Position numbers and translations under genes: made by a program. Of a DNA stretch of 64,000 nt, positions 1 through 64,000 are shown piece by piece. Source of the DNA: an uncultured Deferribacteres bacterium (GTDB lineage: Bacteria; Zhuqueibacterota; JdFR-76; DREG01). The notes below the pieces were generated by a model. It saw only the letters and a program-made list of their open reading frames with translations, was not told the origin of the DNA and did no database searches. The stretch is from contig CAJVYQ010000020.1 in NCBI GenBank assembly GCA_913009825.1, positions 1-64,000 of the forward strand. The letters run 5' to 3'. Within the stretch, counting starts at the first letter, position 1. Every line of letters begins with the position of its first letter.

Positions 1-786
1 AACAAGAACTTGTTGGTTACACAAACGGAATTCATTAGAATATCTTGGAAATGTTATTAAAGCGTATCGATATGGAACAAAAATTCCCTCTTTATTGCCG
101 TAAGCCGGAGGGGTGGTGAACTATTACCAATTTCTCAGAATGTCCACAATTCTTTTAGTGGTTACAGTGGGTCGCTTGGGCTTGATGTACTTCCCCACCT
201 ACACGATCAGAAGAAATGATTCCTGATCCTCGCTACTATGAGACACTAAGACTGCCATAAGCCCATCTCCAGTCGCTTCGCGTTAACTATCGCTTCCCAG
301 ATACCTTGCATGCTCCTTTTTGTTCGTGGTTTTCTTATTCAGACTCTTTCATAAGGTTAGAGCAAAACCTTTCAAAAGCCAGGAGTTTGCCCTTCCCGGA
401 TTGGTACTCTCATGACCGCAATCTTGCAAGGAGACAGTTGGCTTTCTCCCGCCTGCGGACAGGCAGGCAAGTTCCCGGATTATCCCTGTGAAAATATGCC
501 CCGCTCGCAATTACAGACCCCGGTGGTGTCTTATAAACTCACCAAATCGCTTATAGGACTACTGCCTTCCGTGAGCATCAAAACCGTCGGCTTTGTCCCG
601 ATACAGAACATCGGGATTATCTAATGACCGCAACTATACATATTTCGGGGCTCGGTGACGCAGCCTGCATTCTTGATTCCCTCAGCTTCGCATTCTCATT
701 ACTGAGTTTACACGTGAGGTTCACTACTGCTCTGTTAGTTAGGCTTTGAGCAGGTGGCACTTGAACCGGATATGATCAGTTCGCAC
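1..786 (-). ncRNA. Probable group II intron, 5' ribozyme portion (domains I-III-like), truncated by the window edge
   Basis: On the reverse strand the segment starts with GTGCGAACTG (GUGYG-type 5' end, G at 786). It then has long non-coding structured-looking sequence resembling remembered group II intron 5' regions ('...GGAAGGCAGTAGTCCTATAAGCGATTTGGTGAG...AATCCGGGAAC...'). No long ORF on either strand. The RT ORF and domain V would lie outside the window or are lost. Confidence 0.45.
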
Positions 787-1320
787 CAACTGGTTAATAA
801 TGTCGAATTTCATCCCGCTTACGAGATTCCCAGCGACCCGGATTTTACTTGACACGATAATACGATTGTTAGGGCAACGGTGTTTTTAAACGGCACAGGA
901 CAATGTTTTACTAACCAACTGATTTTATTTAATTATTTTTCGTGCACTTAAATTTCAAATCACTCAGAAACTTGTTGATTTGATCTACATCTGTTTTTTT
1001 GCGCTTACTCACTTTTCCCTGTTCTAACAAATTTTAAATATTTTATTCCGGAATTGCAAGATATTTTTCTACCCGGTCTGATCTAAATTTTTAGTTACTT
1101 TGCCATATTTTTACTGCTGCTCAATTTCGAAAATCATGATCTGTATCTTTGCCGTTGATGATCTCCGGCTTTAATGAAAAGCAACAAATATATTACAGAG
1201 TCCGCATAATATGTTTGAATATTTGTAAATTAAATAATGGAATTCGCTTTTTTATAAATTTGAATCTTGTGCATTTTGGAGCAAGATAATATCTTAAATC
1301 AGAATAAACAATACAATATT

Positions 1321-1475
1321 GCAACTATTCAGGTATGCACGAATAATTAGCTGCGATCACGCTTCGACTAAGTTTATCCTGAGACTGCCGAAGGGCTCAG
1401 CATGGCTATTAAGCCAGCCTGAACGGAGTCGAAGGCTTATAACGTATCAAATAACAAGCATACCTGAATAGTTGT
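1321..1475. repeat. MITE-like element, family A (TIR AACTATTCAGGTATGC)
   Basis: Left end gcaactattcaggtatgc (1321-1338) is the inverse of right end gcatacctgaatagttgt (1458-1475). Interior contains the cttcgact...agtcgaag palindrome. A related copy lies in inverted orientation at 58150-58306. Confidence 0.75.
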
Positions 1476-1536
1476 CAATATTTAATAATTTTTATCTGCC
1501 AAATTTTTTTTCGCCCTGGATCGAAAGGAGCGAAAC

Positions 1537-2220
1537 ATGTCTGTAATCACTATTTCGCGGGGCAGCTTTTCCGGCGGAAGAGATTATGCCGAAAAGTTAA
1601 GCAGGGAGTTGGGGTGCCGGGTACTCAGCCGTGAATATCTTGCCGAAGAAGCCACTCAAATGCGCGTTCCGGTTGGTAAGATGCAGACGGCTATGGCACA
1701 CCCGCACCGGGTTTATCATCGTAAGGGAAAAGAGCGGGAAATTTATCTCGCCGGTATGACTCCATTGTTTTGTAAACATATTTTAAACGGCGATATCATA
1801 TATCATGGTCATACCGGCCATTTTTTGCTCACCGGCATTCCCCATATCCCGCGCATTCGTGTTTTGGCCAATCCGGAAAATCGTATTCTTTATGTCATGC
1901 AAACTTTAAAACTATCCCGGGAAAAGGCGAAGCAATATATTGAGGAGGTGGATAGCGGCCGGGATAAATGGGTGCGTTTTCTCTGCAATGTGGATTGGCA
2001 CGATCTCTCCCATTACGATTTGCTTGTTCATCCGGATCAATTATGTATTGCCAATGCCGCTTCTGCACTTTATCCGTTGGCAGATCTGCCGGATTTTAAA
2101 CTCACACCCGCCTCTGACGGGTGTGGACGTCATTTTGATCAGCATTGCCAGGGCTTATTTAAAACCTTAATTGAGCGATTGCAGGGCGATTCGCTGAATC
2201 GCCAATCGGATTTAGTTTAA
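1537..2220 (+). CDS. Cytidylate kinase-like family protein (PF13189-like), C-terminus formed by a MITE
   Basis: N-terminus MSVITISRGSFSGGRDYAEKLSRELG is the cytidylate-kinase-like P-loop variant. YHGHTGHFLL and IEEVDSGRDKWVRFLCNVDW motifs are shared with the CDS at 8281. Confidence 0.8.
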   Translation: MSVITISRGSFSGGRDYAEKLSRELGCRVLSREYLAEEATQMRVPVGKMQTAMAHPHRVYHRKGKEREIYLAGMTPLFCKHILNGDIIYHGHTGHFLLTGIPHIPRIRVLANPENRILYVMQTLKLSREKAKQYIEEVDSGRDKWVRFLCNVDWHDLSHYDLLVHPDQLCIANAASALYPLADLPDFKLTPASDGCGRHFDQHCQGLFKTLIERLQGDSLNRQSDLV

Positions 2221-2282
2221 AAATGAAAATCCGTTTAGTAATAAAAACAAGCTCAAAAATAAGAGAATCACTCAATTCAGGT
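2167..2282. repeat. MITE-like element, family C copy 1 (TIR TGAATTGAGCGATT)
   Basis: ttaattgagcgatt ... aatcactcaattcaggt; nearly the reverse complement of 9214-9330 along its whole length. Confidence 0.85.
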
Positions 2283-2366
2283 AAAAAGAAGAAAAGTTAA
2301 AGGCTATGTCTCCTCTCTCGGTGCATAACCATTTATTCTCATCCTCTCCGGTTTGTCGGGAAAAAG

Positions 2367-3896
2367 ATGGCAGATGAATCTGAAAAAAACGGTGCCGGAC
2401 AAACAGCGGAACTGTCTTCGGAAGAAGAAAAACAGGCGGAAGAAACCCAGCGGGCTTTGCTGGAACGTCCGCAGATCAGTATCCGTTTACGGATCACACT
2501 GAGTTTTTTATTACTTTTTATAATCCTCTGCGGTATGGGCATTGCCTCTTTCCTGTTCATAACGCAATTTGACAGCAAACAAAAATTCCTGGAAACCACT
2601 TCTAACTATGCTTTCGAAGTTCAACAGGCCCGGCGATACGAGAAAAATTTTTTCCTCTATGGAACCAATCTTAAAGATGCTTTAAGTAATGTTCAGGCTG
2701 CGCAAAATGTGTTGCGTTTTGACCGGGAAGATATGATCTCTGTGATCGGGGATGAAAAATTTACTGAAATGGAACAAAGCCTGAACCGGTACGAAGCGCT
2801 GCTCAACCGGGTGCACTCGTTGCATCGTAGTTCAAATCCCGCCGATAGTCTTAAATTAATCCCCCTTGAATCGGATTTACGCAAATATGGCTCGGAAATT
2901 CTTGCCAATGCATCTTCGGCCATTAACCAGGAACGGCTGGAGATTTACAGGCTGATTTCAACCGGGAAATTTGCCGTTGTTGTTTCCCTGATTTTTTTCC
3001 TTCTCTCCATCGGCTACATCATCAGTTTTTTGACCCGGCAGATTCTACGCCCCATCAACCGGGCAATCGAATACACGCAGCGGATTGCGGAAGGCGATTT
3101 TTCGCCGGTGAAACCCATGCGCAAATACCGGGATGAATTTTCTAATCTGGCCATGGCCCTCAATAGGATGATTCATGAAATTCGTGCCCATCAGGATCAA
3201 CTCACCCAATCCCGGAAAATGGCGGCCATCGGCAATTTAACCGCCGGTATTGCACATGAATTGAACAATCCACTCAATAATATCAGCCTGACCACCGAGA
3301 CGCTGTTAGAGGATTTTGATGATTATTCGAAGGAAGAAAAGTTAAAAATGTTGCACGACATTTTTGACCAGGTGGAGCGCGCCGGGTCAACGGTTCGGAA
3401 TTTACTTGATTTTACACGAGTGGAAAAACCGATATTTACTTCGGTATCTGTAAGTGAATTAGTGAACACTACACTGAAACTGCTGAAAAATGAATTTACT
3501 CTGAATGATATTCAAGTGGAACCGGAGATCGATAAGAATCTGCCGCCTGTGAACGGTAACCCCAAAAATTTACAGCAGGTTCTTCTCAATCTTCTTCTCA
3601 ACGGTGTTCAGGCTATGCCGGATGGCGGGACTTTAAAAGTGAAATCAACGCTGAAAAAAGATGGATTCATCCGGATTGATGTTACGGATACCGGAATCGG
3701 CATTCCGTCTGAATATATAGATAAAATTTTCGATCCGTTTTTTACAACCAAAGAAGTTGGCAAAGGAACCGGATTGGGGCTTGCCGTGAGTCACGGGATT
3801 ATCGAAAATCATAAGGGAAAAATTACCGTTTTGAGTAAAATCGGCAAAGGAACTACTTTTTCGGTTTTTCTTCCGTATCAGATAAATCCTTTGTGA
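2367..3896 (+). CDS. Sensor histidine kinase (TM sensor, HAMP, HisKA, HATPase_c)
   Basis: Two TM segments; HAMP-like [19 protein letters not shown]-box [18 protein letters not shown] boxes [43 protein letters not shown]. Confidence 0.93.
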
Positions 3897-3940
3897 AAGA
3901 ATCACGGACATAAAAATTGGGTTTTCGTTCAGGCACTAAT

Positions 3941-4060
3941 TAGAGTCTGTCCGAATTTGTCATCCCCGCATGCTTTTAGCGGTGCTCCTAAGTAGATTCC
4001 CTGCCTGTGCAGACAGGCCGGGATGACAATATCGTGGGTATTTTCGGACCGGTACTAATT
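3941..4060. repeat. Intergenic inverted-repeat element, family D
   Basis: tagagtctgtccgaatttgtcatccccgcatgcttttagc ... gggatgacaat..ttttcggaccggtacta; closely related to 53829-53992. Confidence 0.7.
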
Positions 4061-4096
4061 AAACAAATTGATTGCACTATTTCTTGGGAGGAATTT

Positions 4097-4486
4097 GTGA
4101 AAGAGAAATATGAAATCATGGTTTTAGATGATGAGCCGATCGTTTGTAAGAGATTGCAAAATCACCTGCAAAAAAAAGGATTTTCCGTGGAAACCTTTAT
4201 TACCGGTCAGGAGGCAATGGATCGTCTGGCACAGCACCATTTTCATATTTTGATTACGGATCTGAAAATGAGCGGCGCCGAAGGGATTGAAGTGATCCGG
4301 TTTGCCGGGAAACATTCTCACCGGATAAAAACAATTGTTATTTCCGGTTTTGCAACCAACGAGACGGCTGACGAGGCCTTTAAAGCCGGCGCCGTCGAAT
4401 TTATTGCCAAACCGTTTAAATTAAGTCAAATCAGGAAACTTGTGGAACAATTGGCAGCGGAAATCCGCCTGGAAAATAAATTATAA
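4097..4486 (+). CDS. Single-domain response regulator (CheY-like receiver)
   Basis: VLDDEP, HILITDLKMSG, VISGFATNETADEAFKAGAVEFIAKPF. The ORF track start at 4007 lies inside a repeat; GTG at 4097 is preceded by GGGAGG. Confidence 0.9.
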   Translation: MKEKYEIMVLDDEPIVCKRLQNHLQKKGFSVETFITGQEAMDRLAQHHFHILITDLKMSGAEGIEVIRFAGKHSHRIKTIVISGFATNETADEAFKAGAVEFIAKPFKLSQIRKLVEQLAAEIRLENKL

Positions 4487-4496
4487 TATGAGTAAA

Positions 4497-4720
4497 TAAT
4501 TTCCGGTTAGGTTTTTTCAATTGGCAACATGGTCAAAAAAGAGAACCAAAGCGGTGTTTGCTATTCCGCCCCGTGGTGAACCACGGGGCTAATAATAGAA
4601 AGGACGCTGAAGCGTCCTACGTTGTGAGCGCTATTTATGGCGCTTCCTATTCTTAGTCCCGTAGTTTACTGCGGGACGGGTTTTGTAAATTACGGGGCTG
4701 CAAAAACCTAACCGGAAATA
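4497..4720. repeat. MITE-like element with TIR atttccggttaggttttt, flanked by a 12-bp direct repeat
   Basis: taatttccggttaggttttt (4497-4516) is the inverse of aaaaacctaaccggaaata (4702-4720). Direct repeat AATATGAGTAAA at 4485-4496 and 4725-4736. Confidence 0.75.
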
Positions 4721-4744
4721 ACTGAATATGAGTAAACGGAAATC

Positions 4745-5674
4745 ATGGAAATTCATCTTTATTTACCCATTGCGGAAGTTAGCGTAAATATTTTTACATT
4801 ACTTGGCTTAGGGCTGCTGGTTGGTTTTCTCTCCGGGCTGTTTGGCGTAGGTGGCGGATTTTTGTTAACGCCGCTGCTGATCATGATCGGCATTCCGCCC
4901 ACCGTGGCGGCGGCCTCCGATTCCAATCAGATTGTTGCCGCATCGTCTTCCGGAATGTATGCCCATCTGCGTAAGGGAAATGTGGATATTAAAATGGGCG
5001 TGCTGTTGTTGCTGGGCGGAATCGCAGGCGGTACCGCTGGGGTTCAGATCATCAAGATTTTACGTCAGACCGGCAATGCGGATTTCCTGATTAAAATTTG
5101 CTATGTGGTCATGTTGGGCACGGTCGGTGCGTATATGTTTCAGGAAAGTCTGCGTAATTTGCGGCCGAGAGCCGCCGGGCGCTTAGTGATTGAAGAGGAG
5201 AAAGAGGGCTGGTTCGGTAAATTAAACCGTGCATTGCCGTTCAACATCTATTTTGAAAAGTCTGGAACCAGCATGTCTGTTTTTCTGCCGTTGCTTTTCG
5301 GCATTTTGGTGGGTGTTTTATCGGCGATTATGGGTGTAGGCGGCGGTTTTATCATGGTTCCGGTGATGGTTTATATGCTGCGCATGCCCATGCATGTGGT
5401 TGTAGGAACCAGTCTGTTTCAAATTTTGTTTACTTGTATGAATGTCACGTTCATGCAGGCCTATACCAACCATACAGTTGATTTTGTAATGGCACTTATT
5501 TTGTTACTGGGTTCCACAGCCGGAGCACAGCTTGGCGCCAGGGTAAGCGATAAATTAAAAGCGGATCATTTAAAAATTTTACTATCGATTATTGTCCTCC
5601 TTGTTATGTTTAAAATGCTTTTCGATTTGCTGTTAAAACCGGATCTGCTTCTTGGATTTAAGGGGATGCATTGA
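4745..5674 (+). CDS. Sulfite exporter TauE/SafE family permease
   Basis: Multi-TM; GLLVGFLSGLFGVGGGFLLTPLLI and second-half repeat ILVGVLSAIMGVGGGFIMVPVMVY. Confidence 0.92.
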   Translation: MEIHLYLPIAEVSVNIFTLLGLGLLVGFLSGLFGVGGGFLLTPLLIMIGIPPTVAAASDSNQIVAASSSGMYAHLRKGNVDIKMGVLLLLGGIAGGTAGVQIIKILRQTGNADFLIKICYVVMLGTVGAYMFQESLRNLRPRAAGRLVIEEEKEGWFGKLNRALPFNIYFEKSGTSMSVFLPLLFGILVGVLSAIMGVGGGFIMVPVMVYMLRMPMHVVVGTSLFQILFTCMNVTFMQAYTNHTVDFVMALILLLGSTAGAQLGARVSDKLKADHLKILLSIIVLLVMFKMLFDLLLKPDLLLGFKGMH

Positions 5675-5711
5675 AAAGTGTAAATTTAAAGTGAATGGAA
5701 TAGTTTAATGG

Positions 5712-5945
5712 TTTATAACATTTTAGTTCATTGAAATTGTTAATTCAGTTTCTTACATAAGATAGATGCTTCGACTCCATTCCGGCAAAAACCACCGGAA
5801 CTTCCTGCCTGCGGCGGACACGCGCTCGACATGACATGTTCACCCTGAGCGCGTGTCCCGATGGTTTTTATCGGGATAAAGTTGAAGGGTCTACTTGTTC
5901 CTTCTAATCACAACTAAGTTATTTTCAAAGAACTAAAGTGTTACA
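5712..5945. repeat. MITE-like element, family B (TIR GTAACACTTTAGTTCTTTGAAAA)
   Basis: taacattttagttcattgaaa (about 5715) is the inverse of ttttcaaagaactaaagtgttac (5922-5944). Confidence 0.55.
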
Positions 5946-6131
5946 GTTGTTTGAAAAACGGTGACTATTCAGTGTTTAAATAATGCGGGAACGAAACCCT
6001 GAAAATATTGAAAAGCGATATTCCTGCTCCCCACTTCCGTGAGGATAAACTTTACGGGAATGACAGAAAAGCGGAGTTTTCGCTCAGACGTTAAAAATCC
6101 GTTGACGGTTGCATACTATAATGAGGAAAAC

Positions 6132-7061
6132 ATGGGTATCCATCTCTATTTACCGATAGCAGGAGTCAGTATATCCGCCTTTGCATTGTTGGGGATAGGG
6201 ATTATCGTCGGGTTGATTTCCGGCCTGTTTGGTGTGGGCGGCGGATTTCTATTGACGCCCCTGCTGATTATGATGGGGATTCCGCCAACCATCGCAGCGG
6301 CTTCGGATTCCAACCAGATTGTGGCGGCAACAACTTCCGGAACGTACGCTCATTGGCGGTTGGGGAATGTGGATATTAAATTAGGCTTGTTGCTTCTTGT
6401 GGGTGGGTTTTTCGGCAGCAGTATCGGTGTGGAAATCATTAAGATGCTGCGCAGAGTGGGGAATGCGGATTTTCTGATCAAAATCTGTTATGTGGTTATT
6501 TTAGGTGTCGTCGGCTCGTACATGTTTATGGAAAGCCTGAATAGTTTGAAGAGCAGACCATTCCGAAAAGAGAAAGCCAAACCGGTAGTAACCGGCCGGT
6601 TTGAAAAATTTTCCGGGATTCTGCCGTTAAAAATAAATTTTGAAAAATCAGGTGTCACCATGTCTGTTTTTCTGCCGGTTATCATCGGTTTTATAATCGG
6701 TATGCTTGCTGCCATTATGGGGTTGGGGGGCGGGTTTATCATGGTGCCTGCTCTGATTTATCTGCTCAGGATTCCCATGCACGTGGTTGTGGGAACCAAT
6801 TTATTTCAGGAAATTTTTCTCTGTATAAATGTAACATTTATGCAGGCCTCCCTGAATCATACGGTGGATTTTATCCTTGCGCTTGTTCTGTTGTTGGGTT
6901 CAACCATAGGCGCGCAATTCGGCGCCCGCCTGAGTCACCGGCTCAAAGCGGATCAATTAAAAATTTTATTGGCAACCATTATTCTCTTCGTGATGTCCGA
7001 TATGTTGATCCGGCTAATCTCGAAGCCTGAAACCATACTCTCCATTAAAGGAGCTTTTTGA
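6132..7061 (+). CDS. Sulfite exporter TauE/SafE family permease (paralogue of 4745-5674)
   Basis: GLISGLFGVGGGFLLTPLLIMMGIPPTIAAASDSNQIVAATTSG, highly similar to the upstream copy. Start assigned to ATG 6132 (MGIHLYLPIAGVS matches the paralogue N-terminus MEIHLYLPIAEVS). Confidence 0.92.
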   Translation: MGIHLYLPIAGVSISAFALLGIGIIVGLISGLFGVGGGFLLTPLLIMMGIPPTIAAASDSNQIVAATTSGTYAHWRLGNVDIKLGLLLLVGGFFGSSIGVEIIKMLRRVGNADFLIKICYVVILGVVGSYMFMESLNSLKSRPFRKEKAKPVVTGRFEKFSGILPLKINFEKSGVTMSVFLPVIIGFIIGMLAAIMGLGGGFIMVPALIYLLRIPMHVVVGTNLFQEIFLCINVTFMQASLNHTVDFILALVLLLGSTIGAQFGARLSHRLKADQLKILLATIILFVMSDMLIRLISKPETILSIKGAF

Positions 7062-7861
7062 TGGAATTTACAAAAAAACTGACAATTCCGACACTTCTGT
7101 TTTCTGTTCTTTATTTGATTTATCCGGCGGTGCCTGTGCTGTACGCCCGGGATTCAACTACGGTTCAAAATATGAAGTTGCAAGTACAGCCCGGTGAAAT
7201 TAAAATTTCCGGTTTTTATCACGGATCAAAATTTAATGTTGAAATTTTTGTGCCGGCACATTATGAAATAGCCGTGAAGTTTGCGGGGAAGCCCACTACA
7301 ATTGTGTTGGAAAGAAAGGGACGAAAGGGAATTTTCTGGCTTAATGTGGATGAAATAACTTTGAAAAATACCCCGCAAGCGTACATGCTTTTCTTCTCGG
7401 AAAAACTTTCCGATATGGCGCCAAAGGATACCATACTCTCACTGGGATTGGGGTATGATGCCTTGAGCCGGCAGATTGAAGGAACAGGAGGGCAGATCGA
7501 AAAACGGGAGATGCTGACTGAATTTTTCAGATTCAAAGAAAAAAGTAAATTGTATCATATCTCAAACGAAATGTTACAGCCGGAAAATTCGTCGGATCCG
7601 TTTGAACGCTACTCATTCCTCATTCCGGTTAATTCCGCCATGCCTGTCGGCGAATATCAGGTCGTTGTCTATTTCTTCAAAGATGGAAAATGTGCAAAAA
7701 AACTGAGTGATACTCTGACCATTCAAAAAGTTGGTTTTGTTAAGTTTGTCTTCGACATGGCTTTGGAGCACGCCGCTTTATACGGTGTACTTGCTATATT
7801 GATTGCTGTGGTCGCAGGATTTTCAATCGGCATTTTGTTCAATTTTTTAAAGAAAAAATAA
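7058..7861 (+). CDS. TIGR02186/PF09608-like transmembrane protein
   Basis: Signal peptide, VQPGEIKISGFYHGSKFNVEIFVP, C-terminal TM. Overlaps the TauE stop codon, as expected for the TauE-associated family. Confidence 0.75.
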   Translation: MMEFTKKLTIPTLLFSVLYLIYPAVPVLYARDSTTVQNMKLQVQPGEIKISGFYHGSKFNVEIFVPAHYEIAVKFAGKPTTIVLERKGRKGIFWLNVDEITLKNTPQAYMLFFSEKLSDMAPKDTILSLGLGYDALSRQIEGTGGQIEKREMLTEFFRFKEKSKLYHISNEMLQPENSSDPFERYSFLIPVNSAMPVGEYQVVVYFFKDGKCAKKLSDTLTIQKVGFVKFVFDMALEHAALYGVLAILIAVVAGFSIGILFNFLKKK

Positions 7862-7892
7862 CCGTCCGGTTGGTATAACCGAGGGAAGTTCA

Positions 7893-8276
7893 ATGGTCAA
7901 AAAAATCCATATTATGGTGATTGACGATGAAAATATTGTTGTCACCCGGCTGAAGGCCTCTTTGGAAAAATATGGCTATGTGGTGAAAGTTTTTACCCAT
8001 AGCGAGCAAGCGTTGCAGGAGCTTTCACGACATCATTTTGATATGATAGTTACCGATTTGAAAATGCCCGGTGTGGATGGAATGGAAATCTTTCGCTATG
8101 CGCATACCCATTTTCCGGAGATAAAAATCATTATCATTTCCGGCTTTGCTACGGTGGAAACCGCTAAAGAGGCATTTAAAAAAGGAGTGTACGATTTTTT
8201 CGTCAAACCGTTTCGTATTAGTCAATTGCGTGATATTGTCAATAAAGCAGTAGAAGAATTGCAAAATAAAGGGTGA
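7893..8276 (+). CDS. Single-domain response regulator (paralogue of 4097-4486)
   Basis: VIDDENIV, MIVTDLKMPGVDGME, IISGFATVETAKEAFKKGVYDFFVKPF. Confidence 0.92.
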   Translation: MVKKIHIMVIDDENIVVTRLKASLEKYGYVVKVFTHSEQALQELSRHHFDMIVTDLKMPGVDGMEIFRYAHTHFPEIKIIIISGFATVETAKEAFKKGVYDFFVKPFRISQLRDIVNKAVEELQNKG

Positions 8277-8280
8277 AATT

Positions 8281-9102
8281 ATGGCTATTATAACTATTTC
8301 CCGGGGTTCTTTAAGCGGCGGCCAAATGGTTGCCGAAATGTTATCGAAACAGTTGCACTATGCGGCCATCAGCCGGGAAGTGATTGTGAAAGCTACGGAA
8401 AAATATGGCGTGCCGGAATTTAAACTGTACGAGGCGATTCAGAAAAGTCCTACATTTATACAGAGGCTGACTTTTGAACGGGAAAAATATCTCGCCATTA
8501 TTCAGGCAACCCTGTGTGATTATGTGAAAGATGACAATGTGATCTATCACGGTCATGCCGGTCATTTTTTACTGAAAGGGATCTCTCATATTTTGCGCAT
8601 CCGGATTCTCGCGCCGATGGAATTTCGGATACAGCAGGCGGTGAAACGACAAAACCTTTCCGAAAAAGAGGCGATAAAATACATCGAAGAAGTGGACAAA
8701 CAGCGAAACAAATGGACGAAATTTCTGTACGGCGTCGATTGGCGCTCCCCTGAACTGTATGATATGATTTTTAATATCGAAAATTCCGATCTGGAATTTG
8801 TCTGCAATATGATTGAATTTGCCGTGCAGCAAAAGGAGTTTCAAACAACGCCGGAATCTCATCAAGCGCTGTTGAATCTTCTCCTTAGCAGCCAGGTGAA
8901 AGCCGCTCTTACCAAACTTCCTCATGTCCGGTTAGGTGAATTTGATGTTGTAGCTGATAAAGGGAATGTGAAAATAACCGGAAAAATTAAATCGGAAGAT
9001 GCCTTAGCGGAAATTTTAGCAGCTGCCGCCAAAGTTCCCGGTGTAAAAAAAGTTGCGTCGGAGGCAAAAATTAATTATCGCTATCAGGGCATCGATAATT
9101 AG
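8281..9102 (+). CDS. Cytidylate kinase-like protein with C-terminal BON-like domain
   Basis: MAIITISRGSLSGGQMVAEMLSKQL; YHGHAGHFLL; C-terminal VKAALTKLPHVRLGEFDVVADKGNVKITGKIKSEDALAEILAAAAKVPGVKKVASEAKI fits the BON pattern. Confidence 0.82.
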   Translation: MAIITISRGSLSGGQMVAEMLSKQLHYAAISREVIVKATEKYGVPEFKLYEAIQKSPTFIQRLTFEREKYLAIIQATLCDYVKDDNVIYHGHAGHFLLKGISHILRIRILAPMEFRIQQAVKRQNLSEKEAIKYIEEVDKQRNKWTKFLYGVDWRSPELYDMIFNIENSDLEFVCNMIEFAVQQKEFQTTPESHQALLNLLLSSQVKAALTKLPHVRLGEFDVVADKGNVKITGKIKSEDALAEILAAAAKVPGVKKVASEAKINYRYQGIDN

Positions 9103-9213
9103 CGCCTGACACAAAATTCTATTTTCCCGTCATTCCCCCCCTATGCGTGTCTCCTTTGAAACGGGGAGCGGGAATCTATGACTTCCTGCTTTTTGGCCCC
9201 GCGGTTTACTACA

Positions 9214-9330
9214 ACCTGAATTGAGCGATTCTCTTGTTTTTGACCTTGTTTTTGTTACTAAACGGATTTTCATTTTTAATACAAATACGGCTGGCGATTC
9301 AGCGAATCGCCCTACAATCGCTCAATTCAG
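9214..9330. repeat. MITE-like element, family C copy 2
   Basis: acctgaattgagcgattctcttg ... caatcgctcaattcaggt; long terminal inverted repeats; reverse complement matches 2167-2282. Confidence 0.88.
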
Positions 9331-9588
9331 GTACAATAAACATCTTCCAATTTGATGTGATCTTTTGGGGATGATTCCCGGCATAAATGACCGGTAATAT
9401 GATAAAAGGATTAAAAAAATTGCGTATGAAGAAAATTGTTTTGAGCTACTGAATATCTTTTGACTTTCGGTAAAAAAAATAATAGATTCGCTACATTTTG
9501 AAAAATGCTCGATGAACCCAACGAAGATAGATTTGAGATTCTTTTAATCTGATTGAATTTGGAACTCACCCAAGAATATGGAGCGGAT

Positions 9589-10965
9589 ATGAAATATGAC
9601 AAATTAGCCATTTCAAATAAAAATGACCTCATTTTTGGTTCAACCAAGTTTCCTGTTACCACTCCGCGAGGGTTAAAGATTGGTGGAGGTAAAGTTTACC
9701 CGGAATTAAATTTTACCCTGCCTCCCATGCATATTAACGATGAGACTTTTTCTAATATCAGGGATCAGTATAAACAGATTGTTACGGAGGCTATAGAGAG
9801 AGCCATTCACTTAGAGTCTGATGGACTTGTCCTGGAATTTGAAACACTCCTGGAAATGACCATGAATCCTGCTTATGGTGTTGAACTGATCAAAGAAATG
9901 AACGATATTTGCGAAAATGCTTATCAAAAGTCCGGATTTAAAAGTGAAATTCGGCTAACGCCAAACGATACCCGAGACTTTGACCGGCCGCCAAAGCTGA
10001 GAACCGGCGTTTATCTTAATAATATGCTGGAGTTATTTGAACATGGCGCCAATAATGGCGGTAACCTGTTGTCCATTGAAAGTACCGGTGGAAAAGAGAT
10101 TTTTGATGAAGCGGTTATGATGTGTGATATTAAAACAGTTCTGTTTTCCCTGGCTGTACTCGGTGTGCGGGATATGAGTTTTCTATGGAAAAAAATTGTT
10201 GACATCGCCAACAAAACCGGAACAATACCAGGTGGTGATACGGCATGCGGTTTTGGCAATACCGCCATGATGCTGGCGGATAAGGGTTACATTCCAAAAA
10301 TATTTGCTGCCATTGTTCGAATTGTCACTGTTGTGAGAACACTGGTTTGTGTAGAAGAAGGCGCCCTTGGGCCAGATAAGGATTGTGGTTACGAAGGACC
10401 ATACCTTAAGGCCATTACCGGAATCCCAATTTCCATGGAAGGTAAAACATCTGCCTGTGCCCACATGACTACTGTGGGAAATGTGGCGGCTGCCTGCTGT
10501 GATTTGTGGAGTAACGAATCAGTTCAAAATATTAAACTGCTTAGCGGGATGGCGCCTACTGTGTATCTGGAACAATTGGTCTACGATGTGAGACTTTTTA
10601 ACCAGGCTATTTCACATGGGAAGGAGATGGCTTTGGGATTGCAAAATTTATTGATCGAATCAGATATCCATTATGATCCTCAGGCACTCATACTTGCTCC
10701 GCAACATGTGATTTCCATTGCTAATGAAATTGTTACAGGGGATTCTTATTTAGAGGCTGCGGTTCTCGGCAGCTTAAAAGGTCTTGAGATTATCGAGCGA
10801 GCCATTAAAGACGGCAGTCTTAAAATTGACGGCAGAGAACTAACATGGTTGAATAAAATCAGGGAAGAGGTTGCATCCGTCCCCATAAAGGAGGACGAAT
10901 TTATCCAATCTATTTTGCCCTTTATCGATGAATCAAAATGGTTTCCCGCAGAATATGGTTTATAA
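9589..10965 (+). CDS. mtaB: MtaB-type methanol:corrinoid (Co-)methyltransferase
   Basis: NLLSIESTGGKEIFDEAV, KTGTIPGGDTACGFGNTAMM, GALGPDKDCGYEGPYLKAITGIPISMEGKTSACAH, CCDLWSNESVQ match remembered archaeal MtaB motifs, with Zn ligand Glu and two Cys positions kept. ATG 9589 has an upstream GGAG; the ORF track uses TTG 9553. Confidence 0.88.
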   Translation: MKYDKLAISNKNDLIFGSTKFPVTTPRGLKIGGGKVYPELNFTLPPMHINDETFSNIRDQYKQIVTEAIERAIHLESDGLVLEFETLLEMTMNPAYGVELIKEMNDICENAYQKSGFKSEIRLTPNDTRDFDRPPKLRTGVYLNNMLELFEHGANNGGNLLSIESTGGKEIFDEAVMMCDIKTVLFSLAVLGVRDMSFLWKKIVDIANKTGTIPGGDTACGFGNTAMMLADKGYIPKIFAAIVRIVTVVRTLVCVEEGALGPDKDCGYEGPYLKAITGIPISMEGKTSACAHMTTVGNVAAACCDLWSNESVQNIKLLSGMAPTVYLEQLVYDVRLFNQAISHGKEMALGLQNLLIESDIHYDPQALILAPQHVISIANEIVTGDSYLEAAVLGSLKGLEIIERAIKDGSLKIDGRELTWLNKIREEVASVPIKEDEFIQSILPFIDESKWFPAEYGL

Positions 10966-10975
10966 AAAAGGCTGA

Positions 10976-11319
10976 ATGAAACAGCTATATTTTAAAACTT
11001 CTGATAAATGGAGAGCGTGGTTATAAGATAACCAAGATAAAGAAGATGAAATTGGGTTGATCTTCTTTAAAAGAGAAACAGGCGAACCGACTATTGACTA
11101 CGAATCGGCTGTGGAATAAGCCATTTTTTTGGGATGGATCGATAGTATTATCAAAAAATTCGATTAAGAATATCCCTTTGTAAATTTACACTGCGGAAAG
11201 AAAATTGTAAATGGTTTGTTGCAAATAAAAAACGTTGGCAAAATTGATTGAGAATAACCGAATGACAGAAATCTGTAGTGCAAAAATGGAAGCTGAGAAA
11301 AGATCAGGATTGTGGGACG
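10976..11319 (+). pseudogene. Decayed YdeI/OmpD-associated-type protein (bacteriocin-protection-like)
   Basis: Conceptual translation MKQLYFKTSDKWRAWL*DNQDKEDEIGLIFFKRETGEPTIDYESAVE*AIFLGWIDSIIKKFD* then, after a frameshift, KTLAKLIENNRMTEICSAKMEAEKRSGLWD. Several in-frame stops. Confidence 0.75.
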
Positions 11320-11484
11320 TTACCATGAACACTCCCTAATCATAGAAAAGTAACCCATGTCCTGTATAAAACCACCATTAAAAAAATGGTAACCTATGTT
11401 GTGCTATTTGTGATCTAACTTCTCTATTATTTCCATTAACACTTTTTCATTCATAAATTCTACAGCCCTATCTTCTGTTCTGTC

Positions 11485-11520
11485 AAACCTTCCGGGTTTT
11501 CAAAACCTGGAAGGTTTTTT
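11485..11520. repeat. Palindromic repeat, family F copy 1 (possible terminator of the EPS cluster)
   Basis: aaaccttccgggttttcaaaacctggaaggtttttt; similar palindromes at 23257, 26648 and 35510. Confidence 0.7.
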
Positions 11521-12724
11521 ACCTCCGGAAGTTTTTTGTCTTCATACCCGCCAACATCTCCATCAACGGAAACAGCGTTTTTTCCCAGGTATATTTTTCT
11601 TCGATCAGATGGCGGGCCTGCTCGGAAATTTGCCGGCGATAACTTTTTTCCCGCATCAGTTGCAAAACGGCTTCGGCAAAAGAATCGGCGTCATCCGCCA
11701 CCAAAACATGTTCTCCGTTTTGGGCATCTATTCCTTCCAATCCCACCGAACTTGTCACCACCGGCGCGCCCACAGCCATGGCTTCCAGAATTTTATTTTG
11801 CATACCGGCGCCCATGCGAATGGGACAAATAGAAACGGCGCTGTCCAACAGATACGGACGAATATCGTTAATCCTCCCGGTGACATACACATCCGGATCG
11901 CTTGTCATCTGCAAAACGGATCGTCTGGGCTGATTACCCACGATAAAAAAATTGGCCCGGGGTTCTTTCATTTTAATACGGGGAAATATTTCATGATAAA
12001 AATAGGAAACCGCATCGTTGTTGGGTTGATAATGAATATTGCCGTGAAAAGTAATTCTGAACGGATTGTAATCGTTATACGAATAATGAAAATAATCCGT
12101 GTTCACACCGTTGGAAATAACCTGCACATTGTCAACCGGAGCGTACGGTTTGAAATAATTTTTATCGATTTCGGAAACCAAAAGCGCATGATCAAATTTT
12201 TTAATAATCTCCAGTTCGTAGCGAAGCACCCGTTTTTTCTCCAACGTGTACACTTGTTCGAAAAATAAATTGCGTTTGCCTGCGGAATAGTCCAGCATTC
12301 GCTTGTAAGTTAAAGACACGGCATCGATCAGATCGACTATTTTGGGCAGATAATTGATTTCGCTCACGTACTGAGCGGCGCGGATCATGTTGGTGAAAAT
12401 GACATCATAGTTCCCGGAACGGATTTCCTGCCGGATTACACGGTTCATTTTTGAAAAATAGTAAAATTGCAATTGCAGCGGTTTGGCAGAAAACAAGCCG
12501 CGGAACGCTTTGGCATAAGAGAAACCCTCTTTAACATAAACCGGTTTCAGATTTAGTTTCATCCGCGAGCTGGTCAGTTTTTTCATTTCGCGGGGATTTT
12601 TACAGAAGGAAATTAGGGTTACCCGGTGGTGTTTGCTGAGCTCTTTCAGCATGTAATAAGCGCGCAGCCGGTCTCCCGTGATGGGCGGCACCGGCCAGCG
12701 TGTGGTAATAAATAAAATTTTCAT
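11519..12724 (-). CDS. Glycosyltransferase, GT4-like
   Basis: MKILFITTRWPVPPITGDRLRAYYMLKELSKHHRVTLI; GAGMQNKILEAMAVGAPVVTSSVGLEGI. Start ATG 12724 overlaps the upstream stop codon. Confidence 0.88.
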   Translation of the reverse strand: MKILFITTRWPVPPITGDRLRAYYMLKELSKHHRVTLISFCKNPREMKKLTSSRMKLNLKPVYVKEGFSYAKAFRGLFSAKPLQLQFYYFSKMNRVIRQEIRSGNYDVIFTNMIRAAQYVSEINYLPKIVDLIDAVSLTYKRMLDYSAGKRNLFFEQVYTLEKKRVLRYELEIIKKFDHALLVSEIDKNYFKPYAPVDNVQVISNGVNTDYFHYSYNDYNPFRITFHGNIHYQPNNDAVSYFYHEIFPRIKMKEPRANFFIVGNQPRRSVLQMTSDPDVYVTGRINDIRPYLLDSAVSICPIRMGAGMQNKILEAMAVGAPVVTSSVGLEGIDAQNGEHVLVADDADSFAEAVLQLMREKSYRRQISEQARHLIEEKYTWEKTLFPLMEMLAGMKTKNFRR

Positions 12725-13653
12725 TCGGATTCCCACCGTTTGTTTGCGCCCGTTCTGCCGCGCAGCGAATCCCAATAGCCGGAAAACACCGCCCGCAGCC
12801 GAAGCCGTTTATTCTTCCCTGAAGTAAACAGAATTTGCAAAACTCTGATTTTAAAATATACGATACTGCCGAACAAAAATGCATACAAAACATAAAACCA
12901 ACTGCGATACCGGGAAAAAGCCCTCAACCTGTTTCTGGTCTGATAATACAAATAGTACGGCGAATAATCTTCCGCTTTGGCGCCGGCGCCAACCCGGTGC
13001 CACAAAACCGCCGCCGGGCAATAGATTAATTTATGCCCGGACTGCCGAATGCGCAAACTTAAATCCATGTCTTCGTAGTAGGAATAAAAACTTTCATCTA
13101 ATCCACCGTATTTTCTGAACCATGCCGTTTTCACCATCAGTGCGCAGCCGGTGGCGAATTGCACCTCTTTTTCCCGGTCGAACTGCCCGGCATCCATCAG
13201 CCGGTAGCCATCCTGATGCACGGAAACACGCAGCCAGTTAATACTGCCGCCGGCGTACCAGATCATTTTTTTAGCATGCGCATAATAAATTTTCGGCACC
13301 GCAGCAGCAACCTTTTCATCACGCATCAGACAAGAATACAACCGGCCGGGACATTCCGGGGACAAAATCGTGTCGTTATTCAATAACAGCACAGCGCGGG
13401 GATTATATTCCATCGCCCGGCGCAGCCCCATATTGTTGCCGGCGGCGTAACCGGTATTGGTTGCCAATTCAATGATTTCTAGTTCAGCAAACTGTTTCCT
13501 CAACCGTTCCACCGATCGGTCTTTTGAACCGTTATCGACCACCACCACGTGGAAGGTAATATTCCGTACGGCATAAACACTTTCCAGACACGCCCGGGTG
13601 TCTTCGCAACCGTTCCAATTCAGAATGATGATCACCACATCCGGGTTTTTCAT
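12721..13653 (-). CDS. Glycosyltransferase family 2 (rhamnosyltransferase-like)
   Basis: VVIIILNWNGCEDTRACLESV; VVVDNGSKDRSVERL; LLLNNDTILSP; DESFYSYYEDMDLSLRIRQSGHKL. Confidence 0.9.
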   Translation of the reverse strand: MKNPDVVIIILNWNGCEDTRACLESVYAVRNITFHVVVVDNGSKDRSVERLRKQFAELEIIELATNTGYAAGNNMGLRRAMEYNPRAVLLLNNDTILSPECPGRLYSCLMRDEKVAAAVPKIYYAHAKKMIWYAGGSINWLRVSVHQDGYRLMDAGQFDREKEVQFATGCALMVKTAWFRKYGGLDESFYSYYEDMDLSLRIRQSGHKLIYCPAAVLWHRVGAGAKAEDYSPYYLYYQTRNRLRAFSRYRSWFYVLYAFLFGSIVYFKIRVLQILFTSGKNKRLRLRAVFSGYWDSLRGRTGANKRWESE

Positions 13654-15167
13654 TTCACCTCTCCAACAGAGAAAAGATGAAACGTTCTTTCCAGTAAACC
13701 GACTAAAAATCCAACCAGAATCGGCGCGGTTGGATTTACGCTATCGCCTATGTTAGGTAAAATCAAAAAAATAAATAGTACCCCGGCAAGATAAAATGAT
13801 ACTGAATTAATTTCAGATTGCAAATTTTTAATTTTTTTAAGATATCGATTAACTAGCGCAAAGCATAACAACCAATACAACATACTTCCTGCGATGCCAT
13901 ATCGAAACAGCAAACTTATGTAAGGCAGATGAAATTGGGGAATCCAGCCTCTTGTGCGAACCAGCGTTTTTTTTGTGAAAGAAAAACTATCATACGGCTG
14001 GTATTTAATTGCCCGCCAGGTTGTCCCCAAACCAAATCCAAAAAGATAAGAATAGGGTCGTTCTTTCAAGTTTAAAAACAAATTATTAATTTCAGCACGA
14101 CGAATATCGCTGCCGGTTTCCAGATCAGTCATTTTAAAAAAGTTCAAGGTTCGAAATGTGTAGCCCATTTTTTCGACTGTTCCCGGCAGCGCAATTATCA
14201 TGACCAAAATGAATAAAAGTACTCCAGCAAGAAGAGGAAGCATTCTTTTAGTTAGATAACGCAATTTTATATTGTAAATTTTATAACAGCAAAACAATAC
14301 AAGTACAATTCCCGCAATGAGTAAAAAATAATTAAAACGCCGGGCCGAAATTATGATAAAAATCGACGCAAGAGCCGTCCAAAAAAGAGAGATTTGCTTC
14401 GTCTTTTCTTTGGCTAAAAAAGATAACAATCCCCAAAAAACAGGAATGAAAAGCATCATTAATTGATCATAAAGGATAATAGGTAGACCAAACGGCCACA
14501 TGGTTTCAACTTTTCCGGTAAAAATGAATATTCCCCTTAAGACTCCATAAATAATTAAGCCGATTGAAAGCCATTTCAAGAACCGGATTGTAAGTGAAAT
14601 TTGTTTTTTTGTCTGAATGCTGCTTTCAGTGATCCAGTAAACGGCAAACATATACAGAATGGGCTGCAAAGCCACGAACGGCCGCGATAAATCCGTCATT
14701 CCATAGGATAAAAGATTTCCTTGAACGTGTAACAATCCTATTAGAAATGCTGTAGCATAGCAACCTAAAATACCAAGCCAGGTTCCACTTGGGATGCCGG
14801 TAATGACAAATCTTCCTTCCTTGAGGCGATGAAACAGAATAGAAAGGAGAGAAAGAATAATAAAAACATCCCAGGCGCTGAGAGGTCCCAAATTACGTTG
14901 ATAGATAGTAAAATAGCCGCCTTCTGCCCTAACCGAGGGCGAGATGGATGAATAGGGGAAAAAATAAAAAACAATCAAAAGCAGACAGAGAGCGCTGAGC
15001 TGCCACTTATGGTTTAGAACAACAAAACTTAATAATACAAAAAGAGCCGCCATCAGTAAAAATAAAGCTGGCCATAGGAGCACAATAAAAAGGATCATCA
15101 GTCCTATTATGATTCCTAAAAAAGGTATGGGTTCAAAATAAACAGCAATATTATTTCTAAGTTTCAT
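13650..15167 (-). CDS. O-antigen ligase/polymerase-like multi-pass membrane protein
   Basis: About 10 or more hydrophobic segments; position inside the EPS cluster; Wzy/WaaL-like topology. Confidence 0.7.
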   Translation of the reverse strand: MKLRNNIAVYFEPIPFLGIIIGLMILFIVLLWPALFLLMAALFVLLSFVVLNHKWQLSALCLLLIVFYFFPYSSISPSVRAEGGYFTIYQRNLGPLSAWDVFIILSLLSILFHRLKEGRFVITGIPSGTWLGILGCYATAFLIGLLHVQGNLLSYGMTDLSRPFVALQPILYMFAVYWITESSIQTKKQISLTIRFLKWLSIGLIIYGVLRGIFIFTGKVETMWPFGLPIILYDQLMMLFIPVFWGLLSFLAKEKTKQISLFWTALASIFIIISARRFNYFLLIAGIVLVLFCCYKIYNIKLRYLTKRMLPLLAGVLLFILVMIIALPGTVEKMGYTFRTLNFFKMTDLETGSDIRRAEINNLFLNLKERPYSYLFGFGLGTTWRAIKYQPYDSFSFTKKTLVRTRGWIPQFHLPYISLLFRYGIAGSMLYWLLCFALVNRYLKKIKNLQSEINSVSFYLAGVLFIFLILPNIGDSVNPTAPILVGFLVGLLERTFHLFSVGEVK

Positions 15168-16491
15168 CCAATACCTTCAATACATTCGCAAGCCGGCCGG
15201 TTAAATTCCTGCGGTCGAAAACCGGCATAATTTTATTAAAATTATCTTCAGGAACGGGAGACCGGTTGGATTGCCAAGCATGAAAAGCAAACAGAAACAT
15301 TTTTCGTATTTCTTCATGATCATCCGGTCTCGCAACCAAACCAAGCTTATGGGTTCGGATCAGCCGGCTCACTTCTCCATCAGGCGCCAGCGCCAAAATT
15401 GGTTTTTGGGCGCCGATATAATCAAACAGTTTTAAGGTTAAAACGTTGGCCGCTTTGGGTTGATTACCGATAATCAATAAAAGATAATCTGCAGATTTCA
15501 ATTGACGGATCATCTCATTGTAGGGTTGATATGGAATAATTTCAACCGCCGGATTCAATTGGTGTCTGGCAATTTCTCTTCGTACATCCTGATGAACAAT
15601 TCCCATAAGCCTTAACTTAACATGTGCGGAAAATTCGGGAACCGAGTCCAAAAGCGAGCTAAAGGTTTCAAACAAGCAGGTTGAACGGCGCCATGAGAAC
15701 AATGTGCCAGTATGTAGAATAGTGAAATGAGACGGTTCTGCCTGACCGGGTTGTACATCTTTAAAATCATCGGGATCAAAACCATTCGTGATAACTTTAT
15801 ATTTTTCAGAAGCTATATCAGGATATTTTTGTAAAAGCTGCCGTTTCATTATTTCCGACACCAAAATAATCCGATCTGCTGAACGTAGAACCAGATGTTC
15901 AAAGAACTTATCTAAAGAGGTTTTCCACCGCACATAGTATGGATTATAACTATCCGGATATTGGTCCCACAGATCACGAAAATCCGCAATCCAGCGAATG
16001 GGAAAGATTTTCTTTAGTAAAAACCCTATTAAATGAAGGCTGTTGGGAGGTGAGGTTGTGTAAATAACGCTCAATTTCCTCTTTTTTATGAGTCTCAACC
16101 CAACGACAACAGAAAACGGAAGCCAACCGATATATTCATCGGGAACAAAAAATAATGTATATATCCAACCTTTTATGACAGCAAAAAATCTATTCCTTAA
16201 AGTGGCTTTTGAGGGCAGCACATCATCATCTTGAATAGCTTGATCGTACGATAGTAAACGACGAAAAAAACGGCCCGGCAGAAATGCCGATGTGCGATGA
16301 ACAAACACTTCAGGGGGTACATTACGACTTAATTCAGGGTTCATTACAAGATAATGAGGATTTTTAACCGTTAACACCTCCGGCAGCCAGCCATATTGCG
16401 GCAGATATTTCACATACTTTAAAGTTCGCAGTGTCCCTCCCCCGCCAAGCGGTGGAAAATAATAGGCGATCATTAAAAATTGTTTTTTCAT
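15157..16491 (-). CDS. Glycosyltransferase, GT4-like
   Basis: MKKQFLMIAYYFPPLGGGGTLRTLKYVKYLPQYGWLPEVLT; LHTGTLFSWRRS; LTLKLFDYIGAQKPILAL. Confidence 0.88.
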   Translation of the reverse strand: MKKQFLMIAYYFPPLGGGGTLRTLKYVKYLPQYGWLPEVLTVKNPHYLVMNPELSRNVPPEVFVHRTSAFLPGRFFRRLLSYDQAIQDDDVLPSKATLRNRFFAVIKGWIYTLFFVPDEYIGWLPFSVVVGLRLIKKRKLSVIYTTSPPNSLHLIGFLLKKIFPIRWIADFRDLWDQYPDSYNPYYVRWKTSLDKFFEHLVLRSADRIILVSEIMKRQLLQKYPDIASEKYKVITNGFDPDDFKDVQPGQAEPSHFTILHTGTLFSWRRSTCLFETFSSLLDSVPEFSAHVKLRLMGIVHQDVRREIARHQLNPAVEIIPYQPYNEMIRQLKSADYLLLIIGNQPKAANVLTLKLFDYIGAQKPILALAPDGEVSRLIRTHKLGLVARPDDHEEIRKMFLFAFHAWQSNRSPVPEDNFNKIMPVFDRRNLTGRLANVLKVLDET

Positions 16492-17411
16492 ATGAGTTGC
16501 CATAAGTTCAATTTCAGTCTCCAATACGGAATTGATAATTTAGGACGCCAGCGCCGCTGAAAACGTTTCCAATTTGATGCATCATATTGTTGCCAAAGAT
16601 CTGCATAACGCTTAAATTTTTTCCGGCCGGTCAATTTATACAAAGCTGATAATTGCCGGATATGAAGATTGTGATATTTTTGCCCGGCAAGTTGTCTATG
16701 ATAAAGATCATATAGGCTTCCAAACCTGCAATCGAAATTCGCAATATTTCGGAGAAGTGTCTTCACACTTTGCTGAAATAATTGACTAACTTTTTTATCT
16801 CCGGTTAAAAACGACAAATCGTAAAGACCAAACATGGCTGAAATCATACCATTTAAGACATGAGCCGGCGGCTGATGAGGATATTCCTCAAACCAAATCG
16901 AACCATCAGAATCGATATATGAAACGCCGCCTTGTGAAATATTGTGTTCAAATGCAGTGAATGCTTTAAATGCACAATTCAAATATTTTTCATCTTTTGT
17001 CAGGTGATACGCCCGCGTGAGAACGGAAATGCCCTCTCCCTGCGCCATGGCGCTGACCCAATCGGAATCCAAGCGGTACATGGGCATGGGAAAACGATGC
17101 ACCCAAACCCAGAATGAAGGTTTTCTTTTTTCCAAATGTTCGGTCAGCCAGTCACTTTGAATCATAAAATTTGTCCGTGCCTCTCTATCGTTTTTGACGA
17201 CCGATGTCCATAGTCCCAGCGCATATTGAGCGATAGTAACCGGTGTATAAGTGATTGGAAATAATCTTCTCTTGGATAGAATTCCATGAGCAGCGTACAA
17301 CTTGTTGTAATCCACCAGTGGTACGCCGGAGCTATCAAAGGGGCCGTATTTACACCGCCTGATTTTTGCCGCTTCTTCGCTCAGATTAATGATATAAGGC
17401 CGATTAAACAT
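16488..17411 (-). CDS. D-glucuronyl C5-epimerase-like protein (C5-epim_C, PF06662-like)
   Basis: SDWVSAMAQGEGISVLTRAYHLTKDEKYL, GSIWFEEYPHQPPAHVLNGMISAMFGLYDL match the C-terminal signature of glucuronyl C5-epimerases. Confidence 0.75.
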   Translation of the reverse strand: MFNRPYIINLSEEAAKIRRCKYGPFDSSGVPLVDYNKLYAAHGILSKRRLFPITYTPVTIAQYALGLWTSVVKNDREARTNFMIQSDWLTEHLEKRKPSFWVWVHRFPMPMYRLDSDWVSAMAQGEGISVLTRAYHLTKDEKYLNCAFKAFTAFEHNISQGGVSYIDSDGSIWFEEYPHQPPAHVLNGMISAMFGLYDLSFLTGDKKVSQLFQQSVKTLLRNIANFDCRFGSLYDLYHRQLAGQKYHNLHIRQLSALYKLTGRKKFKRYADLWQQYDASNWKRFQRRWRPKLSIPYWRLKLNLWQLI

Positions 17412-17413
17412 CG

Positions 17414-18712
17414 TTATATTTTCACTTTCCGATTCAGTATTTTGCCAAACATTAAATTTATATCCTCCTTGCTAATAAAAAGGAAATGGGGCCAAGGGAT
17501 TTGATTCTGCCGTCGATACCAAAGAACTGCGCCTGCGAACATTATGCCATAGGAAATTGAAGAAGAGATAGCAGCGCCGTTTATGCCAAGTTTCGGGATT
17601 AGCCATAAATTAAAAAACAGATTGAACAGAACACCAACAAAAGCAATCCGCATGTTTATATTTGGTTTGCCCCTGGAAAGAATATAGCTTGACAACACCT
17701 TTGATAAACTGAGGAATAGTACACCCGGATAAAGATATCGAAGCGGCATCAAAGAAGGTAAAAATTTCACTCCAAATGTTAAATTAAGCAAATGCCGGTC
17801 CATTAGAAGCAGGACAAAAAGCATAAAAAGGGTTGTCCACAAAATAATTCTAAAAGCTTTCCCTAATAATAATTGCGCTTGACAGAGGTTTCGTTCCGTT
17901 AAATTCGGCAATAATACGCTTGATATTGAAGAAGCTAAAAACCAGAGTGTTTCAGCTACAACCACAGCAACCGTGTACCATCCGACCGCGGCAGCACCCA
18001 TAAAATACCCCACTAAAAAAATATCAAGGCGATAATTCAAAAAGGTAAGTAGTTCGGCGCCGGCGACTTTAGCACCATATTTCATCATCTTTTTCAAATC
18101 GGAAACAGGCACATTCAGGGCAATGTGGAAAGAGTGAATTAAAAATAGTAAAGCAATCAAAACGGCGCCAACAAATCCAATCTGCCAGGAATAAACGGCG
18201 CCCCGTATTCCGGTATTCAGACCGATGACAAGCAAAAGAAACGAAATCAAAAACAAGCCCGGATAACTAATATTTATAAAGTTATATGCTTTAAACCGTT
18301 TTTCTCCCTGAAGAAAAGCCAGTAAATTATTGAAAATGGAAATAATCGGAATGAGAAGCAGTGCCCAGCGAAATAACGTAATCGGGACCTGGGGGAAAAA
18401 GCTACAATACACCGGACTTAATAAATAAAGAGAAATATAAAACAATCCGCCACTAACTAACGGGAAAATGATCATTAACGAAAAAATGTTCTTTTTTCTG
18501 ATCTCACCGTTACTGACAAAATAAGCGCCGCTGATGCCGAAACCTAAATTACTGATCATTGCGGCAATATGGGGCATGGTAACAACCAGGGAATAAAGTC
18601 CTTTACCTTCCGGCCCCAAACTTCTCGCCAGTAATAACGCCGCTACTCCCTGAAGAATAAAAAAAAGAATTCGGGTAATAAAAGTTAGAACGCTGTCTTT
18701 TACAATCGACAT
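17414..18712 (-). CDS. Polysaccharide flippase (Wzx/MATE-like)
   Basis: FITRILFFILQGVAALLLARSLGPEGKGLYSLVVTMPHIAAMISNLGFGISGAYFVS; multi-TM; LGINGAAISSSISYGI. Confidence 0.87.
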   Translation of the reverse strand: MSIVKDSVLTFITRILFFILQGVAALLLARSLGPEGKGLYSLVVTMPHIAAMISNLGFGISGAYFVSNGEIRKKNIFSLMIIFPLVSGGLFYISLYLLSPVYCSFFPQVPITLFRWALLLIPIISIFNNLLAFLQGEKRFKAYNFINISYPGLFLISFLLLVIGLNTGIRGAVYSWQIGFVGAVLIALLFLIHSFHIALNVPVSDLKKMMKYGAKVAGAELLTFLNYRLDIFLVGYFMGAAAVGWYTVAVVVAETLWFLASSISSVLLPNLTERNLCQAQLLLGKAFRIILWTTLFMLFVLLLMDRHLLNLTFGVKFLPSLMPLRYLYPGVLFLSLSKVLSSYILSRGKPNINMRIAFVGVLFNLFFNLWLIPKLGINGAAISSSISYGIMFAGAVLWYRRQNQIPWPHFLFISKEDINLMFGKILNRKVKI

Positions 18713-18718
18713 GGATAA

Positions 18719-19870
18719 CTAATCTGTCTGTTTTAGAACATCTTGATAAACCGCATGAATCTCCCTCGCCACGACCGACCAACTGAATCGGGCAGCATAT
18801 TTTATCAACATTTCACGGGATGGTTTTTCTTTTTGCGATTTTATTATTGCCTCCGCAAGTTTAACCGGTGACTCCGGTTCGACCAGAATACCATATTTAC
18901 CATATTCAAGTGCCTCAGGAATTCCACCAACTTTAGAACCTATTACCGGAATTCCACACGCAAGCGCCTCAAGAATTACAGTACCAAACCCCTCGTTCCT
19001 GCTCGGAATCACTAAAAGATCGGATTCTCGTAAATAATCCGGTATTTGTTGATGAGAAATAATTCCCTTGAAAATAACCTGTTTTTTTAAAAATAATTTT
19101 TCTGAGAGTTGTTCTAATTTTAACCTTTCAGGTCCGTCGCCTATTAAAATTATTGAAAAATCAATCAAGCTTGATTTCAATTCTGCCGCCGCCTGCAGTA
19201 ATATATCTACTCCTTTAACATAGTAATGGTTGGCAATACATATAATTTTTATCCCTTCTGTACTTTTTAACTTCCCTCCCCTCCTTGGATGAAAATCTTG
19301 CGGATCCATCCCGTTGGGAATCCATTTCTGCCTGGACGTTACATTCAAATATTTTATTTTTTTTAATAAATCTCTACTTAAACCAATAATTCTATCAGCG
19401 TTAGCAATCGCTTTTTCTATTCTTGGCTTTTTAAAATGTTCATGCAGCCAGTAATTTACATCTGATCCAAGAAGAGTAATAATATATTTCTTTTTAAAAT
19501 GTTTCGCTAACCCATAAGCCCAATAGCCGGAACGATAAGCCCAAAAAGCATGAATAAGGTCAAAATCAATCTTTTTCTTTTTTATAACTCTCCTCATTCT
19601 AAATATAAAAATAAATGGCATAATCCATTCTCCAATGATCGGTATTTGCCAATATTTAATAATGAAAACTTTATATCTTTTATCATCTATATATAAATCG
19701 AATTCCCTTTTTACTTTTTCATATCTCTTCAATGGAGGATAAATTATTTGTGGAACAAAAACGGTAATATTCGCATATTTATTTATCTCCCGCAGTTGCT
19801 GATAAACAAATATCCCCTCATGAGGGATTGTTAAATTGGGATAAAAGTCAGTGATTACTAAAATATTCAT
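18719..19870 (-). CDS. Glycosyltransferase, GT4 family
   Basis: MNILVITDFYPNLTIPHEGIFVYQQLREI; ESDLLVIPSRNEGFGTVILEALACGIPVIGSKVGGIPE. Confidence 0.92.
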   Translation of the reverse strand: MNILVITDFYPNLTIPHEGIFVYQQLREINKYANITVFVPQIIYPPLKRYEKVKREFDLYIDDKRYKVFIIKYWQIPIIGEWIMPFIFIFRMRRVIKKKKIDFDLIHAFWAYRSGYWAYGLAKHFKKKYIITLLGSDVNYWLHEHFKKPRIEKAIANADRIIGLSRDLLKKIKYLNVTSRQKWIPNGMDPQDFHPRRGGKLKSTEGIKIICIANHYYVKGVDILLQAAAELKSSLIDFSIILIGDGPERLKLEQLSEKLFLKKQVIFKGIISHQQIPDYLRESDLLVIPSRNEGFGTVILEALACGIPVIGSKVGGIPEALEYGKYGILVEPESPVKLAEAIIKSQKEKPSREMLIKYAARFSWSVVAREIHAVYQDVLKQTD

Positions 19871-20913
19871 AGGTTCAACTCGATAGCTTTTCCGTTTTGT
19901 TCCATTGATGCACGTGCCGCCGCTAATATTTTAACGACATCCAACCCATGTTGACCGTTTGTTTTTGGCTGCCCCCCTTCTACTATTGATTGAATAAAAT
20001 GTTCGCATTCCAAGCGTAAAGGCTCAGTAAAATCCAGTTTAGGAATCAATAAATCTCCGGCACGATGGATCAATTGAAATTTGCCAAAATTATCAAATTT
20101 CCCTAACACATTTCCGATATTCTGTTTTGAAATCCCTTTATCAAAAATCTTAATTTTTGCATCTGAGCTTGTATCTTCATAAAAAATCATCTTTTCGCTG
20201 CCTACAATGGTCATATTTCGCTTTTTATTTGGGTCTAACCAACTAACATGGATATGCGCTGAAATACCCGAAGGAAATTCTAAATTGAGAAATGCAACAT
20301 CCGCTACGTTCGGTTGAATATAGATATAACCATGGGCGCTCACTCTTATGGGCATTTCTTTCAACCAATATAATAATATTGAGAGATCATGGGGTGCAAG
20401 ATTCCAGACTACATCCACGTCAGAGCGTACTTTCCCTAAATTCAGTCTTTGGGCGTAGATATAATAGATATCGCCAACGGTATTTTTTTCTAACAATAAT
20501 TTTATTTGTTGCACAGCAGCATTATATAAAAAAGTGTGTCCAACCATAAGAAAAAGGTTCTTTTCCCGTGCGAGGACAACCAGTTGTTGCGCCTGATCAA
20601 CTTGTAACGTTAGCGGTTTTTCAACGAAAACATGTTTCCCTGCCAAAAGAAACTCTTTTGCCAAATCAAAATGGCTATTTGCCTGCGTGGCAATGGCAAC
20701 TGCATCGATCGATCTGTCATGCAAAAGACTTTGATAGTCATTAACAAAATCGATATGAGGATAATCCACCTGTAGCCATTGTTTCGCGGTTTCACTATTA
20801 TCACAAGCAACGATTTTTTTTATATTCCTGACCCGATAAAAATTCCGAAATAGATTTTTACCCCAATACCCAATTCCAATTTGTGCGAAATTAATTTCAT
20901 TCTTCATATTCAA
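19867..20913 (-). CDS. Gfo/Idh/MocA family oxidoreductase
   Basis: IGIGYWGKNLFRNF; VAIATQANSHFDLAKEFLLAGKHVFVEKPLTL; WNLAPHDLSILLYWL. Confidence 0.92.
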   Translation of the reverse strand: MNMKNEINFAQIGIGYWGKNLFRNFYRVRNIKKIVACDNSETAKQWLQVDYPHIDFVNDYQSLLHDRSIDAVAIATQANSHFDLAKEFLLAGKHVFVEKPLTLQVDQAQQLVVLAREKNLFLMVGHTFLYNAAVQQIKLLLEKNTVGDIYYIYAQRLNLGKVRSDVDVVWNLAPHDLSILLYWLKEMPIRVSAHGYIYIQPNVADVAFLNLEFPSGISAHIHVSWLDPNKKRNMTIVGSEKMIFYEDTSSDAKIKIFDKGISKQNIGNVLGKFDNFGKFQLIHRAGDLLIPKLDFTEPLRLECEHFIQSIVEGGQPKTNGQHGLDVVKILAAARASMEQNGKAIELNL

Positions 20914-20926
20914 GATTCACCTCAAC

Positions 20927-21919
20927 TTATATTTTTTTGTGTTTTTTACACATCATCATCACATAATCATCCCGGATAAGATTTGTTGTCAGGAGAACAT
21001 CCTCAATTTCAAAACACATTTCCAGCAGGCGTTTTGTCGCCGGATCAGCGGAAATGAAATTGTTAGCAATTTCGCTGAACAGCAGGCTCAAAATGGTGCC
21101 GCCGTATCCTTTTTTCTCAACGATGTCAAAATTCTCTTCGATCAGCGGTAAAATTCCATCCGATTCAACAGCCTCCGACGGATCGCTGAGCTGCATCCAC
21201 AGACGGCCGGGGCGATGTACCTTTTTCTTGAACCGTTGATTGTTATGGATTTTGCGATATTCCCGCGGCAAAACGGCAAGAATACCATTGACAATCTGCA
21301 ACTGCCGCTCCGTCCATTGAAAACGGGCGGGGCCGACAAATTCGTTGAGGAAAAAATAACCGTCCGGTTTCAGCGCCTCTTTTATTTTCAAAACAATTTC
21401 CGCCAACGGAGAAAAATGATGCAGGGAACCTTCCGTAAAAATAAAATCATATTTTTCCGTTTCCATTTCAATTGCATACACATCACCTACCCGGAAATCG
21501 ATTTTTCCGGTCAGTCCGTTTTCCCGCGCTGCTTTTCGGGCAAAAGCGATGCGGTTTTCCGAAAGATCGAAAGCGTCGATGCGGGCAAATTTGCCGGTGG
21601 CCGCCCATTTCATCTCAACTTCGCCTCGCCCGCACCCCCACGATAAACCGGTCAGCAAATTTACGCCGGCGAAATATTTTTGGGCAAAATATTCCTGGTG
21701 ACTCAAATCTTTGCGGCCGGAGACCTTTTTATTCCATCTTTGTCTCACCTCCGGTATATCCCACCAATTGATGGGCGGATTTTCTATGCGTGCCCAGGAT
21801 TTGCGCACCTTTTCGTTCTTTCCGGCCACCAGTTTAGCGAACATTTTTCCGGTCTGTCCCTGTTGCATTTTTCGCACTAACCTGACAATATCGTAGAAAT
21901 TGATATAATTGTTGAACAT
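20927..21919 (-). CDS. Class I SAM-dependent methyltransferase
   Basis: LSWGCGRGEVEMKWAATGKFARIDAFDLSENRIAFAR; YDFIFTEGSLHHFSPLAEIVLKIKEALKPDGYFFLNEFVGP. Confidence 0.88.
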   Translation of the reverse strand: MFNNYINFYDIVRLVRKMQQGQTGKMFAKLVAGKNEKVRKSWARIENPPINWWDIPEVRQRWNKKVSGRKDLSHQEYFAQKYFAGVNLLTGLSWGCGRGEVEMKWAATGKFARIDAFDLSENRIAFARKAARENGLTGKIDFRVGDVYAIEMETEKYDFIFTEGSLHHFSPLAEIVLKIKEALKPDGYFFLNEFVGPARFQWTERQLQIVNGILAVLPREYRKIHNNQRFKKKVHRPGRLWMQLSDPSEAVESDGILPLIEENFDIVEKKGYGGTILSLLFSEIANNFISADPATKRLLEMCFEIEDVLLTTNLIRDDYVMMMCKKHKKI

Positions 21920-21986
21920 GATCTCATCTCAAAAAGGATAGTTAAAATGTAACCGGTTGCGATATAAAAACGTTAAACTACCCACA

Positions 21987-22036
21987 TGTTTACACCCTCC
22001 GTACTCCCATTTAGGGAGGTACGGGGGGTGTAAACA
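21987..22036. repeat. Long near-perfect hairpin upstream of the EPS cluster, family E
   Basis: tgtttacaccctccgtactccc-atttag-ggaggtacggggggtgtaaaca, about 20-bp stem; related hairpin at 36167-36205. Confidence 0.8.
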
Positions 22037-22109
22037 GCTACAGAACTAATTTTCACGCTTGAACAGGAATTAAACTCCTCCACAGTCAGAGAAATAAATA
22101 TTTATTAAT

Positions 22110-22240
22110 CCTAAATTGAGCGATTTTTTGCTTGAAACAACCACCCAGAGAGAATTGTCATTCCGGAAGAATCTTGTTCGTTCTGTGCACTAAACCAACA
22201 AGATTCTTACTGAATGACATTAGAATCGCTCAATTCAGGT
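22110..22240. repeat. MITE-like element, family C copy 3 (second interior subtype)
   Basis: cctaaattgagcgatt ... agaatcgctcaattcaggt; interior caacaagattcttactgaatgacat shared with 37070 and 62010 copies. Confidence 0.82.
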
Positions 22241-22399
22241 TAATGTAAAGAAATTAGCAAATCCGTGCAATTATTATTTTCCCCGGAAGTTTGCGAAGTC
22301 AATTTCAATATTGTAATTAAAAATCGTTCACGCTCAACATTTTACTGTAGTTTACCGAAAATAATGATGAAGAAATAATGGTATAAAAAGGCAAGTAAA

Positions 22400-23197
22400 A
22401 TGAAAAAGTACATACTCACATTTATCATTTTTGCACTGGTTTCATCTCCTCCCGTCCGTTCGAAAGAAAAAAAGGCGCCGGCGCCCGGCCAACCAAATCA
22501 ATACGAGAAACTGTTCGGCCGGCCGTTTTTACAATACGCCACTCTGCTCCCCAATAAGCAAATAAAAACGCCGGCAAGAAGAATGGCCGGCGCGCGAAAA
22601 TCCATTCCCAAAGGAATGTTGTTTTCATTGGCTGTGCCGGGAATGGGTGAGATCTATTCAAAGTCAAAAATAAAAGGCTACATTTTTGCCGGTATCGAGG
22701 TTGCCGGATGGATTTCCTATTTCTACCACAACCAAAAAGGAGAAGACTGGCAACAAAAATCTCTCGCTTTTGCCGACGAGCAATGGGATTACAACCGCTG
22801 GCAGAACTGGTGGAATTCCCTTTCTGCGCAGGATCAGGAACGGTTTCCCCGCTACGAATTGCCGGAAAAAGGGAGCGGGCAATACTACGAAGTAATCGGC
22901 AAATACGGCAAATTTAACGCCGGCTGGAATGATGTTAACTGGATCAGCGGGCTGTGGGAAACGGGGGAATCCAAGTCAAGTGATTATTACGCTAATTTAC
23001 GCAGCAACAGCAACAGCGAAAAGAAACTGGCGGCTACGTCGACCATCATTGTTTTTACCAACCACATCTTAAGTGCTCTGGATGCAGCCTGGACGGTTAA
23101 CCGGTACAATAAAAATTTTAAGGCCAGCACAAAAGTGAACTATGTCTTCATCAATCGTCAGCCTGTGGTTTTAGCCGGTTTGAGTGTGGATTGGTGA
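22400..23197 (+). CDS. DUF5683-like membrane/secreted hypothetical protein
   Basis: Signal peptide; KSIPKGMLFSLAVPGMGEIYSKSKIKGYIFAGIEVAGWISYFYHN resembles DUF5683 proteins. Confidence 0.6.
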   Translation: MKKYILTFIIFALVSSPPVRSKEKKAPAPGQPNQYEKLFGRPFLQYATLLPNKQIKTPARRMAGARKSIPKGMLFSLAVPGMGEIYSKSKIKGYIFAGIEVAGWISYFYHNQKGEDWQQKSLAFADEQWDYNRWQNWWNSLSAQDQERFPRYELPEKGSGQYYEVIGKYGKFNAGWNDVNWISGLWETGESKSSDYYANLRSNSNSEKKLAATSTIIVFTNHILSALDAAWTVNRYNKNFKASTKVNYVFINRQPVVLAGLSVDW

Positions 23198-23256
23198 AGA
23201 TTGGGGATTAAAAAAGTTGGCACTTGGACGGGGGAATATTCGAACAATAACCATAC

Positions 23257-23294
23257 AAACCTGCCAGGTTTTTGAAACCCGGAAGGTTTTTTTT
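23257..23294. repeat. Palindromic repeat, family F copy 2
   Basis: aaacctgccaggtttttgaaacccggaaggtttttttt. Confidence 0.65.
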
Positions 23295-23493
23295 GCACAT
23301 CATAAAAAAAGCATTTGCTTTTATGCCTGCCAATCTGTAAATTTGAACGATATTTCAAAGCGATATAATTCCTTTTTCAAGTTAGAACAGAAATCTACCC
23401 TGTTCCTCTTGTTTGTCTATGCTGTTTATCGGCGTCATCAACATAAAAAATTGTCATGCCGAGCGTTAATCATTAAAATTATTAGGAGGTGCC

Positions 23494-24795
23494 ATGTACA
23501 ATCGTCGTCAATTTTTCGGGGCAATCGGGAAACCCGCCGCCGCGGCTTTTACCGTAGCAGCATTTGATCCGGCGGGAATGTATCGTAAACTGGGCTCACT
23601 GGCAAATTACCGGGGCACACCGGAAGAGATCGCCGGGGATGAAGCATTCTGGTTCGAAGCACAACAGGCTTTTACCGTGGACCGGAGTATCATCAATCTC
23701 AACAACGGCGGTGTGAGTCCGTCGACGGCCATTGTTCAGGAAGCCATGAAGAAGCACCAGGATTTTTCCAACGAGGCGCCGACCTATACCATGTGGCAAA
23801 TTCTGGAGCCGCAACGGGAAGGGGTTCGTCAGCGACTGGCCAGAGTGTTCGGCTGTGATTCCGAAGAGATTGCTCTTACCCGCAACGCTTCCGAAGGATT
23901 GCAGATATGTCAATTGGGAATCGACCTGAAAAAAGGCGATGAATTATTGACTACCACACAAGATTACGGCCGCATGATTACCACATGGCGGCAGCGGGAA
24001 CGGCGCGAAGGATTGGTGCTGAAAATGTTCCCATTCCCGGTGCCGGCCGAGGACCCCGATGAGGTTGTTTCTCTTTTTGAACAGAATATCACACCGAAAA
24101 CCAAAGTAATTCTGCTTTGCCATGTGATCAACTTAACGGGTCAGATTATGCCGGTTAAAAAGATTGTGCAGATGGCCAGAGGAAAAGGGGTGCCGGTTAT
24201 TGTGGACGGCGCGCACGCATTCGCCCATTTTGAATTTAAACAGAAAGACCTTGATTGCGATTATTACGCAACCAGTCTGCATAAATGGCTCTGCGCCCCC
24301 TTCGGCACCGGCCTTCTTTATGTGCGCAAAAACAAAATAAAGAATTTGTGGCCGATGATGGCCGCACCCAAAAGCATGGAAAACAATATTCGCAAGTTTG
24401 AAGAGATTGGTACCCATCCGGCGGCACCATATTTGGCTATTGCCGAGGCGATCACTTTTCATCAGGGAATCGGCGCCAAGCGAAAAGAAGAGCGGTTGCG
24501 TTATCTGCGCAATTACTGGGCGAAACGATTACTGCAAAACGACCGGGTGAAATTGCATACCAGCTTGAAACCGGAATTCTCCTGCGGCATAGCTAATGTA
24601 CAGATCGAGGGAATCGACCCGGGCAGGCTGACGCAATATTTATGGAAGCAGCACAAAATAATTGTCACACCCATCAAGCATAAAGAAATTCAGGGAATTC
24701 GTGTGTCGCCAAACGTATACACTCTGCCGAAAGAATTGGATCGCTTTTGCGATGCAGTGGAAACGGTTATTAAAAACGGATTGCCGAAAAGTTAG
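23494..24795 (+). CDS. Class V aminotransferase (isopenicillin-N-epimerase-like) with Tat-like N-terminus
   Basis: MYNRRQFFGAIGKPAAAAFTVAAF; NLNNGGVSPS; ALTRNASEGLQICQLGIDLKKGDELL; VPVIVDGAHAFAHFEF; YYATSLHKWLCAPFGTGLLYVRK (PLP Lys). Confidence 0.88.
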   Translation: MYNRRQFFGAIGKPAAAAFTVAAFDPAGMYRKLGSLANYRGTPEEIAGDEAFWFEAQQAFTVDRSIINLNNGGVSPSTAIVQEAMKKHQDFSNEAPTYTMWQILEPQREGVRQRLARVFGCDSEEIALTRNASEGLQICQLGIDLKKGDELLTTTQDYGRMITTWRQRERREGLVLKMFPFPVPAEDPDEVVSLFEQNITPKTKVILLCHVINLTGQIMPVKKIVQMARGKGVPVIVDGAHAFAHFEFKQKDLDCDYYATSLHKWLCAPFGTGLLYVRKNKIKNLWPMMAAPKSMENNIRKFEEIGTHPAAPYLAIAEAITFHQGIGAKRKEERLRYLRNYWAKRLLQNDRVKLHTSLKPEFSCGIANVQIEGIDPGRLTQYLWKQHKIIVTPIKHKEIQGIRVSPNVYTLPKELDRFCDAVETVIKNGLPKS

Positions 24796-25136
24796 GCAGA
24801 CAGTTTATAAGCTCCGGATAATGTATGGTATATTTGAACGACCGGTTAAAATTAATTCTATCCTGAATTGGGAGATTGCAGGCCGATAGGAGCATCCGGG
24901 AATGACAGCCCCATAATTGCCCGCTATTTTTCAAAGAACTAAAGTGTTACGATAATGCTACGACGAAGTTTAATTTAAACCGTTGAAACGGTTGTTGTAG
25001 AAGTGTTTTTCTCATTTTTAACCATGTTGCTAATTGCAAATAACTAGCCGGAATTACTGAATTTGATTAATTTCACGATTACAGAAACCGGAACGCAATA
25101 CTACTATCACTTGACCATCTGATCCGCTCTGCCGCC

Positions 25137-25735
25137 ACTTGGCTGCGGGGTCCGCCCATGCTGATTTTTCTCTCTCCTGCCGGCATTGCTATCGCTGTCG
25201 GCGGGCCCGGCGCTATCCCAGCGTGAAAAAAGCATCGACGGCGCCTTTTCCGCCGGCCCGGTGTACTCTATATCGAAAAACTGCTGTATCTGCGCCGGTT
25301 TGCCATTCTGTTTGCCCTGGCAATGGGATTGATGGCGGTGTGGGCAACGGCCGCCATTCAATCCAATTCAATTGCACCGGCGGCTCATTTTCCTCATTCG
25401 GGATACCTATGTTGCCGGGCTGCATCCTGTTGGCCGGACTCACTTCCATTGCCCGCCCGCTGGAAAAGCTCGCAACGGTCATGGTCGTTTTGTATCTCAT
25501 TACCGGAATACTCACTTTAACGGTGAATGGTTCTGCATTTTTAAAAAGGTTCGAGCTGATTATCAGCAATGTTTTCACGCCGGCCGGCGCTACCATTATG
25601 ATAGCATTCCGTTGCGGCGTTGCCCGGGGCTTCTATTCCAACGAAGCCGGCACCGGCAGTTCACCCATCATGTTCAGCACGGCTAAAACCGACAGCCCGA
25701 TAAAACTCAGCAGAATAATCGGGTTACCGTAAAAA
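25137..25735 (+). pseudogene. Frameshifted remnant of a sodium:alanine (AGCS) symporter
   Basis: Two frames needed: LYIEKLLYLRRFAILFALAMGLMAVWATAAIQSNSIA (about 25266-25380), then ARPLEKLATVMVVLYLITGILTLTVN..FELIISNVFTPAGATIMIAFRCGVARGFYSNEAGTGSSPIMFSTAKTDSP. Confidence 0.82.
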
Positions 25736-25860
25736 CCGAGACGTTTCATGGTAATGGTTTCGTACATGCGCAAATTCGGTAAAGAAAAAGAGCAGATCTG
25801 AGTAAGCATCGATAACTAAATAATGCAGAGTATTCATTTACTAAACAAAAGAGGTCTGTT

Positions 25861-26613
25861 TTGAGAAAAATAATATTGGTTTTAATCATAAGCGCAAGCT
25901 ATTTTCTTCCGGCATCCGGGCAGAATTACATTACATTTGGCCTCGGTTATTCGATGGGCATTTTCAAATCGAAGGACCTGGATCTGTTTAAAAAATCCTA
26001 CAATGCCGTAAACAGGCCGTATATGCTGGATCCAATGGGCGGTTTCCGGGTGCCCATGGGGGTGCAGGCAGAAGTGGGTTTTCGCCATTTTGCTCCTTTC
26101 GACTATGCTATCCAGGGCGGCTATCAATTTTTTATCAGTAAAGATTTTGCTCAGTTTCAGAATTACGACCGGAGAGAGTACAGCTTGACGTTTCAATCTG
26201 TTTTTTTGGAACTGGAAGCCGGTTATATGTTCAGGGATTTTTTCTTCAATGGTGTAACTACGTTTTCGTTATACAGAAAAGTGAAGATGAAGAGCAAGTA
26301 TAAAGGGTATCAGGAATTGTCTGCGCTGGACGGAAACTACTCCGCCGATCCCCATATTTCTTCAGATATGGGCATTCATTTGGGGTATTTTAAAGATCCT
26401 TTTATCCTGTCCCTAAAAGTGACTTATCCGGTTTACACCGGCGGTGGCGATGTTGTGTTGGTGGATAACAACCCGAAAAAAGTAGCTCTGAATACCAATG
26501 TTTTCCCGGATGATTTTGAAAGTGCCCTGTTCAACCAGGAGTACAAAGGGGTTGCCAGCAATATCGATGGCCTGAAAGTAATTATCTCCATTATTCTGAC
26601 CTTTGAAAAGTAA
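25861..26613 (+). CDS. Outer-membrane beta-barrel-like hypothetical protein
   Basis: Signal peptide; alternating hydrophobic/aromatic strands; C-terminal GLKVIISIILTFEK. Confidence 0.6.
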   Translation: MRKIILVLIISASYFLPASGQNYITFGLGYSMGIFKSKDLDLFKKSYNAVNRPYMLDPMGGFRVPMGVQAEVGFRHFAPFDYAIQGGYQFFISKDFAQFQNYDRREYSLTFQSVFLELEAGYMFRDFFFNGVTTFSLYRKVKMKSKYKGYQELSALDGNYSADPHISSDMGIHLGYFKDPFILSLKVTYPVYTGGGDVVLVDNNPKKVALNTNVFPDDFESALFNQEYKGVASNIDGLKVIISIILTFEK

Positions 26614-26647
26614 AACCTGCGCAATAATAAAAACCTCTCGGTACTAT

Positions 26648-26680
26648 AAACCTGCCGGGTTTACGAAACCTGGAAGGTTT
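26648..26680. repeat. Palindromic repeat, family F copy 3
   Basis: aaacctgccgggtttacgaaacctggaaggttt. Confidence 0.65.
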
Positions 26681-26708
26681 GTTTTTATCATAAGAGAGCA
26701 CCTGTGTT

Positions 26709-29700
26709 ATGAAATATCGCTTTCTGCAATTGATTGTAATCTTTCTTGTTTACCCGCTGCATTCTATCTCAGCCGGTCAGGATGTCGAACAAAAAAATCC
26801 GGCTGCACTCCGTGTGATCAAACAGGATCAATCCGGCATTCATTTACAGGTTGAATTTGACCGCCGGACCCTGGCCAATCCGGCCAATCTGCAGCGTTTG
26901 ATCCGGCAATCTTTTCTTGTCTGGCAGGATTCTGTTTACGCACATCCGCTGCTAACCCGTTCCTTCATCCCGTTCACACAACATGTAACCGTACAGATTA
27001 TGCACGCCGATTTCCAAACCATTCGTCCGGAAAATATTGCCTTCCCTGTCGAATCGGCCATAGACACCACCGGTCCATCTTTCCCTGCGGATTTGATGCG
27101 CACACAGCCAAATGCTGTCCTGCCCCGGACGCCGCTCATAAAAATCAGTTCCGGGAATATGATCCATGCGGTGAATTTTTATCCCATCCAGCCGGGTGAA
27201 AGTACGGGAGAGTTGCGCTTCTATTACCGCATCGAAGCAAACCTGAATTTCGACTTATCCGCCCCGGTGACGGAATTTAACCATGCAAAGCTTTCTGCTG
27301 CTGAAAATTCCCGGCTGCGGCAAAAGATTATCAATTTTTCTTCCTGGCAGAATTTTCAGCAACAAGTTCAACCCGTGCTAAAAAAAGGAACAGGAACCGA
27401 AAACAATCCCGTTACGTTGCCTCCGGCTTGTAATCTGGTCATTTCCCGGGATGGCTGGTACCGCGTGACCTATGCTCAGTTGAAGGCGGCCGGAGTGCCG
27501 GTAGATTTTTTGAACCCCAAAAGGCTGCAACTGTTTTGCAAAGGAGAAGAAATTCCCATCTATTTTTCCGGCGACGGGGATTCGCGGTTCGAAACGAATG
27601 AAGCGATTGAGTTCTGGGGCGAAAGGAACAGAAACACATATTTTCCCGGTGCGGAGGACATCTTTTATGATCCGTTCTCATGGAACAGCGTTTACGTCCT
27701 GGTCTGGAATCAAAAAACCGGTTTGCGCTACGGAGTGCAAAACAGCCTGAGCTCCACCGGGCGCCGGCCGCCGAAAAAACCGTTCTATTTCCGGCGCAAA
27801 ATCCATGTCGAGGAGGACCACTCCTACTACCGGCTGGGCTGGGCAACTGCGGGCAGCCAACGGGATCACTGGTTCAACACGCAAATTGCATCCGGCGAAT
27901 TGAAAAATATTCCTCTCGATTTACCGATTTCCTATCCGTACTCGCTGGAACCCATTCATATTACATTGTGGTTTCACGGGCGCACCATTAACCAGCATCG
28001 AATCGAAGTGTATTTAAACCGGCATTACATCGGCGCCGGAGAATGGTTCGGCCCGGAAAAATTTAAGTTCACCGCCGAAATAAACGATGCAGGCGGCGCC
28101 ATTTTGGCTGCGGAACGCCACACATTAACTATCGCCAATCGTTCCCCCGATGAGTTGGATTTTGTCCTCTACAACTATCTGGACATAGATTATCCGCAAG
28201 CTTATGAAGCGAAAAACAATTTTTTGCTATTCAAAAAACCGGCAAATGAAAATGCCGGTTTTTTCAATTTTCGTCTTAAAAATTTTACCGATCCCCGCAT
28301 CGAAATATTCAAAATCGGCGCCTATCGCATGTTTAACGCAGATATCCTGGAAACGCAGGATTCGCTCCACCAGGTAACCTACCAGGTGCGGTTTCAGGAC
28401 GAGTGCTACTCCACAGACGACCGCTACGTGGCGTTAACGCCGGCTAAAAAAATGTCGCCGGACACCCTGTTCACTTATCGAACCGATGCGGTTCTCACCT
28501 CCAGGAATAATCAGGCCGATTATCTGATCATCACGCCGGCAAAATTTTCCGAATCTACCAAACTGCAGGAATTTATACAGTTCCGGGCGCAGAAATACCA
28601 GGTAAAATTAGTGAAGACGGAGGATATTTACCGGCAATTTAATTTTGGCATTCCCGGTCCGGAGGGGATCAAAAACTTTCTGCAATACACGCAAAAATTC
28701 TGGCGCCGGCCGGCGCCCGCGTATGTTCTGTTGGCCGGCGACGGCAACTACAACTATCGTTCGGCAGCGGCTCAGAGGAAAAATTACGTGCCGGTCTATC
28801 ATTACCAAACCTACAAATTCGGCGCGGCGGCCAGCGATAATTGGTACGTTACAGACGAAAACGGCCATTTGTCGGATCACCTGCACATCGGCCGCTGGCC
28901 GGTGAAGAATTCGTCCGATTTGGAAATTATGGTCGATAAAACCATCTCGTACGAATCCTCGAATTTGCCGGACCGGTGGCAAAACCGCCTGTTTTTCATC
29001 GCAGGCAACGGGCAGTATTTCCGGGATCAGACCAGCGATATTTTGCATCAGATCGCACCGCCGGCCTTTTTTACCGACCAACTGCACTCCTCTCCGGTGA
29101 ACGATCCGTTTTTCGGCGACACGGAACGGCTGATCGAAACCTGGAATGAAGGCGTCGCCTATGTAAATTTCAGGGGTCATGGCGGCGGCGCCGTTTGGGC
29201 CGACAATCTTTTGTTCCGATTTGAAGATGTGGCGCGGCTGAACAATCAGAACCGGCTGCCGTTTGTCACCAGTATGACCTGCTTCACCTGCGCTTTCGAC
29301 GGTAATTCCAATTTGGGCGAATCGCTGCTGCTTTATCCCGATGGCGGAGCAGTAGCCATGTTGGGCGCTTCCGGCGTCGGCTGGATCTGGAACGATTATT
29401 ACCTGCTGCGTGAGCTATTAACGGAGATGTTCACAGTTCCCGAAGCCACTATCGGGCAGATTATCAGCGCAGGGAAACGCAGCTACGCGCAAAAATATTT
29501 CACGCCGCAGGTTTCTTCCGATCTTCACCAATACAACCTGTTGGGCGATCCGGCGCTGGTTTTGAAACTGCCATGGCAAAAAATTGAATTAACGGTACCG
29601 CTCCACCACTATTCACCGGGCGACTCTATCGATGTTGGTACAGACTTGCTGTTCTCATCGGGTCAAATTATCCTGAAATTACAAAACGAAAACGGACTCT

Positions 29701-31541
29701 CTCTTTCCGAATGGGAAGAGAAAGTACAGGCACAGCGGCAATCGTTTCGAGTGGAGCTGCCGGCGGAAGTTGAACCGGGCAGCTACCGGCTGAAAGCGTT
29801 TGCCTTTTCCGATGATCAAAGTTGGCTGGGTCACGGCGCCGCACAAATATCCGTCGGCGGTTTAACCATCCAACAAATTACCATGGAGCCTCTTTATCCC
29901 ACCGCTGCGGATTCCATCCGCATTTTTACCCACCTCCTGGGTGTAGAACCGAATGATTCGATCCTTGTTTATTTCGCCTACCGGAAGGAAGAAACCGACA
30001 GTCTGGCCATGTACACTGCCGACAAAACCGGAATTTATCAGATCGTCCTGCCACCGCAGTTTGCTGCTGCCGGAGAAACGGTGCCATTTCACGTCACGGT
30101 TGTGAACGGCTCACATATCATTAGCAGCAAAACACAAATTTTGCAAATTTCACAACTACCCGATTTTTCGCTTGTGTCCAACTCTCTTAAAATCGACGAC
30201 TCTGCCTCCGATTTACTTCTCTCTGTGCAAATCAGAAATCACACTTCTTTTTCGGCTGATTCAGTCGATGTTGCTTTTTGGGCAAGTTCATCAATCGATT
30301 CCATTGAAATTCCTCTGGGCACGGCGCTGGTGCAATTGCAACCGTTTCGGCAGACAACTGCGTCTGTGGCATGGTCGCTCGGCCTGGGAACGTACCGGAT
30401 TACAGTCCGGGTCGATCCGCGGCAAAAATATCCCGATGCTAATTTAAGCGACAATTTGATAACGGCTCAAATTACCAGTAAAGCTATGCAGATTACAAGG
30501 GATATCCTGAAACAAGGGGTACTGCGGCAGGAATTTTCAGGCGTAAAAGTTCAATTTGATCTTGCGTCAAATATGTCGGGTCGTGTTTTGCAAATGGAAG
30601 GGAAAGCGTTCATATCCACCCCTCAGCAGGATTTGCAACTCTACACACCACAAAATTGGCCGCAACCGGTCTGGTATACGGGTTTCCGCAACGAAGCGGA
30701 GAATACCGGGGTTACCGCACAATTGGATTTCCAACCGGACAGCCTTACCTTAGCGCTGGTACAGGCAGATACGCAATTGGCGTTATATCACTATTACAGC
30801 AGGGAAAATCGCTGGGCGAAAATTATCGATCAGAAATTGGAAAATGGCGTTATTCACTGTGCCGTGCAATTGGGCAAATTTGCCTGGTTTCACTCCGGCG
30901 ATGTAACCCCGCCCGAGGTAAAAATACTTACGCAAAACCGCGGTTTTTACGACGGCGGTTATGTGCAGAAGAATCCCCGCTTCACCATCAGGGTTGACGA
31001 TGTCAACGGCGCCCATCCCGGTGCGGCAGGATTGTGGTTGACGATCAATGGCCAGCCGGTAACCGGCGAGGATTATGAACTGCGACGCAATTACCAAAAC
31101 GGCTCTCAACTGGTGCAGATTGAATTGGCCGGTTTGTCCGGTGAAAACAAACTACAAGCCGTCGGCCGGGATTGCAGCGGCAATCTGTCGCAATCGCCGG
31201 CAATAAATTTTAGAGTGGCAGATGAGGCGGACATTTTACCGCTGGGAAATTATCCCAATCCGTTCATCGATCAAACGGTATTTGCTTATAAATTGACCGC
31301 CACGGTGAACGATTTACGGCTGAAAATATTCACCGCCTCGGGAAAGTTGATTCGCACCATCAAAGTTGAAGATATTCAGGATGACCCCAATCCCTGCGAA
31401 GTCGGCTATCACGAGATCACCTGGGAAGGACGGAATAACGATGGTGACGACGTGGCCAACGGGGTCTACTTTTTCCAATATGTGGTAAAAAGCGAAGCAA
31501 AAACAATCAAGAAACAAGGAAAACTGGCGCGAATTCAATGA
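26709..31541 (+). CDS. PorU-like C25 (gingipain-family) peptidase with T9SS C-terminal sorting domain
   Basis: VAYVNFRGHGGGAVWADN (His) and PFVTSMTCFTCAFDGNSNLGESLL (Cys); C-terminus LGNYPNPFIDQTVFAYKL..LKIFTASGKLIRTI..GYHEITWEGRNNDGDDVANGVYFFQYVV; stop overlaps the PorV-like gene. Confidence 0.85.
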   Translation: MKYRFLQLIVIFLVYPLHSISAGQDVEQKNPAALRVIKQDQSGIHLQVEFDRRTLANPANLQRLIRQSFLVWQDSVYAHPLLTRSFIPFTQHVTVQIMHADFQTIRPENIAFPVESAIDTTGPSFPADLMRTQPNAVLPRTPLIKISSGNMIHAVNFYPIQPGESTGELRFYYRIEANLNFDLSAPVTEFNHAKLSAAENSRLRQKIINFSSWQNFQQQVQPVLKKGTGTENNPVTLPPACNLVISRDGWYRVTYAQLKAAGVPVDFLNPKRLQLFCKGEEIPIYFSGDGDSRFETNEAIEFWGERNRNTYFPGAEDIFYDPFSWNSVYVLVWNQKTGLRYGVQNSLSSTGRRPPKKPFYFRRKIHVEEDHSYYRLGWATAGSQRDHWFNTQIASGELKNIPLDLPISYPYSLEPIHITLWFHGRTINQHRIEVYLNRHYIGAGEWFGPEKFKFTAEINDAGGAILAAERHTLTIANRSPDELDFVLYNYLDIDYPQAYEAKNNFLLFKKPANENAGFFNFRLKNFTDPRIEIFKIGAYRMFNADILETQDSLHQVTYQVRFQDECYSTDDRYVALTPAKKMSPDTLFTYRTDAVLTSRNNQADYLIITPAKFSESTKLQEFIQFRAQKYQVKLVKTEDIYRQFNFGIPGPEGIKNFLQYTQKFWRRPAPAYVLLAGDGNYNYRSAAAQRKNYVPVYHYQTYKFGAAASDNWYVTDENGHLSDHLHIGRWPVKNSSDLEIMVDKTISYESSNLPDRWQNRLFFIAGNGQYFRDQTSDILHQIAPPAFFTDQLHSSPVNDPFFGDTERLIETWNEGVAYVNFRGHGGGAVWADNLLFRFEDVARLNNQNRLPFVTSMTCFTCAFDGNSNLGESLLLYPDGGAVAMLGASGVGWIWNDYYLLRELLTEMFTVPEATIGQIISAGKRSYAQKYFTPQVSSDLHQYNLLGDPALVLKLPWQKIELTVPLHHYSPGDSIDVGTDLLFSSGQIILKLQNENGLSLSEWEEKVQAQRQSFRVELPAEVEPGSYRLKAFAFSDDQSWLGHGAAQISVGGLTIQQITMEPLYPTAADSIRIFTHLLGVEPNDSILVYFAYRKEETDSLAMYTADKTGIYQIVLPPQFAAAGETVPFHVTVVNGSHIISSKTQILQISQLPDFSLVSNSLKIDDSASDLLLSVQIRNHTSFSADSVDVAFWASSSIDSIEIPLGTALVQLQPFRQTTASVAWSLGLGTYRITVRVDPRQKYPDANLSDNLITAQITSKAMQITRDILKQGVLRQEFSGVKVQFDLASNMSGRVLQMEGKAFISTPQQDLQLYTPQNWPQPVWYTGFRNEAENTGVTAQLDFQPDSLTLALVQADTQLALYHYYSRENRWAKIIDQKLENGVIHCAVQLGKFAWFHSGDVTPPEVKILTQNRGFYDGGYVQKNPRFTIRVDDVNGAHPGAAGLWLTINGQPVTGEDYELRRNYQNGSQLVQIELAGLSGENKLQAVGRDCSGNLSQSPAINFRVADEADILPLGNYPNPFIDQTVFAYKLTATVNDLRLKIFTASGKLIRTIKVEDIQDDPNPCEVGYHEITWEGRNNDGDDVANGVYFFQYVVKSEAKTIKKQGKLARIQ

Positions 31542-32560
31542 AAACAAAGTTAAAATATTTTTCTTTTTTTCTGCTGATTTTGTCACCGTTTCAGGTTTCT
31601 GCGGGTAAATATTCAGCTTCTTTCCTTAAAATCGGTGTGGGTGCGCGCTATTTGGGATTTGGCGGCGCCGGTACGGCCGTCGCCGGAGATCTATCCTCTT
31701 TCTACTGGAACCCCGCAGGTTTGGCGGCAATTTCCCGGATCAAAGCTCAATTGATGTATGCCGGTCAATTCGGCGGCTTCGGCTCCGCATTAGGCACTTT
31801 TCAATATGGCGGCTTTGTTCTGCCCCTGCGCGGCGGCGCCGATATTGCAGTTAATTGGGTCCGTTTCGCCGTGGACGATATTCCGGTTTATCCGGAACTC
31901 GAGGGGAGAAATATCATGCAGCGGCTGCAAAATCCTGCTATCCGGCCGGCCGGCACACCTTCCGGTTATATTCAGGATAGTGAAAACGCTTATTTCATCT
32001 CTTTTGCCAAAAACAACCGGTTTGTTCTGGACCTGGGCTGGCTCTATTTCCGCGTACCAGTGGAAATTCCGTTTGGCGTTAATTTCAAAATTATTCACAT
32101 CAACCTGGGTCGTGAATCCGCTTCCGGAGTCGGGTTCGATTTTGGTGCCATGATAAAGTTCTCCCTGGGCGATTTTTTTGTCTCTTCCCCGCTTGGTAAA
32201 TTTTGTTTTGGTTTTACATTCAAGGATGTCGGCAAAACACCGCTGACCTGGTCCACCCGCCACCGGGATTTCATCGAGCCGGGATTTAACTGGGGCATCT
32301 CTTACGAACAAAATCTGACAGCGCTGAAAAGCAAATTGTTGTTCGCTTTCGGATTTTCGGATACCGGCTCCGGCGGCGTTGAATGGCAATTTTACGATAA
32401 ACTGTTTCTCCGCGCCGGCGTAAAAGATCGTCGTTTCACAGCCGGAGCCGGTTTGACTTTGTCGCTGTTTCGCATCGATTACGCTTTCAGCAATCACGAT
32501 CTGGGTTTTTCACACCGTATCTCCGCAGATGTGGATTTGGGATTTTTAATGAAGAAGTGA
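31538..32560 (+). CDS. PorV/PorQ-like outer-membrane barrel protein
   Basis: KYSASFLKIGVGARYLGFGGAGTAVAGDLSSFYWNPAGLAAI is the PorV/UPF0164 N-terminal signature; located directly after the PorU-like gene. Confidence 0.85.
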   Translation: MKTKLKYFSFFLLILSPFQVSAGKYSASFLKIGVGARYLGFGGAGTAVAGDLSSFYWNPAGLAAISRIKAQLMYAGQFGGFGSALGTFQYGGFVLPLRGGADIAVNWVRFAVDDIPVYPELEGRNIMQRLQNPAIRPAGTPSGYIQDSENAYFISFAKNNRFVLDLGWLYFRVPVEIPFGVNFKIIHINLGRESASGVGFDFGAMIKFSLGDFFVSSPLGKFCFGFTFKDVGKTPLTWSTRHRDFIEPGFNWGISYEQNLTALKSKLLFAFGFSDTGSGGVEWQFYDKLFLRAGVKDRRFTAGAGLTLSLFRIDYAFSNHDLGFSHRISADVDLGFLMKK

Positions 32561-32724
32561 GGCGTTGGAAAATGGAAATTGGGCAACAAATTAGTTTTTT
32601 GAAATACGGCGCATTTTTATAAACTCCAATAATAAAATCCCTCATTCTCCACCACAGGTGAAGGGTGAGGAATCTTATCGCAATAGTCTACGCAACTGAG
32701 TCAACTAAATTTGCAGGAAAAAAG

Positions 32725-33456
32725 ATGAAACCCAATTTTGATGTGAGAACAAGGTTAGAAACAATATGTTTCCTGCTAATTCTACTTTTGACCACAGGAG
32801 TTCACGGCTGCAGAAACAGTTCCGAACCGGAACCGGTGCGGCCGGATCCACCTCAAATTGTGGCCAAATCTCCGGATACGGCTCTGCAGGAAACCGGCAT
32901 CGACGCTATCCCGGAAGGAGACGGTATCTTTTTTGCCTGGCATCCTCCCAGAGATGACCGGGTGAAATGGATAAAAATTTACCGCCGGGCGCAAAATGAG
33001 GATAAATTCCAATTCCTGGCTTCGGTGAGCAGCCGGGACACATCATTCATCGATTATGAAATTTACCCGGAAATTCCTTATTTTTATTACTTAACAACGG
33101 TAACGCGCAACAGGGTAAACAGCGCACCGTCGGATACCATTCATTACATGTTGTTTCCCAAACCAGGCGGTCTCAGCAATTCGGAAGGAAATAAACCGGC
33201 ATTTTCCTGGCATTATTCTGCGCTTCCTCCCATCGGTTATTATCTGCGTCTGGAAGATGAGCAGACAGCAGAAAGAATCTGGCTTGCGGAAATCACCCAT
33301 GTTTATGATGCCGTGGTTCAGGTTGAATACAACTTTGACGGTACTGCAAATCAGGACTCACTGGTCACAAGTCACCGCTACCGCTGGCGTGTGGATGTGA
33401 TCGGCATGGATTTTTTCTCCGGCGCGGAATCGAACTGGAAATTGTTGCAGAGATGA
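32725..33456 (+). CDS. Lipoprotein with fibronectin type III-like domain
   Basis: Lipobox LLTTGVHGC; EGDGIFFAWHPPRDDRVKWIKIYRRAQNEDKFQFLASVSSRDTSFIDYEIYPEIPYFYYLTTVTR. Start moved to ATG 32725. Confidence 0.65.
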   Translation: MKPNFDVRTRLETICFLLILLLTTGVHGCRNSSEPEPVRPDPPQIVAKSPDTALQETGIDAIPEGDGIFFAWHPPRDDRVKWIKIYRRAQNEDKFQFLASVSSRDTSFIDYEIYPEIPYFYYLTTVTRNRVNSAPSDTIHYMLFPKPGGLSNSEGNKPAFSWHYSALPPIGYYLRLEDEQTAERIWLAEITHVYDAVVQVEYNFDGTANQDSLVTSHRYRWRVDVIGMDFFSGAESNWKLLQR

Positions 33457-33731
33457 GGACATGTTGGAAGCAGGTTTTTTAGTGTGAGGATGGAAATAAA
33501 GAATATCCGAAGAAATGGTTATTGATTTTTAGTCATTTGTTTCGCTGTCATTGATAGTCATCGGTAGTCATTCAATGACCCTGTGGAGACACATCGCCGT
33601 CAACCTAATTTTAGTTGTATTTTGAAAAACAAAAAATTTTAGCTTTCACAGGAAAAAATATTCCGGCAGAGCCTTTCCCCCTCATCAAAAAATAATATAA
33701 ATACTATCTTCGATATAAACAGGAGACGAAA

Positions 33732-35456
33732 ATGAAAACGACAAGAAAAGTTGATCGACGCGAATTTCTGAAAAAAACCGGATTGAGCCTAATGAGTATT
33801 TCCGCAGCTTCCGGTTTAAGCCTGCAATTGATCGATTGCGGTTCGTACAATTTCGATTTTATCATCGAAAACGGATTGGTTTTTAACGGCAACGGCAAAC
33901 CGCCGGTGCAGGCGGATGTGGGCATCAAAGGTGAATTGATTGCGGAAATAGGAGACCTGGCCAATCGCTCGGCCAAAATGCGTATTCCTGCGAAGGGCAT
34001 GGCCGTTGCACCCGGTTTTATCGATATTCATACTCATACCGAGACGGAATTGCTGATCGATGCCAACGCGCAGAGCAAAATCCGGCAGGGTGTCACCACG
34101 GAAATGGCCGGCCAGTGCGGCAGTTCCGTGGCGCCGCTGACACAAAAAATGCGGGATGAGTGGCACAACCGGTTTCAGAAAAAATACAGTTTATCTGTAG
34201 ACTGGACAAATTTTGATGGATTCTACCGGCGTCTGATGCAAAATGGCGTGCCGTTAAACTGGTCAACCATGGTAGGACTTGGCACCATCCGGGAGAATGT
34301 GATCGGCATGGACAACCGGCCGGCAAGCGAAGAAGAGATCAAAAAGATGCGGCAGTTAGTGGATGACAGTCTGAACCAGGGCGTTTGGGGCGTTTCCACC
34401 GGATTGGAATACACGCCCGGCGGTTTTGCCTCTACGGATGAGATTGCCCGCATCTGTTCCATCGTGGGCAGCAATAAAAAACTGTCGGGGATTTACGCTA
34501 CCCACATGCGGAATGAAGACGATACAGTAGAAGAAGCGGTTACGGAAGCCATCGCCATTGCGAAAAAAGCAGGCGTACCGCTGCAAATTTCCCATCTAAA
34601 ATCCATCGGTAAACGTAATTGGGGGAAAGTGCCGGCGCTGCTGAAGATGATTGAACAAGCCAGAGAAAAAGGCGTTCCGGTGACGGCCGATCGTTATCCC
34701 TACTCGGCTTACAGTACAAGTTTGTCAGCGCTTTTTCCACTCTGGGTTCGGGAAGGCGGCACAGAAAAATTTATTGCTAACCTGCAAAACAGCAGCCTAT
34801 TGGACAAAATATGTACGGACGTGCAATTCAAAGTCGACCGTCTGGGTTCCTGGCGGCAGGTATTAATCAGTGGTGTCAATTCAGAAAAAAACAGATGGAT
34901 GCAGGGAAAACGCGTTTCTGAAATTGCCGCTAAATTGAATTCAGAACCTTTTGAAGTTATGCGCCGCCTTTTAGTGGAAGAAAAATCCCGTATTTCCATG
35001 TGCGGTTTTGGCATGAGCGAAGAGAACACCAAAATGATTCTGCGACATCCGTTGGTAGCAATCGGTTCAGACGGAAATTCACTTTCTACAATCGGGCCTT
35101 TAAGCGCAGGTCATCCGCATCCCCGTTCCTTCGGCACATTTCCCCGGGTACTGGGCAAATATGCCCGAGAGGAAAAACTATTTCCGCTGGCAGAAGCGGT
35201 TCGCAAAATGACTTCTTTGCCCGCGAAAAAATTGGGTTTACTGATGAGGGGAGAATTGAGGCGCGGTTTCTATGCCGATCTGGTTATTTTCGATCCTGAC
35301 AAAGTTGCCGAAACTGCCACTTGGGAGAAGCCGAAACAATACCCTGCCGGCATTCCTTATGTGATGGTGAACGGAGAATTTGTGATATTTGAAGGAGACT
35401 TTGCCAATAAACGACCCGGGAAGATTTTAACCAAACATTTCAATCCGGTGGCGTAG
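33732..35456 (+). CDS. N-acyl-D-amino-acid deacylase family amidohydrolase
   Basis: Tat-like VDRREFLKKTGLSL; GMAVAPGFIDIHTHTETELLID; VTTEMAGQCGSSVAPL; GIYATHMRNEDDTVEEAVTEAIAIAKKAGVPLQISHLKSIGKRNWGK; IGSDGNSL. Confidence 0.9.
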   Translation: MKTTRKVDRREFLKKTGLSLMSISAASGLSLQLIDCGSYNFDFIIENGLVFNGNGKPPVQADVGIKGELIAEIGDLANRSAKMRIPAKGMAVAPGFIDIHTHTETELLIDANAQSKIRQGVTTEMAGQCGSSVAPLTQKMRDEWHNRFQKKYSLSVDWTNFDGFYRRLMQNGVPLNWSTMVGLGTIRENVIGMDNRPASEEEIKKMRQLVDDSLNQGVWGVSTGLEYTPGGFASTDEIARICSIVGSNKKLSGIYATHMRNEDDTVEEAVTEAIAIAKKAGVPLQISHLKSIGKRNWGKVPALLKMIEQAREKGVPVTADRYPYSAYSTSLSALFPLWVREGGTEKFIANLQNSSLLDKICTDVQFKVDRLGSWRQVLISGVNSEKNRWMQGKRVSEIAAKLNSEPFEVMRRLLVEEKSRISMCGFGMSEENTKMILRHPLVAIGSDGNSLSTIGPLSAGHPHPRSFGTFPRVLGKYAREEKLFPLAEAVRKMTSLPAKKLGLLMRGELRRGFYADLVIFDPDKVAETATWEKPKQYPAGIPYVMVNGEFVIFEGDFANKRPGKILTKHFNPVA

Positions 35457-35509
35457 CAAAACTTGGCAAACCCGGCAGGTTTATCTTTAAAATGGCGAAG
35501 GGATATCCC

Positions 35510-35542
35510 AAACCTTCCAGGTTTTTAAAACCTGGGAGGTTT
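35510..35542. repeat. Palindromic repeat, family F copy 4
   Basis: aaaccttccaggtttttaaaacctgggaggttt. Confidence 0.65.
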
Positions 35543-35564
35543 CATGATTATATTAAAAAAACTG

Positions 35565-35724
35565 GTAACTATTCAGGTCGCCTGAGAGTGAACCCTCAGG
35601 CTAAGACATTAAAGCATCCTGAAGGATGCTATCGTAAATAGGACGCTTTAGCGCCCTTTCATTTCCTAGCCTTGTCGTTCACGGCAAGGCGAAAAAGATT
35701 GAAAGAAAACACCTGAATAGTTAC
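35565..35724. repeat. MITE-like element, family A
   Basis: gtaactattcaggt (35565-35578) is the inverse of acctgaatagttac (35711-35724). Confidence 0.75.
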
Positions 35725-36139
35725 AAAAACTGTAATTAAATCCGATCCCCAAAAACCGTCTGATTTGTGTTTTTAGCGACACATCTTTGTAGTAAAGCGT
35801 AAACAGACTCAAACCGACTGAAATATATTTTGCCGGTTTTATCTGAAATTACTGTCCCGGCGCATATCAATTACAGCGAACGCTTCCCGGTTGGAAAACA
35901 GAATCAATTGGGAAGTGATTTTTATTTTGTGATTAAAGCGATACGTAAAATCGGTGCGCGAATTCAAACCCGGTTCAACTTTGAGTCATTCCTTTTTGCC
36001 GGATGCTTTTCCATCATTGCTGTACTGCCGGAGAATAAAATTTATTCTTCCTGTTTAGTCAGAACCGACAGACATTTTTTTCTCCTCTTGATTTTAATAC
36101 ACCTTATTGATAAATTGTAACGACAAAACATAAAAAACA

Positions 36140-36248
36140 GGCAGCTATTCAGGTAGAGTAAAGAAACACTCCCTGTACTCCCCTCGAGGGGGGTACGGGG
36201 GGTGCAAAACAACTTCCACAACAATCATATCTTTTCCTGAATAGTTAC
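36140..36248. repeat. MITE-like element, family A, carrying family E hairpin (36167-36205)
   Basis: gcagctattcaggt ... cctgaatagttac, interior cactccctgtactcccctcgaggggggtacggggggtg. Confidence 0.7.
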
Positions 36249-36281
36249 AAAATATGGCACCAAACCTGTTAGAAAGACAAA

Positions 36282-36998
36282 ATGATTCGTAAATTAAAAT
36301 TATATTTCATTACCGGCATCCTGGTTGTCACGCCGATTGCCTTAACCATTTTCATCTTTTGGAAATTGTTCAGAGGGTTGGACAATGTGGTGCTGAATCT
36401 TCTGAACAACATCATTGTTTTTTTGGGCTTCAGCCCTTATCATGGCCGCATTCCCGGGCTGGGTATCATTGTGCTGGTGTTTGTAATTATTCTGGCCGGA
36501 ATAGTTGCCAGAAATTATATGGGCCGAAAGCTGTTCAAACTTGGGGACTGGGTGGTCACTAAAATCCCATTGATCAGCAAAATATATATTGCAATCCGGC
36601 AAATATTCGAAGCCATCTTTTCCGAAAAGAGGGAAGTCTTTAAACAGGCAGTCATGTTTGAATATCCCAGAAAGGGGACTTATTCTATCGGCTTTTTGAC
36701 CCAGGATACCCGGGGAGAGATTCAGGAGAAATTAGATAAAGATGTATTGAGCGTTTTTCTGCCAACCACACCAAACCCAACTTCCGGTTATCTGATTTTT
36801 GTCCCGAAAGAAGAAGCAATCATGCTGGATATGTCTATTGAAGATGCTCTCAAACTCATCATTTCCGGCGGAGCTATTGCTCCCAATACACCGCAAACAG
36901 AAGAATTTTCCATCGATGATCTGTTTGCATTTCGAAAAAAAAGAAAAAAGAAAAAGCTCGCAAAAGCTTTGTCCGCTTCTCATGAAAAAAAGAACTGA
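36282..36998 (+). CDS. DUF502 family membrane protein
   Basis: LKLYFITGILVVTPIALTIFIFWKLF; GRIPGLGIIVLVFVIILAGIVARNYMGRKLF; FLPTTPNPTSGYLIFVPKEEAIMLDMSIEDALKLIISGG. Confidence 0.92.
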   Translation: MIRKLKLYFITGILVVTPIALTIFIFWKLFRGLDNVVLNLLNNIIVFLGFSPYHGRIPGLGIIVLVFVIILAGIVARNYMGRKLFKLGDWVVTKIPLISKIYIAIRQIFEAIFSEKREVFKQAVMFEYPRKGTYSIGFLTQDTRGEIQEKLDKDVLSVFLPTTPNPTSGYLIFVPKEEAIMLDMSIEDALKLIISGGAIAPNTPQTEEFSIDDLFAFRKKRKKKKLAKALSASHEKKN

Positions 36999-37069
36999 CC
37001 TTTTGGCTCGATTCCGTATTTTCGGTTAGCTTGAATTATTCGTTAATTTTCTGAAAGATTTATTTAAAT

Positions 37070-37202
37070 CCTAAACCGAGCGATTCTTCTGTCATTCGGG
37101 AGGAATTTTTTTGATCATACGCGTTAAAACAACAAGATTCCTACTGAATAACATTTCACTCGATAGGTGATAGTTTGAAGTTCAGAATTACTCAATTAGA
37201 GT
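37070..37202. repeat. MITE-like element, family C copy 4 (degenerate TIRs)
   Basis: cctaaaccgagcgattct..gtcattcgggagg...caacaagattcctactgaataacat...cagaattactcaattagagt. Confidence 0.72.
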
Positions 37203-37213
37203 AAATATTTAAA

Positions 37214-37391
37214 TAGTGTCTGACCGAAAACTTTGAAAAACAGCAAAAACGTCATTCCTGCGAAGCTTGTCCTCACGAAAGTGGAGAGCAGGAATCCAAT
37301 AAAATCATAAACTTATAGATTCCCGCTTTTACCTGTCTGCCTCAGGAACGGCGGGAATGACAGAAAAGTGGGGTTTTCGTTCAGGCACTAA
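37214..37391. repeat. Intergenic inverted-repeat element, family D
   Basis: tagtgtctgaccgaaaac ... gttttcgttcaggcacta; interior cgtcattcctgc..gcgggaatgacag. Confidence 0.72.
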
Positions 37392-37454
37392 ATGATTAAA
37401 GCTATCCCGATCTCCTTTTAAAAATACTACGAATAATTCGGGTTAGAGATATTT

Positions 37455-39386
37455 GTGAAGAAAACAAACAGGCATAGAACAGTAGATCTTTCATCGAACA
37501 GATCATCCCGCCGGTTATTTATTCAGCCGGATGCCAAATTCTCTCGTCATTATTTTCCGTATTTCTTCTTTGTCCTGCTCTATATTTTGGCCCTGCCGGA
37601 TCAAAGTCGAGGCCAATCAGCCAATTACGTTCACTTTGGTTTCCGGCAGGATTTCAACAACTATTTTTACCAGGGTCAGATTTCCTATTTTTCTCCTTTC
37701 CTGCAAAAACAGCGGATTTTTGTTTATGAAAACTACCGTTCCAATCTTCTCAAAGCATCGTCCATTTCTGAAAAATGGAAGGATGATCATCAATTTCAGT
37801 TTGGTTATCAATATCGGTTAAATTCTTACTTGCAAAGCGCCTTGCAACTAAAATCATCTGTTTTTTCCGATCGCCAATCCGGATTTTTTAACAGCTACGA
37901 TACTCATTCACTTGGTGTGGGATTGATCAGCCAGATAAAACAGATCACACAAATTAAAAGTTATTTGGGCTGGAAATTTGACAAACGCTATAACCGGCAA
38001 AACAATGGATTTTATTACCGGTTGGAATCCAATTCTAATCCGTTTAAAATTTTAGAATACGAAAACCAGTATAATTTTGAATTTCACGGTAACCAGTTCA
38101 AAGGACGCAATAATCAGGATCTATTATTCCGGTATAAAATTAAACGCCGGTTTTATGGCAACACCACCGATTCCCTGTTTTATCAATTCAGTTACCGGAA
38201 GAAGGTGTATTATATTTCGGCAGAAGGCGACCTGGAATCCCGCCTGGAGCGGGAAAATAACTTTTCCAATCTGCTGAATTACGAAATTAGCAGCCGATTG
38301 AACTGGTCGATTCTCACGCAAATAAACAACAGGCTCAGTAGTGTGGATCAGATACTCCGCGAAACAGCAACGGGCTCAAGAGAGCGGAACGACACCGGAA
38401 TCCGCTGGGAATCTTATTTCCGCTGGCAATCATCAAAGTTGAAATCTCATCTGGGTTGGATTTACAGCAATCGGAATCAGAATTTTGCCTCTTCAAAAAC
38501 AATTAAACCAAGTCCTTCGCTGGGCAGTCTGGGGATCCCCGACAACAGGAGCCGGGTACATTCGCTGCGATTTTTTACATCCTGGCAGATTTCACAAACC
38601 GACTCTTTAATTTTCCGATTGTTAATTTCCAAATTTCAATACGATACGCCGGACAGCAACAATTTTGACGATCGCGATGAATTTCGCACGGCAGTTATTT
38701 TATCCTATTTTCACCGGTTTTCACCAAGCCTGGAATTGGGCATCACCGGTCGGGCGAATTTACATCACCTGCTTTACATTTATAAAGAAAAGAGCGCTAA
38801 TAACAACTGGAATCGGATTTTGCAATTGGGCACCTCTTTACGGTTCAGGCCGGTACCGTCTTTCCGCTTTTATCAGGCACAGGAAGTGCTGGCCAATTAT
38901 ACAAGTTACGACTTTGAAGAGCAGCAAAGTCAAATCAGAAGTTATGTTTACCGAAAATTTACGCTGACCGATTCTATTAATATCGGTCACTCCGCCGGGA
39001 TTCAGTTTGCTTTGTTTCACCGTTTGGAATTCGAGGAAAACGGCCGTTTGTTCTGGCGTGATTTTTCGGAGCAGTTAATTATGAACAGGAGAAACCACTA
39101 CTTAACCGCAGGGTTCCAATTTCCCCTGTTGGGGAATTTAATTTTATACAACGGAATCGCCGGCTACATACGGAAAGAGTGGCGGTTTAAACAGAATCTT
39201 TTTGGCCAACCGACGAAGGAAAAATGGGGAGATTTTATAAGTTTTGGCCCGCAATTGAGATTGTACTTATTGAACCGCGCCAATCGCAGCGCGCTCATTT
39301 CATTATCTAGATTTCGGGTTACAACACCAAACAACCAAATTTATTTCATCAATCAAATTGATCTGAACGTGCACTGGTATTTTTAA
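37455..39386 (+). CDS. Large outer-membrane beta-barrel-like hypothetical protein
   Basis: 643-aa ORF; internal signal-like segment; many alternating aromatic strands; ends QIDLNVHWYF (C-terminal aromatic). Confidence 0.6.
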   Translation: MKKTNRHRTVDLSSNRSSRRLFIQPDAKFSRHYFPYFFFVLLYILALPDQSRGQSANYVHFGFRQDFNNYFYQGQISYFSPFLQKQRIFVYENYRSNLLKASSISEKWKDDHQFQFGYQYRLNSYLQSALQLKSSVFSDRQSGFFNSYDTHSLGVGLISQIKQITQIKSYLGWKFDKRYNRQNNGFYYRLESNSNPFKILEYENQYNFEFHGNQFKGRNNQDLLFRYKIKRRFYGNTTDSLFYQFSYRKKVYYISAEGDLESRLERENNFSNLLNYEISSRLNWSILTQINNRLSSVDQILRETATGSRERNDTGIRWESYFRWQSSKLKSHLGWIYSNRNQNFASSKTIKPSPSLGSLGIPDNRSRVHSLRFFTSWQISQTDSLIFRLLISKFQYDTPDSNNFDDRDEFRTAVILSYFHRFSPSLELGITGRANLHHLLYIYKEKSANNNWNRILQLGTSLRFRPVPSFRFYQAQEVLANYTSYDFEEQQSQIRSYVYRKFTLTDSINIGHSAGIQFALFHRLEFEENGRLFWRDFSEQLIMNRRNHYLTAGFQFPLLGNLILYNGIAGYIRKEWRFKQNLFGQPTKEKWGDFISFGPQLRLYLLNRANRSALISLSRFRVTTPNNQIYFINQIDLNVHWYF

Positions 39387-39480
39387 TATTGCAAACAAAT
39401 TATTGCAATATTTAGTCAGAATAGCTATATTGAACATCAATAGCGACCAGGTGAATGATCCGTTGAAATAAATATTTAAT

Positions 39481-39903
39481 ATGACAAGTAAATTTCCACG
39501 TAAATTAGAACTGTTGAGCAAAATCGAAAAAGTAGAAGAAGCCGCCTATTTTGCGGAAAAAGCAGCAAAAGACATGAATTTTTCCGATAGCGATGTGGAT
39601 GATATCGCCATCGCCCTCACCGAGGCTGTCAGCAATGCTATGATTCATGGCAATAAAAACGATGTTACTAAAAAAGTTATCATAGAAATAATGGAAAAAC
39701 CGGATCGTATGATTATGAATGTACTGGATGAGGGAGTCGGCTTCGACCCGCATAATATTGATGATCCGTTGCTGCCGGAAAATTTATTAAGAGAAAGCGG
39801 AAGAGGTGTTTTTATTTTAAAATCATTGATGGATAGAATCGATTATTCTTTCGAAAAAAACAGAACAATGATTATTCTTGAAAAAATGAAGAGAAAAAAA
39901 TAA
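39481..39903 (+). CDS. Anti-sigma regulatory factor (RsbW-like HATPase)
   Basis: IAIALTEAVSNAMIHGNKND; VLDEGVGFDP; ESGRGVFILKSLMDRIDY. Confidence 0.88.
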   Translation: MTSKFPRKLELLSKIEKVEEAAYFAEKAAKDMNFSDSDVDDIAIALTEAVSNAMIHGNKNDVTKKVIIEIMEKPDRMIMNVLDEGVGFDPHNIDDPLLPENLLRESGRGVFILKSLMDRIDYSFEKNRTMIILEKMKRKK

Positions 39904-39945
39904 ATTTTACATCTGATCGGCAAAACAAATACCAGGAGGAATTCA

Positions 39946-40287
39946 ATGACAATTAAAGAAGAAATTCGTGAGAACGTTGCGGTGCTTTATCTCAGGGGCA
40001 ATATGATGGGTGGCCCGGAATCCATGGAGGTTCATGAAAAGGTAAAAAGTCTTATCGGCGATAAAATCACAAAAGTGGTGATCGATCTGAGTAAGGTAAA
40101 ATGGATGAACAGCTCCGGTCTTGGTGCCATTATGGCTTGCATGACTTCCTTAACCGGCGCTGATGGTGTGCTTAAAATATCCGGAGCTACCGAAAAGATC
40201 CAAAATCTGTTCATGATCACAAAACTGTTAACCATTTTCGATACGTATGAAACAGCCGACCGCGCAGTAGCAAGTTTCAAGGAATAA
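39946..40287 (+). CDS. STAS-domain anti-anti-sigma factor
   Basis: VAVLYLRGNMMGGPESMEVHEKVKSLI; VVIDLSKVKWMNSSGLGAIMACMTSL (phosphorylatable Ser motif). Confidence 0.92.
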   Translation: MTIKEEIRENVAVLYLRGNMMGGPESMEVHEKVKSLIGDKITKVVIDLSKVKWMNSSGLGAIMACMTSLTGADGVLKISGATEKIQNLFMITKLLTIFDTYETADRAVASFKE

Positions 40288-40318
40288 TTGTTCAATAATC
40301 GTTTTTCGTTTCATTTCT

Positions 40319-40361
40319 TAAAAAGGTGTGTAGTACGTAGCAAGCTGCACACCTTTTTTCT
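40319..40361 (+). terminator. Probable intrinsic terminator after the RsbW/STAS pair
   Basis: aaaaaggtgtgtag...ctgcacaccttttttc hairpin plus T tract. Confidence 0.7.
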
Positions 40362-40431
40362 GTCCCGGATAATTCAGACTATCTGAGTTTCTCAAAACCC
40401 GATTAACTCTTACCATGACGAAGGAAAAGCC

Positions 40432-41853
40432 ATGATTTACCAATCCGTTAAAAAGATCCATTTCATCGCCGTCTGCGGTACGGCTATGGGAAACCTGGCT
40501 GTAAAAATGAAACAGATCGGTTATTCAGTTACCGGTTCGGACGATAATTTTTACCCGCCCATGAGCACTTTTTTAGAAAAAAACGGCATCCGCGTCGATA
40601 ACAACTTTGCCGAACAAAACATCGCCTACAAACCGGATCTGGTGATCATTGGCAATGCTGTGGTGCGTGGTAATCCGGAGGCCGAATATGTGCTGGACAA
40701 TAAACTACCTTATATGTCATTTCCCGAGGCACTGAAGGAATTTTTTCTGCGCGGCAAACAAAATATTGTTGTGACGGGTACACACGGTAAAACGACCACG
40801 GCCTCTTTACTCGCGCATCTGCTCACTCATGCCGGGCGGCAACCGGGATTTTTTATCGGCGGTTTGCCTAAGAATTTTGCTGCCGGTTTTCAGATAGGGG
40901 AAGGAAAACAATTTGTCATCGAAGGCGATGAATACGATTCCGCTTTTTTTGACAAACGCTCCAAATTTATACACTATTTACCGGAAATTGTGATTCTCAA
41001 TAACATTGAATTTGATCATGCGGATATCTTCAGAGATATGGAAGATATTAAAACTACTTTTCGGCATCTGATTAAAATCATTCCGCAAAAGGGCTTGCTT
41101 GTCGCCAATAGTGATGATCCGGTGGTAAACGAATTGATTGCCAGCAGTTTTACTCCGGTTGAGACATTTGGCCGGGGAGAGAATGCCGCCTGGAGGATTT
41201 GTGATATTCACTATGGAGAAAACGGAGTTTCTTTTTCTTTGGATTATGCGCGTGCACGTTTCGGCGATTTTTCTCTGCCGCTTTTAGGAGCGCATAATGT
41301 GATGAATGCCGCTGGGGCGATCATTGTTTTGCATCGCCTCGGTTTGGATAACGAGGTGATTCAACATGGTCTGGCTACTTTTCAGAGCATCCGGCGTCGC
41401 CTGGAAATCCGCGGCGAAGTGAACGGAATTGTTGTTTACGACGATTTTGCTCATCATCCCACGGCCATTCGGGAAACGTTGTCCGGATTGCAGAATCAGT
41501 TTCCGCAAAACAGAATCTGGGCTATTTTTGAACCGAGAACCAACACCACGCGCAGAAATATTTTGCAGAGGGAGATCGCCGCTGCTCTGGAAACCGCCGA
41601 CGGTGTAGCCATTGGCAAAATCAACCGGCCTCATCTTTTGAAACCGGAAGAACGGCTCAACCGGGAACAGATTTGTGACGCATTGCGGCAAAAAAATATA
41701 CCGGCTTTTTACAACGACAGTGTGGAGGAGATAATCAACTGGCTGGCGCCCCAATTGAAACCGGGTGATCAGGTTGCCATCATGTCCAACGGCAGCTTTG
41801 ACGGCATTCATGAAAAATTGTTAGCCAGGTTGGGGGAGATGTACGCGGGATAA
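40432..41853 (+). CDS. mpl: UDP-N-acetylmuramate:L-alanyl-gamma-D-glutamyl-meso-diaminopimelate ligase
   Basis: IHFIAVCGTAMGNLAVKMKQIGYSVTGSDDNFYPPMSTFLE; VVTGTHGKTTTASLLAHLL; EGDEYDSAFFDKRSKF; YDDFAHHPTAIRETL. Confidence 0.93.
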   Translation: MIYQSVKKIHFIAVCGTAMGNLAVKMKQIGYSVTGSDDNFYPPMSTFLEKNGIRVDNNFAEQNIAYKPDLVIIGNAVVRGNPEAEYVLDNKLPYMSFPEALKEFFLRGKQNIVVTGTHGKTTTASLLAHLLTHAGRQPGFFIGGLPKNFAAGFQIGEGKQFVIEGDEYDSAFFDKRSKFIHYLPEIVILNNIEFDHADIFRDMEDIKTTFRHLIKIIPQKGLLVANSDDPVVNELIASSFTPVETFGRGENAAWRICDIHYGENGVSFSLDYARARFGDFSLPLLGAHNVMNAAGAIIVLHRLGLDNEVIQHGLATFQSIRRRLEIRGEVNGIVVYDDFAHHPTAIRETLSGLQNQFPQNRIWAIFEPRTNTTRRNILQREIAAALETADGVAIGKINRPHLLKPEERLNREQICDALRQKNIPAFYNDSVEEIINWLAPQLKPGDQVAIMSNGSFDGIHEKLLARLGEMYAG

Positions 41854-41966
41854 AGTGCTTCCCCAATTTAAGCCTTGCTTAACAATAGTAAAAGCGTTAT
41901 ATTCCAGACATATTTATCATAGAAAAGCAAATATGTCCGGCACTGAAAGAAGGGAGGATTGTTTGT

Positions 41967-43175
41967 ATGAGGCAGTATATTTCGAGAGAAATCGAGAATG
42001 TCATCATTCAAAGTAGTAAACAATTTCCGGCGATAGCTTTATCGGGCCCTCGTCAATCCGGCAAGACAACTTTATTGAGACATCTGTTTGAAGATACGCA
42101 CAAATTTGTCAGTTTTGATGATCCTTTGAATCGGGAAAGGGCATTGACAGATCCCAAATTATTTCTCGACAATTTTGGGTCATCTGTTATTTTTGATGAA
42201 ATACAATATGTACCTGAATTACTACCCTATATAAAAATAACCATCGATCAGGATCGGCATAAAAACGGCCGCTTTCTACTTACAGGCTCTCAACAGTTTC
42301 ATTTGATCAAAAATTTAGGTGATTCTTTAGCCGGCCGTATTGCCTTATTAAATTTATTATCATTTGATATAAATGAAAAAAAACGCTGCAAAATTGTTAA
42401 CGATCTGTTGGTTGATACTAAATCGTATTTTGTTCATGCCTGTCTCAATGGCTCATTCCCGGAACTCGTTCTCAACCCCGGGCAAAGTACTGACTTATGG
42501 TATGGAAGTTATTTACAAACATATTTAGAACGGGATGTTAGAAATCTGGCAGATGTAGGAGATCTGAGAAATTTTCAGCGGTTTATACAATTGTTAGCTG
42601 CAAGATGCGCTCAAATGCTAAATTTAACAAGTTTTGCCAATGATTTAGGTATTAGCGTTACTACAATAAGAAGATGGATTTCAATATTGGAAGCCAGCCA
42701 GATTATTTTTCTCCTTCCTCCATATTATCGTAATCTTGGGAAACGGATTATCAAAAGTCCCAAAGTCTATTTTCTGGATACGGGATTGGTTTGTTATTTA
42801 ACCGGTATTCAAACGGAGAATCATCTATTTAAAGGACCCATGGCAGGACAATTATTTGAAAACTTTTTCATTCAGGAAATTGTTAAATTTTATTATAATA
42901 ATGGTAGGCGGGCGGATATTTATTATTTAAGGACCCATAACCAGCTTGAAATTGACTTAATTATTGAAAAATATCCTGAAATAATTCCCGTTGAGATAAA
43001 GTTGTCCAAAACACTTAATACAGGCATGGCAAACCCTATCGAGCGATTTATAAAATTATTTCCCGCTCTCAATATTCAAAGTGGCATAATTGTTTCTTTG
43101 GCAGATGAAACTATTCCTCTTACAAGGCACATAACGGCATTATCTTTGGAATCGTTTTTAAAACAAATGAAATAA
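41967..43175 (+). CDS. AAA ATPase with DUF4143 domain
   Basis: ALSGPRQSGKTTLLRHLF (Walker A); VIFDEIQYVPELLPYIK (Walker B); FLLTGSQQF; YLQTYLERDVRNLADVGDLRNFQRFIQLLAA; DIYYLRTHNQLEIDLIIE. Confidence 0.92.
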   Translation: MRQYISREIENVIIQSSKQFPAIALSGPRQSGKTTLLRHLFEDTHKFVSFDDPLNRERALTDPKLFLDNFGSSVIFDEIQYVPELLPYIKITIDQDRHKNGRFLLTGSQQFHLIKNLGDSLAGRIALLNLLSFDINEKKRCKIVNDLLVDTKSYFVHACLNGSFPELVLNPGQSTDLWYGSYLQTYLERDVRNLADVGDLRNFQRFIQLLAARCAQMLNLTSFANDLGISVTTIRRWISILEASQIIFLLPPYYRNLGKRIIKSPKVYFLDTGLVCYLTGIQTENHLFKGPMAGQLFENFFIQEIVKFYYNNGRRADIYYLRTHNQLEIDLIIEKYPEIIPVEIKLSKTLNTGMANPIERFIKLFPALNIQSGIIVSLADETIPLTRHITALSLESFLKQMK

Positions 43176-43208
43176 AGAATTTTTAATGGCAGGCTTTTTA
43201 AAATTTAG

Positions 43209-43548
43209 GTAACTATTCAGCTCATGTCTGTCTGACACAGGCAGAAAGCGCACGAAACAATCGAAAGATCTCATCTAACTTTTTTCCTGTTTTTTTTTGA
43301 GTCTTTCGCGGGCTGCCTGAGCAGTGACAATACCGTAACACTTTAGTTTTTTGAACAAATCCGCTTCCTTTGCGCTCTCTGCGTTTTAAAGCGCCTGTTT
43401 TTTTAACGCAGAGACGCGGAGGACGCAGAGAAATTGAAAAAATCGTCTGCCTGTTCTGCCCGCGAATTACACGAAATCATACGAATAGGACAAAATAGTT
43501 AACGATTCGCGTTTTTCAGCGATATTAGCGGGCAACCTGAATAGTTAC
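43209..43548. repeat. Composite MITE-like element: family A TIRs enclosing a family B-type module
   Basis: gtaactattcag (43209) is the inverse of cctgaatagttac (43536-43548). Interior cgtaacactttagttttttgaacaaatccgc...gcgcctgtttttttaacgcagagacgcggaggacgcagagaaattgaaaaaa is the reverse complement of 47236-47345. Confidence 0.7.
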
Positions 43549-43719
43549 AAATTTAGCATGATTTATTGTAATTTTCAAGAAACATAAAAGAGTTCATACT
43601 ACAGAAAAGGCTAAAAAGCTAAATTCATTTTTTTCAATTTTTTCTGCAGCAATAAGAATAGCGGGTCACAAAAGGGTGCAGCACAAAAACTTTAGTCACT
43701 TCAAACTGCTCTATCCTTT

Positions 43720-45096
43720 TCAATCCGTCTCATCATCGATACCGTACTGGCGCAATTTTTCCCGCAGGGTTGAGCGGGAGATTCCCAGAACCCGGGCGGT
43801 CTGGGATTTGTTGTTTTCGTGCGCTTCCAGCACAAAGAGGATGTGCCGTTTTTCCATGTCGGAAAGAGACATGTCCGAGGTTAGCTGCTGGCCGATTTTA
43901 ACCGGCGCTTTCCGGCTGGCGAGATATAATTCGCGGGGAAGATGATCCACATCGATCAATTCTTCGTTACACAAAATAACCGCTCTCTCGATCACATTTT
44001 TCAATTCCCGTACATTTCCCGGCCAGGGGTAATGGAGCAATGTTCTTTCCGCTTCTTCAGTCAATCCCCAAATATCTTTGTTGAACTCCCGGTTGTTCTG
44101 ATCGATGAACATTTTGGCCAATAAAATGATGTCGTCATCCCGTTCGCGCAACAGCGGCAGGTTGATTACCATTACCTTTAAACGGTAAAAAAGATCGGTT
44201 CGGAAGGTGCCGTCTTTCACGCAGTTTTCCAGATTTTGATTGGTCGCCGCAATGATGCGCACATCCACATTGATATCGTTGATGCCGCCGATTCTGCGGA
44301 AACTCTGGGTTTCCAGAACCCGTAACAATTTTGGCTGCAGGGAGAGCTTTAAACTGGATATTTCATCCAGAAAGATAGAACCGGTATGGGCAAGTTCAAA
44401 CAACCCTTTTTTCATGATTTTTGCATCGGTGAAAGCGCCTCTTTCGTGACCGAACAGTTCACTTTCCAACAGATTGTCCGGAATGGCACTGCAATTAATC
44501 TTCACAAGCGGATTCTGCGCGCGCTTGCTGCCGTAATGCACCGCGTTGGCAACCAACTCTTTTCCGGTGCCGCTTTCTCCCTGTATCAATACGGAGGTGC
44601 GCGGCACACCGCTGACAATTCGAATCATCTCTTTGGTTTTCACAATCTTTTTGCTGTTGCCAAAGATTTCCGAGACAATATTTTCCAAGCTCAACTGTCG
44701 TTTAAAACGGATAACTTCCCGGCGCAAGCGTTGGGTTTCCAGTGCTTTATTGACAATTAGCCGTACTTCGCTTAAATTTTGAAACGGTTTGGTCAGGTAA
44801 TCATAAGCGCCTAATTTCATGGCTCGGATTGCCGGCTCGATATTGGGGAAAGCGGTCATCATCACAACCAAAATATCCGGATCGATCTCCTTTATCTCCT
44901 GCAAAACCTGAAATCCGTCCTTTTCCGGCAAACGAATATCCAACAGAACCAAATCGATCAGATTGTTTTTGATATACTCCACCCCTTCTTCACCGGACAG
45001 AATGGTTGTTACGTGATAACCGTCCTTACTCAGGCCATGTTGTAAAGCAAAGCCGATATCTTCCTCATCATCAACAATCAGAATATTTATTTCCAA
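43720..45096 (-). CDS. Sigma-54-dependent response regulator (NtrC family)
   Basis: LIVDDEEDIG, LVLLDIRLPEKDG; GESGTGKELVANAVHYGSKR; ELFGHERGAFTDAK; C-terminal Fis HTH NNKSQTARVLGISRSTLREKLRQYGI. Confidence 0.96.
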   Translation of the reverse strand: MEINILIVDDEEDIGFALQHGLSKDGYHVTTILSGEEGVEYIKNNLIDLVLLDIRLPEKDGFQVLQEIKEIDPDILVVMMTAFPNIEPAIRAMKLGAYDYLTKPFQNLSEVRLIVNKALETQRLRREVIRFKRQLSLENIVSEIFGNSKKIVKTKEMIRIVSGVPRTSVLIQGESGTGKELVANAVHYGSKRAQNPLVKINCSAIPDNLLESELFGHERGAFTDAKIMKKGLFELAHTGSIFLDEISSLKLSLQPKLLRVLETQSFRRIGGINDINVDVRIIAATNQNLENCVKDGTFRTDLFYRLKVMVINLPLLRERDDDIILLAKMFIDQNNREFNKDIWGLTEEAERTLLHYPWPGNVRELKNVIERAVILCNEELIDVDHLPRELYLASRKAPVKIGQQLTSDMSLSDMEKRHILFVLEAHENNKSQTARVLGISRSTLREKLRQYGIDDETD

Positions 45097-45101
45097 AAGT
45101 G

Positions 45102-47000
45102 CTATCCTTCCGTTGGTAACAAAATGGTAAAAGTGCTTCCTTTTCCTATTTCACTATCGATGGTGATTTCACCTCCGTGTTCTTCAATGATTCGATACAC
45201 GATGGAGAGACCCAGGCCGACGCCGCGCGGTTTGGTGGTAAAGAAAGGATCAAAAATACATTCAAAATGCTCGGGTTTAATGCCGATTCCGGTGTCTGTA
45301 ATGGATACTTCGACAAATGGCAATTTTTCCTGCGGCTTGCGGTACGATCGTCCCCTCCGCTCTATGCGAACAGTACGGGCTTTTATATTTTTGGCGGAAA
45401 TGGTGAGTTCTCCGCCTTTGGGCATGGCTTCCAGAGCATTGATGATCAAATTTAAGAATACCTGCTGAATCTGGTTGAGGTCTACTAACACCGGTTTCAG
45501 GTTTTTCGGATAAAATTCCTTAAATGCCACTTTTTTGGCAAGCAGTCGTTTTGCCAGTAAAACGGAAACCTCATGAATAATATCCTGAACCTGATGCAAT
45601 TTTTTAATCGGCGGTCTGGGGCGGGCATAGGAGAAAAATGCTTTCAGCAGCTCGTCCAGGCGATTCACCTGACGGATAATTCGATGCAGATATTCCAATT
45701 GCGGATCATCGTCCGCCACTTCCTCTTCCAGGGCCTGCGCCATCGTTTTGATCCCAGCCAGTGGATTTCTGATCTCGTGGGCCAAACCGGCCGCCAAAAT
45801 ACCCAGTGAAGCCAGGCGATCCATGCGCACCATTTCAATTTGCATCCGCTTGCTTTCCGAAATGTCCCTGAATGTAATAATTGTTCCTAAGAAATGATCG
45901 GCACGATCCAGCCAGGGAGTGCGACTAAAGCCGATATGAACTTTGTTACCGGCGGTGTTTGAAATTTCCATCTCCTGTCCGAAAACAGGATCGTGGTTCT
46001 GATCTTTTTTTGGCAGCAGGGTTGTGTTCTCGCCGTTTTTAAAAATATCGTCGATGGACCTGTGCAGTACATCTTTTGCGCGGAGCCCCAATATTTCTTC
46101 TGCCGCCGTGTTGAAGAATGTTATATGCCGTTCCCGGTCCACCGTGATTAATCCGCTGCCCATGCTGGTTACAATACTCTGGGTAAAACTTTCCAGATTC
46201 GCAATTTTTGATTCCAGATTGTATTTTTCGGTCACATCCCGGGCAATGCCCACCATGCCGGAGAGTTTTTTGTTTTCCGTCAATGGATTGATGTTGGCGG
46301 AAAAATATCGAATCATGTTCTGCTGATCCCGAATGCGTATCTGAACCTGGGATGGATTTCCATGTTTTGCCTCGAAGATCGCTTCTTCCACAATCTGTTT
46401 ATCCTGAGGTATGACAATATCTTCCAGAAAATGATCCAGCCACTCCTGTTGTTTAAAACCGGTAATATCATTCAGTCTCCGATTAACAAAATTAATTTTG
46501 CCATTGTTATCAAGCATGAAAATCAGATCGTTGGCATTCTCGATTAGATCGCGATATCTGTATTTGGTTTGCTTTACCTCTTCCTTAAGCTCAGCATTTT
46601 TCCGCCTGATTTCAGTCATCATTAATACATTTTCAACGACATTGATCAATTCCCGGTGCCCGAACGGTTTGATCAGAAAAGCGGCTAATCCGCTTTCGAA
46701 CAAAGGTGTCTGATCGATCTGTTCATCTTCATGTGCGGTCAGCACAATAACGGGAGTGTCTTTATACAGGCTGTATTCCGGATTCTGTTTTAATTCGTTG
46801 AAAAATTCCAGGCCGTTCATTTCCGGCATCATATAATCGAGAATAATCAAGTCCGGTTCTTCGGCGATCACTTTCGCCAGTCCCTCTCCCCCCGTAGCTG
46901 CGGGAACAAATTTAAAACCGGCTCTTTTGATGATAATTCTGCCAATATCCACCATATCGGAATCATCATCGATTAATAATATTTTTTTTCTTCTGCTCAT
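45102..47000 (-). CDS. Hybrid receiver-PAS-PAS histidine kinase
   Basis: Receiver LLIDDDSDMVDIG / LIILDYMMPEMNG; PAS; AHEIRNPLAGIKTMAQ; DTGIGIKPEHF; GVGLGLSIVYRIIEEHGGEITIDSEIGKGSTFTILLP. Confidence 0.93.
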   Translation of the reverse strand: MSRRKKILLIDDDSDMVDIGRIIIKRAGFKFVPAATGGEGLAKVIAEEPDLIILDYMMPEMNGLEFFNELKQNPEYSLYKDTPVIVLTAHEDEQIDQTPLFESGLAAFLIKPFGHRELINVVENVLMMTEIRRKNAELKEEVKQTKYRYRDLIENANDLIFMLDNNGKINFVNRRLNDITGFKQQEWLDHFLEDIVIPQDKQIVEEAIFEAKHGNPSQVQIRIRDQQNMIRYFSANINPLTENKKLSGMVGIARDVTEKYNLESKIANLESFTQSIVTSMGSGLITVDRERHITFFNTAAEEILGLRAKDVLHRSIDDIFKNGENTTLLPKKDQNHDPVFGQEMEISNTAGNKVHIGFSRTPWLDRADHFLGTIITFRDISESKRMQIEMVRMDRLASLGILAAGLAHEIRNPLAGIKTMAQALEEEVADDDPQLEYLHRIIRQVNRLDELLKAFFSYARPRPPIKKLHQVQDIIHEVSVLLAKRLLAKKVAFKEFYPKNLKPVLVDLNQIQQVFLNLIINALEAMPKGGELTISAKNIKARTVRIERRGRSYRKPQEKLPFVEVSITDTGIGIKPEHFECIFDPFFTTKPRGVGLGLSIVYRIIEEHGGEITIDSEIGKGSTFTILLPTEG

Positions 47001-47040
47001 AATAGTATCATCTTTTTATTTTGGGCAATTCGCAGAAACT

Positions 47041-47345
47041 TGTAACACTTTAGTCTTTTGAAAAAAACAAGTATATCCTTTCCGAATGCTATTATTGGCC
47101 TGTTTGGGCAGGCCGCTTAAAAATTACGGAGATGATAACTACTCAGTTAGCAGATGAAAGACTCGAAAAAATACGAAACTAAATTCAGATAAAACTTTTC
47201 GAGTGTTTCGTGTGTTTTGTGGGCTGAATAGTTACTCAATTTTTTCAATTGCTCTGCGTCCCTGCGTTAAAAAACAGGCGTTCTAAAACGTAGAGACACA
47301 GAGAGCGCAAAGGGCGCAGATTTTTTCAAAAAACTAAAATGTTAC
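47041..47345. repeat. MITE-like element, family B, containing a nested family A-like pair (about 47134-47236)
   Basis: tgtaacactttagtcttttgaaaaaa (47041) is the inverse of ttttttcaaaaaactaaaatgttacg (47321-47345). Internal gataactactcag / ctgaatagttac. Confidence 0.7.
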
Positions 47346-47365
47346 GAAACTTCAAATTCCGTATT

Positions 47366-49030
47366 TTATCGTGTGTTTTCAGCCCGGGGCAAATAAGTCC
47401 GGGCAACATCACCGGTCATGTTTTGTTTTCCATTTTCAATCGTTTGATTCTGCTCCAGGTTAGATGAAACGGGCAGAGTAAAGAAAAAAGCAGACCCTTT
47501 CTCCGGAACAGATTCCACCCATATTTTTCCCCCGTGCAGTTCAACAAGATATTTTGCCAGACTTAATCCCAGACCGGTGCCGCCGAATTGCCGCGTCAGA
47601 CTTCGATCGACCTGGTGGAATTCCCGGAATATATTTGCCAGTTCATCCCGGGGAATCCCAATGCCGGTATCGCGGATAACAAAGTAGACTTGTCCCTGTT
47701 TTTGGAACAATTTTATTTCAATTTCTCCGTCCATGGTAAATTTTGCCGCATTACTCAAAAGATTGAGTAAAACCTGAAATATCTTCTGCGCATCAATCAA
47801 AATACCGGGCAGGTTTTCAGGCAGAGAAGTAACAATCCGTATTTGTTTTTCATCGATACTTGGTCTGATTGTATTTATGGCAGCTTCGACCAGATTGTAA
47901 ACCGAAGTCGGCTCTTTGTAAATTTTGTATTTTCCACTCTGTATTTTAGCAACTTCAAGCAATTCATTGATGAGGTTCAACAGATGGTTGCCGCTGTAAT
48001 TGATATTTTGAACCGCTTTCTCCTGGCCGGATTCAAGCTGTCCGTAAACACCCTCCCGCAGCAGTTCTGTGTAGCCTAAAATACTGGTCAGAGGGGTGCG
48101 CAGTTCGTGTCCTACGTTGGAAATAAATTGGGTTTTAAGCTGGTGTAATTCATTCAGTTTTTTATTTTTTTCCATTAACTCTTCATTCATGCGTTGAATT
48201 TCTTCAGTTCTTTTTTTCCTTTCCTCCTGTAGACGAATCTCTTCGGACACATCCCGAATAATTCCCTGGTAGCCGATGACGGTTTCATTGCTTTTTACGG
48301 GAATAATACTCAATTCCACCGGCAGCCTTTTTTCCGATGTGCAAAGAATGGAAGTCTGATACTTAATGACCCGTTTAAGTTTCTGGTTTCGTTTGACTTT
48401 GTATAGTAATTTTTTCTGATCCTCTTCGGAAAAAAGAAAAGAAAAATGCCTGCCGATCAATTGATTACGTTTATAACCGGTTTTTTGGGCGCACATCTTA
48501 TTTACCAGACGGATATACCCGGCATCATCCAGCAAATAGATCCCATCCGAAGCATTTTCAACCAAGTCTTTGTAGTACTGTTCGGTTTGGTACAAACTGC
48601 ATTTCTCTTCGGTTTCCCGGAGAATGCGGGTAACGGTTACAGGCAGAGTGGTCAGGTAACCGGTAGATTTAATCAAGTAATCATGAACACTTGATTTCAT
48701 GGCTCTTACAACCGCTTTTTCATTCCCCTGACCGGTGATAATTAATATCGGTAAACAGGGATTAAAAGCGTGAATCTTTGCCAACATGTCCAATTCAGTC
48801 CGGCTGCCTGCCACCAAATTCAAAATCACAAGATCAAGGAAAATATCCGGCAGCAAGCGCAAACATTCATCCATGGCGCTCACCCGTACGATCTGTGCAT
48901 TTTTCAGTACCTTCCTGATGGCAATTTCCATCAATTCCAAATGACCGGAGTTGGAATCCGAAAGCAGGATGACCTGTGATTTTTTCATCTTTCTGACCCG
49001 CAGTTCATAACACCGGTTTATGGCTGCCAA
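47366..49030 (-). CDS. Receiver(degenerate)-PAS histidine kinase
   Basis: N-terminal receiver fold with DLVILNLVAG; PAS; QFISNVGHELRTPLTSILGYTELL; DTGIGIPRDEL; GGTGLGLSLAKYLVELHGGKIWVES. Confidence 0.92.
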   Translation of the reverse strand: MAAINRCYELRVRKMKKSQVILLSDSNSGHLELMEIAIRKVLKNAQIVRVSAMDECLRLLPDIFLDLVILNLVAGSRTELDMLAKIHAFNPCLPILIITGQGNEKAVVRAMKSSVHDYLIKSTGYLTTLPVTVTRILRETEEKCSLYQTEQYYKDLVENASDGIYLLDDAGYIRLVNKMCAQKTGYKRNQLIGRHFSFLFSEEDQKKLLYKVKRNQKLKRVIKYQTSILCTSEKRLPVELSIIPVKSNETVIGYQGIIRDVSEEIRLQEERKKRTEEIQRMNEELMEKNKKLNELHQLKTQFISNVGHELRTPLTSILGYTELLREGVYGQLESGQEKAVQNINYSGNHLLNLINELLEVAKIQSGKYKIYKEPTSVYNLVEAAINTIRPSIDEKQIRIVTSLPENLPGILIDAQKIFQVLLNLLSNAAKFTMDGEIEIKLFQKQGQVYFVIRDTGIGIPRDELANIFREFHQVDRSLTRQFGGTGLGLSLAKYLVELHGGKIWVESVPEKGSAFFFTLPVSSNLEQNQTIENGKQNMTGDVARTYLPRAENTR

Positions 49031-51162
49031 CCGGCCGATTGTATTTTTTTAGGTAATTTTATGACAAACGTTGTCCCTTTACCGATCTGGCTGTCGACAT
49101 GAATTTGTCCTTTATGCAGCTCTACAATTTCCTTAACCAGAGATAATCCCAACCCTGTTCCCCTCTCTTCACCGACCCTGGGATCATCCTTAATCCGGTA
49201 AAATTTAGTAAAAATATTGGCCAGGTGTTTTTCGGAAATGCCATATCCCTGGTCGGCTACCCGGATACTTGTCATGTTGGTATCATTTTCAACGACCAAT
49301 TTAACCGTCGTATTTTCCGGACTGTATTTTATGGCGTTTGACAACAGATTTAAAATTACTTCAGCTATCATCTTACTGTCAGCGAAGGCATCATTGGCTT
49401 CATCTGCAACCGTAACCGATAATTTAATATTCTTTTTCTGTGCATCTGAACTGGCGACGTGCAGGATGTCGTTTAAAACATCCCGGATTTGAATCGATTT
49501 CGGTTTGAAATCCATTTTTCCTGCTTCAATTCTGGAAATATCCAGAAATTTATTGATCAAATCCGCCAATCTGACCGACTCCTGATAAATGATGTTGGCA
49601 TATTCCCGGATGGTTTCCTGATTATCTCCCGGTTCCAGGAGCAGTTCGGAAAAGCCGGAAATGGAAGTCAACGGAGACCGAAGTTGGTGCGCTACCATAG
49701 ACACCAACTCAGTTTTCATCAGATCGACCTCTTTCTCCCGCGTAATATCGCGAAAAATGACCACCACACCAATGATTTTTTCGTCCTGGCTGATGATTTT
49801 TGTGGCCCGCCCCTGGAACACTTTCTCTTTTATCTGGTGAGGCAGCAGAACAGAGAGTTCTCTTGTAAAAGTCCCCTGAATATCCGTTTCTTTGACTTCG
49901 TCTATCAAACTTAGTAAACTGGGTTCTTTGAATACAAGTTTGATCTCTTTGTCTACCACATTTTTCTCTTCTATTCCGAACCATTTTTCAACCGTGGAAT
50001 TGACGGTAACAATCCGGTTATTCTCATCGGTGACGATAATGCCGTCGCCAATATTTTTGATAATTGTTTTTGTTTTGGTACGCTCGGTGATGATCTTATT
50101 CAAATTCATGCTGTTTAAACGGCGCAGCTCGATGGCCATGTAATTGAAAATCCGGGCTAACCGGCCAATCTCATCATCACTGTCCACTTCGATCCGTTGG
50201 GAAAAATTACCCCGGGCAATTTCTGTGGCGGTTCGGGAAAACCGGTTTATCGGGCCGGTGATCCGGCGGGAATAGTAGAGGGTGCCGAAAAAGGAGAGCA
50301 GCAATCCCAGGATAATAAACAGAAAAAAATTAAAACGGATATTTTTCGCCGGGTTCGCTAAGCGGTTTTCCGGTATTTCGGTAAAAACCCGCCAGCGAAC
50401 AATCGAATTGATTTCGGACGCGGCGCCCAAAACTTTGCCGGAATTTGTCGTCTCAATTTCAAAATGATCCGAATTGCGCGCTGCGGTTTCCGTTTTTACC
50501 GCCGGATTTTGCGGGGAGATCGTCTGTTTGCCCAATGGATCAAAATAAAAAAGCAGGACCTGATGTTTCCGGTCGATGATCCCATAATTCAAAGGAATTT
50601 TCCCGACTGCGAATTCTGTTCCGAGAGACTTAAAAAATTGTGACAACTGAACCACCAGAAAATAGATCGTATTCGATTCGCTTTTAATACCCATTTTTAG
50701 AAAAATGGTTTGATCGTTTTTCCCGGCGATCCTTGTTTGTAAAACTTGTATGGAATCGTGAAAAGCGCCGGGATTAAACGGTTCGAACTGCGGAATATCT
50801 TTTTGCCGGATATTAAATAGTTGTGTTTTGTTCCCGGAAATCGGATCTATCCGGGCAATTTCCAGGACGAAATTTTTTATTTCGCCATATTCGGCAAAAA
50901 TTTTAGCGAAACGTTTTTCGGTTAATTGCCGGTCGGTTATGGCCAGATCGTGCAGAAAATAGCGCACGGGAGACAATAATTGTTTTTCGATCCGAAAAGA
51001 GACGAGCAGCGATTGGGAATAAAGTTTTTCCCGGGTCGCTTTTTTTGTCTCTTTACCGGTTTTGGGGATCAGATAAATCCCGGCAAAAAGCAGAGGCACC
51101 AGGCTCGCAAAAAAAGTGATTAAGAGTAAACGATTGAGTAATTTTTTTCGTTTGAATGGCAT
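49018..51162 (-). CDS. Transmembrane HAMP-PAS histidine kinase
   Basis: TM1, extracytoplasmic domain, TM2, HAMP RRITGPINRFSRTATEIARGNFSQRI; PAS; SMVAHQLRSPLTSISGFSELL; ADQGYGISEKHL; GTGLGLSLVKEIVELHKGQIHVDSQIGKGTTFVIKLP. Confidence 0.94.
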   Translation of the reverse strand: MPFKRKKLLNRLLLITFFASLVPLLFAGIYLIPKTGKETKKATREKLYSQSLLVSFRIEKQLLSPVRYFLHDLAITDRQLTEKRFAKIFAEYGEIKNFVLEIARIDPISGNKTQLFNIRQKDIPQFEPFNPGAFHDSIQVLQTRIAGKNDQTIFLKMGIKSESNTIYFLVVQLSQFFKSLGTEFAVGKIPLNYGIIDRKHQVLLFYFDPLGKQTISPQNPAVKTETAARNSDHFEIETTNSGKVLGAASEINSIVRWRVFTEIPENRLANPAKNIRFNFFLFIILGLLLSFFGTLYYSRRITGPINRFSRTATEIARGNFSQRIEVDSDDEIGRLARIFNYMAIELRRLNSMNLNKIITERTKTKTIIKNIGDGIIVTDENNRIVTVNSTVEKWFGIEEKNVVDKEIKLVFKEPSLLSLIDEVKETDIQGTFTRELSVLLPHQIKEKVFQGRATKIISQDEKIIGVVVIFRDITREKEVDLMKTELVSMVAHQLRSPLTSISGFSELLLEPGDNQETIREYANIIYQESVRLADLINKFLDISRIEAGKMDFKPKSIQIRDVLNDILHVASSDAQKKNIKLSVTVADEANDAFADSKMIAEVILNLLSNAIKYSPENTTVKLVVENDTNMTSIRVADQGYGISEKHLANIFTKFYRIKDDPRVGEERGTGLGLSLVKEIVELHKGQIHVDSQIGKGTTFVIKLPKKIQSAGWQP

Positions 51163-51198
51163 TTAACAATTAAAAAGATGAAAGAATAAAATATTGTA

Positions 51199-52149
51199 TT
51201 ATGCAAAAACTACTTGATTACGCCCGCTCTGTTTGGCTTTATAAAGCCGCTGGTCGGCTGTGGACACGAGCTGTTTCCCGTCTTCAGCCTCCGTGGGATA
51301 AGTAGCCAATCCCAGGCTGACCGTTAGTTTGCCGTTTGGTTGTTTGTTTTCAAACGGGATGGGCTCTTCTTCCACCAACCGCCGGATTTTTTCGGTAACA
51401 ACTCTTGCGGATTCCGGACTTGCTTCCGGCAGAATGATGACAAATTCTTCGCCGCCATATCTGGCGGCAATATCAATTTTACGGATATTATTTTGGAGTA
51501 ATTTGGCAATCCGGCGTAGAACTTCATCTCCGGCGGGATGACCGTTTGCATCGTTGTAGATCTTGAAATTATCGATATCCAACATAACCAGCGAAAGTGA
51601 CAAATTGTGTCTGGCGGCGCGGTTTATTTCGTGAAGCAATTGTTCTTTAAAAAAACGGTAATTGTAAAGTCCGGTTAAACCATCCGTAATTGCCAGTTGC
51701 TGCAGGCGCTTTTTTGCCTGATCCAATTGATAAATTTTCTTCACCAGCTCATCATATAAAAATTTGATGCGCAGCAGCGATCTGACCCGTGCCAACAGTT
51801 CCATTTTGTTGAACGGCTTGGTGATAAAATCATCCGCACCTGCTTCTATTCCCTGAACTTTGTCTTCGACACTTTGCAGTGCGGTTACCATCACGATTGG
51901 AATAAATCTGGTTTTCGGATCGGATTTTAATCGTTTACATACTTCGAAGCCGTTCATTTTGGGCATCATGATATCCAGCAAAAGCAAATCCGGTTTTTTT
52001 TGTGCCACCATTTCCAGCGCTTTTTCACCATTTCCGGCTTCAAAAACGAGATAGCCTGCCGTGTTGAGATAGGTTCTAAGTAATTCCACATTTAACGGTA
52101 CATCATCGACCACCAATATTTTTGGTTTCCGATCCGGGAACAGTTTCAT
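51199..52149 (-). CDS. PleD-like receiver-GGDEF diguanylate cyclase
   Basis: VVDDVPLNVELLRTYL; LLLLDIMMPKMNGFEVCKRLK; DGLTGLYNYRFFKEQL; ARYGGEEFVIILPEAS (GGEEF). Confidence 0.95.
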   Translation of the reverse strand: MKLFPDRKPKILVVDDVPLNVELLRTYLNTAGYLVFEAGNGEKALEMVAQKKPDLLLLDIMMPKMNGFEVCKRLKSDPKTRFIPIVMVTALQSVEDKVQGIEAGADDFITKPFNKMELLARVRSLLRIKFLYDELVKKIYQLDQAKKRLQQLAITDGLTGLYNYRFFKEQLLHEINRAARHNLSLSLVMLDIDNFKIYNDANGHPAGDEVLRRIAKLLQNNIRKIDIAARYGGEEFVIILPEASPESARVVTEKIRRLVEEEPIPFENKQPNGKLTVSLGLATYPTEAEDGKQLVSTADQRLYKAKQSGRNQVVFA

Positions 52150-52171
52150 TTTTCAGATTACCTTTGTAAGA

Positions 52172-53629
52172 TTAACCGGCGGATTCGGGAGTCCAGCGGA
52201 TTTTCAGATTTCTTGCCGCTCCGGCTTCATCCAGCCGGGAAACCGGCGTGGTGACCGGAGAATTTTTAACCAGGTCCGGCTCTGTTTCAACTTCCTTTGC
52301 AATCCGGATCATCATGTCGGCAAATTCATCCAGCGCCTCTTTGGATTCAGTGTCCGTTGGTTCGATCATTATCGCTTCGTGGACAATCGATGGGAAATAG
52401 ATAGTTGGCGCGTGTACACCGAAATCCAGCAGCCGCTTTGCCATGTCGCTGGTTTTTACTCCCAACTTTTTCTGCCGGTCCCCGGAGAGCACAAATTCAT
52501 GCATCGGCCGGGTTTGGTAAGGTAAATCAAAATAGGGCTTCAATTTTTCCAGCAGATAGTTTGCATTGAGTAATGCATTTTTGCTGACTTTTACCAAACC
52601 CCCGGCGCCCAACATGCGGATATAAGTGAATGCCCGCACCATAACACCAAAATTACCGAAGAAGGTGAATACCTTCCCAATCGACTTGGGACGATTGAAA
52701 TCCAGAATGTATTGCGCACCCTCTTTTTTGATGACCGGCGCCGGCAGGAAATCGATGAGTCGATGCGAAACTGCTACGGGCCCGCTGCCGGGACCGCCGC
52801 CGCCATGAGGGGTGGAAAACGTTTTATGCAGATTGATATGCAGGACATCCACACCAAAATCGCCGGGACGAACAATGCCCAGCAAAGCGTTCAGGTTGGC
52901 GCCGTCCATATAGAGTAGTGCGCCCACTTTATCCAACAGACTTTTGATCTCCTGAATCCGGCTCTCAAACAGCCCGAGTGTATTGGGATTGGTCAACATG
53001 AGAGCGGCCACATCTTCATCCAGATTGGCCTTCAGGTCATCCATGTCGATCAACCCTTTTTCATTGGAGTGAATCTGAACCGGTTCGTAACCGGAGATAA
53101 CCGCGCTGGCCGGATTTGTTCCATGTGCGGAGTCCGGGAGAAGCACTTTTTTGCGTGGATTACCGAGATTTTCGTGATAAGCACGGATCAGCATCATGCC
53201 GGTGAGTTCCCCATGGGCTCCCGCAGCAGGCTGCAGTGTTGCCGTTTTTAAACCGGTGATTTCGCAAAGATGTTGTGACAGATAATACATCAATTCCAAA
53301 GCGCCTTGTACATCCTCCTCATCCTGTAACGGATGAATTCCGGCAAATCCGTCCAAACGACAGACCGCTTCGTTTATTTTGGGATTGTATTTCATAGTGC
53401 AGGAGCCAAGCGGATAAAACCCCTTATCCAGATGATGGTTCATCCGGGACAGCGCAACAAAATGCCGCATCACTTCGTTCTCCGAAACTTCCGGTAAAAT
53501 TGGGGATTTACTTCTGACGAATCCTTTCGGGATCAGATCACTTACTTTTTTTGCGGGAACATCCAATTTTGGGAGTGTATAGCCTTTTCTTCCTTCGGCG
53601 CTCATCTCGAAAATCAATTTTTCCGGCAT
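52172..53629 (-). CDS. gcvPB: Glycine dehydrogenase (decarboxylating) subunit 2
   Basis: [79 protein letters not shown] (PLP Lys). Confidence 0.96.
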
Positions 53630-53828
53630 GGTTTCCTCTGTATAAATTAAGAAACAATTTGGATTTTTTTATTAGAATCTAAACTATAAACATACAATAA
53701 ACAAGATTCATTGTCAAGCTGTTTTTGGCAGAAAAAGGGAATTGAATTGTGGATAAATGTACTATGCTTTTGTAACTATTCCGGCCTGTTTAGGTCACAA
53801 ATAAAGAGTTTGCGTGCCAACAGATTAA

Positions 53829-53992
53829 ATAGAGTCTGTCCGAATTTATCATTCCCGCATGCTTTTAGCAGGAATCCATTGCTGCCTTCGAGCAGATTGC
53901 CTGCCTGCAACAGGCAGGCGGCTTAAAGATTGCCTGCCTGTGCAGACAGGCCGGAATGACAATATTATGGTATTTTCGGACAGACACTAAAT
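53829..53992. repeat. Intergenic inverted-repeat element, family D
   Basis: tagagtctgtccgaatttatcattcccgcatgcttttagcaggaatcc ... ggaatgacaatattatggtattttcggacagacacta; internal gcctgcctgcaacaggcaggc palindrome. Confidence 0.75.
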
Positions 53993-54193
53993 AAGTTGAC
54001 GAAACGGGAGCTATACTTTTAAAAAGCACAAGACCCAAACCCAATCTGTTCAGCTTCGAACGGAATTGGGTATCCCTCAATCTTATACGGTCCACTCTCC
54101 ATCTACATATTTTCTTTTCATGTTGACTTTTAAGCAGAGTTTTAGTATACTATAGGCGTTTTTTTCGGTGTAACTTATTGAGAATCATTTGAT

Positions 54194-55087
54194 ATGGCTA
54201 AACGACGCGATTGGGTAATCGGCATTTTAATTTTTGCCAGTGTATTATTTGTTGTGCTCATTTTTATTGTCGGCTTTTGGGGCATTTCCGGCGACACCAC
54301 CGGTCTGGGAATCTCAGGCAATAAAATCGGCTTGGTAGAACTGCGCGGCGTGATTTACGACAGCCGTTCCATGGTGCGCAAACTGGAACGGATGCGGGAC
54401 AGTGATGCCATTCGTGCCGTGGTTTTGCGCATCAACAGTCCCGGCGGCGGCGTGGCGGCATCACAGGAAATATACGAAGCGGTTAAATCGATCCGTGAAT
54501 CCGGGAAACCCATTTTAGTTTCCATGGGCAGTGTTGCGGCATCGGGCGGCTACTATGTGGCTTGCGGCGCCGATTCCATCGTGGCCAATCCAGGTACCAC
54601 AACCGGCAGCATCGGCGTGATTTTGGAGGTACCCAATTTTAAAGGGCTGTTAGATAAAATTGGCGTAAAGTTTGAAGTAGTGAAAAGCGGCACCTTCAAA
54701 GACACCGGTTCGCCCTACCGTGATATGACAAGCCGGGAGCGAAAATATTTGCAAAGTTACATCGATGATGCATTCGGACAGTTTGTCGGTGTGGTGGCCG
54801 AAAACAGAAGATTGACCAAGAAAGCAGTGCTGTCTTTTGCCGACGGGCGGATTTTTACCGGCAAACAGGCCATTAAATTGGGCCTGGTTGACCGGTTGGG
54901 TGATTACGGTACCGCTATCCGGCTGGCAGCTAAAATGGCCGGTATAAAAGGCAAACCCAAAACTTATCGCTTCCCCAAAAAGAAATTCACCATTTTTAAT
55001 ATCCTTCTGGGTGATTTGTCCGAAATCAAAACTAAAATAGAATCTGTTCCTGCTTTGAAATATCAGTACAAGATGGGAACCTTTTAG
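54194..55087 (+). CDS. sppA: Signal peptide peptidase SppA, short (single-domain) form
   Basis: N-terminal TM; VLRINSPGGGVAASQEIYEAV; SMGSVAASGGYYVACGAD; SGTFKDTGSPYRDMTSRERKYLQ. Confidence 0.94.
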   Translation: MAKRRDWVIGILIFASVLFVVLIFIVGFWGISGDTTGLGISGNKIGLVELRGVIYDSRSMVRKLERMRDSDAIRAVVLRINSPGGGVAASQEIYEAVKSIRESGKPILVSMGSVAASGGYYVACGADSIVANPGTTTGSIGVILEVPNFKGLLDKIGVKFEVVKSGTFKDTGSPYRDMTSRERKYLQSYIDDAFGQFVGVVAENRRLTKKAVLSFADGRIFTGKQAIKLGLVDRLGDYGTAIRLAAKMAGIKGKPKTYRFPKKKFTIFNILLGDLSEIKTKIESVPALKYQYKMGTF

Positions 55088-55117
55088 AAATAGGGATGCT
55101 CTGAAAAGGAGGTTGCT

Positions 55118-55411
55118 TTGAATAAAGCGGATCTTGTCGATATTATTTCCGAAGGAACCGGCTTGACCAAACTTGAAACCGGCACGGTGATCGATGCTTT
55201 TCTGGCGACAGTAAGTTATGCACTGGCTTCCGGCGAGCGGGTTGAATTGAGACGGTTCGGCACATTCAGTTTAAAAGACCGCAAAGCGAAAATCGGGCGT
55301 AATCCAAAAACCGGTGTGGTGGTGCCTATCCCGGCCAGAAAAATGCCCCATTTTAAACCGTCCCCCGAATTAAGAAAATATGCGGAAGAAAAACAGGGCG
55401 GAGAGAACTGA
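55118..55411 (+). CDS. HU/IHF family DNA-binding protein
   Basis: MNKADLVDIISEGTGLTKLE; RVELRRFGTFSLKDRKAKIGRNPKTGVVVPIPARKMPHFKPSPELRKY. Confidence 0.95.
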   Translation: MNKADLVDIISEGTGLTKLETGTVIDAFLATVSYALASGERVELRRFGTFSLKDRKAKIGRNPKTGVVVPIPARKMPHFKPSPELRKYAEEKQGGEN

Positions 55412-55500
55412 AATAAAACAGAAACGACCCCGAATAATTCAGATCAAAAACAGATTTTGTTATTGCTGCATCATTCATAATCAGAAAGGAGAACTGCAAA

Positions 55501-55596
55501 TTGCCTTGTGGTAAAAAGAGAAAACGACACAAAATTGCGACACATAAGAGAAAAAAACGGCTGCGTAAAGATCGACATAAGAAAAAAGTCAGATAA
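55501..55596 (+). CDS. 31-aa COX24/AURKAIP1-like (mS38-like) basic protein
   Basis: TTG start with upstream AGAAAGGAGA; translation (M)PCGKKRKRHKIATHKRKKRLRKDRHKKKVR*. Matches the short AURKAIP1/COX24 proteins remembered from Bacteroidota. Absent from the ORF track (below its length cutoff). Confidence 0.8.
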   Translation: MPCGKKRKRHKIATHKRKKRLRKDRHKKKVR

Positions 55597-55767
55597 TCTA
55601 TTAAAATAGATCCCCCTGCCGTTCAGGGATTAAAAAATGTGCGTAAAAACAAAAAACATGTTTCTATTCGGCATTAAATTGTATGATTGCACGCATTCTG
55701 CTGAGACGCAGGGCGTGGCAACGTCTTGCCTGATACAGGCCGGATAGTCACGGTGAAATTTAAAACA

Positions 55768-55803
55768 AAAAAACTCCCTTTTCCCGACAGGGAGTTTTTT
55801 ATT
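55768..55803 (+). terminator. Intrinsic terminator
   Basis: aaaaaactcccttttcccgacagggagttttttatt: 7-bp or longer stem with flanking A/T tracts. Confidence 0.85.
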
Positions 55804-55812
55804 GGTTGAGAT

Positions 55813-57990
55813 ATGGTTTATCCCATAAAAAAAATTTTAGTGATTGATGACGACAGAAGTCTTCATGATTTGTGCCGTGCCATTTTAACCCGGTATGATT
55901 ATATCTGTATCTCCGCTTTCAACGGGGAGGAAGGATTGGAGAAAATCAGGGACGAGAACCCGGATCTGATTTTGTTGGACTGGGTGATGCCCGGCATGAA
56001 CGGTTTGCAGGTTTTTGAGAAAATTCTGGAAGACGAATCTTTTTTGCCATTCCGGGAGATTCCGGTAATCATGCTTTCGGCCGTGCCCAAGGATGAGGAG
56101 CAGAAAAATGATCTGCTGAACAAAGGGATCTCCGCCTATCTTAACAAGCCGTTCGGTTTGAATGAACTGGTCAATGTGATTCAAAATGTGCTGATCACTA
56201 ATGAAGTGAAATTGAAGAATGTGAAACTTCAGAAAGAGATCACCCGGGCTAAACAGTATCTGGAAAGAATTATCGACCATGCGCCCCTCGGTATTCTGGC
56301 CGTTGACAAGCAAGGCAACATTTTACGCACCAATAAATTTTTTGCCCTCATGATGGGGATCGATCATCCCCGAGATCTGATCGAGCAAAATGTGCTGGAT
56401 CCTTATTTGCTGAACCGTGTTGAAATCAGGGATCATTTTAAACAGGCTGTTGAGTCGGGTAAATGCGGTTCCATTCCGGCAATCGACATCCGAAATTTAG
56501 CCGGCCGGAATATCCGTGCGAATATTCAGTATGTGCCTCTTCGTGACGATGCAGGTGAAATCACCGATGTGCTGTCCATCTGGGAAGATGTTACAGAGGT
56601 AGAAAAAAAGGCCTACGAACTAAGCATCCTGCGCCAAATCAGCGAAGCTATGCAGAGTGTGCTGGATGTGGATATTTTGCTGAATCTGATTTTGACCAGT
56701 ATTACCGCCGGCTGCGCGCTGGGATTCAGCCGGGCAATCATTTTTATGATTAACGAACAGGCCGGCGTGTTGGGAGGCCGTATGGGAGTAGGACCCATTT
56801 CGGCGGAGGCGGCTTATCATATTTGGGGTGAATTGGCCAAGGATCATTCCAACCTCGAAGCGTTTTTGTCCAGATTTGGGAAAAAATCGCCCAACCAGGA
56901 TGACCCTTTCAATCAAGAGATTCAGAAATTATTTGTTAGCCTGGAGGATGAAAATAATATTCTCATCCAAACCATCCACCATCAAAAAAGTTACTGGATC
57001 AAAGATTATAACCAGTTGCTTGCCCAGGATATAACTCTTACAAGTGAAATGATCGACTTTTTTCAACCGGAGGAATTTGTTACGGTTCCTCTAATTTCCA
57101 AAAACGGGGCGGTTGGCGTCGTAGTTGCCGACAACAAATACAGCAGCGTGCCTCTGCGGGATGACCAGGTTTCTTTGCTAAAACTGCTGGCGAGTCATGC
57201 AGCACTGGCGTTGGAAAATGCAGAAGCGTACCGCAAGCTGGAAGTTAAAGTGCAGGAACTTGCCGAAACCCTGGATGTGCTGCGTACCACACAAGATAAA
57301 TTGGTTCGATCCGAGCAGTTGGCAACTATTGGGAAAATGGCCGCCCACGTGGCGCATGAAATTCGCAATCCGTTAACGGCCATCGGTGGTTTTGCCAAGT
57401 CCATAAAAAAATCGCCCGGGGACAGCGGTCAGGTGGCGCTTGGCGTGAAAATCATCGAATCGGAAGTGCACCGGCTGGAGAAAATTCTGAAAAGCGTGCT
57501 GGATTTTACCAGAATACCCGAACCTTTTCTCCGCAAAAAACAGATTAATAATGTGATGCGGGATGTGGTCGCTCTGCAGCAGCCTCTTTTAAATGAAAAG
57601 ATTCGGTTGCATCTCCATCTTGATGAAAATCTGCCGCTGTTTTATTTTGACGACGAACAGATCAAACAAGTTATGGTCAATGTTTTGGCCAACAGTATCG
57701 CTTCCATTCCCGGGGAGGGAAAAATTGAAATATGCACATTTATCCGTGATGAAATGATGGTGATTGAAATCAGTGATACCGGTGTCGGCATCTCCAAAGA
57801 AAACCTGGAGAATATTTTCAACCCCTTTTTTACCACCCGTTCGGGCGGCACCGGTCTGGGTCTGGCGGTTACGCAGCGTATCCTGGAAGAGCATGGCGGC
57901 AAAATTGAAGTGGAAAGTAAGCCGAACGAAGGTTCCACTTTTCGCCTGATTTTGCCGTTGGTATTTGAGATAAACGAAAACAAGGGTTGA
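55813..57990 (+). CDS. Receiver-PAS-GAF histidine kinase
   Basis: [109 protein letters not shown]. Confidence 0.94.
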   Translation: MVYPIKKILVIDDDRSLHDLCRAILTRYDYICISAFNGEEGLEKIRDENPDLILLDWVMPGMNGLQVFEKILEDESFLPFREIPVIMLSAVPKDEEQKNDLLNKGISAYLNKPFGLNELVNVIQNVLITNEVKLKNVKLQKEITRAKQYLERIIDHAPLGILAVDKQGNILRTNKFFALMMGIDHPRDLIEQNVLDPYLLNRVEIRDHFKQAVESGKCGSIPAIDIRNLAGRNIRANIQYVPLRDDAGEITDVLSIWEDVTEVEKKAYELSILRQISEAMQSVLDVDILLNLILTSITAGCALGFSRAIIFMINEQAGVLGGRMGVGPISAEAAYHIWGELAKDHSNLEAFLSRFGKKSPNQDDPFNQEIQKLFVSLEDENNILIQTIHHQKSYWIKDYNQLLAQDITLTSEMIDFFQPEEFVTVPLISKNGAVGVVVADNKYSSVPLRDDQVSLLKLLASHAALALENAEAYRKLEVKVQELAETLDVLRTTQDKLVRSEQLATIGKMAAHVAHEIRNPLTAIGGFAKSIKKSPGDSGQVALGVKIIESEVHRLEKILKSVLDFTRIPEPFLRKKQINNVMRDVVALQQPLLNEKIRLHLHLDENLPLFYFDDEQIKQVMVNVLANSIASIPGEGKIEICTFIRDEMMVIEISDTGVGISKENLENIFNPFFTTRSGGTGLGLAVTQRILEEHGGKIEVESKPNEGSTFRLILPLVFEINENKG

Positions 57991-58149
57991 TGGCAGCGGA
58001 TGTGATTGGTTACATTTTTGTTTGTATCATGGAAAAACTGCGGAAGAATTTTTTTGACAGAGTTATTTATATTTTTTAGCCTTAAAAATTTAGAGCCGCG
58101 AAAGCTCAAAGGCGTAAAGTAAAAAATAAAAGGGAAATAAGTTTTATGA

Positions 58150-58306
58150 GTTAACTATTCGAGTATGCTTATTGTTTGATGAGCAGGTAGTCTTCAACTG
58201 AGTTTATCCCGAGCTTGATAAGGGTTAGGGCTGGTCTTGAAAGCCGTGCTGTGCAGCGTCGAAGCGTGATTACAGCTAATGCATGGAGCATGCCTGAGTA
58301 GTTACT
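58150..58306. repeat. MITE-like element, family A
   Basis: ttaactattcgagtatgc ... gcatgcctgagtagttac; inverted relative of 1321-1475. Confidence 0.72.
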
Positions 58307-58352
58307 TTTAGAATTTATAAATGATACGGTTTAGATAAAGAGCAGAAATAGA

Positions 58353-59582
58353 ATGGGTTTACCGCTGGAAAACGCACCACAGAAACGTATCTATTCCATC
58401 TCGGAAATAACCCGGGAGATCAAACAGATTCTGGAATCCGCTTTTCCGCCAATCTGGCTGGAAGGGGAGATCTCCAATTTCAAAAGGCACTCGTCCGGTC
58501 ACCTTTATTTTGTGCTGAAAGATGAAAAAGCCCAGATCCCTGCTGTGATGTGGCGCAGCTATAATTCGCGTCTCTTTTTCACTCCCCGGGACGGTATAAA
58601 AGTACTTGCCAACGGCAATATTACTGTTTATGAAAGACGGGGAACCTACCAATTTGAAGTGGTTCAATTACAGCCGGCCGGCATTGGTGAACTGCAGTTG
58701 GCGTTTGAACAACTGAAACAGAAACTTCGGGAGGAAGGCTTGTTTGCACCGGAGCGAAAAAAGCCGGTTCCCCCGTATCCGGAAAGAATCGGTATTGTTA
58801 CCTCGCCGACGGGAGCAGCTCTACAGGACATGCTTAGTGTTTTTGGCCGAAGATTTCCGGGCATTCAGTTGATTCTGGCGCCGGTGCGGGTGCAGGGCGA
58901 AGGCGCTGCCGAAGAGATTGCCAGGGCAATTACGGATTTCAATGAATACGGCGAAGTCGATCTGCTTATTATTGGGCGAGGCGGCGGTTCCCTGGAAGAT
59001 CTGTGGCCGTTCAATGAAGAGATGGTTGCCCGTGCTATTTTCGCTTCGGAAATCCCGGTTATTTCTGCGGTAGGGCACGAAGTTGATTTTAGTATTTCCG
59101 ATTTTGTCGCTGATCTGCGTGCGCCCACACCGTCGGCCGCGGCGGAATTAGCGGTAAAAAATAAAACGGAACTGCGGGAATATTTCCGGAGCAGCATTGC
59201 GGGAATGTACCGCGATATTCGCGAGCAGATTTCCTATTATATAGAAAAAGTCGATCATTTGCAGAACAGCTACGCGTTGAAAAGGCCGTCCGACGTAATC
59301 AGGCAATATCAGCAAAGATTGGATGAACTGACCAAAAGCATGGAATTGCAGTATCAGTATCTTATGGATTCCCGTAAACAGCAAATTAACAGTCTGCACA
59401 AACAGTTGATTTCACTGAGTCCGCAATCCATTTTGAACCGCGGCTACTCCCTCTGCTTTCGGGAAGAAGACGGCAAATTAGTTAAAACTTCTGCCGATGT
59501 ACAGGTTGCGGATAAAATCCGTGTGCAGTTTCACCGGGGACAGATCAAAGGAAAAGTAGATGAGATTCTTCCCGGTGATTGA
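58353..59582 (+). CDS. xseA: Exodeoxyribonuclease VII large subunit
   Basis: IYSISEITREIKQILESAFPPIWLEGEISNFKRHSSGHLYFVLKDEKAQIPAVMWR; GIVTSPTGAALQDML; IGRGGGSLEDLWPFNEE; ISAVGHEVDFSISDFVADLRAPTPSAAAEL. Confidence 0.97.
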   Translation: MGLPLENAPQKRIYSISEITREIKQILESAFPPIWLEGEISNFKRHSSGHLYFVLKDEKAQIPAVMWRSYNSRLFFTPRDGIKVLANGNITVYERRGTYQFEVVQLQPAGIGELQLAFEQLKQKLREEGLFAPERKKPVPPYPERIGIVTSPTGAALQDMLSVFGRRFPGIQLILAPVRVQGEGAAEEIARAITDFNEYGEVDLLIIGRGGGSLEDLWPFNEEMVARAIFASEIPVISAVGHEVDFSISDFVADLRAPTPSAAAELAVKNKTELREYFRSSIAGMYRDIREQISYYIEKVDHLQNSYALKRPSDVIRQYQQRLDELTKSMELQYQYLMDSRKQQINSLHKQLISLSPQSILNRGYSLCFREEDGKLVKTSADVQVADKIRVQFHRGQIKGKVDEILPGD

Positions 59583-59681
59583 TGTTTAACGGCTCCATGT
59601 CCGGGCGGGAGTTGAACTCCTGCCCGACGAAATCCAGAGGTTGAGAAGATATTTTTTTTACTATAAATTCAATGGAGAGAA

Positions 59682-59900
59682 ATGAAGCAAAAATCATTTG
59701 AAGAAGCCATACAACGCCTGGAAAAAATTGTTGCGGAGTTGGAATCCGGCGAAATCCCTCTCGAGGAATCTATCAAACTGTTTGAAGAGGGAATGGGCCT
59801 GGCAAAATTCTGCATGGATAAACTGAATCAGGCGGAAAAAAAACTGATGAAATTGACCAAAAAGGGAGAAGACGGCTTTCAGTTGGAACTACTTCCCTGA
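59682..59900 (+). CDS. xseB: Exodeoxyribonuclease VII small subunit
   Basis: KSFEEAIQRLEKIVAELESGEIPLEESIKLFEEGMGLAKFCMDKLNQAEKKL. Confidence 0.96.
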   Translation: MKQKSFEEAIQRLEKIVAELESGEIPLEESIKLFEEGMGLAKFCMDKLNQAEKKLMKLTKKGEDGFQLELLP

Positions 59901-59981
59901 TCGCCTCGGTTCGATTAAAGGTTGCCTTAAGCAGGTAAAAGTGAGATTTTACCGGGAACTATAAAACAGTTGAAAGATATC

Positions 59982-61910
59982 ATGTCCGATTCAATTCTGC
60001 AAAAAGTGAATTATCCCAAAGATTTAAAGAACCTGTCCATCGATCAATTGAACCAACTGACGGATGAATTACGCCACTATCTTCTGGATGTTGTTTCTAC
60101 GGTAGGCGGTCATCTTGCCCCCGGTTTGGGTGTGGTAGAATTAACCGTGGCGCTTCATTATGTGTTTAACACTCCGCAAGATAAGATTGTCTGGGATGTG
60201 GGACACCAGGCGTACATTCATAAAATTTTAACCGGCAGAAAAGACCGGTTTCCTACCATTCGTCAGTTAGACGGCATCAGCGGGTTCCCTAAAATTGACG
60301 AGAGCGAGTACGACACGTTCGGCGTCGGTCATGCCAGCACCTCCATCTCTGCTGCTCTGGGTATGGCGTGCGCCAGAGATCATTTTCAGGAAGATTACAA
60401 GGTCATTGCTGTTATCGGTGATGGCGCTATGACCGGCGGAATTGCTTTTGAAGGACTTAACAACGCCGGCATGCTCAAAAAAGACCTCATTGTTATTTTA
60501 AATGATAACAAAATGTCCATTTCCCCCAATGTGGGCGCCCTGGCGCAATATCTCACTTCCATCATAACCGCACCCAGCTACAATAAACTGAAAGATGATA
60601 TCTGGGAACTGACCGGAAGACTGGACAAACTTGGCAATAAAATCCGTGCCAGCGTTGGGCGAATCCAGAAAGCGCTCAAGTCGGTTCTGGTGCCGGGCGT
60701 TGTTTTTGAGAGACTGGGTTTCCGTTATTTTGGACCTGTCGACGGCCACAATCTGACTATGCTGATCAGAATTCTGAACCAGATCAAAAACCGGAAAGGA
60801 CCGATCCTGGTTCATATTCTGACAAAAAAAGGGAAAGGGTACCTGCCGGCGGAAAATAATGCCAGCATTTTTCACGGACTCGGCGCCTTCGATCAGGCAA
60901 CCGGAACCGTGAAAAAAAAATCCAAGTCGCCGTCTTATACGGAAGTCTTTGGCAAAACCATCTTAGCATTGGCGCAAAAAGATAAACGGATTGTTGGAAT
61001 CACGGCGGCTATGGCGGACGGAACGGGATTGATCCATTTACGCCGTGAGTTGCCGGATCAGTTTTATGATGTGGGAATTGCCGAACAACATGCAGTTACC
61101 TTTGCCTGCGGTCTGGCGCTGCAGGGGATGAAACCGGTTGTGGCCATCTATTCCACATTTTTGCAAAGAGCGTTCGATCAGTTGATTCACGATGTAGGCA
61201 TTCAAAAAATTCCCCTTGTTTTTGCTCTTGACCGCGCCGGTCTGGTTGGCGGGGACGGCGCTACGCACCACGGCGCTTTCGACCTGAGCTACCTGCGTTT
61301 GATTCCCAACTTTGTAGTAATGGCGCCCAAGGATGAACCGGAGCTACAGGATATGCTGCAAACCGCCATCCAATATAATGAAGGTCCTGTCGCAATTCGC
61401 TATCCACGCGGCACTGGGAGGGGTTCGCCTATGAAATCCGATTTTAAAACCATCCCCATCGGAGAGAGTGAAACGCTGCGTTCCGGCGTGGACATTGCGC
61501 TGCTTGGCGTGGGAAAGTCTGTGTTTACTTTGAACCGGGTGGCCGATCTGTTGGCGCCGGAACAGATCTCGGCCCGGGTGGAAAATATGCGTTTCATCAA
61601 ACCGTTGGATAAAGAAAAATTGTCCGATCTGGCGGAACGGTTTTCTCTGTTAGTAACGCTGGAAGACAATACGTTGCAGGGTGGTTTCGGCAGCGCAGTG
61701 CGGGAATTTTTGGGAACCATGCAAAAAGCAAAAGTGAAAATTGTTTCATTCGGTTTGCCGGATCAATTTGTTGATCATGGCAGCGTGGATTTGTTACAGC
61801 AAAGATTGGAATTGACTCCGGAAAAATTGGCAGAGAAAATCGGTAGATTATTTCGCTTTGATGAAATTAAACCGGTGGTCGGTATGGAAGTGTCTGGAAT
61901 GAATCATTAA
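59982..61910 (+). CDS. dxs: 1-deoxy-D-xylulose-5-phosphate synthase
   Basis: STVGGHLAPGLGVVELTVALHYVF; DVGHQAYIHKILTGRKDRF; GDGAMTGGIAFEGLNNAG; FERLGFRYFGPVDGHN; HVLTKKGKGY-like segment; YDVGIAEQHAVTFACGLA. Start assigned to ATG 59982. Confidence 0.97.
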   Translation: MSDSILQKVNYPKDLKNLSIDQLNQLTDELRHYLLDVVSTVGGHLAPGLGVVELTVALHYVFNTPQDKIVWDVGHQAYIHKILTGRKDRFPTIRQLDGISGFPKIDESEYDTFGVGHASTSISAALGMACARDHFQEDYKVIAVIGDGAMTGGIAFEGLNNAGMLKKDLIVILNDNKMSISPNVGALAQYLTSIITAPSYNKLKDDIWELTGRLDKLGNKIRASVGRIQKALKSVLVPGVVFERLGFRYFGPVDGHNLTMLIRILNQIKNRKGPILVHILTKKGKGYLPAENNASIFHGLGAFDQATGTVKKKSKSPSYTEVFGKTILALAQKDKRIVGITAAMADGTGLIHLRRELPDQFYDVGIAEQHAVTFACGLALQGMKPVVAIYSTFLQRAFDQLIHDVGIQKIPLVFALDRAGLVGGDGATHHGAFDLSYLRLIPNFVVMAPKDEPELQDMLQTAIQYNEGPVAIRYPRGTGRGSPMKSDFKTIPIGESETLRSGVDIALLGVGKSVFTLNRVADLLAPEQISARVENMRFIKPLDKEKLSDLAERFSLLVTLEDNTLQGGFGSAVREFLGTMQKAKVKIVSFGLPDQFVDHGSVDLLQQRLELTPEKLAEKIGRLFRFDEIKPVVGMEVSGMNH

Positions 61911-62009
61911 AAATAAACAACAATATTGTATGGTTATTATAGTACGAGTGTTCTGTAAAAACGTCTCATTAACTAATGATTTTGAAGATTAATGAAAATT
62001 AACTAATAT

Positions 62010-62141
62010 CTGAATTGAGCGATTCTCATGTCATTTAGGAGAAATCTTTTTAAATCTTAGCAATAAACTAACAAGATTCCTACTGAATGACATCTCACTC
62101 TTTGGGTGGTTGTCTCAAGTACAGAATCGCTCAATTTAGGT
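62010..62141. repeat. MITE-like element, family C copy 5
   Basis: ctgaattgagcgattct ... agaatcgctcaatttaggt; interior caagattcctactgaatgacat shared with copies 3 and 4. Confidence 0.85.
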
Positions 62142-62162
62142 AATAAATGGAGACATTAAAGT

Positions 62163-63074
62163 ATGAAAAAGTTACAAATAATTTTACTAATGACTGTTTC
62201 TCTTTTGTTATTATCTACCATTGTTTATGCTCAAGAGAAATATGGTTTGATTATTATTGCTCATGGTTCACCTATGCCTCAATGGAACGAACCAGTTCTA
62301 AAACTTGAAAAAGAAGTTGAAACCATAATGTCCCAAAAGGGAAATAATCAATTCAGTGCTATTCGCGTTGCATTGATGGAATTTAACGAGCCTTCAATAA
62401 ATACAGTAATTAAAGATTTTGAAAACATAGGTATTGATAAAGTTTATACGATACCATTATTAATTGCTCCATCAGGACATTCTTTATTTGATATTCCAAC
62501 TATTTTAGGTTTGTATAGCGAAAAAGATATCATAAATGAAATTAAAAGCGAAGGAACAGATATTGTTAATACAAAAGTGAAAATAACAATTGGCCCAACA
62601 TTAAATAATAGCGATATCCTAAAAAATTCCATGTTGGATAGAGTTAAAGAATTATCAACAACACCAGATTCTGAAGGTGTAGTTCTTCTTGCACATGGAG
62701 ATGAGCATTTTGAGCCAATTTGGTCTTCTATGTGTAGAGAAATTGGTTATTTTGTGTGTGCTAAAACAGGAATTAAATATTTTGATTATGCTTTTGTGGA
62801 AGTTGGTCAATCTTTTGCAACCGAAGGTGTCTCGACAATTTTGAAAGAAACCGAAAAAAAAGAAAAAATTATTGTAGTTGGATTATACCTTTCAATGGGT
62901 GTTGAAAAAATGGCAAACACTTCTGCTTCATTTATGATGGGTAAAAAAAGTGAAACGAAAAAATTGTTTGCTGATAAAAAAATTCGTTTTGCAAAAAGGG
63001 GAATTTTGCCGGATAAACGAATTTCAGAATGGATAGTTGATACAGCGATAGATTGGGTAGACGGATTACAGTGA
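62163..63074 (+). CDS. Secreted CbiX/sirohydrochlorin chelatase-like protein
   Basis: Signal peptide MKKLQIILLMTVSLLLLSTIVYAQ; tandem chelatase-like motifs YGLIIIAHGSPMPQWNEPV and VVLLAHGDEHFEPIWSSM. Confidence 0.72.
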   Translation: MKKLQIILLMTVSLLLLSTIVYAQEKYGLIIIAHGSPMPQWNEPVLKLEKEVETIMSQKGNNQFSAIRVALMEFNEPSINTVIKDFENIGIDKVYTIPLLIAPSGHSLFDIPTILGLYSEKDIINEIKSEGTDIVNTKVKITIGPTLNNSDILKNSMLDRVKELSTTPDSEGVVLLAHGDEHFEPIWSSMCREIGYFVCAKTGIKYFDYAFVEVGQSFATEGVSTILKETEKKEKIIVVGLYLSMGVEKMANTSASFMMGKKSETKKLFADKKIRFAKRGILPDKRISEWIVDTAIDWVDGLQ

Positions 63075-63428
63075 ATTTAATCCATGTATATTAATTGTTG
63101 GATACAAATTTCTTCAGTAAAGTTATATGATTTTATCATATATTCTTTTTTGTTTATATGTGCGGTTTGATTGTTGAAGATAAAATTATTTTAAAGACTA
63201 TTTCTATAGATGTTTTTAATTTACGGTATATTAAGCACATAACAATTGGCTTAAGTCTTCCGCAAGGGCGATGGCGTAAATCGGACGTTTGATGGTTTCT
63301 TTGAAGTATCGTGTATTTGTTAACGTATTGTTTGCATTATCCTTGCAGCAGCTTAGCTAAATCGTTTTATTCTATTTTCGATGGAAGCGCCTAGGAATGA
63401 ACCTCATTTAACATCCGGACTGAAAATT

Positions 63429-64000
63429 ATGAGATTTGGCATCATCGCAAATTTGGACAAGAAGAAAGTGCAGACTGTCCTCCCCGATTTTCTGGAAAAA
63501 CTGTATTCGGAAGGAATCCCGGCAGTTATCACAGAAGAGGTAGCATCCCAATATCTTCTGCATCCGGACTATTTTAAAGTGTACTCCAGAAATGAATTGG
63601 GCGATCATTGTGATATGGTAATCTCCTTCGGCGGCGATGGCACTTTGCTTGGTGCGGCAAAGGATGTCAATGCTTCCGGTGTGCCCATCCTGGGCGTCAA
63701 TGTGGGACGGTTTGGATTTTTAACGGAAATTTCCGTGCAGGAGCTTTATGAAAAATTAGCTGATTTGATTGCCGGTAACTACCAAATTGAAGACCGGATG
63801 ACTTTGCAAATTACCGTGGTGAAAAATCTGAATAAATTCAGTTACTTTGCCTTCAACGATTTGGTTTTGGAAAAAGGATCCTACACACGAACCATTCTTA
63901 TAGAAACCTACATCAACGAAGAATATTTGAACACTTATAATGCGGACGGCCTGCTGGTCTGTACCCCAACCGGTTCAACAGCTTATTCTCTTTCGGCCGG
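63429..64000 (+). CDS. nadK: NAD kinase, 3'-truncated by window end
   Basis: MRFGIIANLDKKKVQTVLPDFLEKL; DMVISFGGDGTLLGAAKDV; ILGVNVGRFGFLTEIS; YNADGLLVCTPTGSTAYSLSA. Missed by the ORF track because there is no stop in the window. Confidence 0.94.
   Translation, partial: MRFGIIANLDKKKVQTVLPDFLEKLYSEGIPAVITEEVASQYLLHPDYFKVYSRNELGDHCDMVISFGGDGTLLGAAKDVNASGVPILGVNVGRFGFLTEISVQELYEKLADLIAGNYQIEDRMTLQITVVKNLNKFSYFAFNDLVLEKGSYTRTILIETYINEEYLNTYNADGLLVCTPTGSTAYSLSA

Follow-up and report, generated by a model that had tools for sequence, protein, structure and literature searches.

A sulfate-respiration-associated gene set of TSUP permeases, cytidylate-kinase-like proteins and two-component signalling genes

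The eight genes at positions 1537-9102 of the window (the whole stretch of 64,000 nucleotides analysed here, from an uncultured Deferribacteres bacterium) belong to a set of transporter, signalling and cytidylate-kinase-like (CMK-like) genes that recurs across phyla, in several genomes lies within or near sat/aprBA/qmoC, co-occurs with aprA or dsrA, and in Desulfobacterales exchanges its TauE permease for a DASS symporter with the regulators kept. The link of this module to sulfur respiration is well supported. We consider the chances about even that the locus carries out and controls transport for the sulfate branch of dissimilatory sulfate reduction, most likely the uptake of sulfate; both sulfate as the permease substrate and the mechanism of the CMK-like proteins are what we infer.

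Pfam matches were obtained for all eight genes, every one on the + strand (Table 1), and they agree with the family names given in a preliminary description of the locus. The first base of the window is also the first base of the contig, and the view of the locus starts there. Three starts were revised to better start codons: REC1 from 4007 to a GTG at 4097, TauE2 from 6039 to an ATG at 6132, and the PF09608 gene from 7058 to an ATG at 7061.

Table 1. Genes of the locus, with coordinates in the window and Pfam matches
Gene	Position	Strand	Match
CMK1	1537..2220	+	PF13189, 99.7 bits, 3e-28
Sensor histidine kinase (HK)	2367..3896	+	HAMP, HisKA, HATPase
REC1, single-domain receiver without output domain	4097..4486	+	PF00072, 87.9 bits
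TauE1, TSUP permease	4745..5674	+	PF01925, 178 bits, 2.5e-52
TauE2, TSUP permease, opens tight operon	6132..7061	+	PF01925, 170 bits, 6.5e-50
PF09608 (Alph_Pro_TM) protein	7061..7861	+	PF09608, 152 bits, 2.8e-44
REC2, single-domain receiver without output domain	7893..8276	+	PF00072, 101.6 bits
CMK-BON	8281..9102	+	PF13189, 138.5 bits, 3.5e-40; BON, 38 bits, 2e-9

Tight packing is confined to the TauE2, PF09608, REC2 and CMK-BON genes (gaps of -4, 31 and 4 bp). Upstream, CMK1, HK, REC1 and TauE1 are loosely spaced: 146 bp, 110-200 bp and 258 bp lie between successive genes, and TauE2 follows TauE1 after about 457 bp. A pattern scan found sigma-54 promoter matches at chance level, and a sigma-70 promoter scan gave fewer matches than shuffled sequences. 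The paired genes had been read as a duplicated, mirrored cluster. That origin is not supported: the eight genes share a single strand, and the two CMKs represent distinct old subfamilies. The two fall in different well-supported clades of the CMK tree; the tree, together with paralogue identities of 39-65% (TauE 65.5%, REC 48%, CMK 39%), speaks against a single block duplication leading to mirrored order, and we reject it.

Recurrence of the neighbourhood, named beforehand as a test, was borne out in other genomes by a scan with the CMK-BON of the window as query. In named genomes of many phyla, CMK-like (usually BON-fused), TSUP, PF09608, histidine kinase, receiver and PPDK-like genes recombine; the PPDK-like protein is a recurring member of the set, but is absent from the window. 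Among 54 CMK/BON loci in named genomes, genes no more than 10 kb away included TSUP (20 loci), HK (17), REC (15), PPDK-like (14), QmoC (10), AprA (7), PF09608 (7) and DASS (6); by comparison, the whole 5.1 Mb host genome has just 7 TSUP genes and 1 PF09608 gene. Several of the CMK/BON loci have no transporter and no sulfur genes nearby, and in one genome (G104) the transporter and signalling genes occur but the CMK is missing. A DASS anion symporter takes the permease's place, with the regulators kept, in L105, L111, L113 and L114, and the TSUP/PF09608 pair is intact in the window, L102, L104 and L091 though qmo/apr lie elsewhere. TauE1 is 72% identical to the TauE of L048. Two long reading frames, one of 581 aa in L093 and one of 635 aa in G104, hinted at a TauE-PF09608 fusion, which was rejected: the L093 ORF gives no Pfam match to TauE, and in G104 the two genes are separate.

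The set lies within or adjoining sat/aprBA/qmoC in Zixibacteria and Bacteroidota, with Sat part of the same gene strings as the module; the AprA, AprB, Sat and QmoC of the neighbourhoods were confirmed by NCBIfam. Either aprA or dsrA was found in 39 of 48 named genomes with CMK/BON (the other nine lack both), compared with 4 of 141 sampled genomes without this CMK type (p=3.7e-27), and aprA is present in all four PF09608 genomes of the sample. An in-frame TAG reported in some dsrA matches was, in the case checked (G101), the gene's own stop codon. The recurrence beside sat/apr/qmo and the co-occurrence with aprA/dsrA support the earlier suggestion of a module for sensing and transporting a sulfur anion. 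Export, its proposed default direction, is unsupported, given the Desulfobacterales loci with DASS in place of TauE and the presence of neighbours, Sat among them, whose substrate is sulfate.

The host genome carries sat, aprBA, qmoAB-like genes, dsrAB and dsrMK/P, and its sulfate-reduction gene set, judged against sat, aprAB, dsrAB, qmo and dsrMKJOP, is nearly complete. AprA, DsrA, Sat, DsrB, DsrM, DsrK and DsrP score over their cut-offs and QmoC reaches 439 bits against a cut-off of 300; AprB, DsrC, DsrJ, DsrO and QmoA/B are assigned by position and sequence only. Pfam did not confirm as DsrD the 83-aa protein encoded directly after dsrB. A second copy of the set in this genome adjoins qmoC.

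TauE1 and TauE2 are members of the TSUP/TauE family, scoring far over the PF01925 cut-off of 32.6 bits, and each has eight hydrophobic segments. TSUP substrates are not predictable from sequence (PMC5840216), and the permeases are not the sole sulfate candidates, because two DASS/CitMHS proteins are encoded elsewhere in the host genome. The family also includes putative CysZ-type transporters of sulfate reducers, and TSUP genes near sat/apr have already been noted in some of these organisms (PMC5840216); that survey does not mention the PF09608, CMK-like, histidine kinase and response regulator partners found in the window. The PF09608 protein, a likely permease partner encoded next to TauE2, consists of an N-terminal hydrophobic segment, a beta-rich domain and a C-terminal TM helix (231-249). 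It exceeds the Pfam cut-off of 24.5 bits but reaches only 88.6 bits against the TIGR02186 cut-off of 255, which places it in the Pfam family and outside the alphaproteobacterial equivalog. AF2 models of this protein (pLDDT 79) and of the PPDK-like protein's C-terminal domain were of medium quality, and neither had a confident PDB match. In Alphaproteobacteria, TauE-TIGR02186 pairs (S. meliloti pSymB and a Sphingomonas plasmid) overlap as TauE and PF09608 do in the window; unlike the set represented here, both annotated examples stand without HK, REC, CMK or PPDK-like genes alongside.

In the histidine kinase, TM helices 47-65 and 204-222 flank a sensor region, followed by HAMP, HisKA and HATPase domains with the phospho-acceptor His in an HELNNP box. 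The sensor region is common to module HKs of other phyla, both TauE- and DASS-linked. REC1 and REC2 have intact phosphorylation motifs (DDE, TDLK and KPF). The combination of HK and output-less receiver resembles CpdR/DivK-like systems, but scores fall far short of the curated equivalog cut-offs, and the neighbours are a transporter and CMK/PPDK-like proteins. A signalling partnership of HK, REC and CMK is suggested by gene adjacency only.

Both CMKs belong to PF13189 (Cytidylate_kin2; cut-off 28 bits), but reach only 46.2 and 17.5 bits against the cut-off of 102.1 for the (d)CMP kinase equivalog TIGR02173. CMK1 belongs to a "long CMK" clade, grouping with membrane-anchored relatives of 514-579 aa (99/97 support), and itself ends shortly past the kinase-like domain, with homology stopping at residue 193; a Pfam search of these long relatives for a USP domain found nothing. 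At the position of the P-loop lysine (GxxGxGK), 94% of 72 module CMKs, including CMK-BON of the window, have Gly, and the Arg of DGR is mostly His or Asn. The lysine loss is not specific to the module, as the same residue is missing across the wider PF13189 family. The kinase-like domain matches the PF13189 structures 3hdt and 3fdi at 2e-14 to 9e-14; the module CMK differs from these in its BON fusion, GHAGH-type motif and tie to sulfate genes. The 3hdt and 3fdi proteins are listed merely as "putative kinase" and "uncharacterized protein".

We propose that the TauE/TSUP permeases would transport the pathway's oxyanion, most likely sulfate into the cell, each aided by an outward-facing, membrane-anchored partner. 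This partner would be the PF09608 protein or, in the qmoC-linked version, a small TM protein. The HK would sense a cue outside the cytoplasm and phosphorylate the receivers, whose signal, because they have no output domain, would reach the CMK-like proteins through protein contact. The latter, with nucleotide-kinase-like sequence kept and the P-loop lysine missing, are probably regulators that respond to nucleotides (energy charge, AMP or APS) rather than CMP kinases, and may tune transport or electron flow. A more specific reading, that PF13189 proteins with a BON domain or membrane anchor form a new class of pseudo-kinase regulators which respond to nucleotides, receive their signal from output-less receivers and gate anion uptake by two unrelated transporter families, TSUP and DASS, where sulfate respiration begins, is speculative and itself doubtful.

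Control of sulfate uptake must be weighed against a role for TauE in exporting or re-importing sulfite, which APS reductase produces and which is toxic, with the signalling genes sensing sulfite or a mismatch in redox state between Apr/Qmo and Dsr. Sulfite arises at aprBA/qmoC, next to which the module lies, and work cited in PMC3949148 proposes a Cupriavidus TauE as a sulfite exporter and assigns putative sulfite import to a constitutive TauE homologue of Archaeoglobus. We regard such a sulfite valve as unlikely, given the DASS symporter standing in for TauE in Desulfobacterales and the presence of Sat in the same strings.

Quite improbable is a scheme in which the main task of the HK, REC, PPDK-like and CMK-like proteins is to adjust the activity or expression of Apr/Qmo to energy charge, the transporters being mere passengers of the locus: proximity to qmoC in the host and in Bacteroidota and the nucleotide chemistry suggested by the PPDK-like and CMK-like parts fit it, but TSUP/PF09608 pairs persist away from qmo/apr and in Alphaproteobacteria, and the regulators also accompany DASS. 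It appears very improbable that the CMK-like proteins have ordinary nucleotide kinase activity and are found in transporter operons by chance. The LID-region residues R116, D139 and R142 match E. coli Cmk and some CMK loci have no transporter nearby, but the P-loop and DGR substitutions speak against it, and a housekeeping kinase would not be expected to occur in several diverged copies per genome, to be fused to BON or to have long forms with a membrane anchor.

Sulfate uptake is the energy-costly opening step of sulfate respiration, and the cluster may reveal how this step is controlled in unrelated sulfate-respiring bacteria. If it does control uptake, the PF09608 and CMK-like/BON proteins acquire a function, the cluster becomes a marker of sulfate respiration in uncultured phyla, and the known shift of sulfate reducers from high-affinity to low-affinity uptake and back (reviewed in PMC5840216) becomes directly testable. 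Literature searches found no paper on a signalling system for this switch and no described system of such composition, in line with the earlier expectation that the operon lacked a published account. The Candidatus Thermonerobacter locus (PMC6338057) has the same sat-aprBA-qmoC string, with qmoAB elsewhere, as the host genome; TauE, cytidylate kinase and response regulator go unmentioned in that paper, whereas the host set has all three.

The CMK-like, TSUP and PF09608 proteins, the HK and the receivers of the window, together with a PPDK-like protein that the window lacks, form a real and recurrent module. An alignment of CMK/BON (PF13189 plus a BON domain), scanned once against 84,980 species genomes, yielded 54 loci, which were annotated by profiles built from window and related proteins. 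Neighbors were counted within 10 kb of CMK/BON, although many contigs stop before that distance: HK at 17 loci, single-domain receivers at 15, PPDK-like proteins at 14, PF09608 and a small TM protein at 7 each, and DASS symporters at 6. The preliminary description had made recurrence elsewhere the test of its proposal, and such a neighborhood was found, with TSUP permeases (TauE) at 20 of the loci. Genes for sat, apr or qmo occurred at 11 loci (QmoC, 10; AprA, 7; AprB, 5; Sat, 4). By NCBIfam, representative neighbors scored 919 bits (AprA), 204 (AprB) and 510 (Sat); QmoC scored 439 in the host, above the cut-off of 300, and 231 in Bacteroidota, below it.

Several loci illustrate the arrangement. 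In Zixibacteria (L067), AprA-AprB-Sat diverges from QmoC-smallTM-TauE-CMK-TauE-PF09608-REC-CMK/BON. In Bacteroidota (L075), one strand carries CobA, three TauE genes, smallTM-HK-REC-PPDK-CMK, and the other Sat-AprB-AprA-QmoC-small ORF-CMK-TauE. Loci of Deltaproteobacteria (L102, L104) and Terriglobia (L091) read HK-TauE-PF09608-PPDK-REC, with CMK. A DASS symporter precedes CMK and HK in L113 and in Desulfobacterales L105 and L114; in L111, which shares this layout, receivers and a PPDK-like gene are also present. In L105, L113 and L114, the DASS/CitMHS gene (about 600 aa) lies directly upstream of CMK/BON and HK with a USP-like gene nearby, and the L113 symporter has TrkA_C domains. With E values of 1e-50 or better, the sensor region of the window HK matched those of TauE-linked HKs (L091, L104, L102, L093, L048 and L049) and of one DASS-linked HK (L111); matches to the other DASS-linked HKs (L105, L113 and L114) had values of 1e-17 to 1e-20.

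A literature search for this gene combination found no description, and as far as that literature shows the module is undescribed, as had been proposed. TSUP proteins near sat/apr are treated in the main survey of sulfate transporters in sulfate-reducing microorganisms (PMC5840216), which terms prediction of their function not feasible and does not mention CMK, HK or receiver partners. Module genes are likewise not mentioned in a paper on a Bacteroidota/Chlorobi sulfate reducer (PMC6338057).

The reading of the window cluster as duplicated and mirrored was not supported. Identity within pairs is 65.5% for TauE, 48% for REC and 39% for CMK. A tree built from 72 CMK-like proteins placed the two CMKs in separate clades, CMK/BON with Zixibacteria, Abyssobacteria and genome G105 (support 100/99), and CMK1 with proteins of 514-579 aa from other phyla (99/97), although the CMK1 branch is long and its exact position unsure. 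This long subfamily has about 250 extra residues and two TM helices at the C-terminal end. Because its similarity to these proteins ends at residue 193, CMK1 looks like a shortened member of the group. Long CMK, CMK/BON, TauE, HK and REC occur together at L049, L104 and L091; two unlike CMKs are therefore a recurring arrangement and not a local tandem accident.

The association of the module with sulfate respiration is strong and very probably genuine. The proportion with aprA or dsrA was 39 of 48 among named genomes with CMK/BON and 4 of 141 among sampled genomes negative for CMK (p=4e-27); these genomes are only partly independent of one another, but their loci are spread over many phyla. 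In the sample, each of the four genomes with PF09608 also has aprA. One of them (G104) has USP-like-TauE-PF09608-PPDK-REC alongside an HK and a receiver-bearing regulator, without CMK, so the module often, but not always, includes CMK. The host has aprA and dsrA on contig C58, together with two HdrA-like proteins in the QmoA/QmoB position; NCBIfam also confirmed Sat, DsrB, DsrM, DsrK, DsrP and a membrane pyrophosphatase. Its contig C72 holds a second copy of the set (QmoC and small TM protein, TauE, PPDK-like, CMK/BON, HK and REC). A sample of 147 genomes around the host contained no further member of its phylum with aprA, dsrA, a PF09608 protein or a closely related CMK/BON (E <1e-40), which suggests acquisition.

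Both receivers retain all phosphorylation motifs without an output domain, and the H-box and ATPase motifs of the HK are intact; from receiver biology, this suggests action through protein-protein contact. In the CMK-like domain, Gly stands in for the P-loop Lys of E. coli Cmk, and His or Asn usually for the GR-motif arginine; R116, D139 and R142 are conserved, as is a group of residues specific to the module. Since the lysine is also missing from the wider PF13189 family, whose solved members are uncharacterised proteins, non-catalytic nucleotide sensing is plausible but unproven. The PF09608 protein has a beta-rich domain and a C-terminal TM helix in its predicted structure; its gene overlaps TauE on a rhizobial and a Sphingomonas plasmid, so the protein is likely to be a partner of the permease. 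The PPDK-like protein combines an ATP-binding domain with a PEP-utiliser mobile domain. Its conserved, undescribed C-terminal domain gave no Pfam match; such proteins, often tandem pairs, are tied to the module.

Sulfate is the favored substrate because Sat is among the neighbors, a DASS-type symporter replaces TauE at some loci, and the host lacks a convincing SulP sulfate permease, its sole match being a 389-aa protein adjoining a moaA-like gene. Two DASS/CitMHS proteins are encoded elsewhere in the host, so candidates other than TauE exist, and sulfite is a real alternative to sulfate. The likeliest working model, with roughly an even chance of being correct, is uptake of sulfate under receiver/CMK control.

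The families named earlier for the eight plus-strand genes were all borne out by Pfam, with improved start codons for REC1 (4097), TauE2 (6132) and PF09608 (7061). TauE2-PF09608-REC2-CMK/BON, with tight gaps of -4, 31 and 4 bp, look like one operon; CMK1-HK-REC1-TauE1 are loosely spaced. The window starts at base 1 of host contig C20, and a group II intron piece at this end suggests that the contig may be broken at a repeat.

Coordinates of individual features in the window and at related loci
Feature	Location	Position	Strand	Remarks
Group II intron D1-D4-6 fragment	window	508-763	-	Rfam RF02005, 82 bits; contig end adjoining cluster
Long CMK-like	L049	10513-12057		
Long CMK-like	L091	312-2051		
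Long CMK-like	L104	2-979		
PPDK-like	L010	8778-11438		
PPDK-like	L048	1767-7045		
QmoC	L010 (host C72)	13488-14714		apart from QmoA/QmoB-like genes
QmoA/QmoB-like	L138 (host C58)	156-3674		
Further CMK-like	L009 (host C52)	8060-10561		adjoins PAS/sigma-54 activator-like gene; multihaem-like proteins and HK nearby
MtaB methanol-corrinoid methyltransferase	window	9553-10965	+	450 bp downstream of CMK/BON; not seen in recurring set
1610-aa protein	window	26709-31541	+	C25 (gingipain-type) peptidase domain and FlgD-like C-terminal domain
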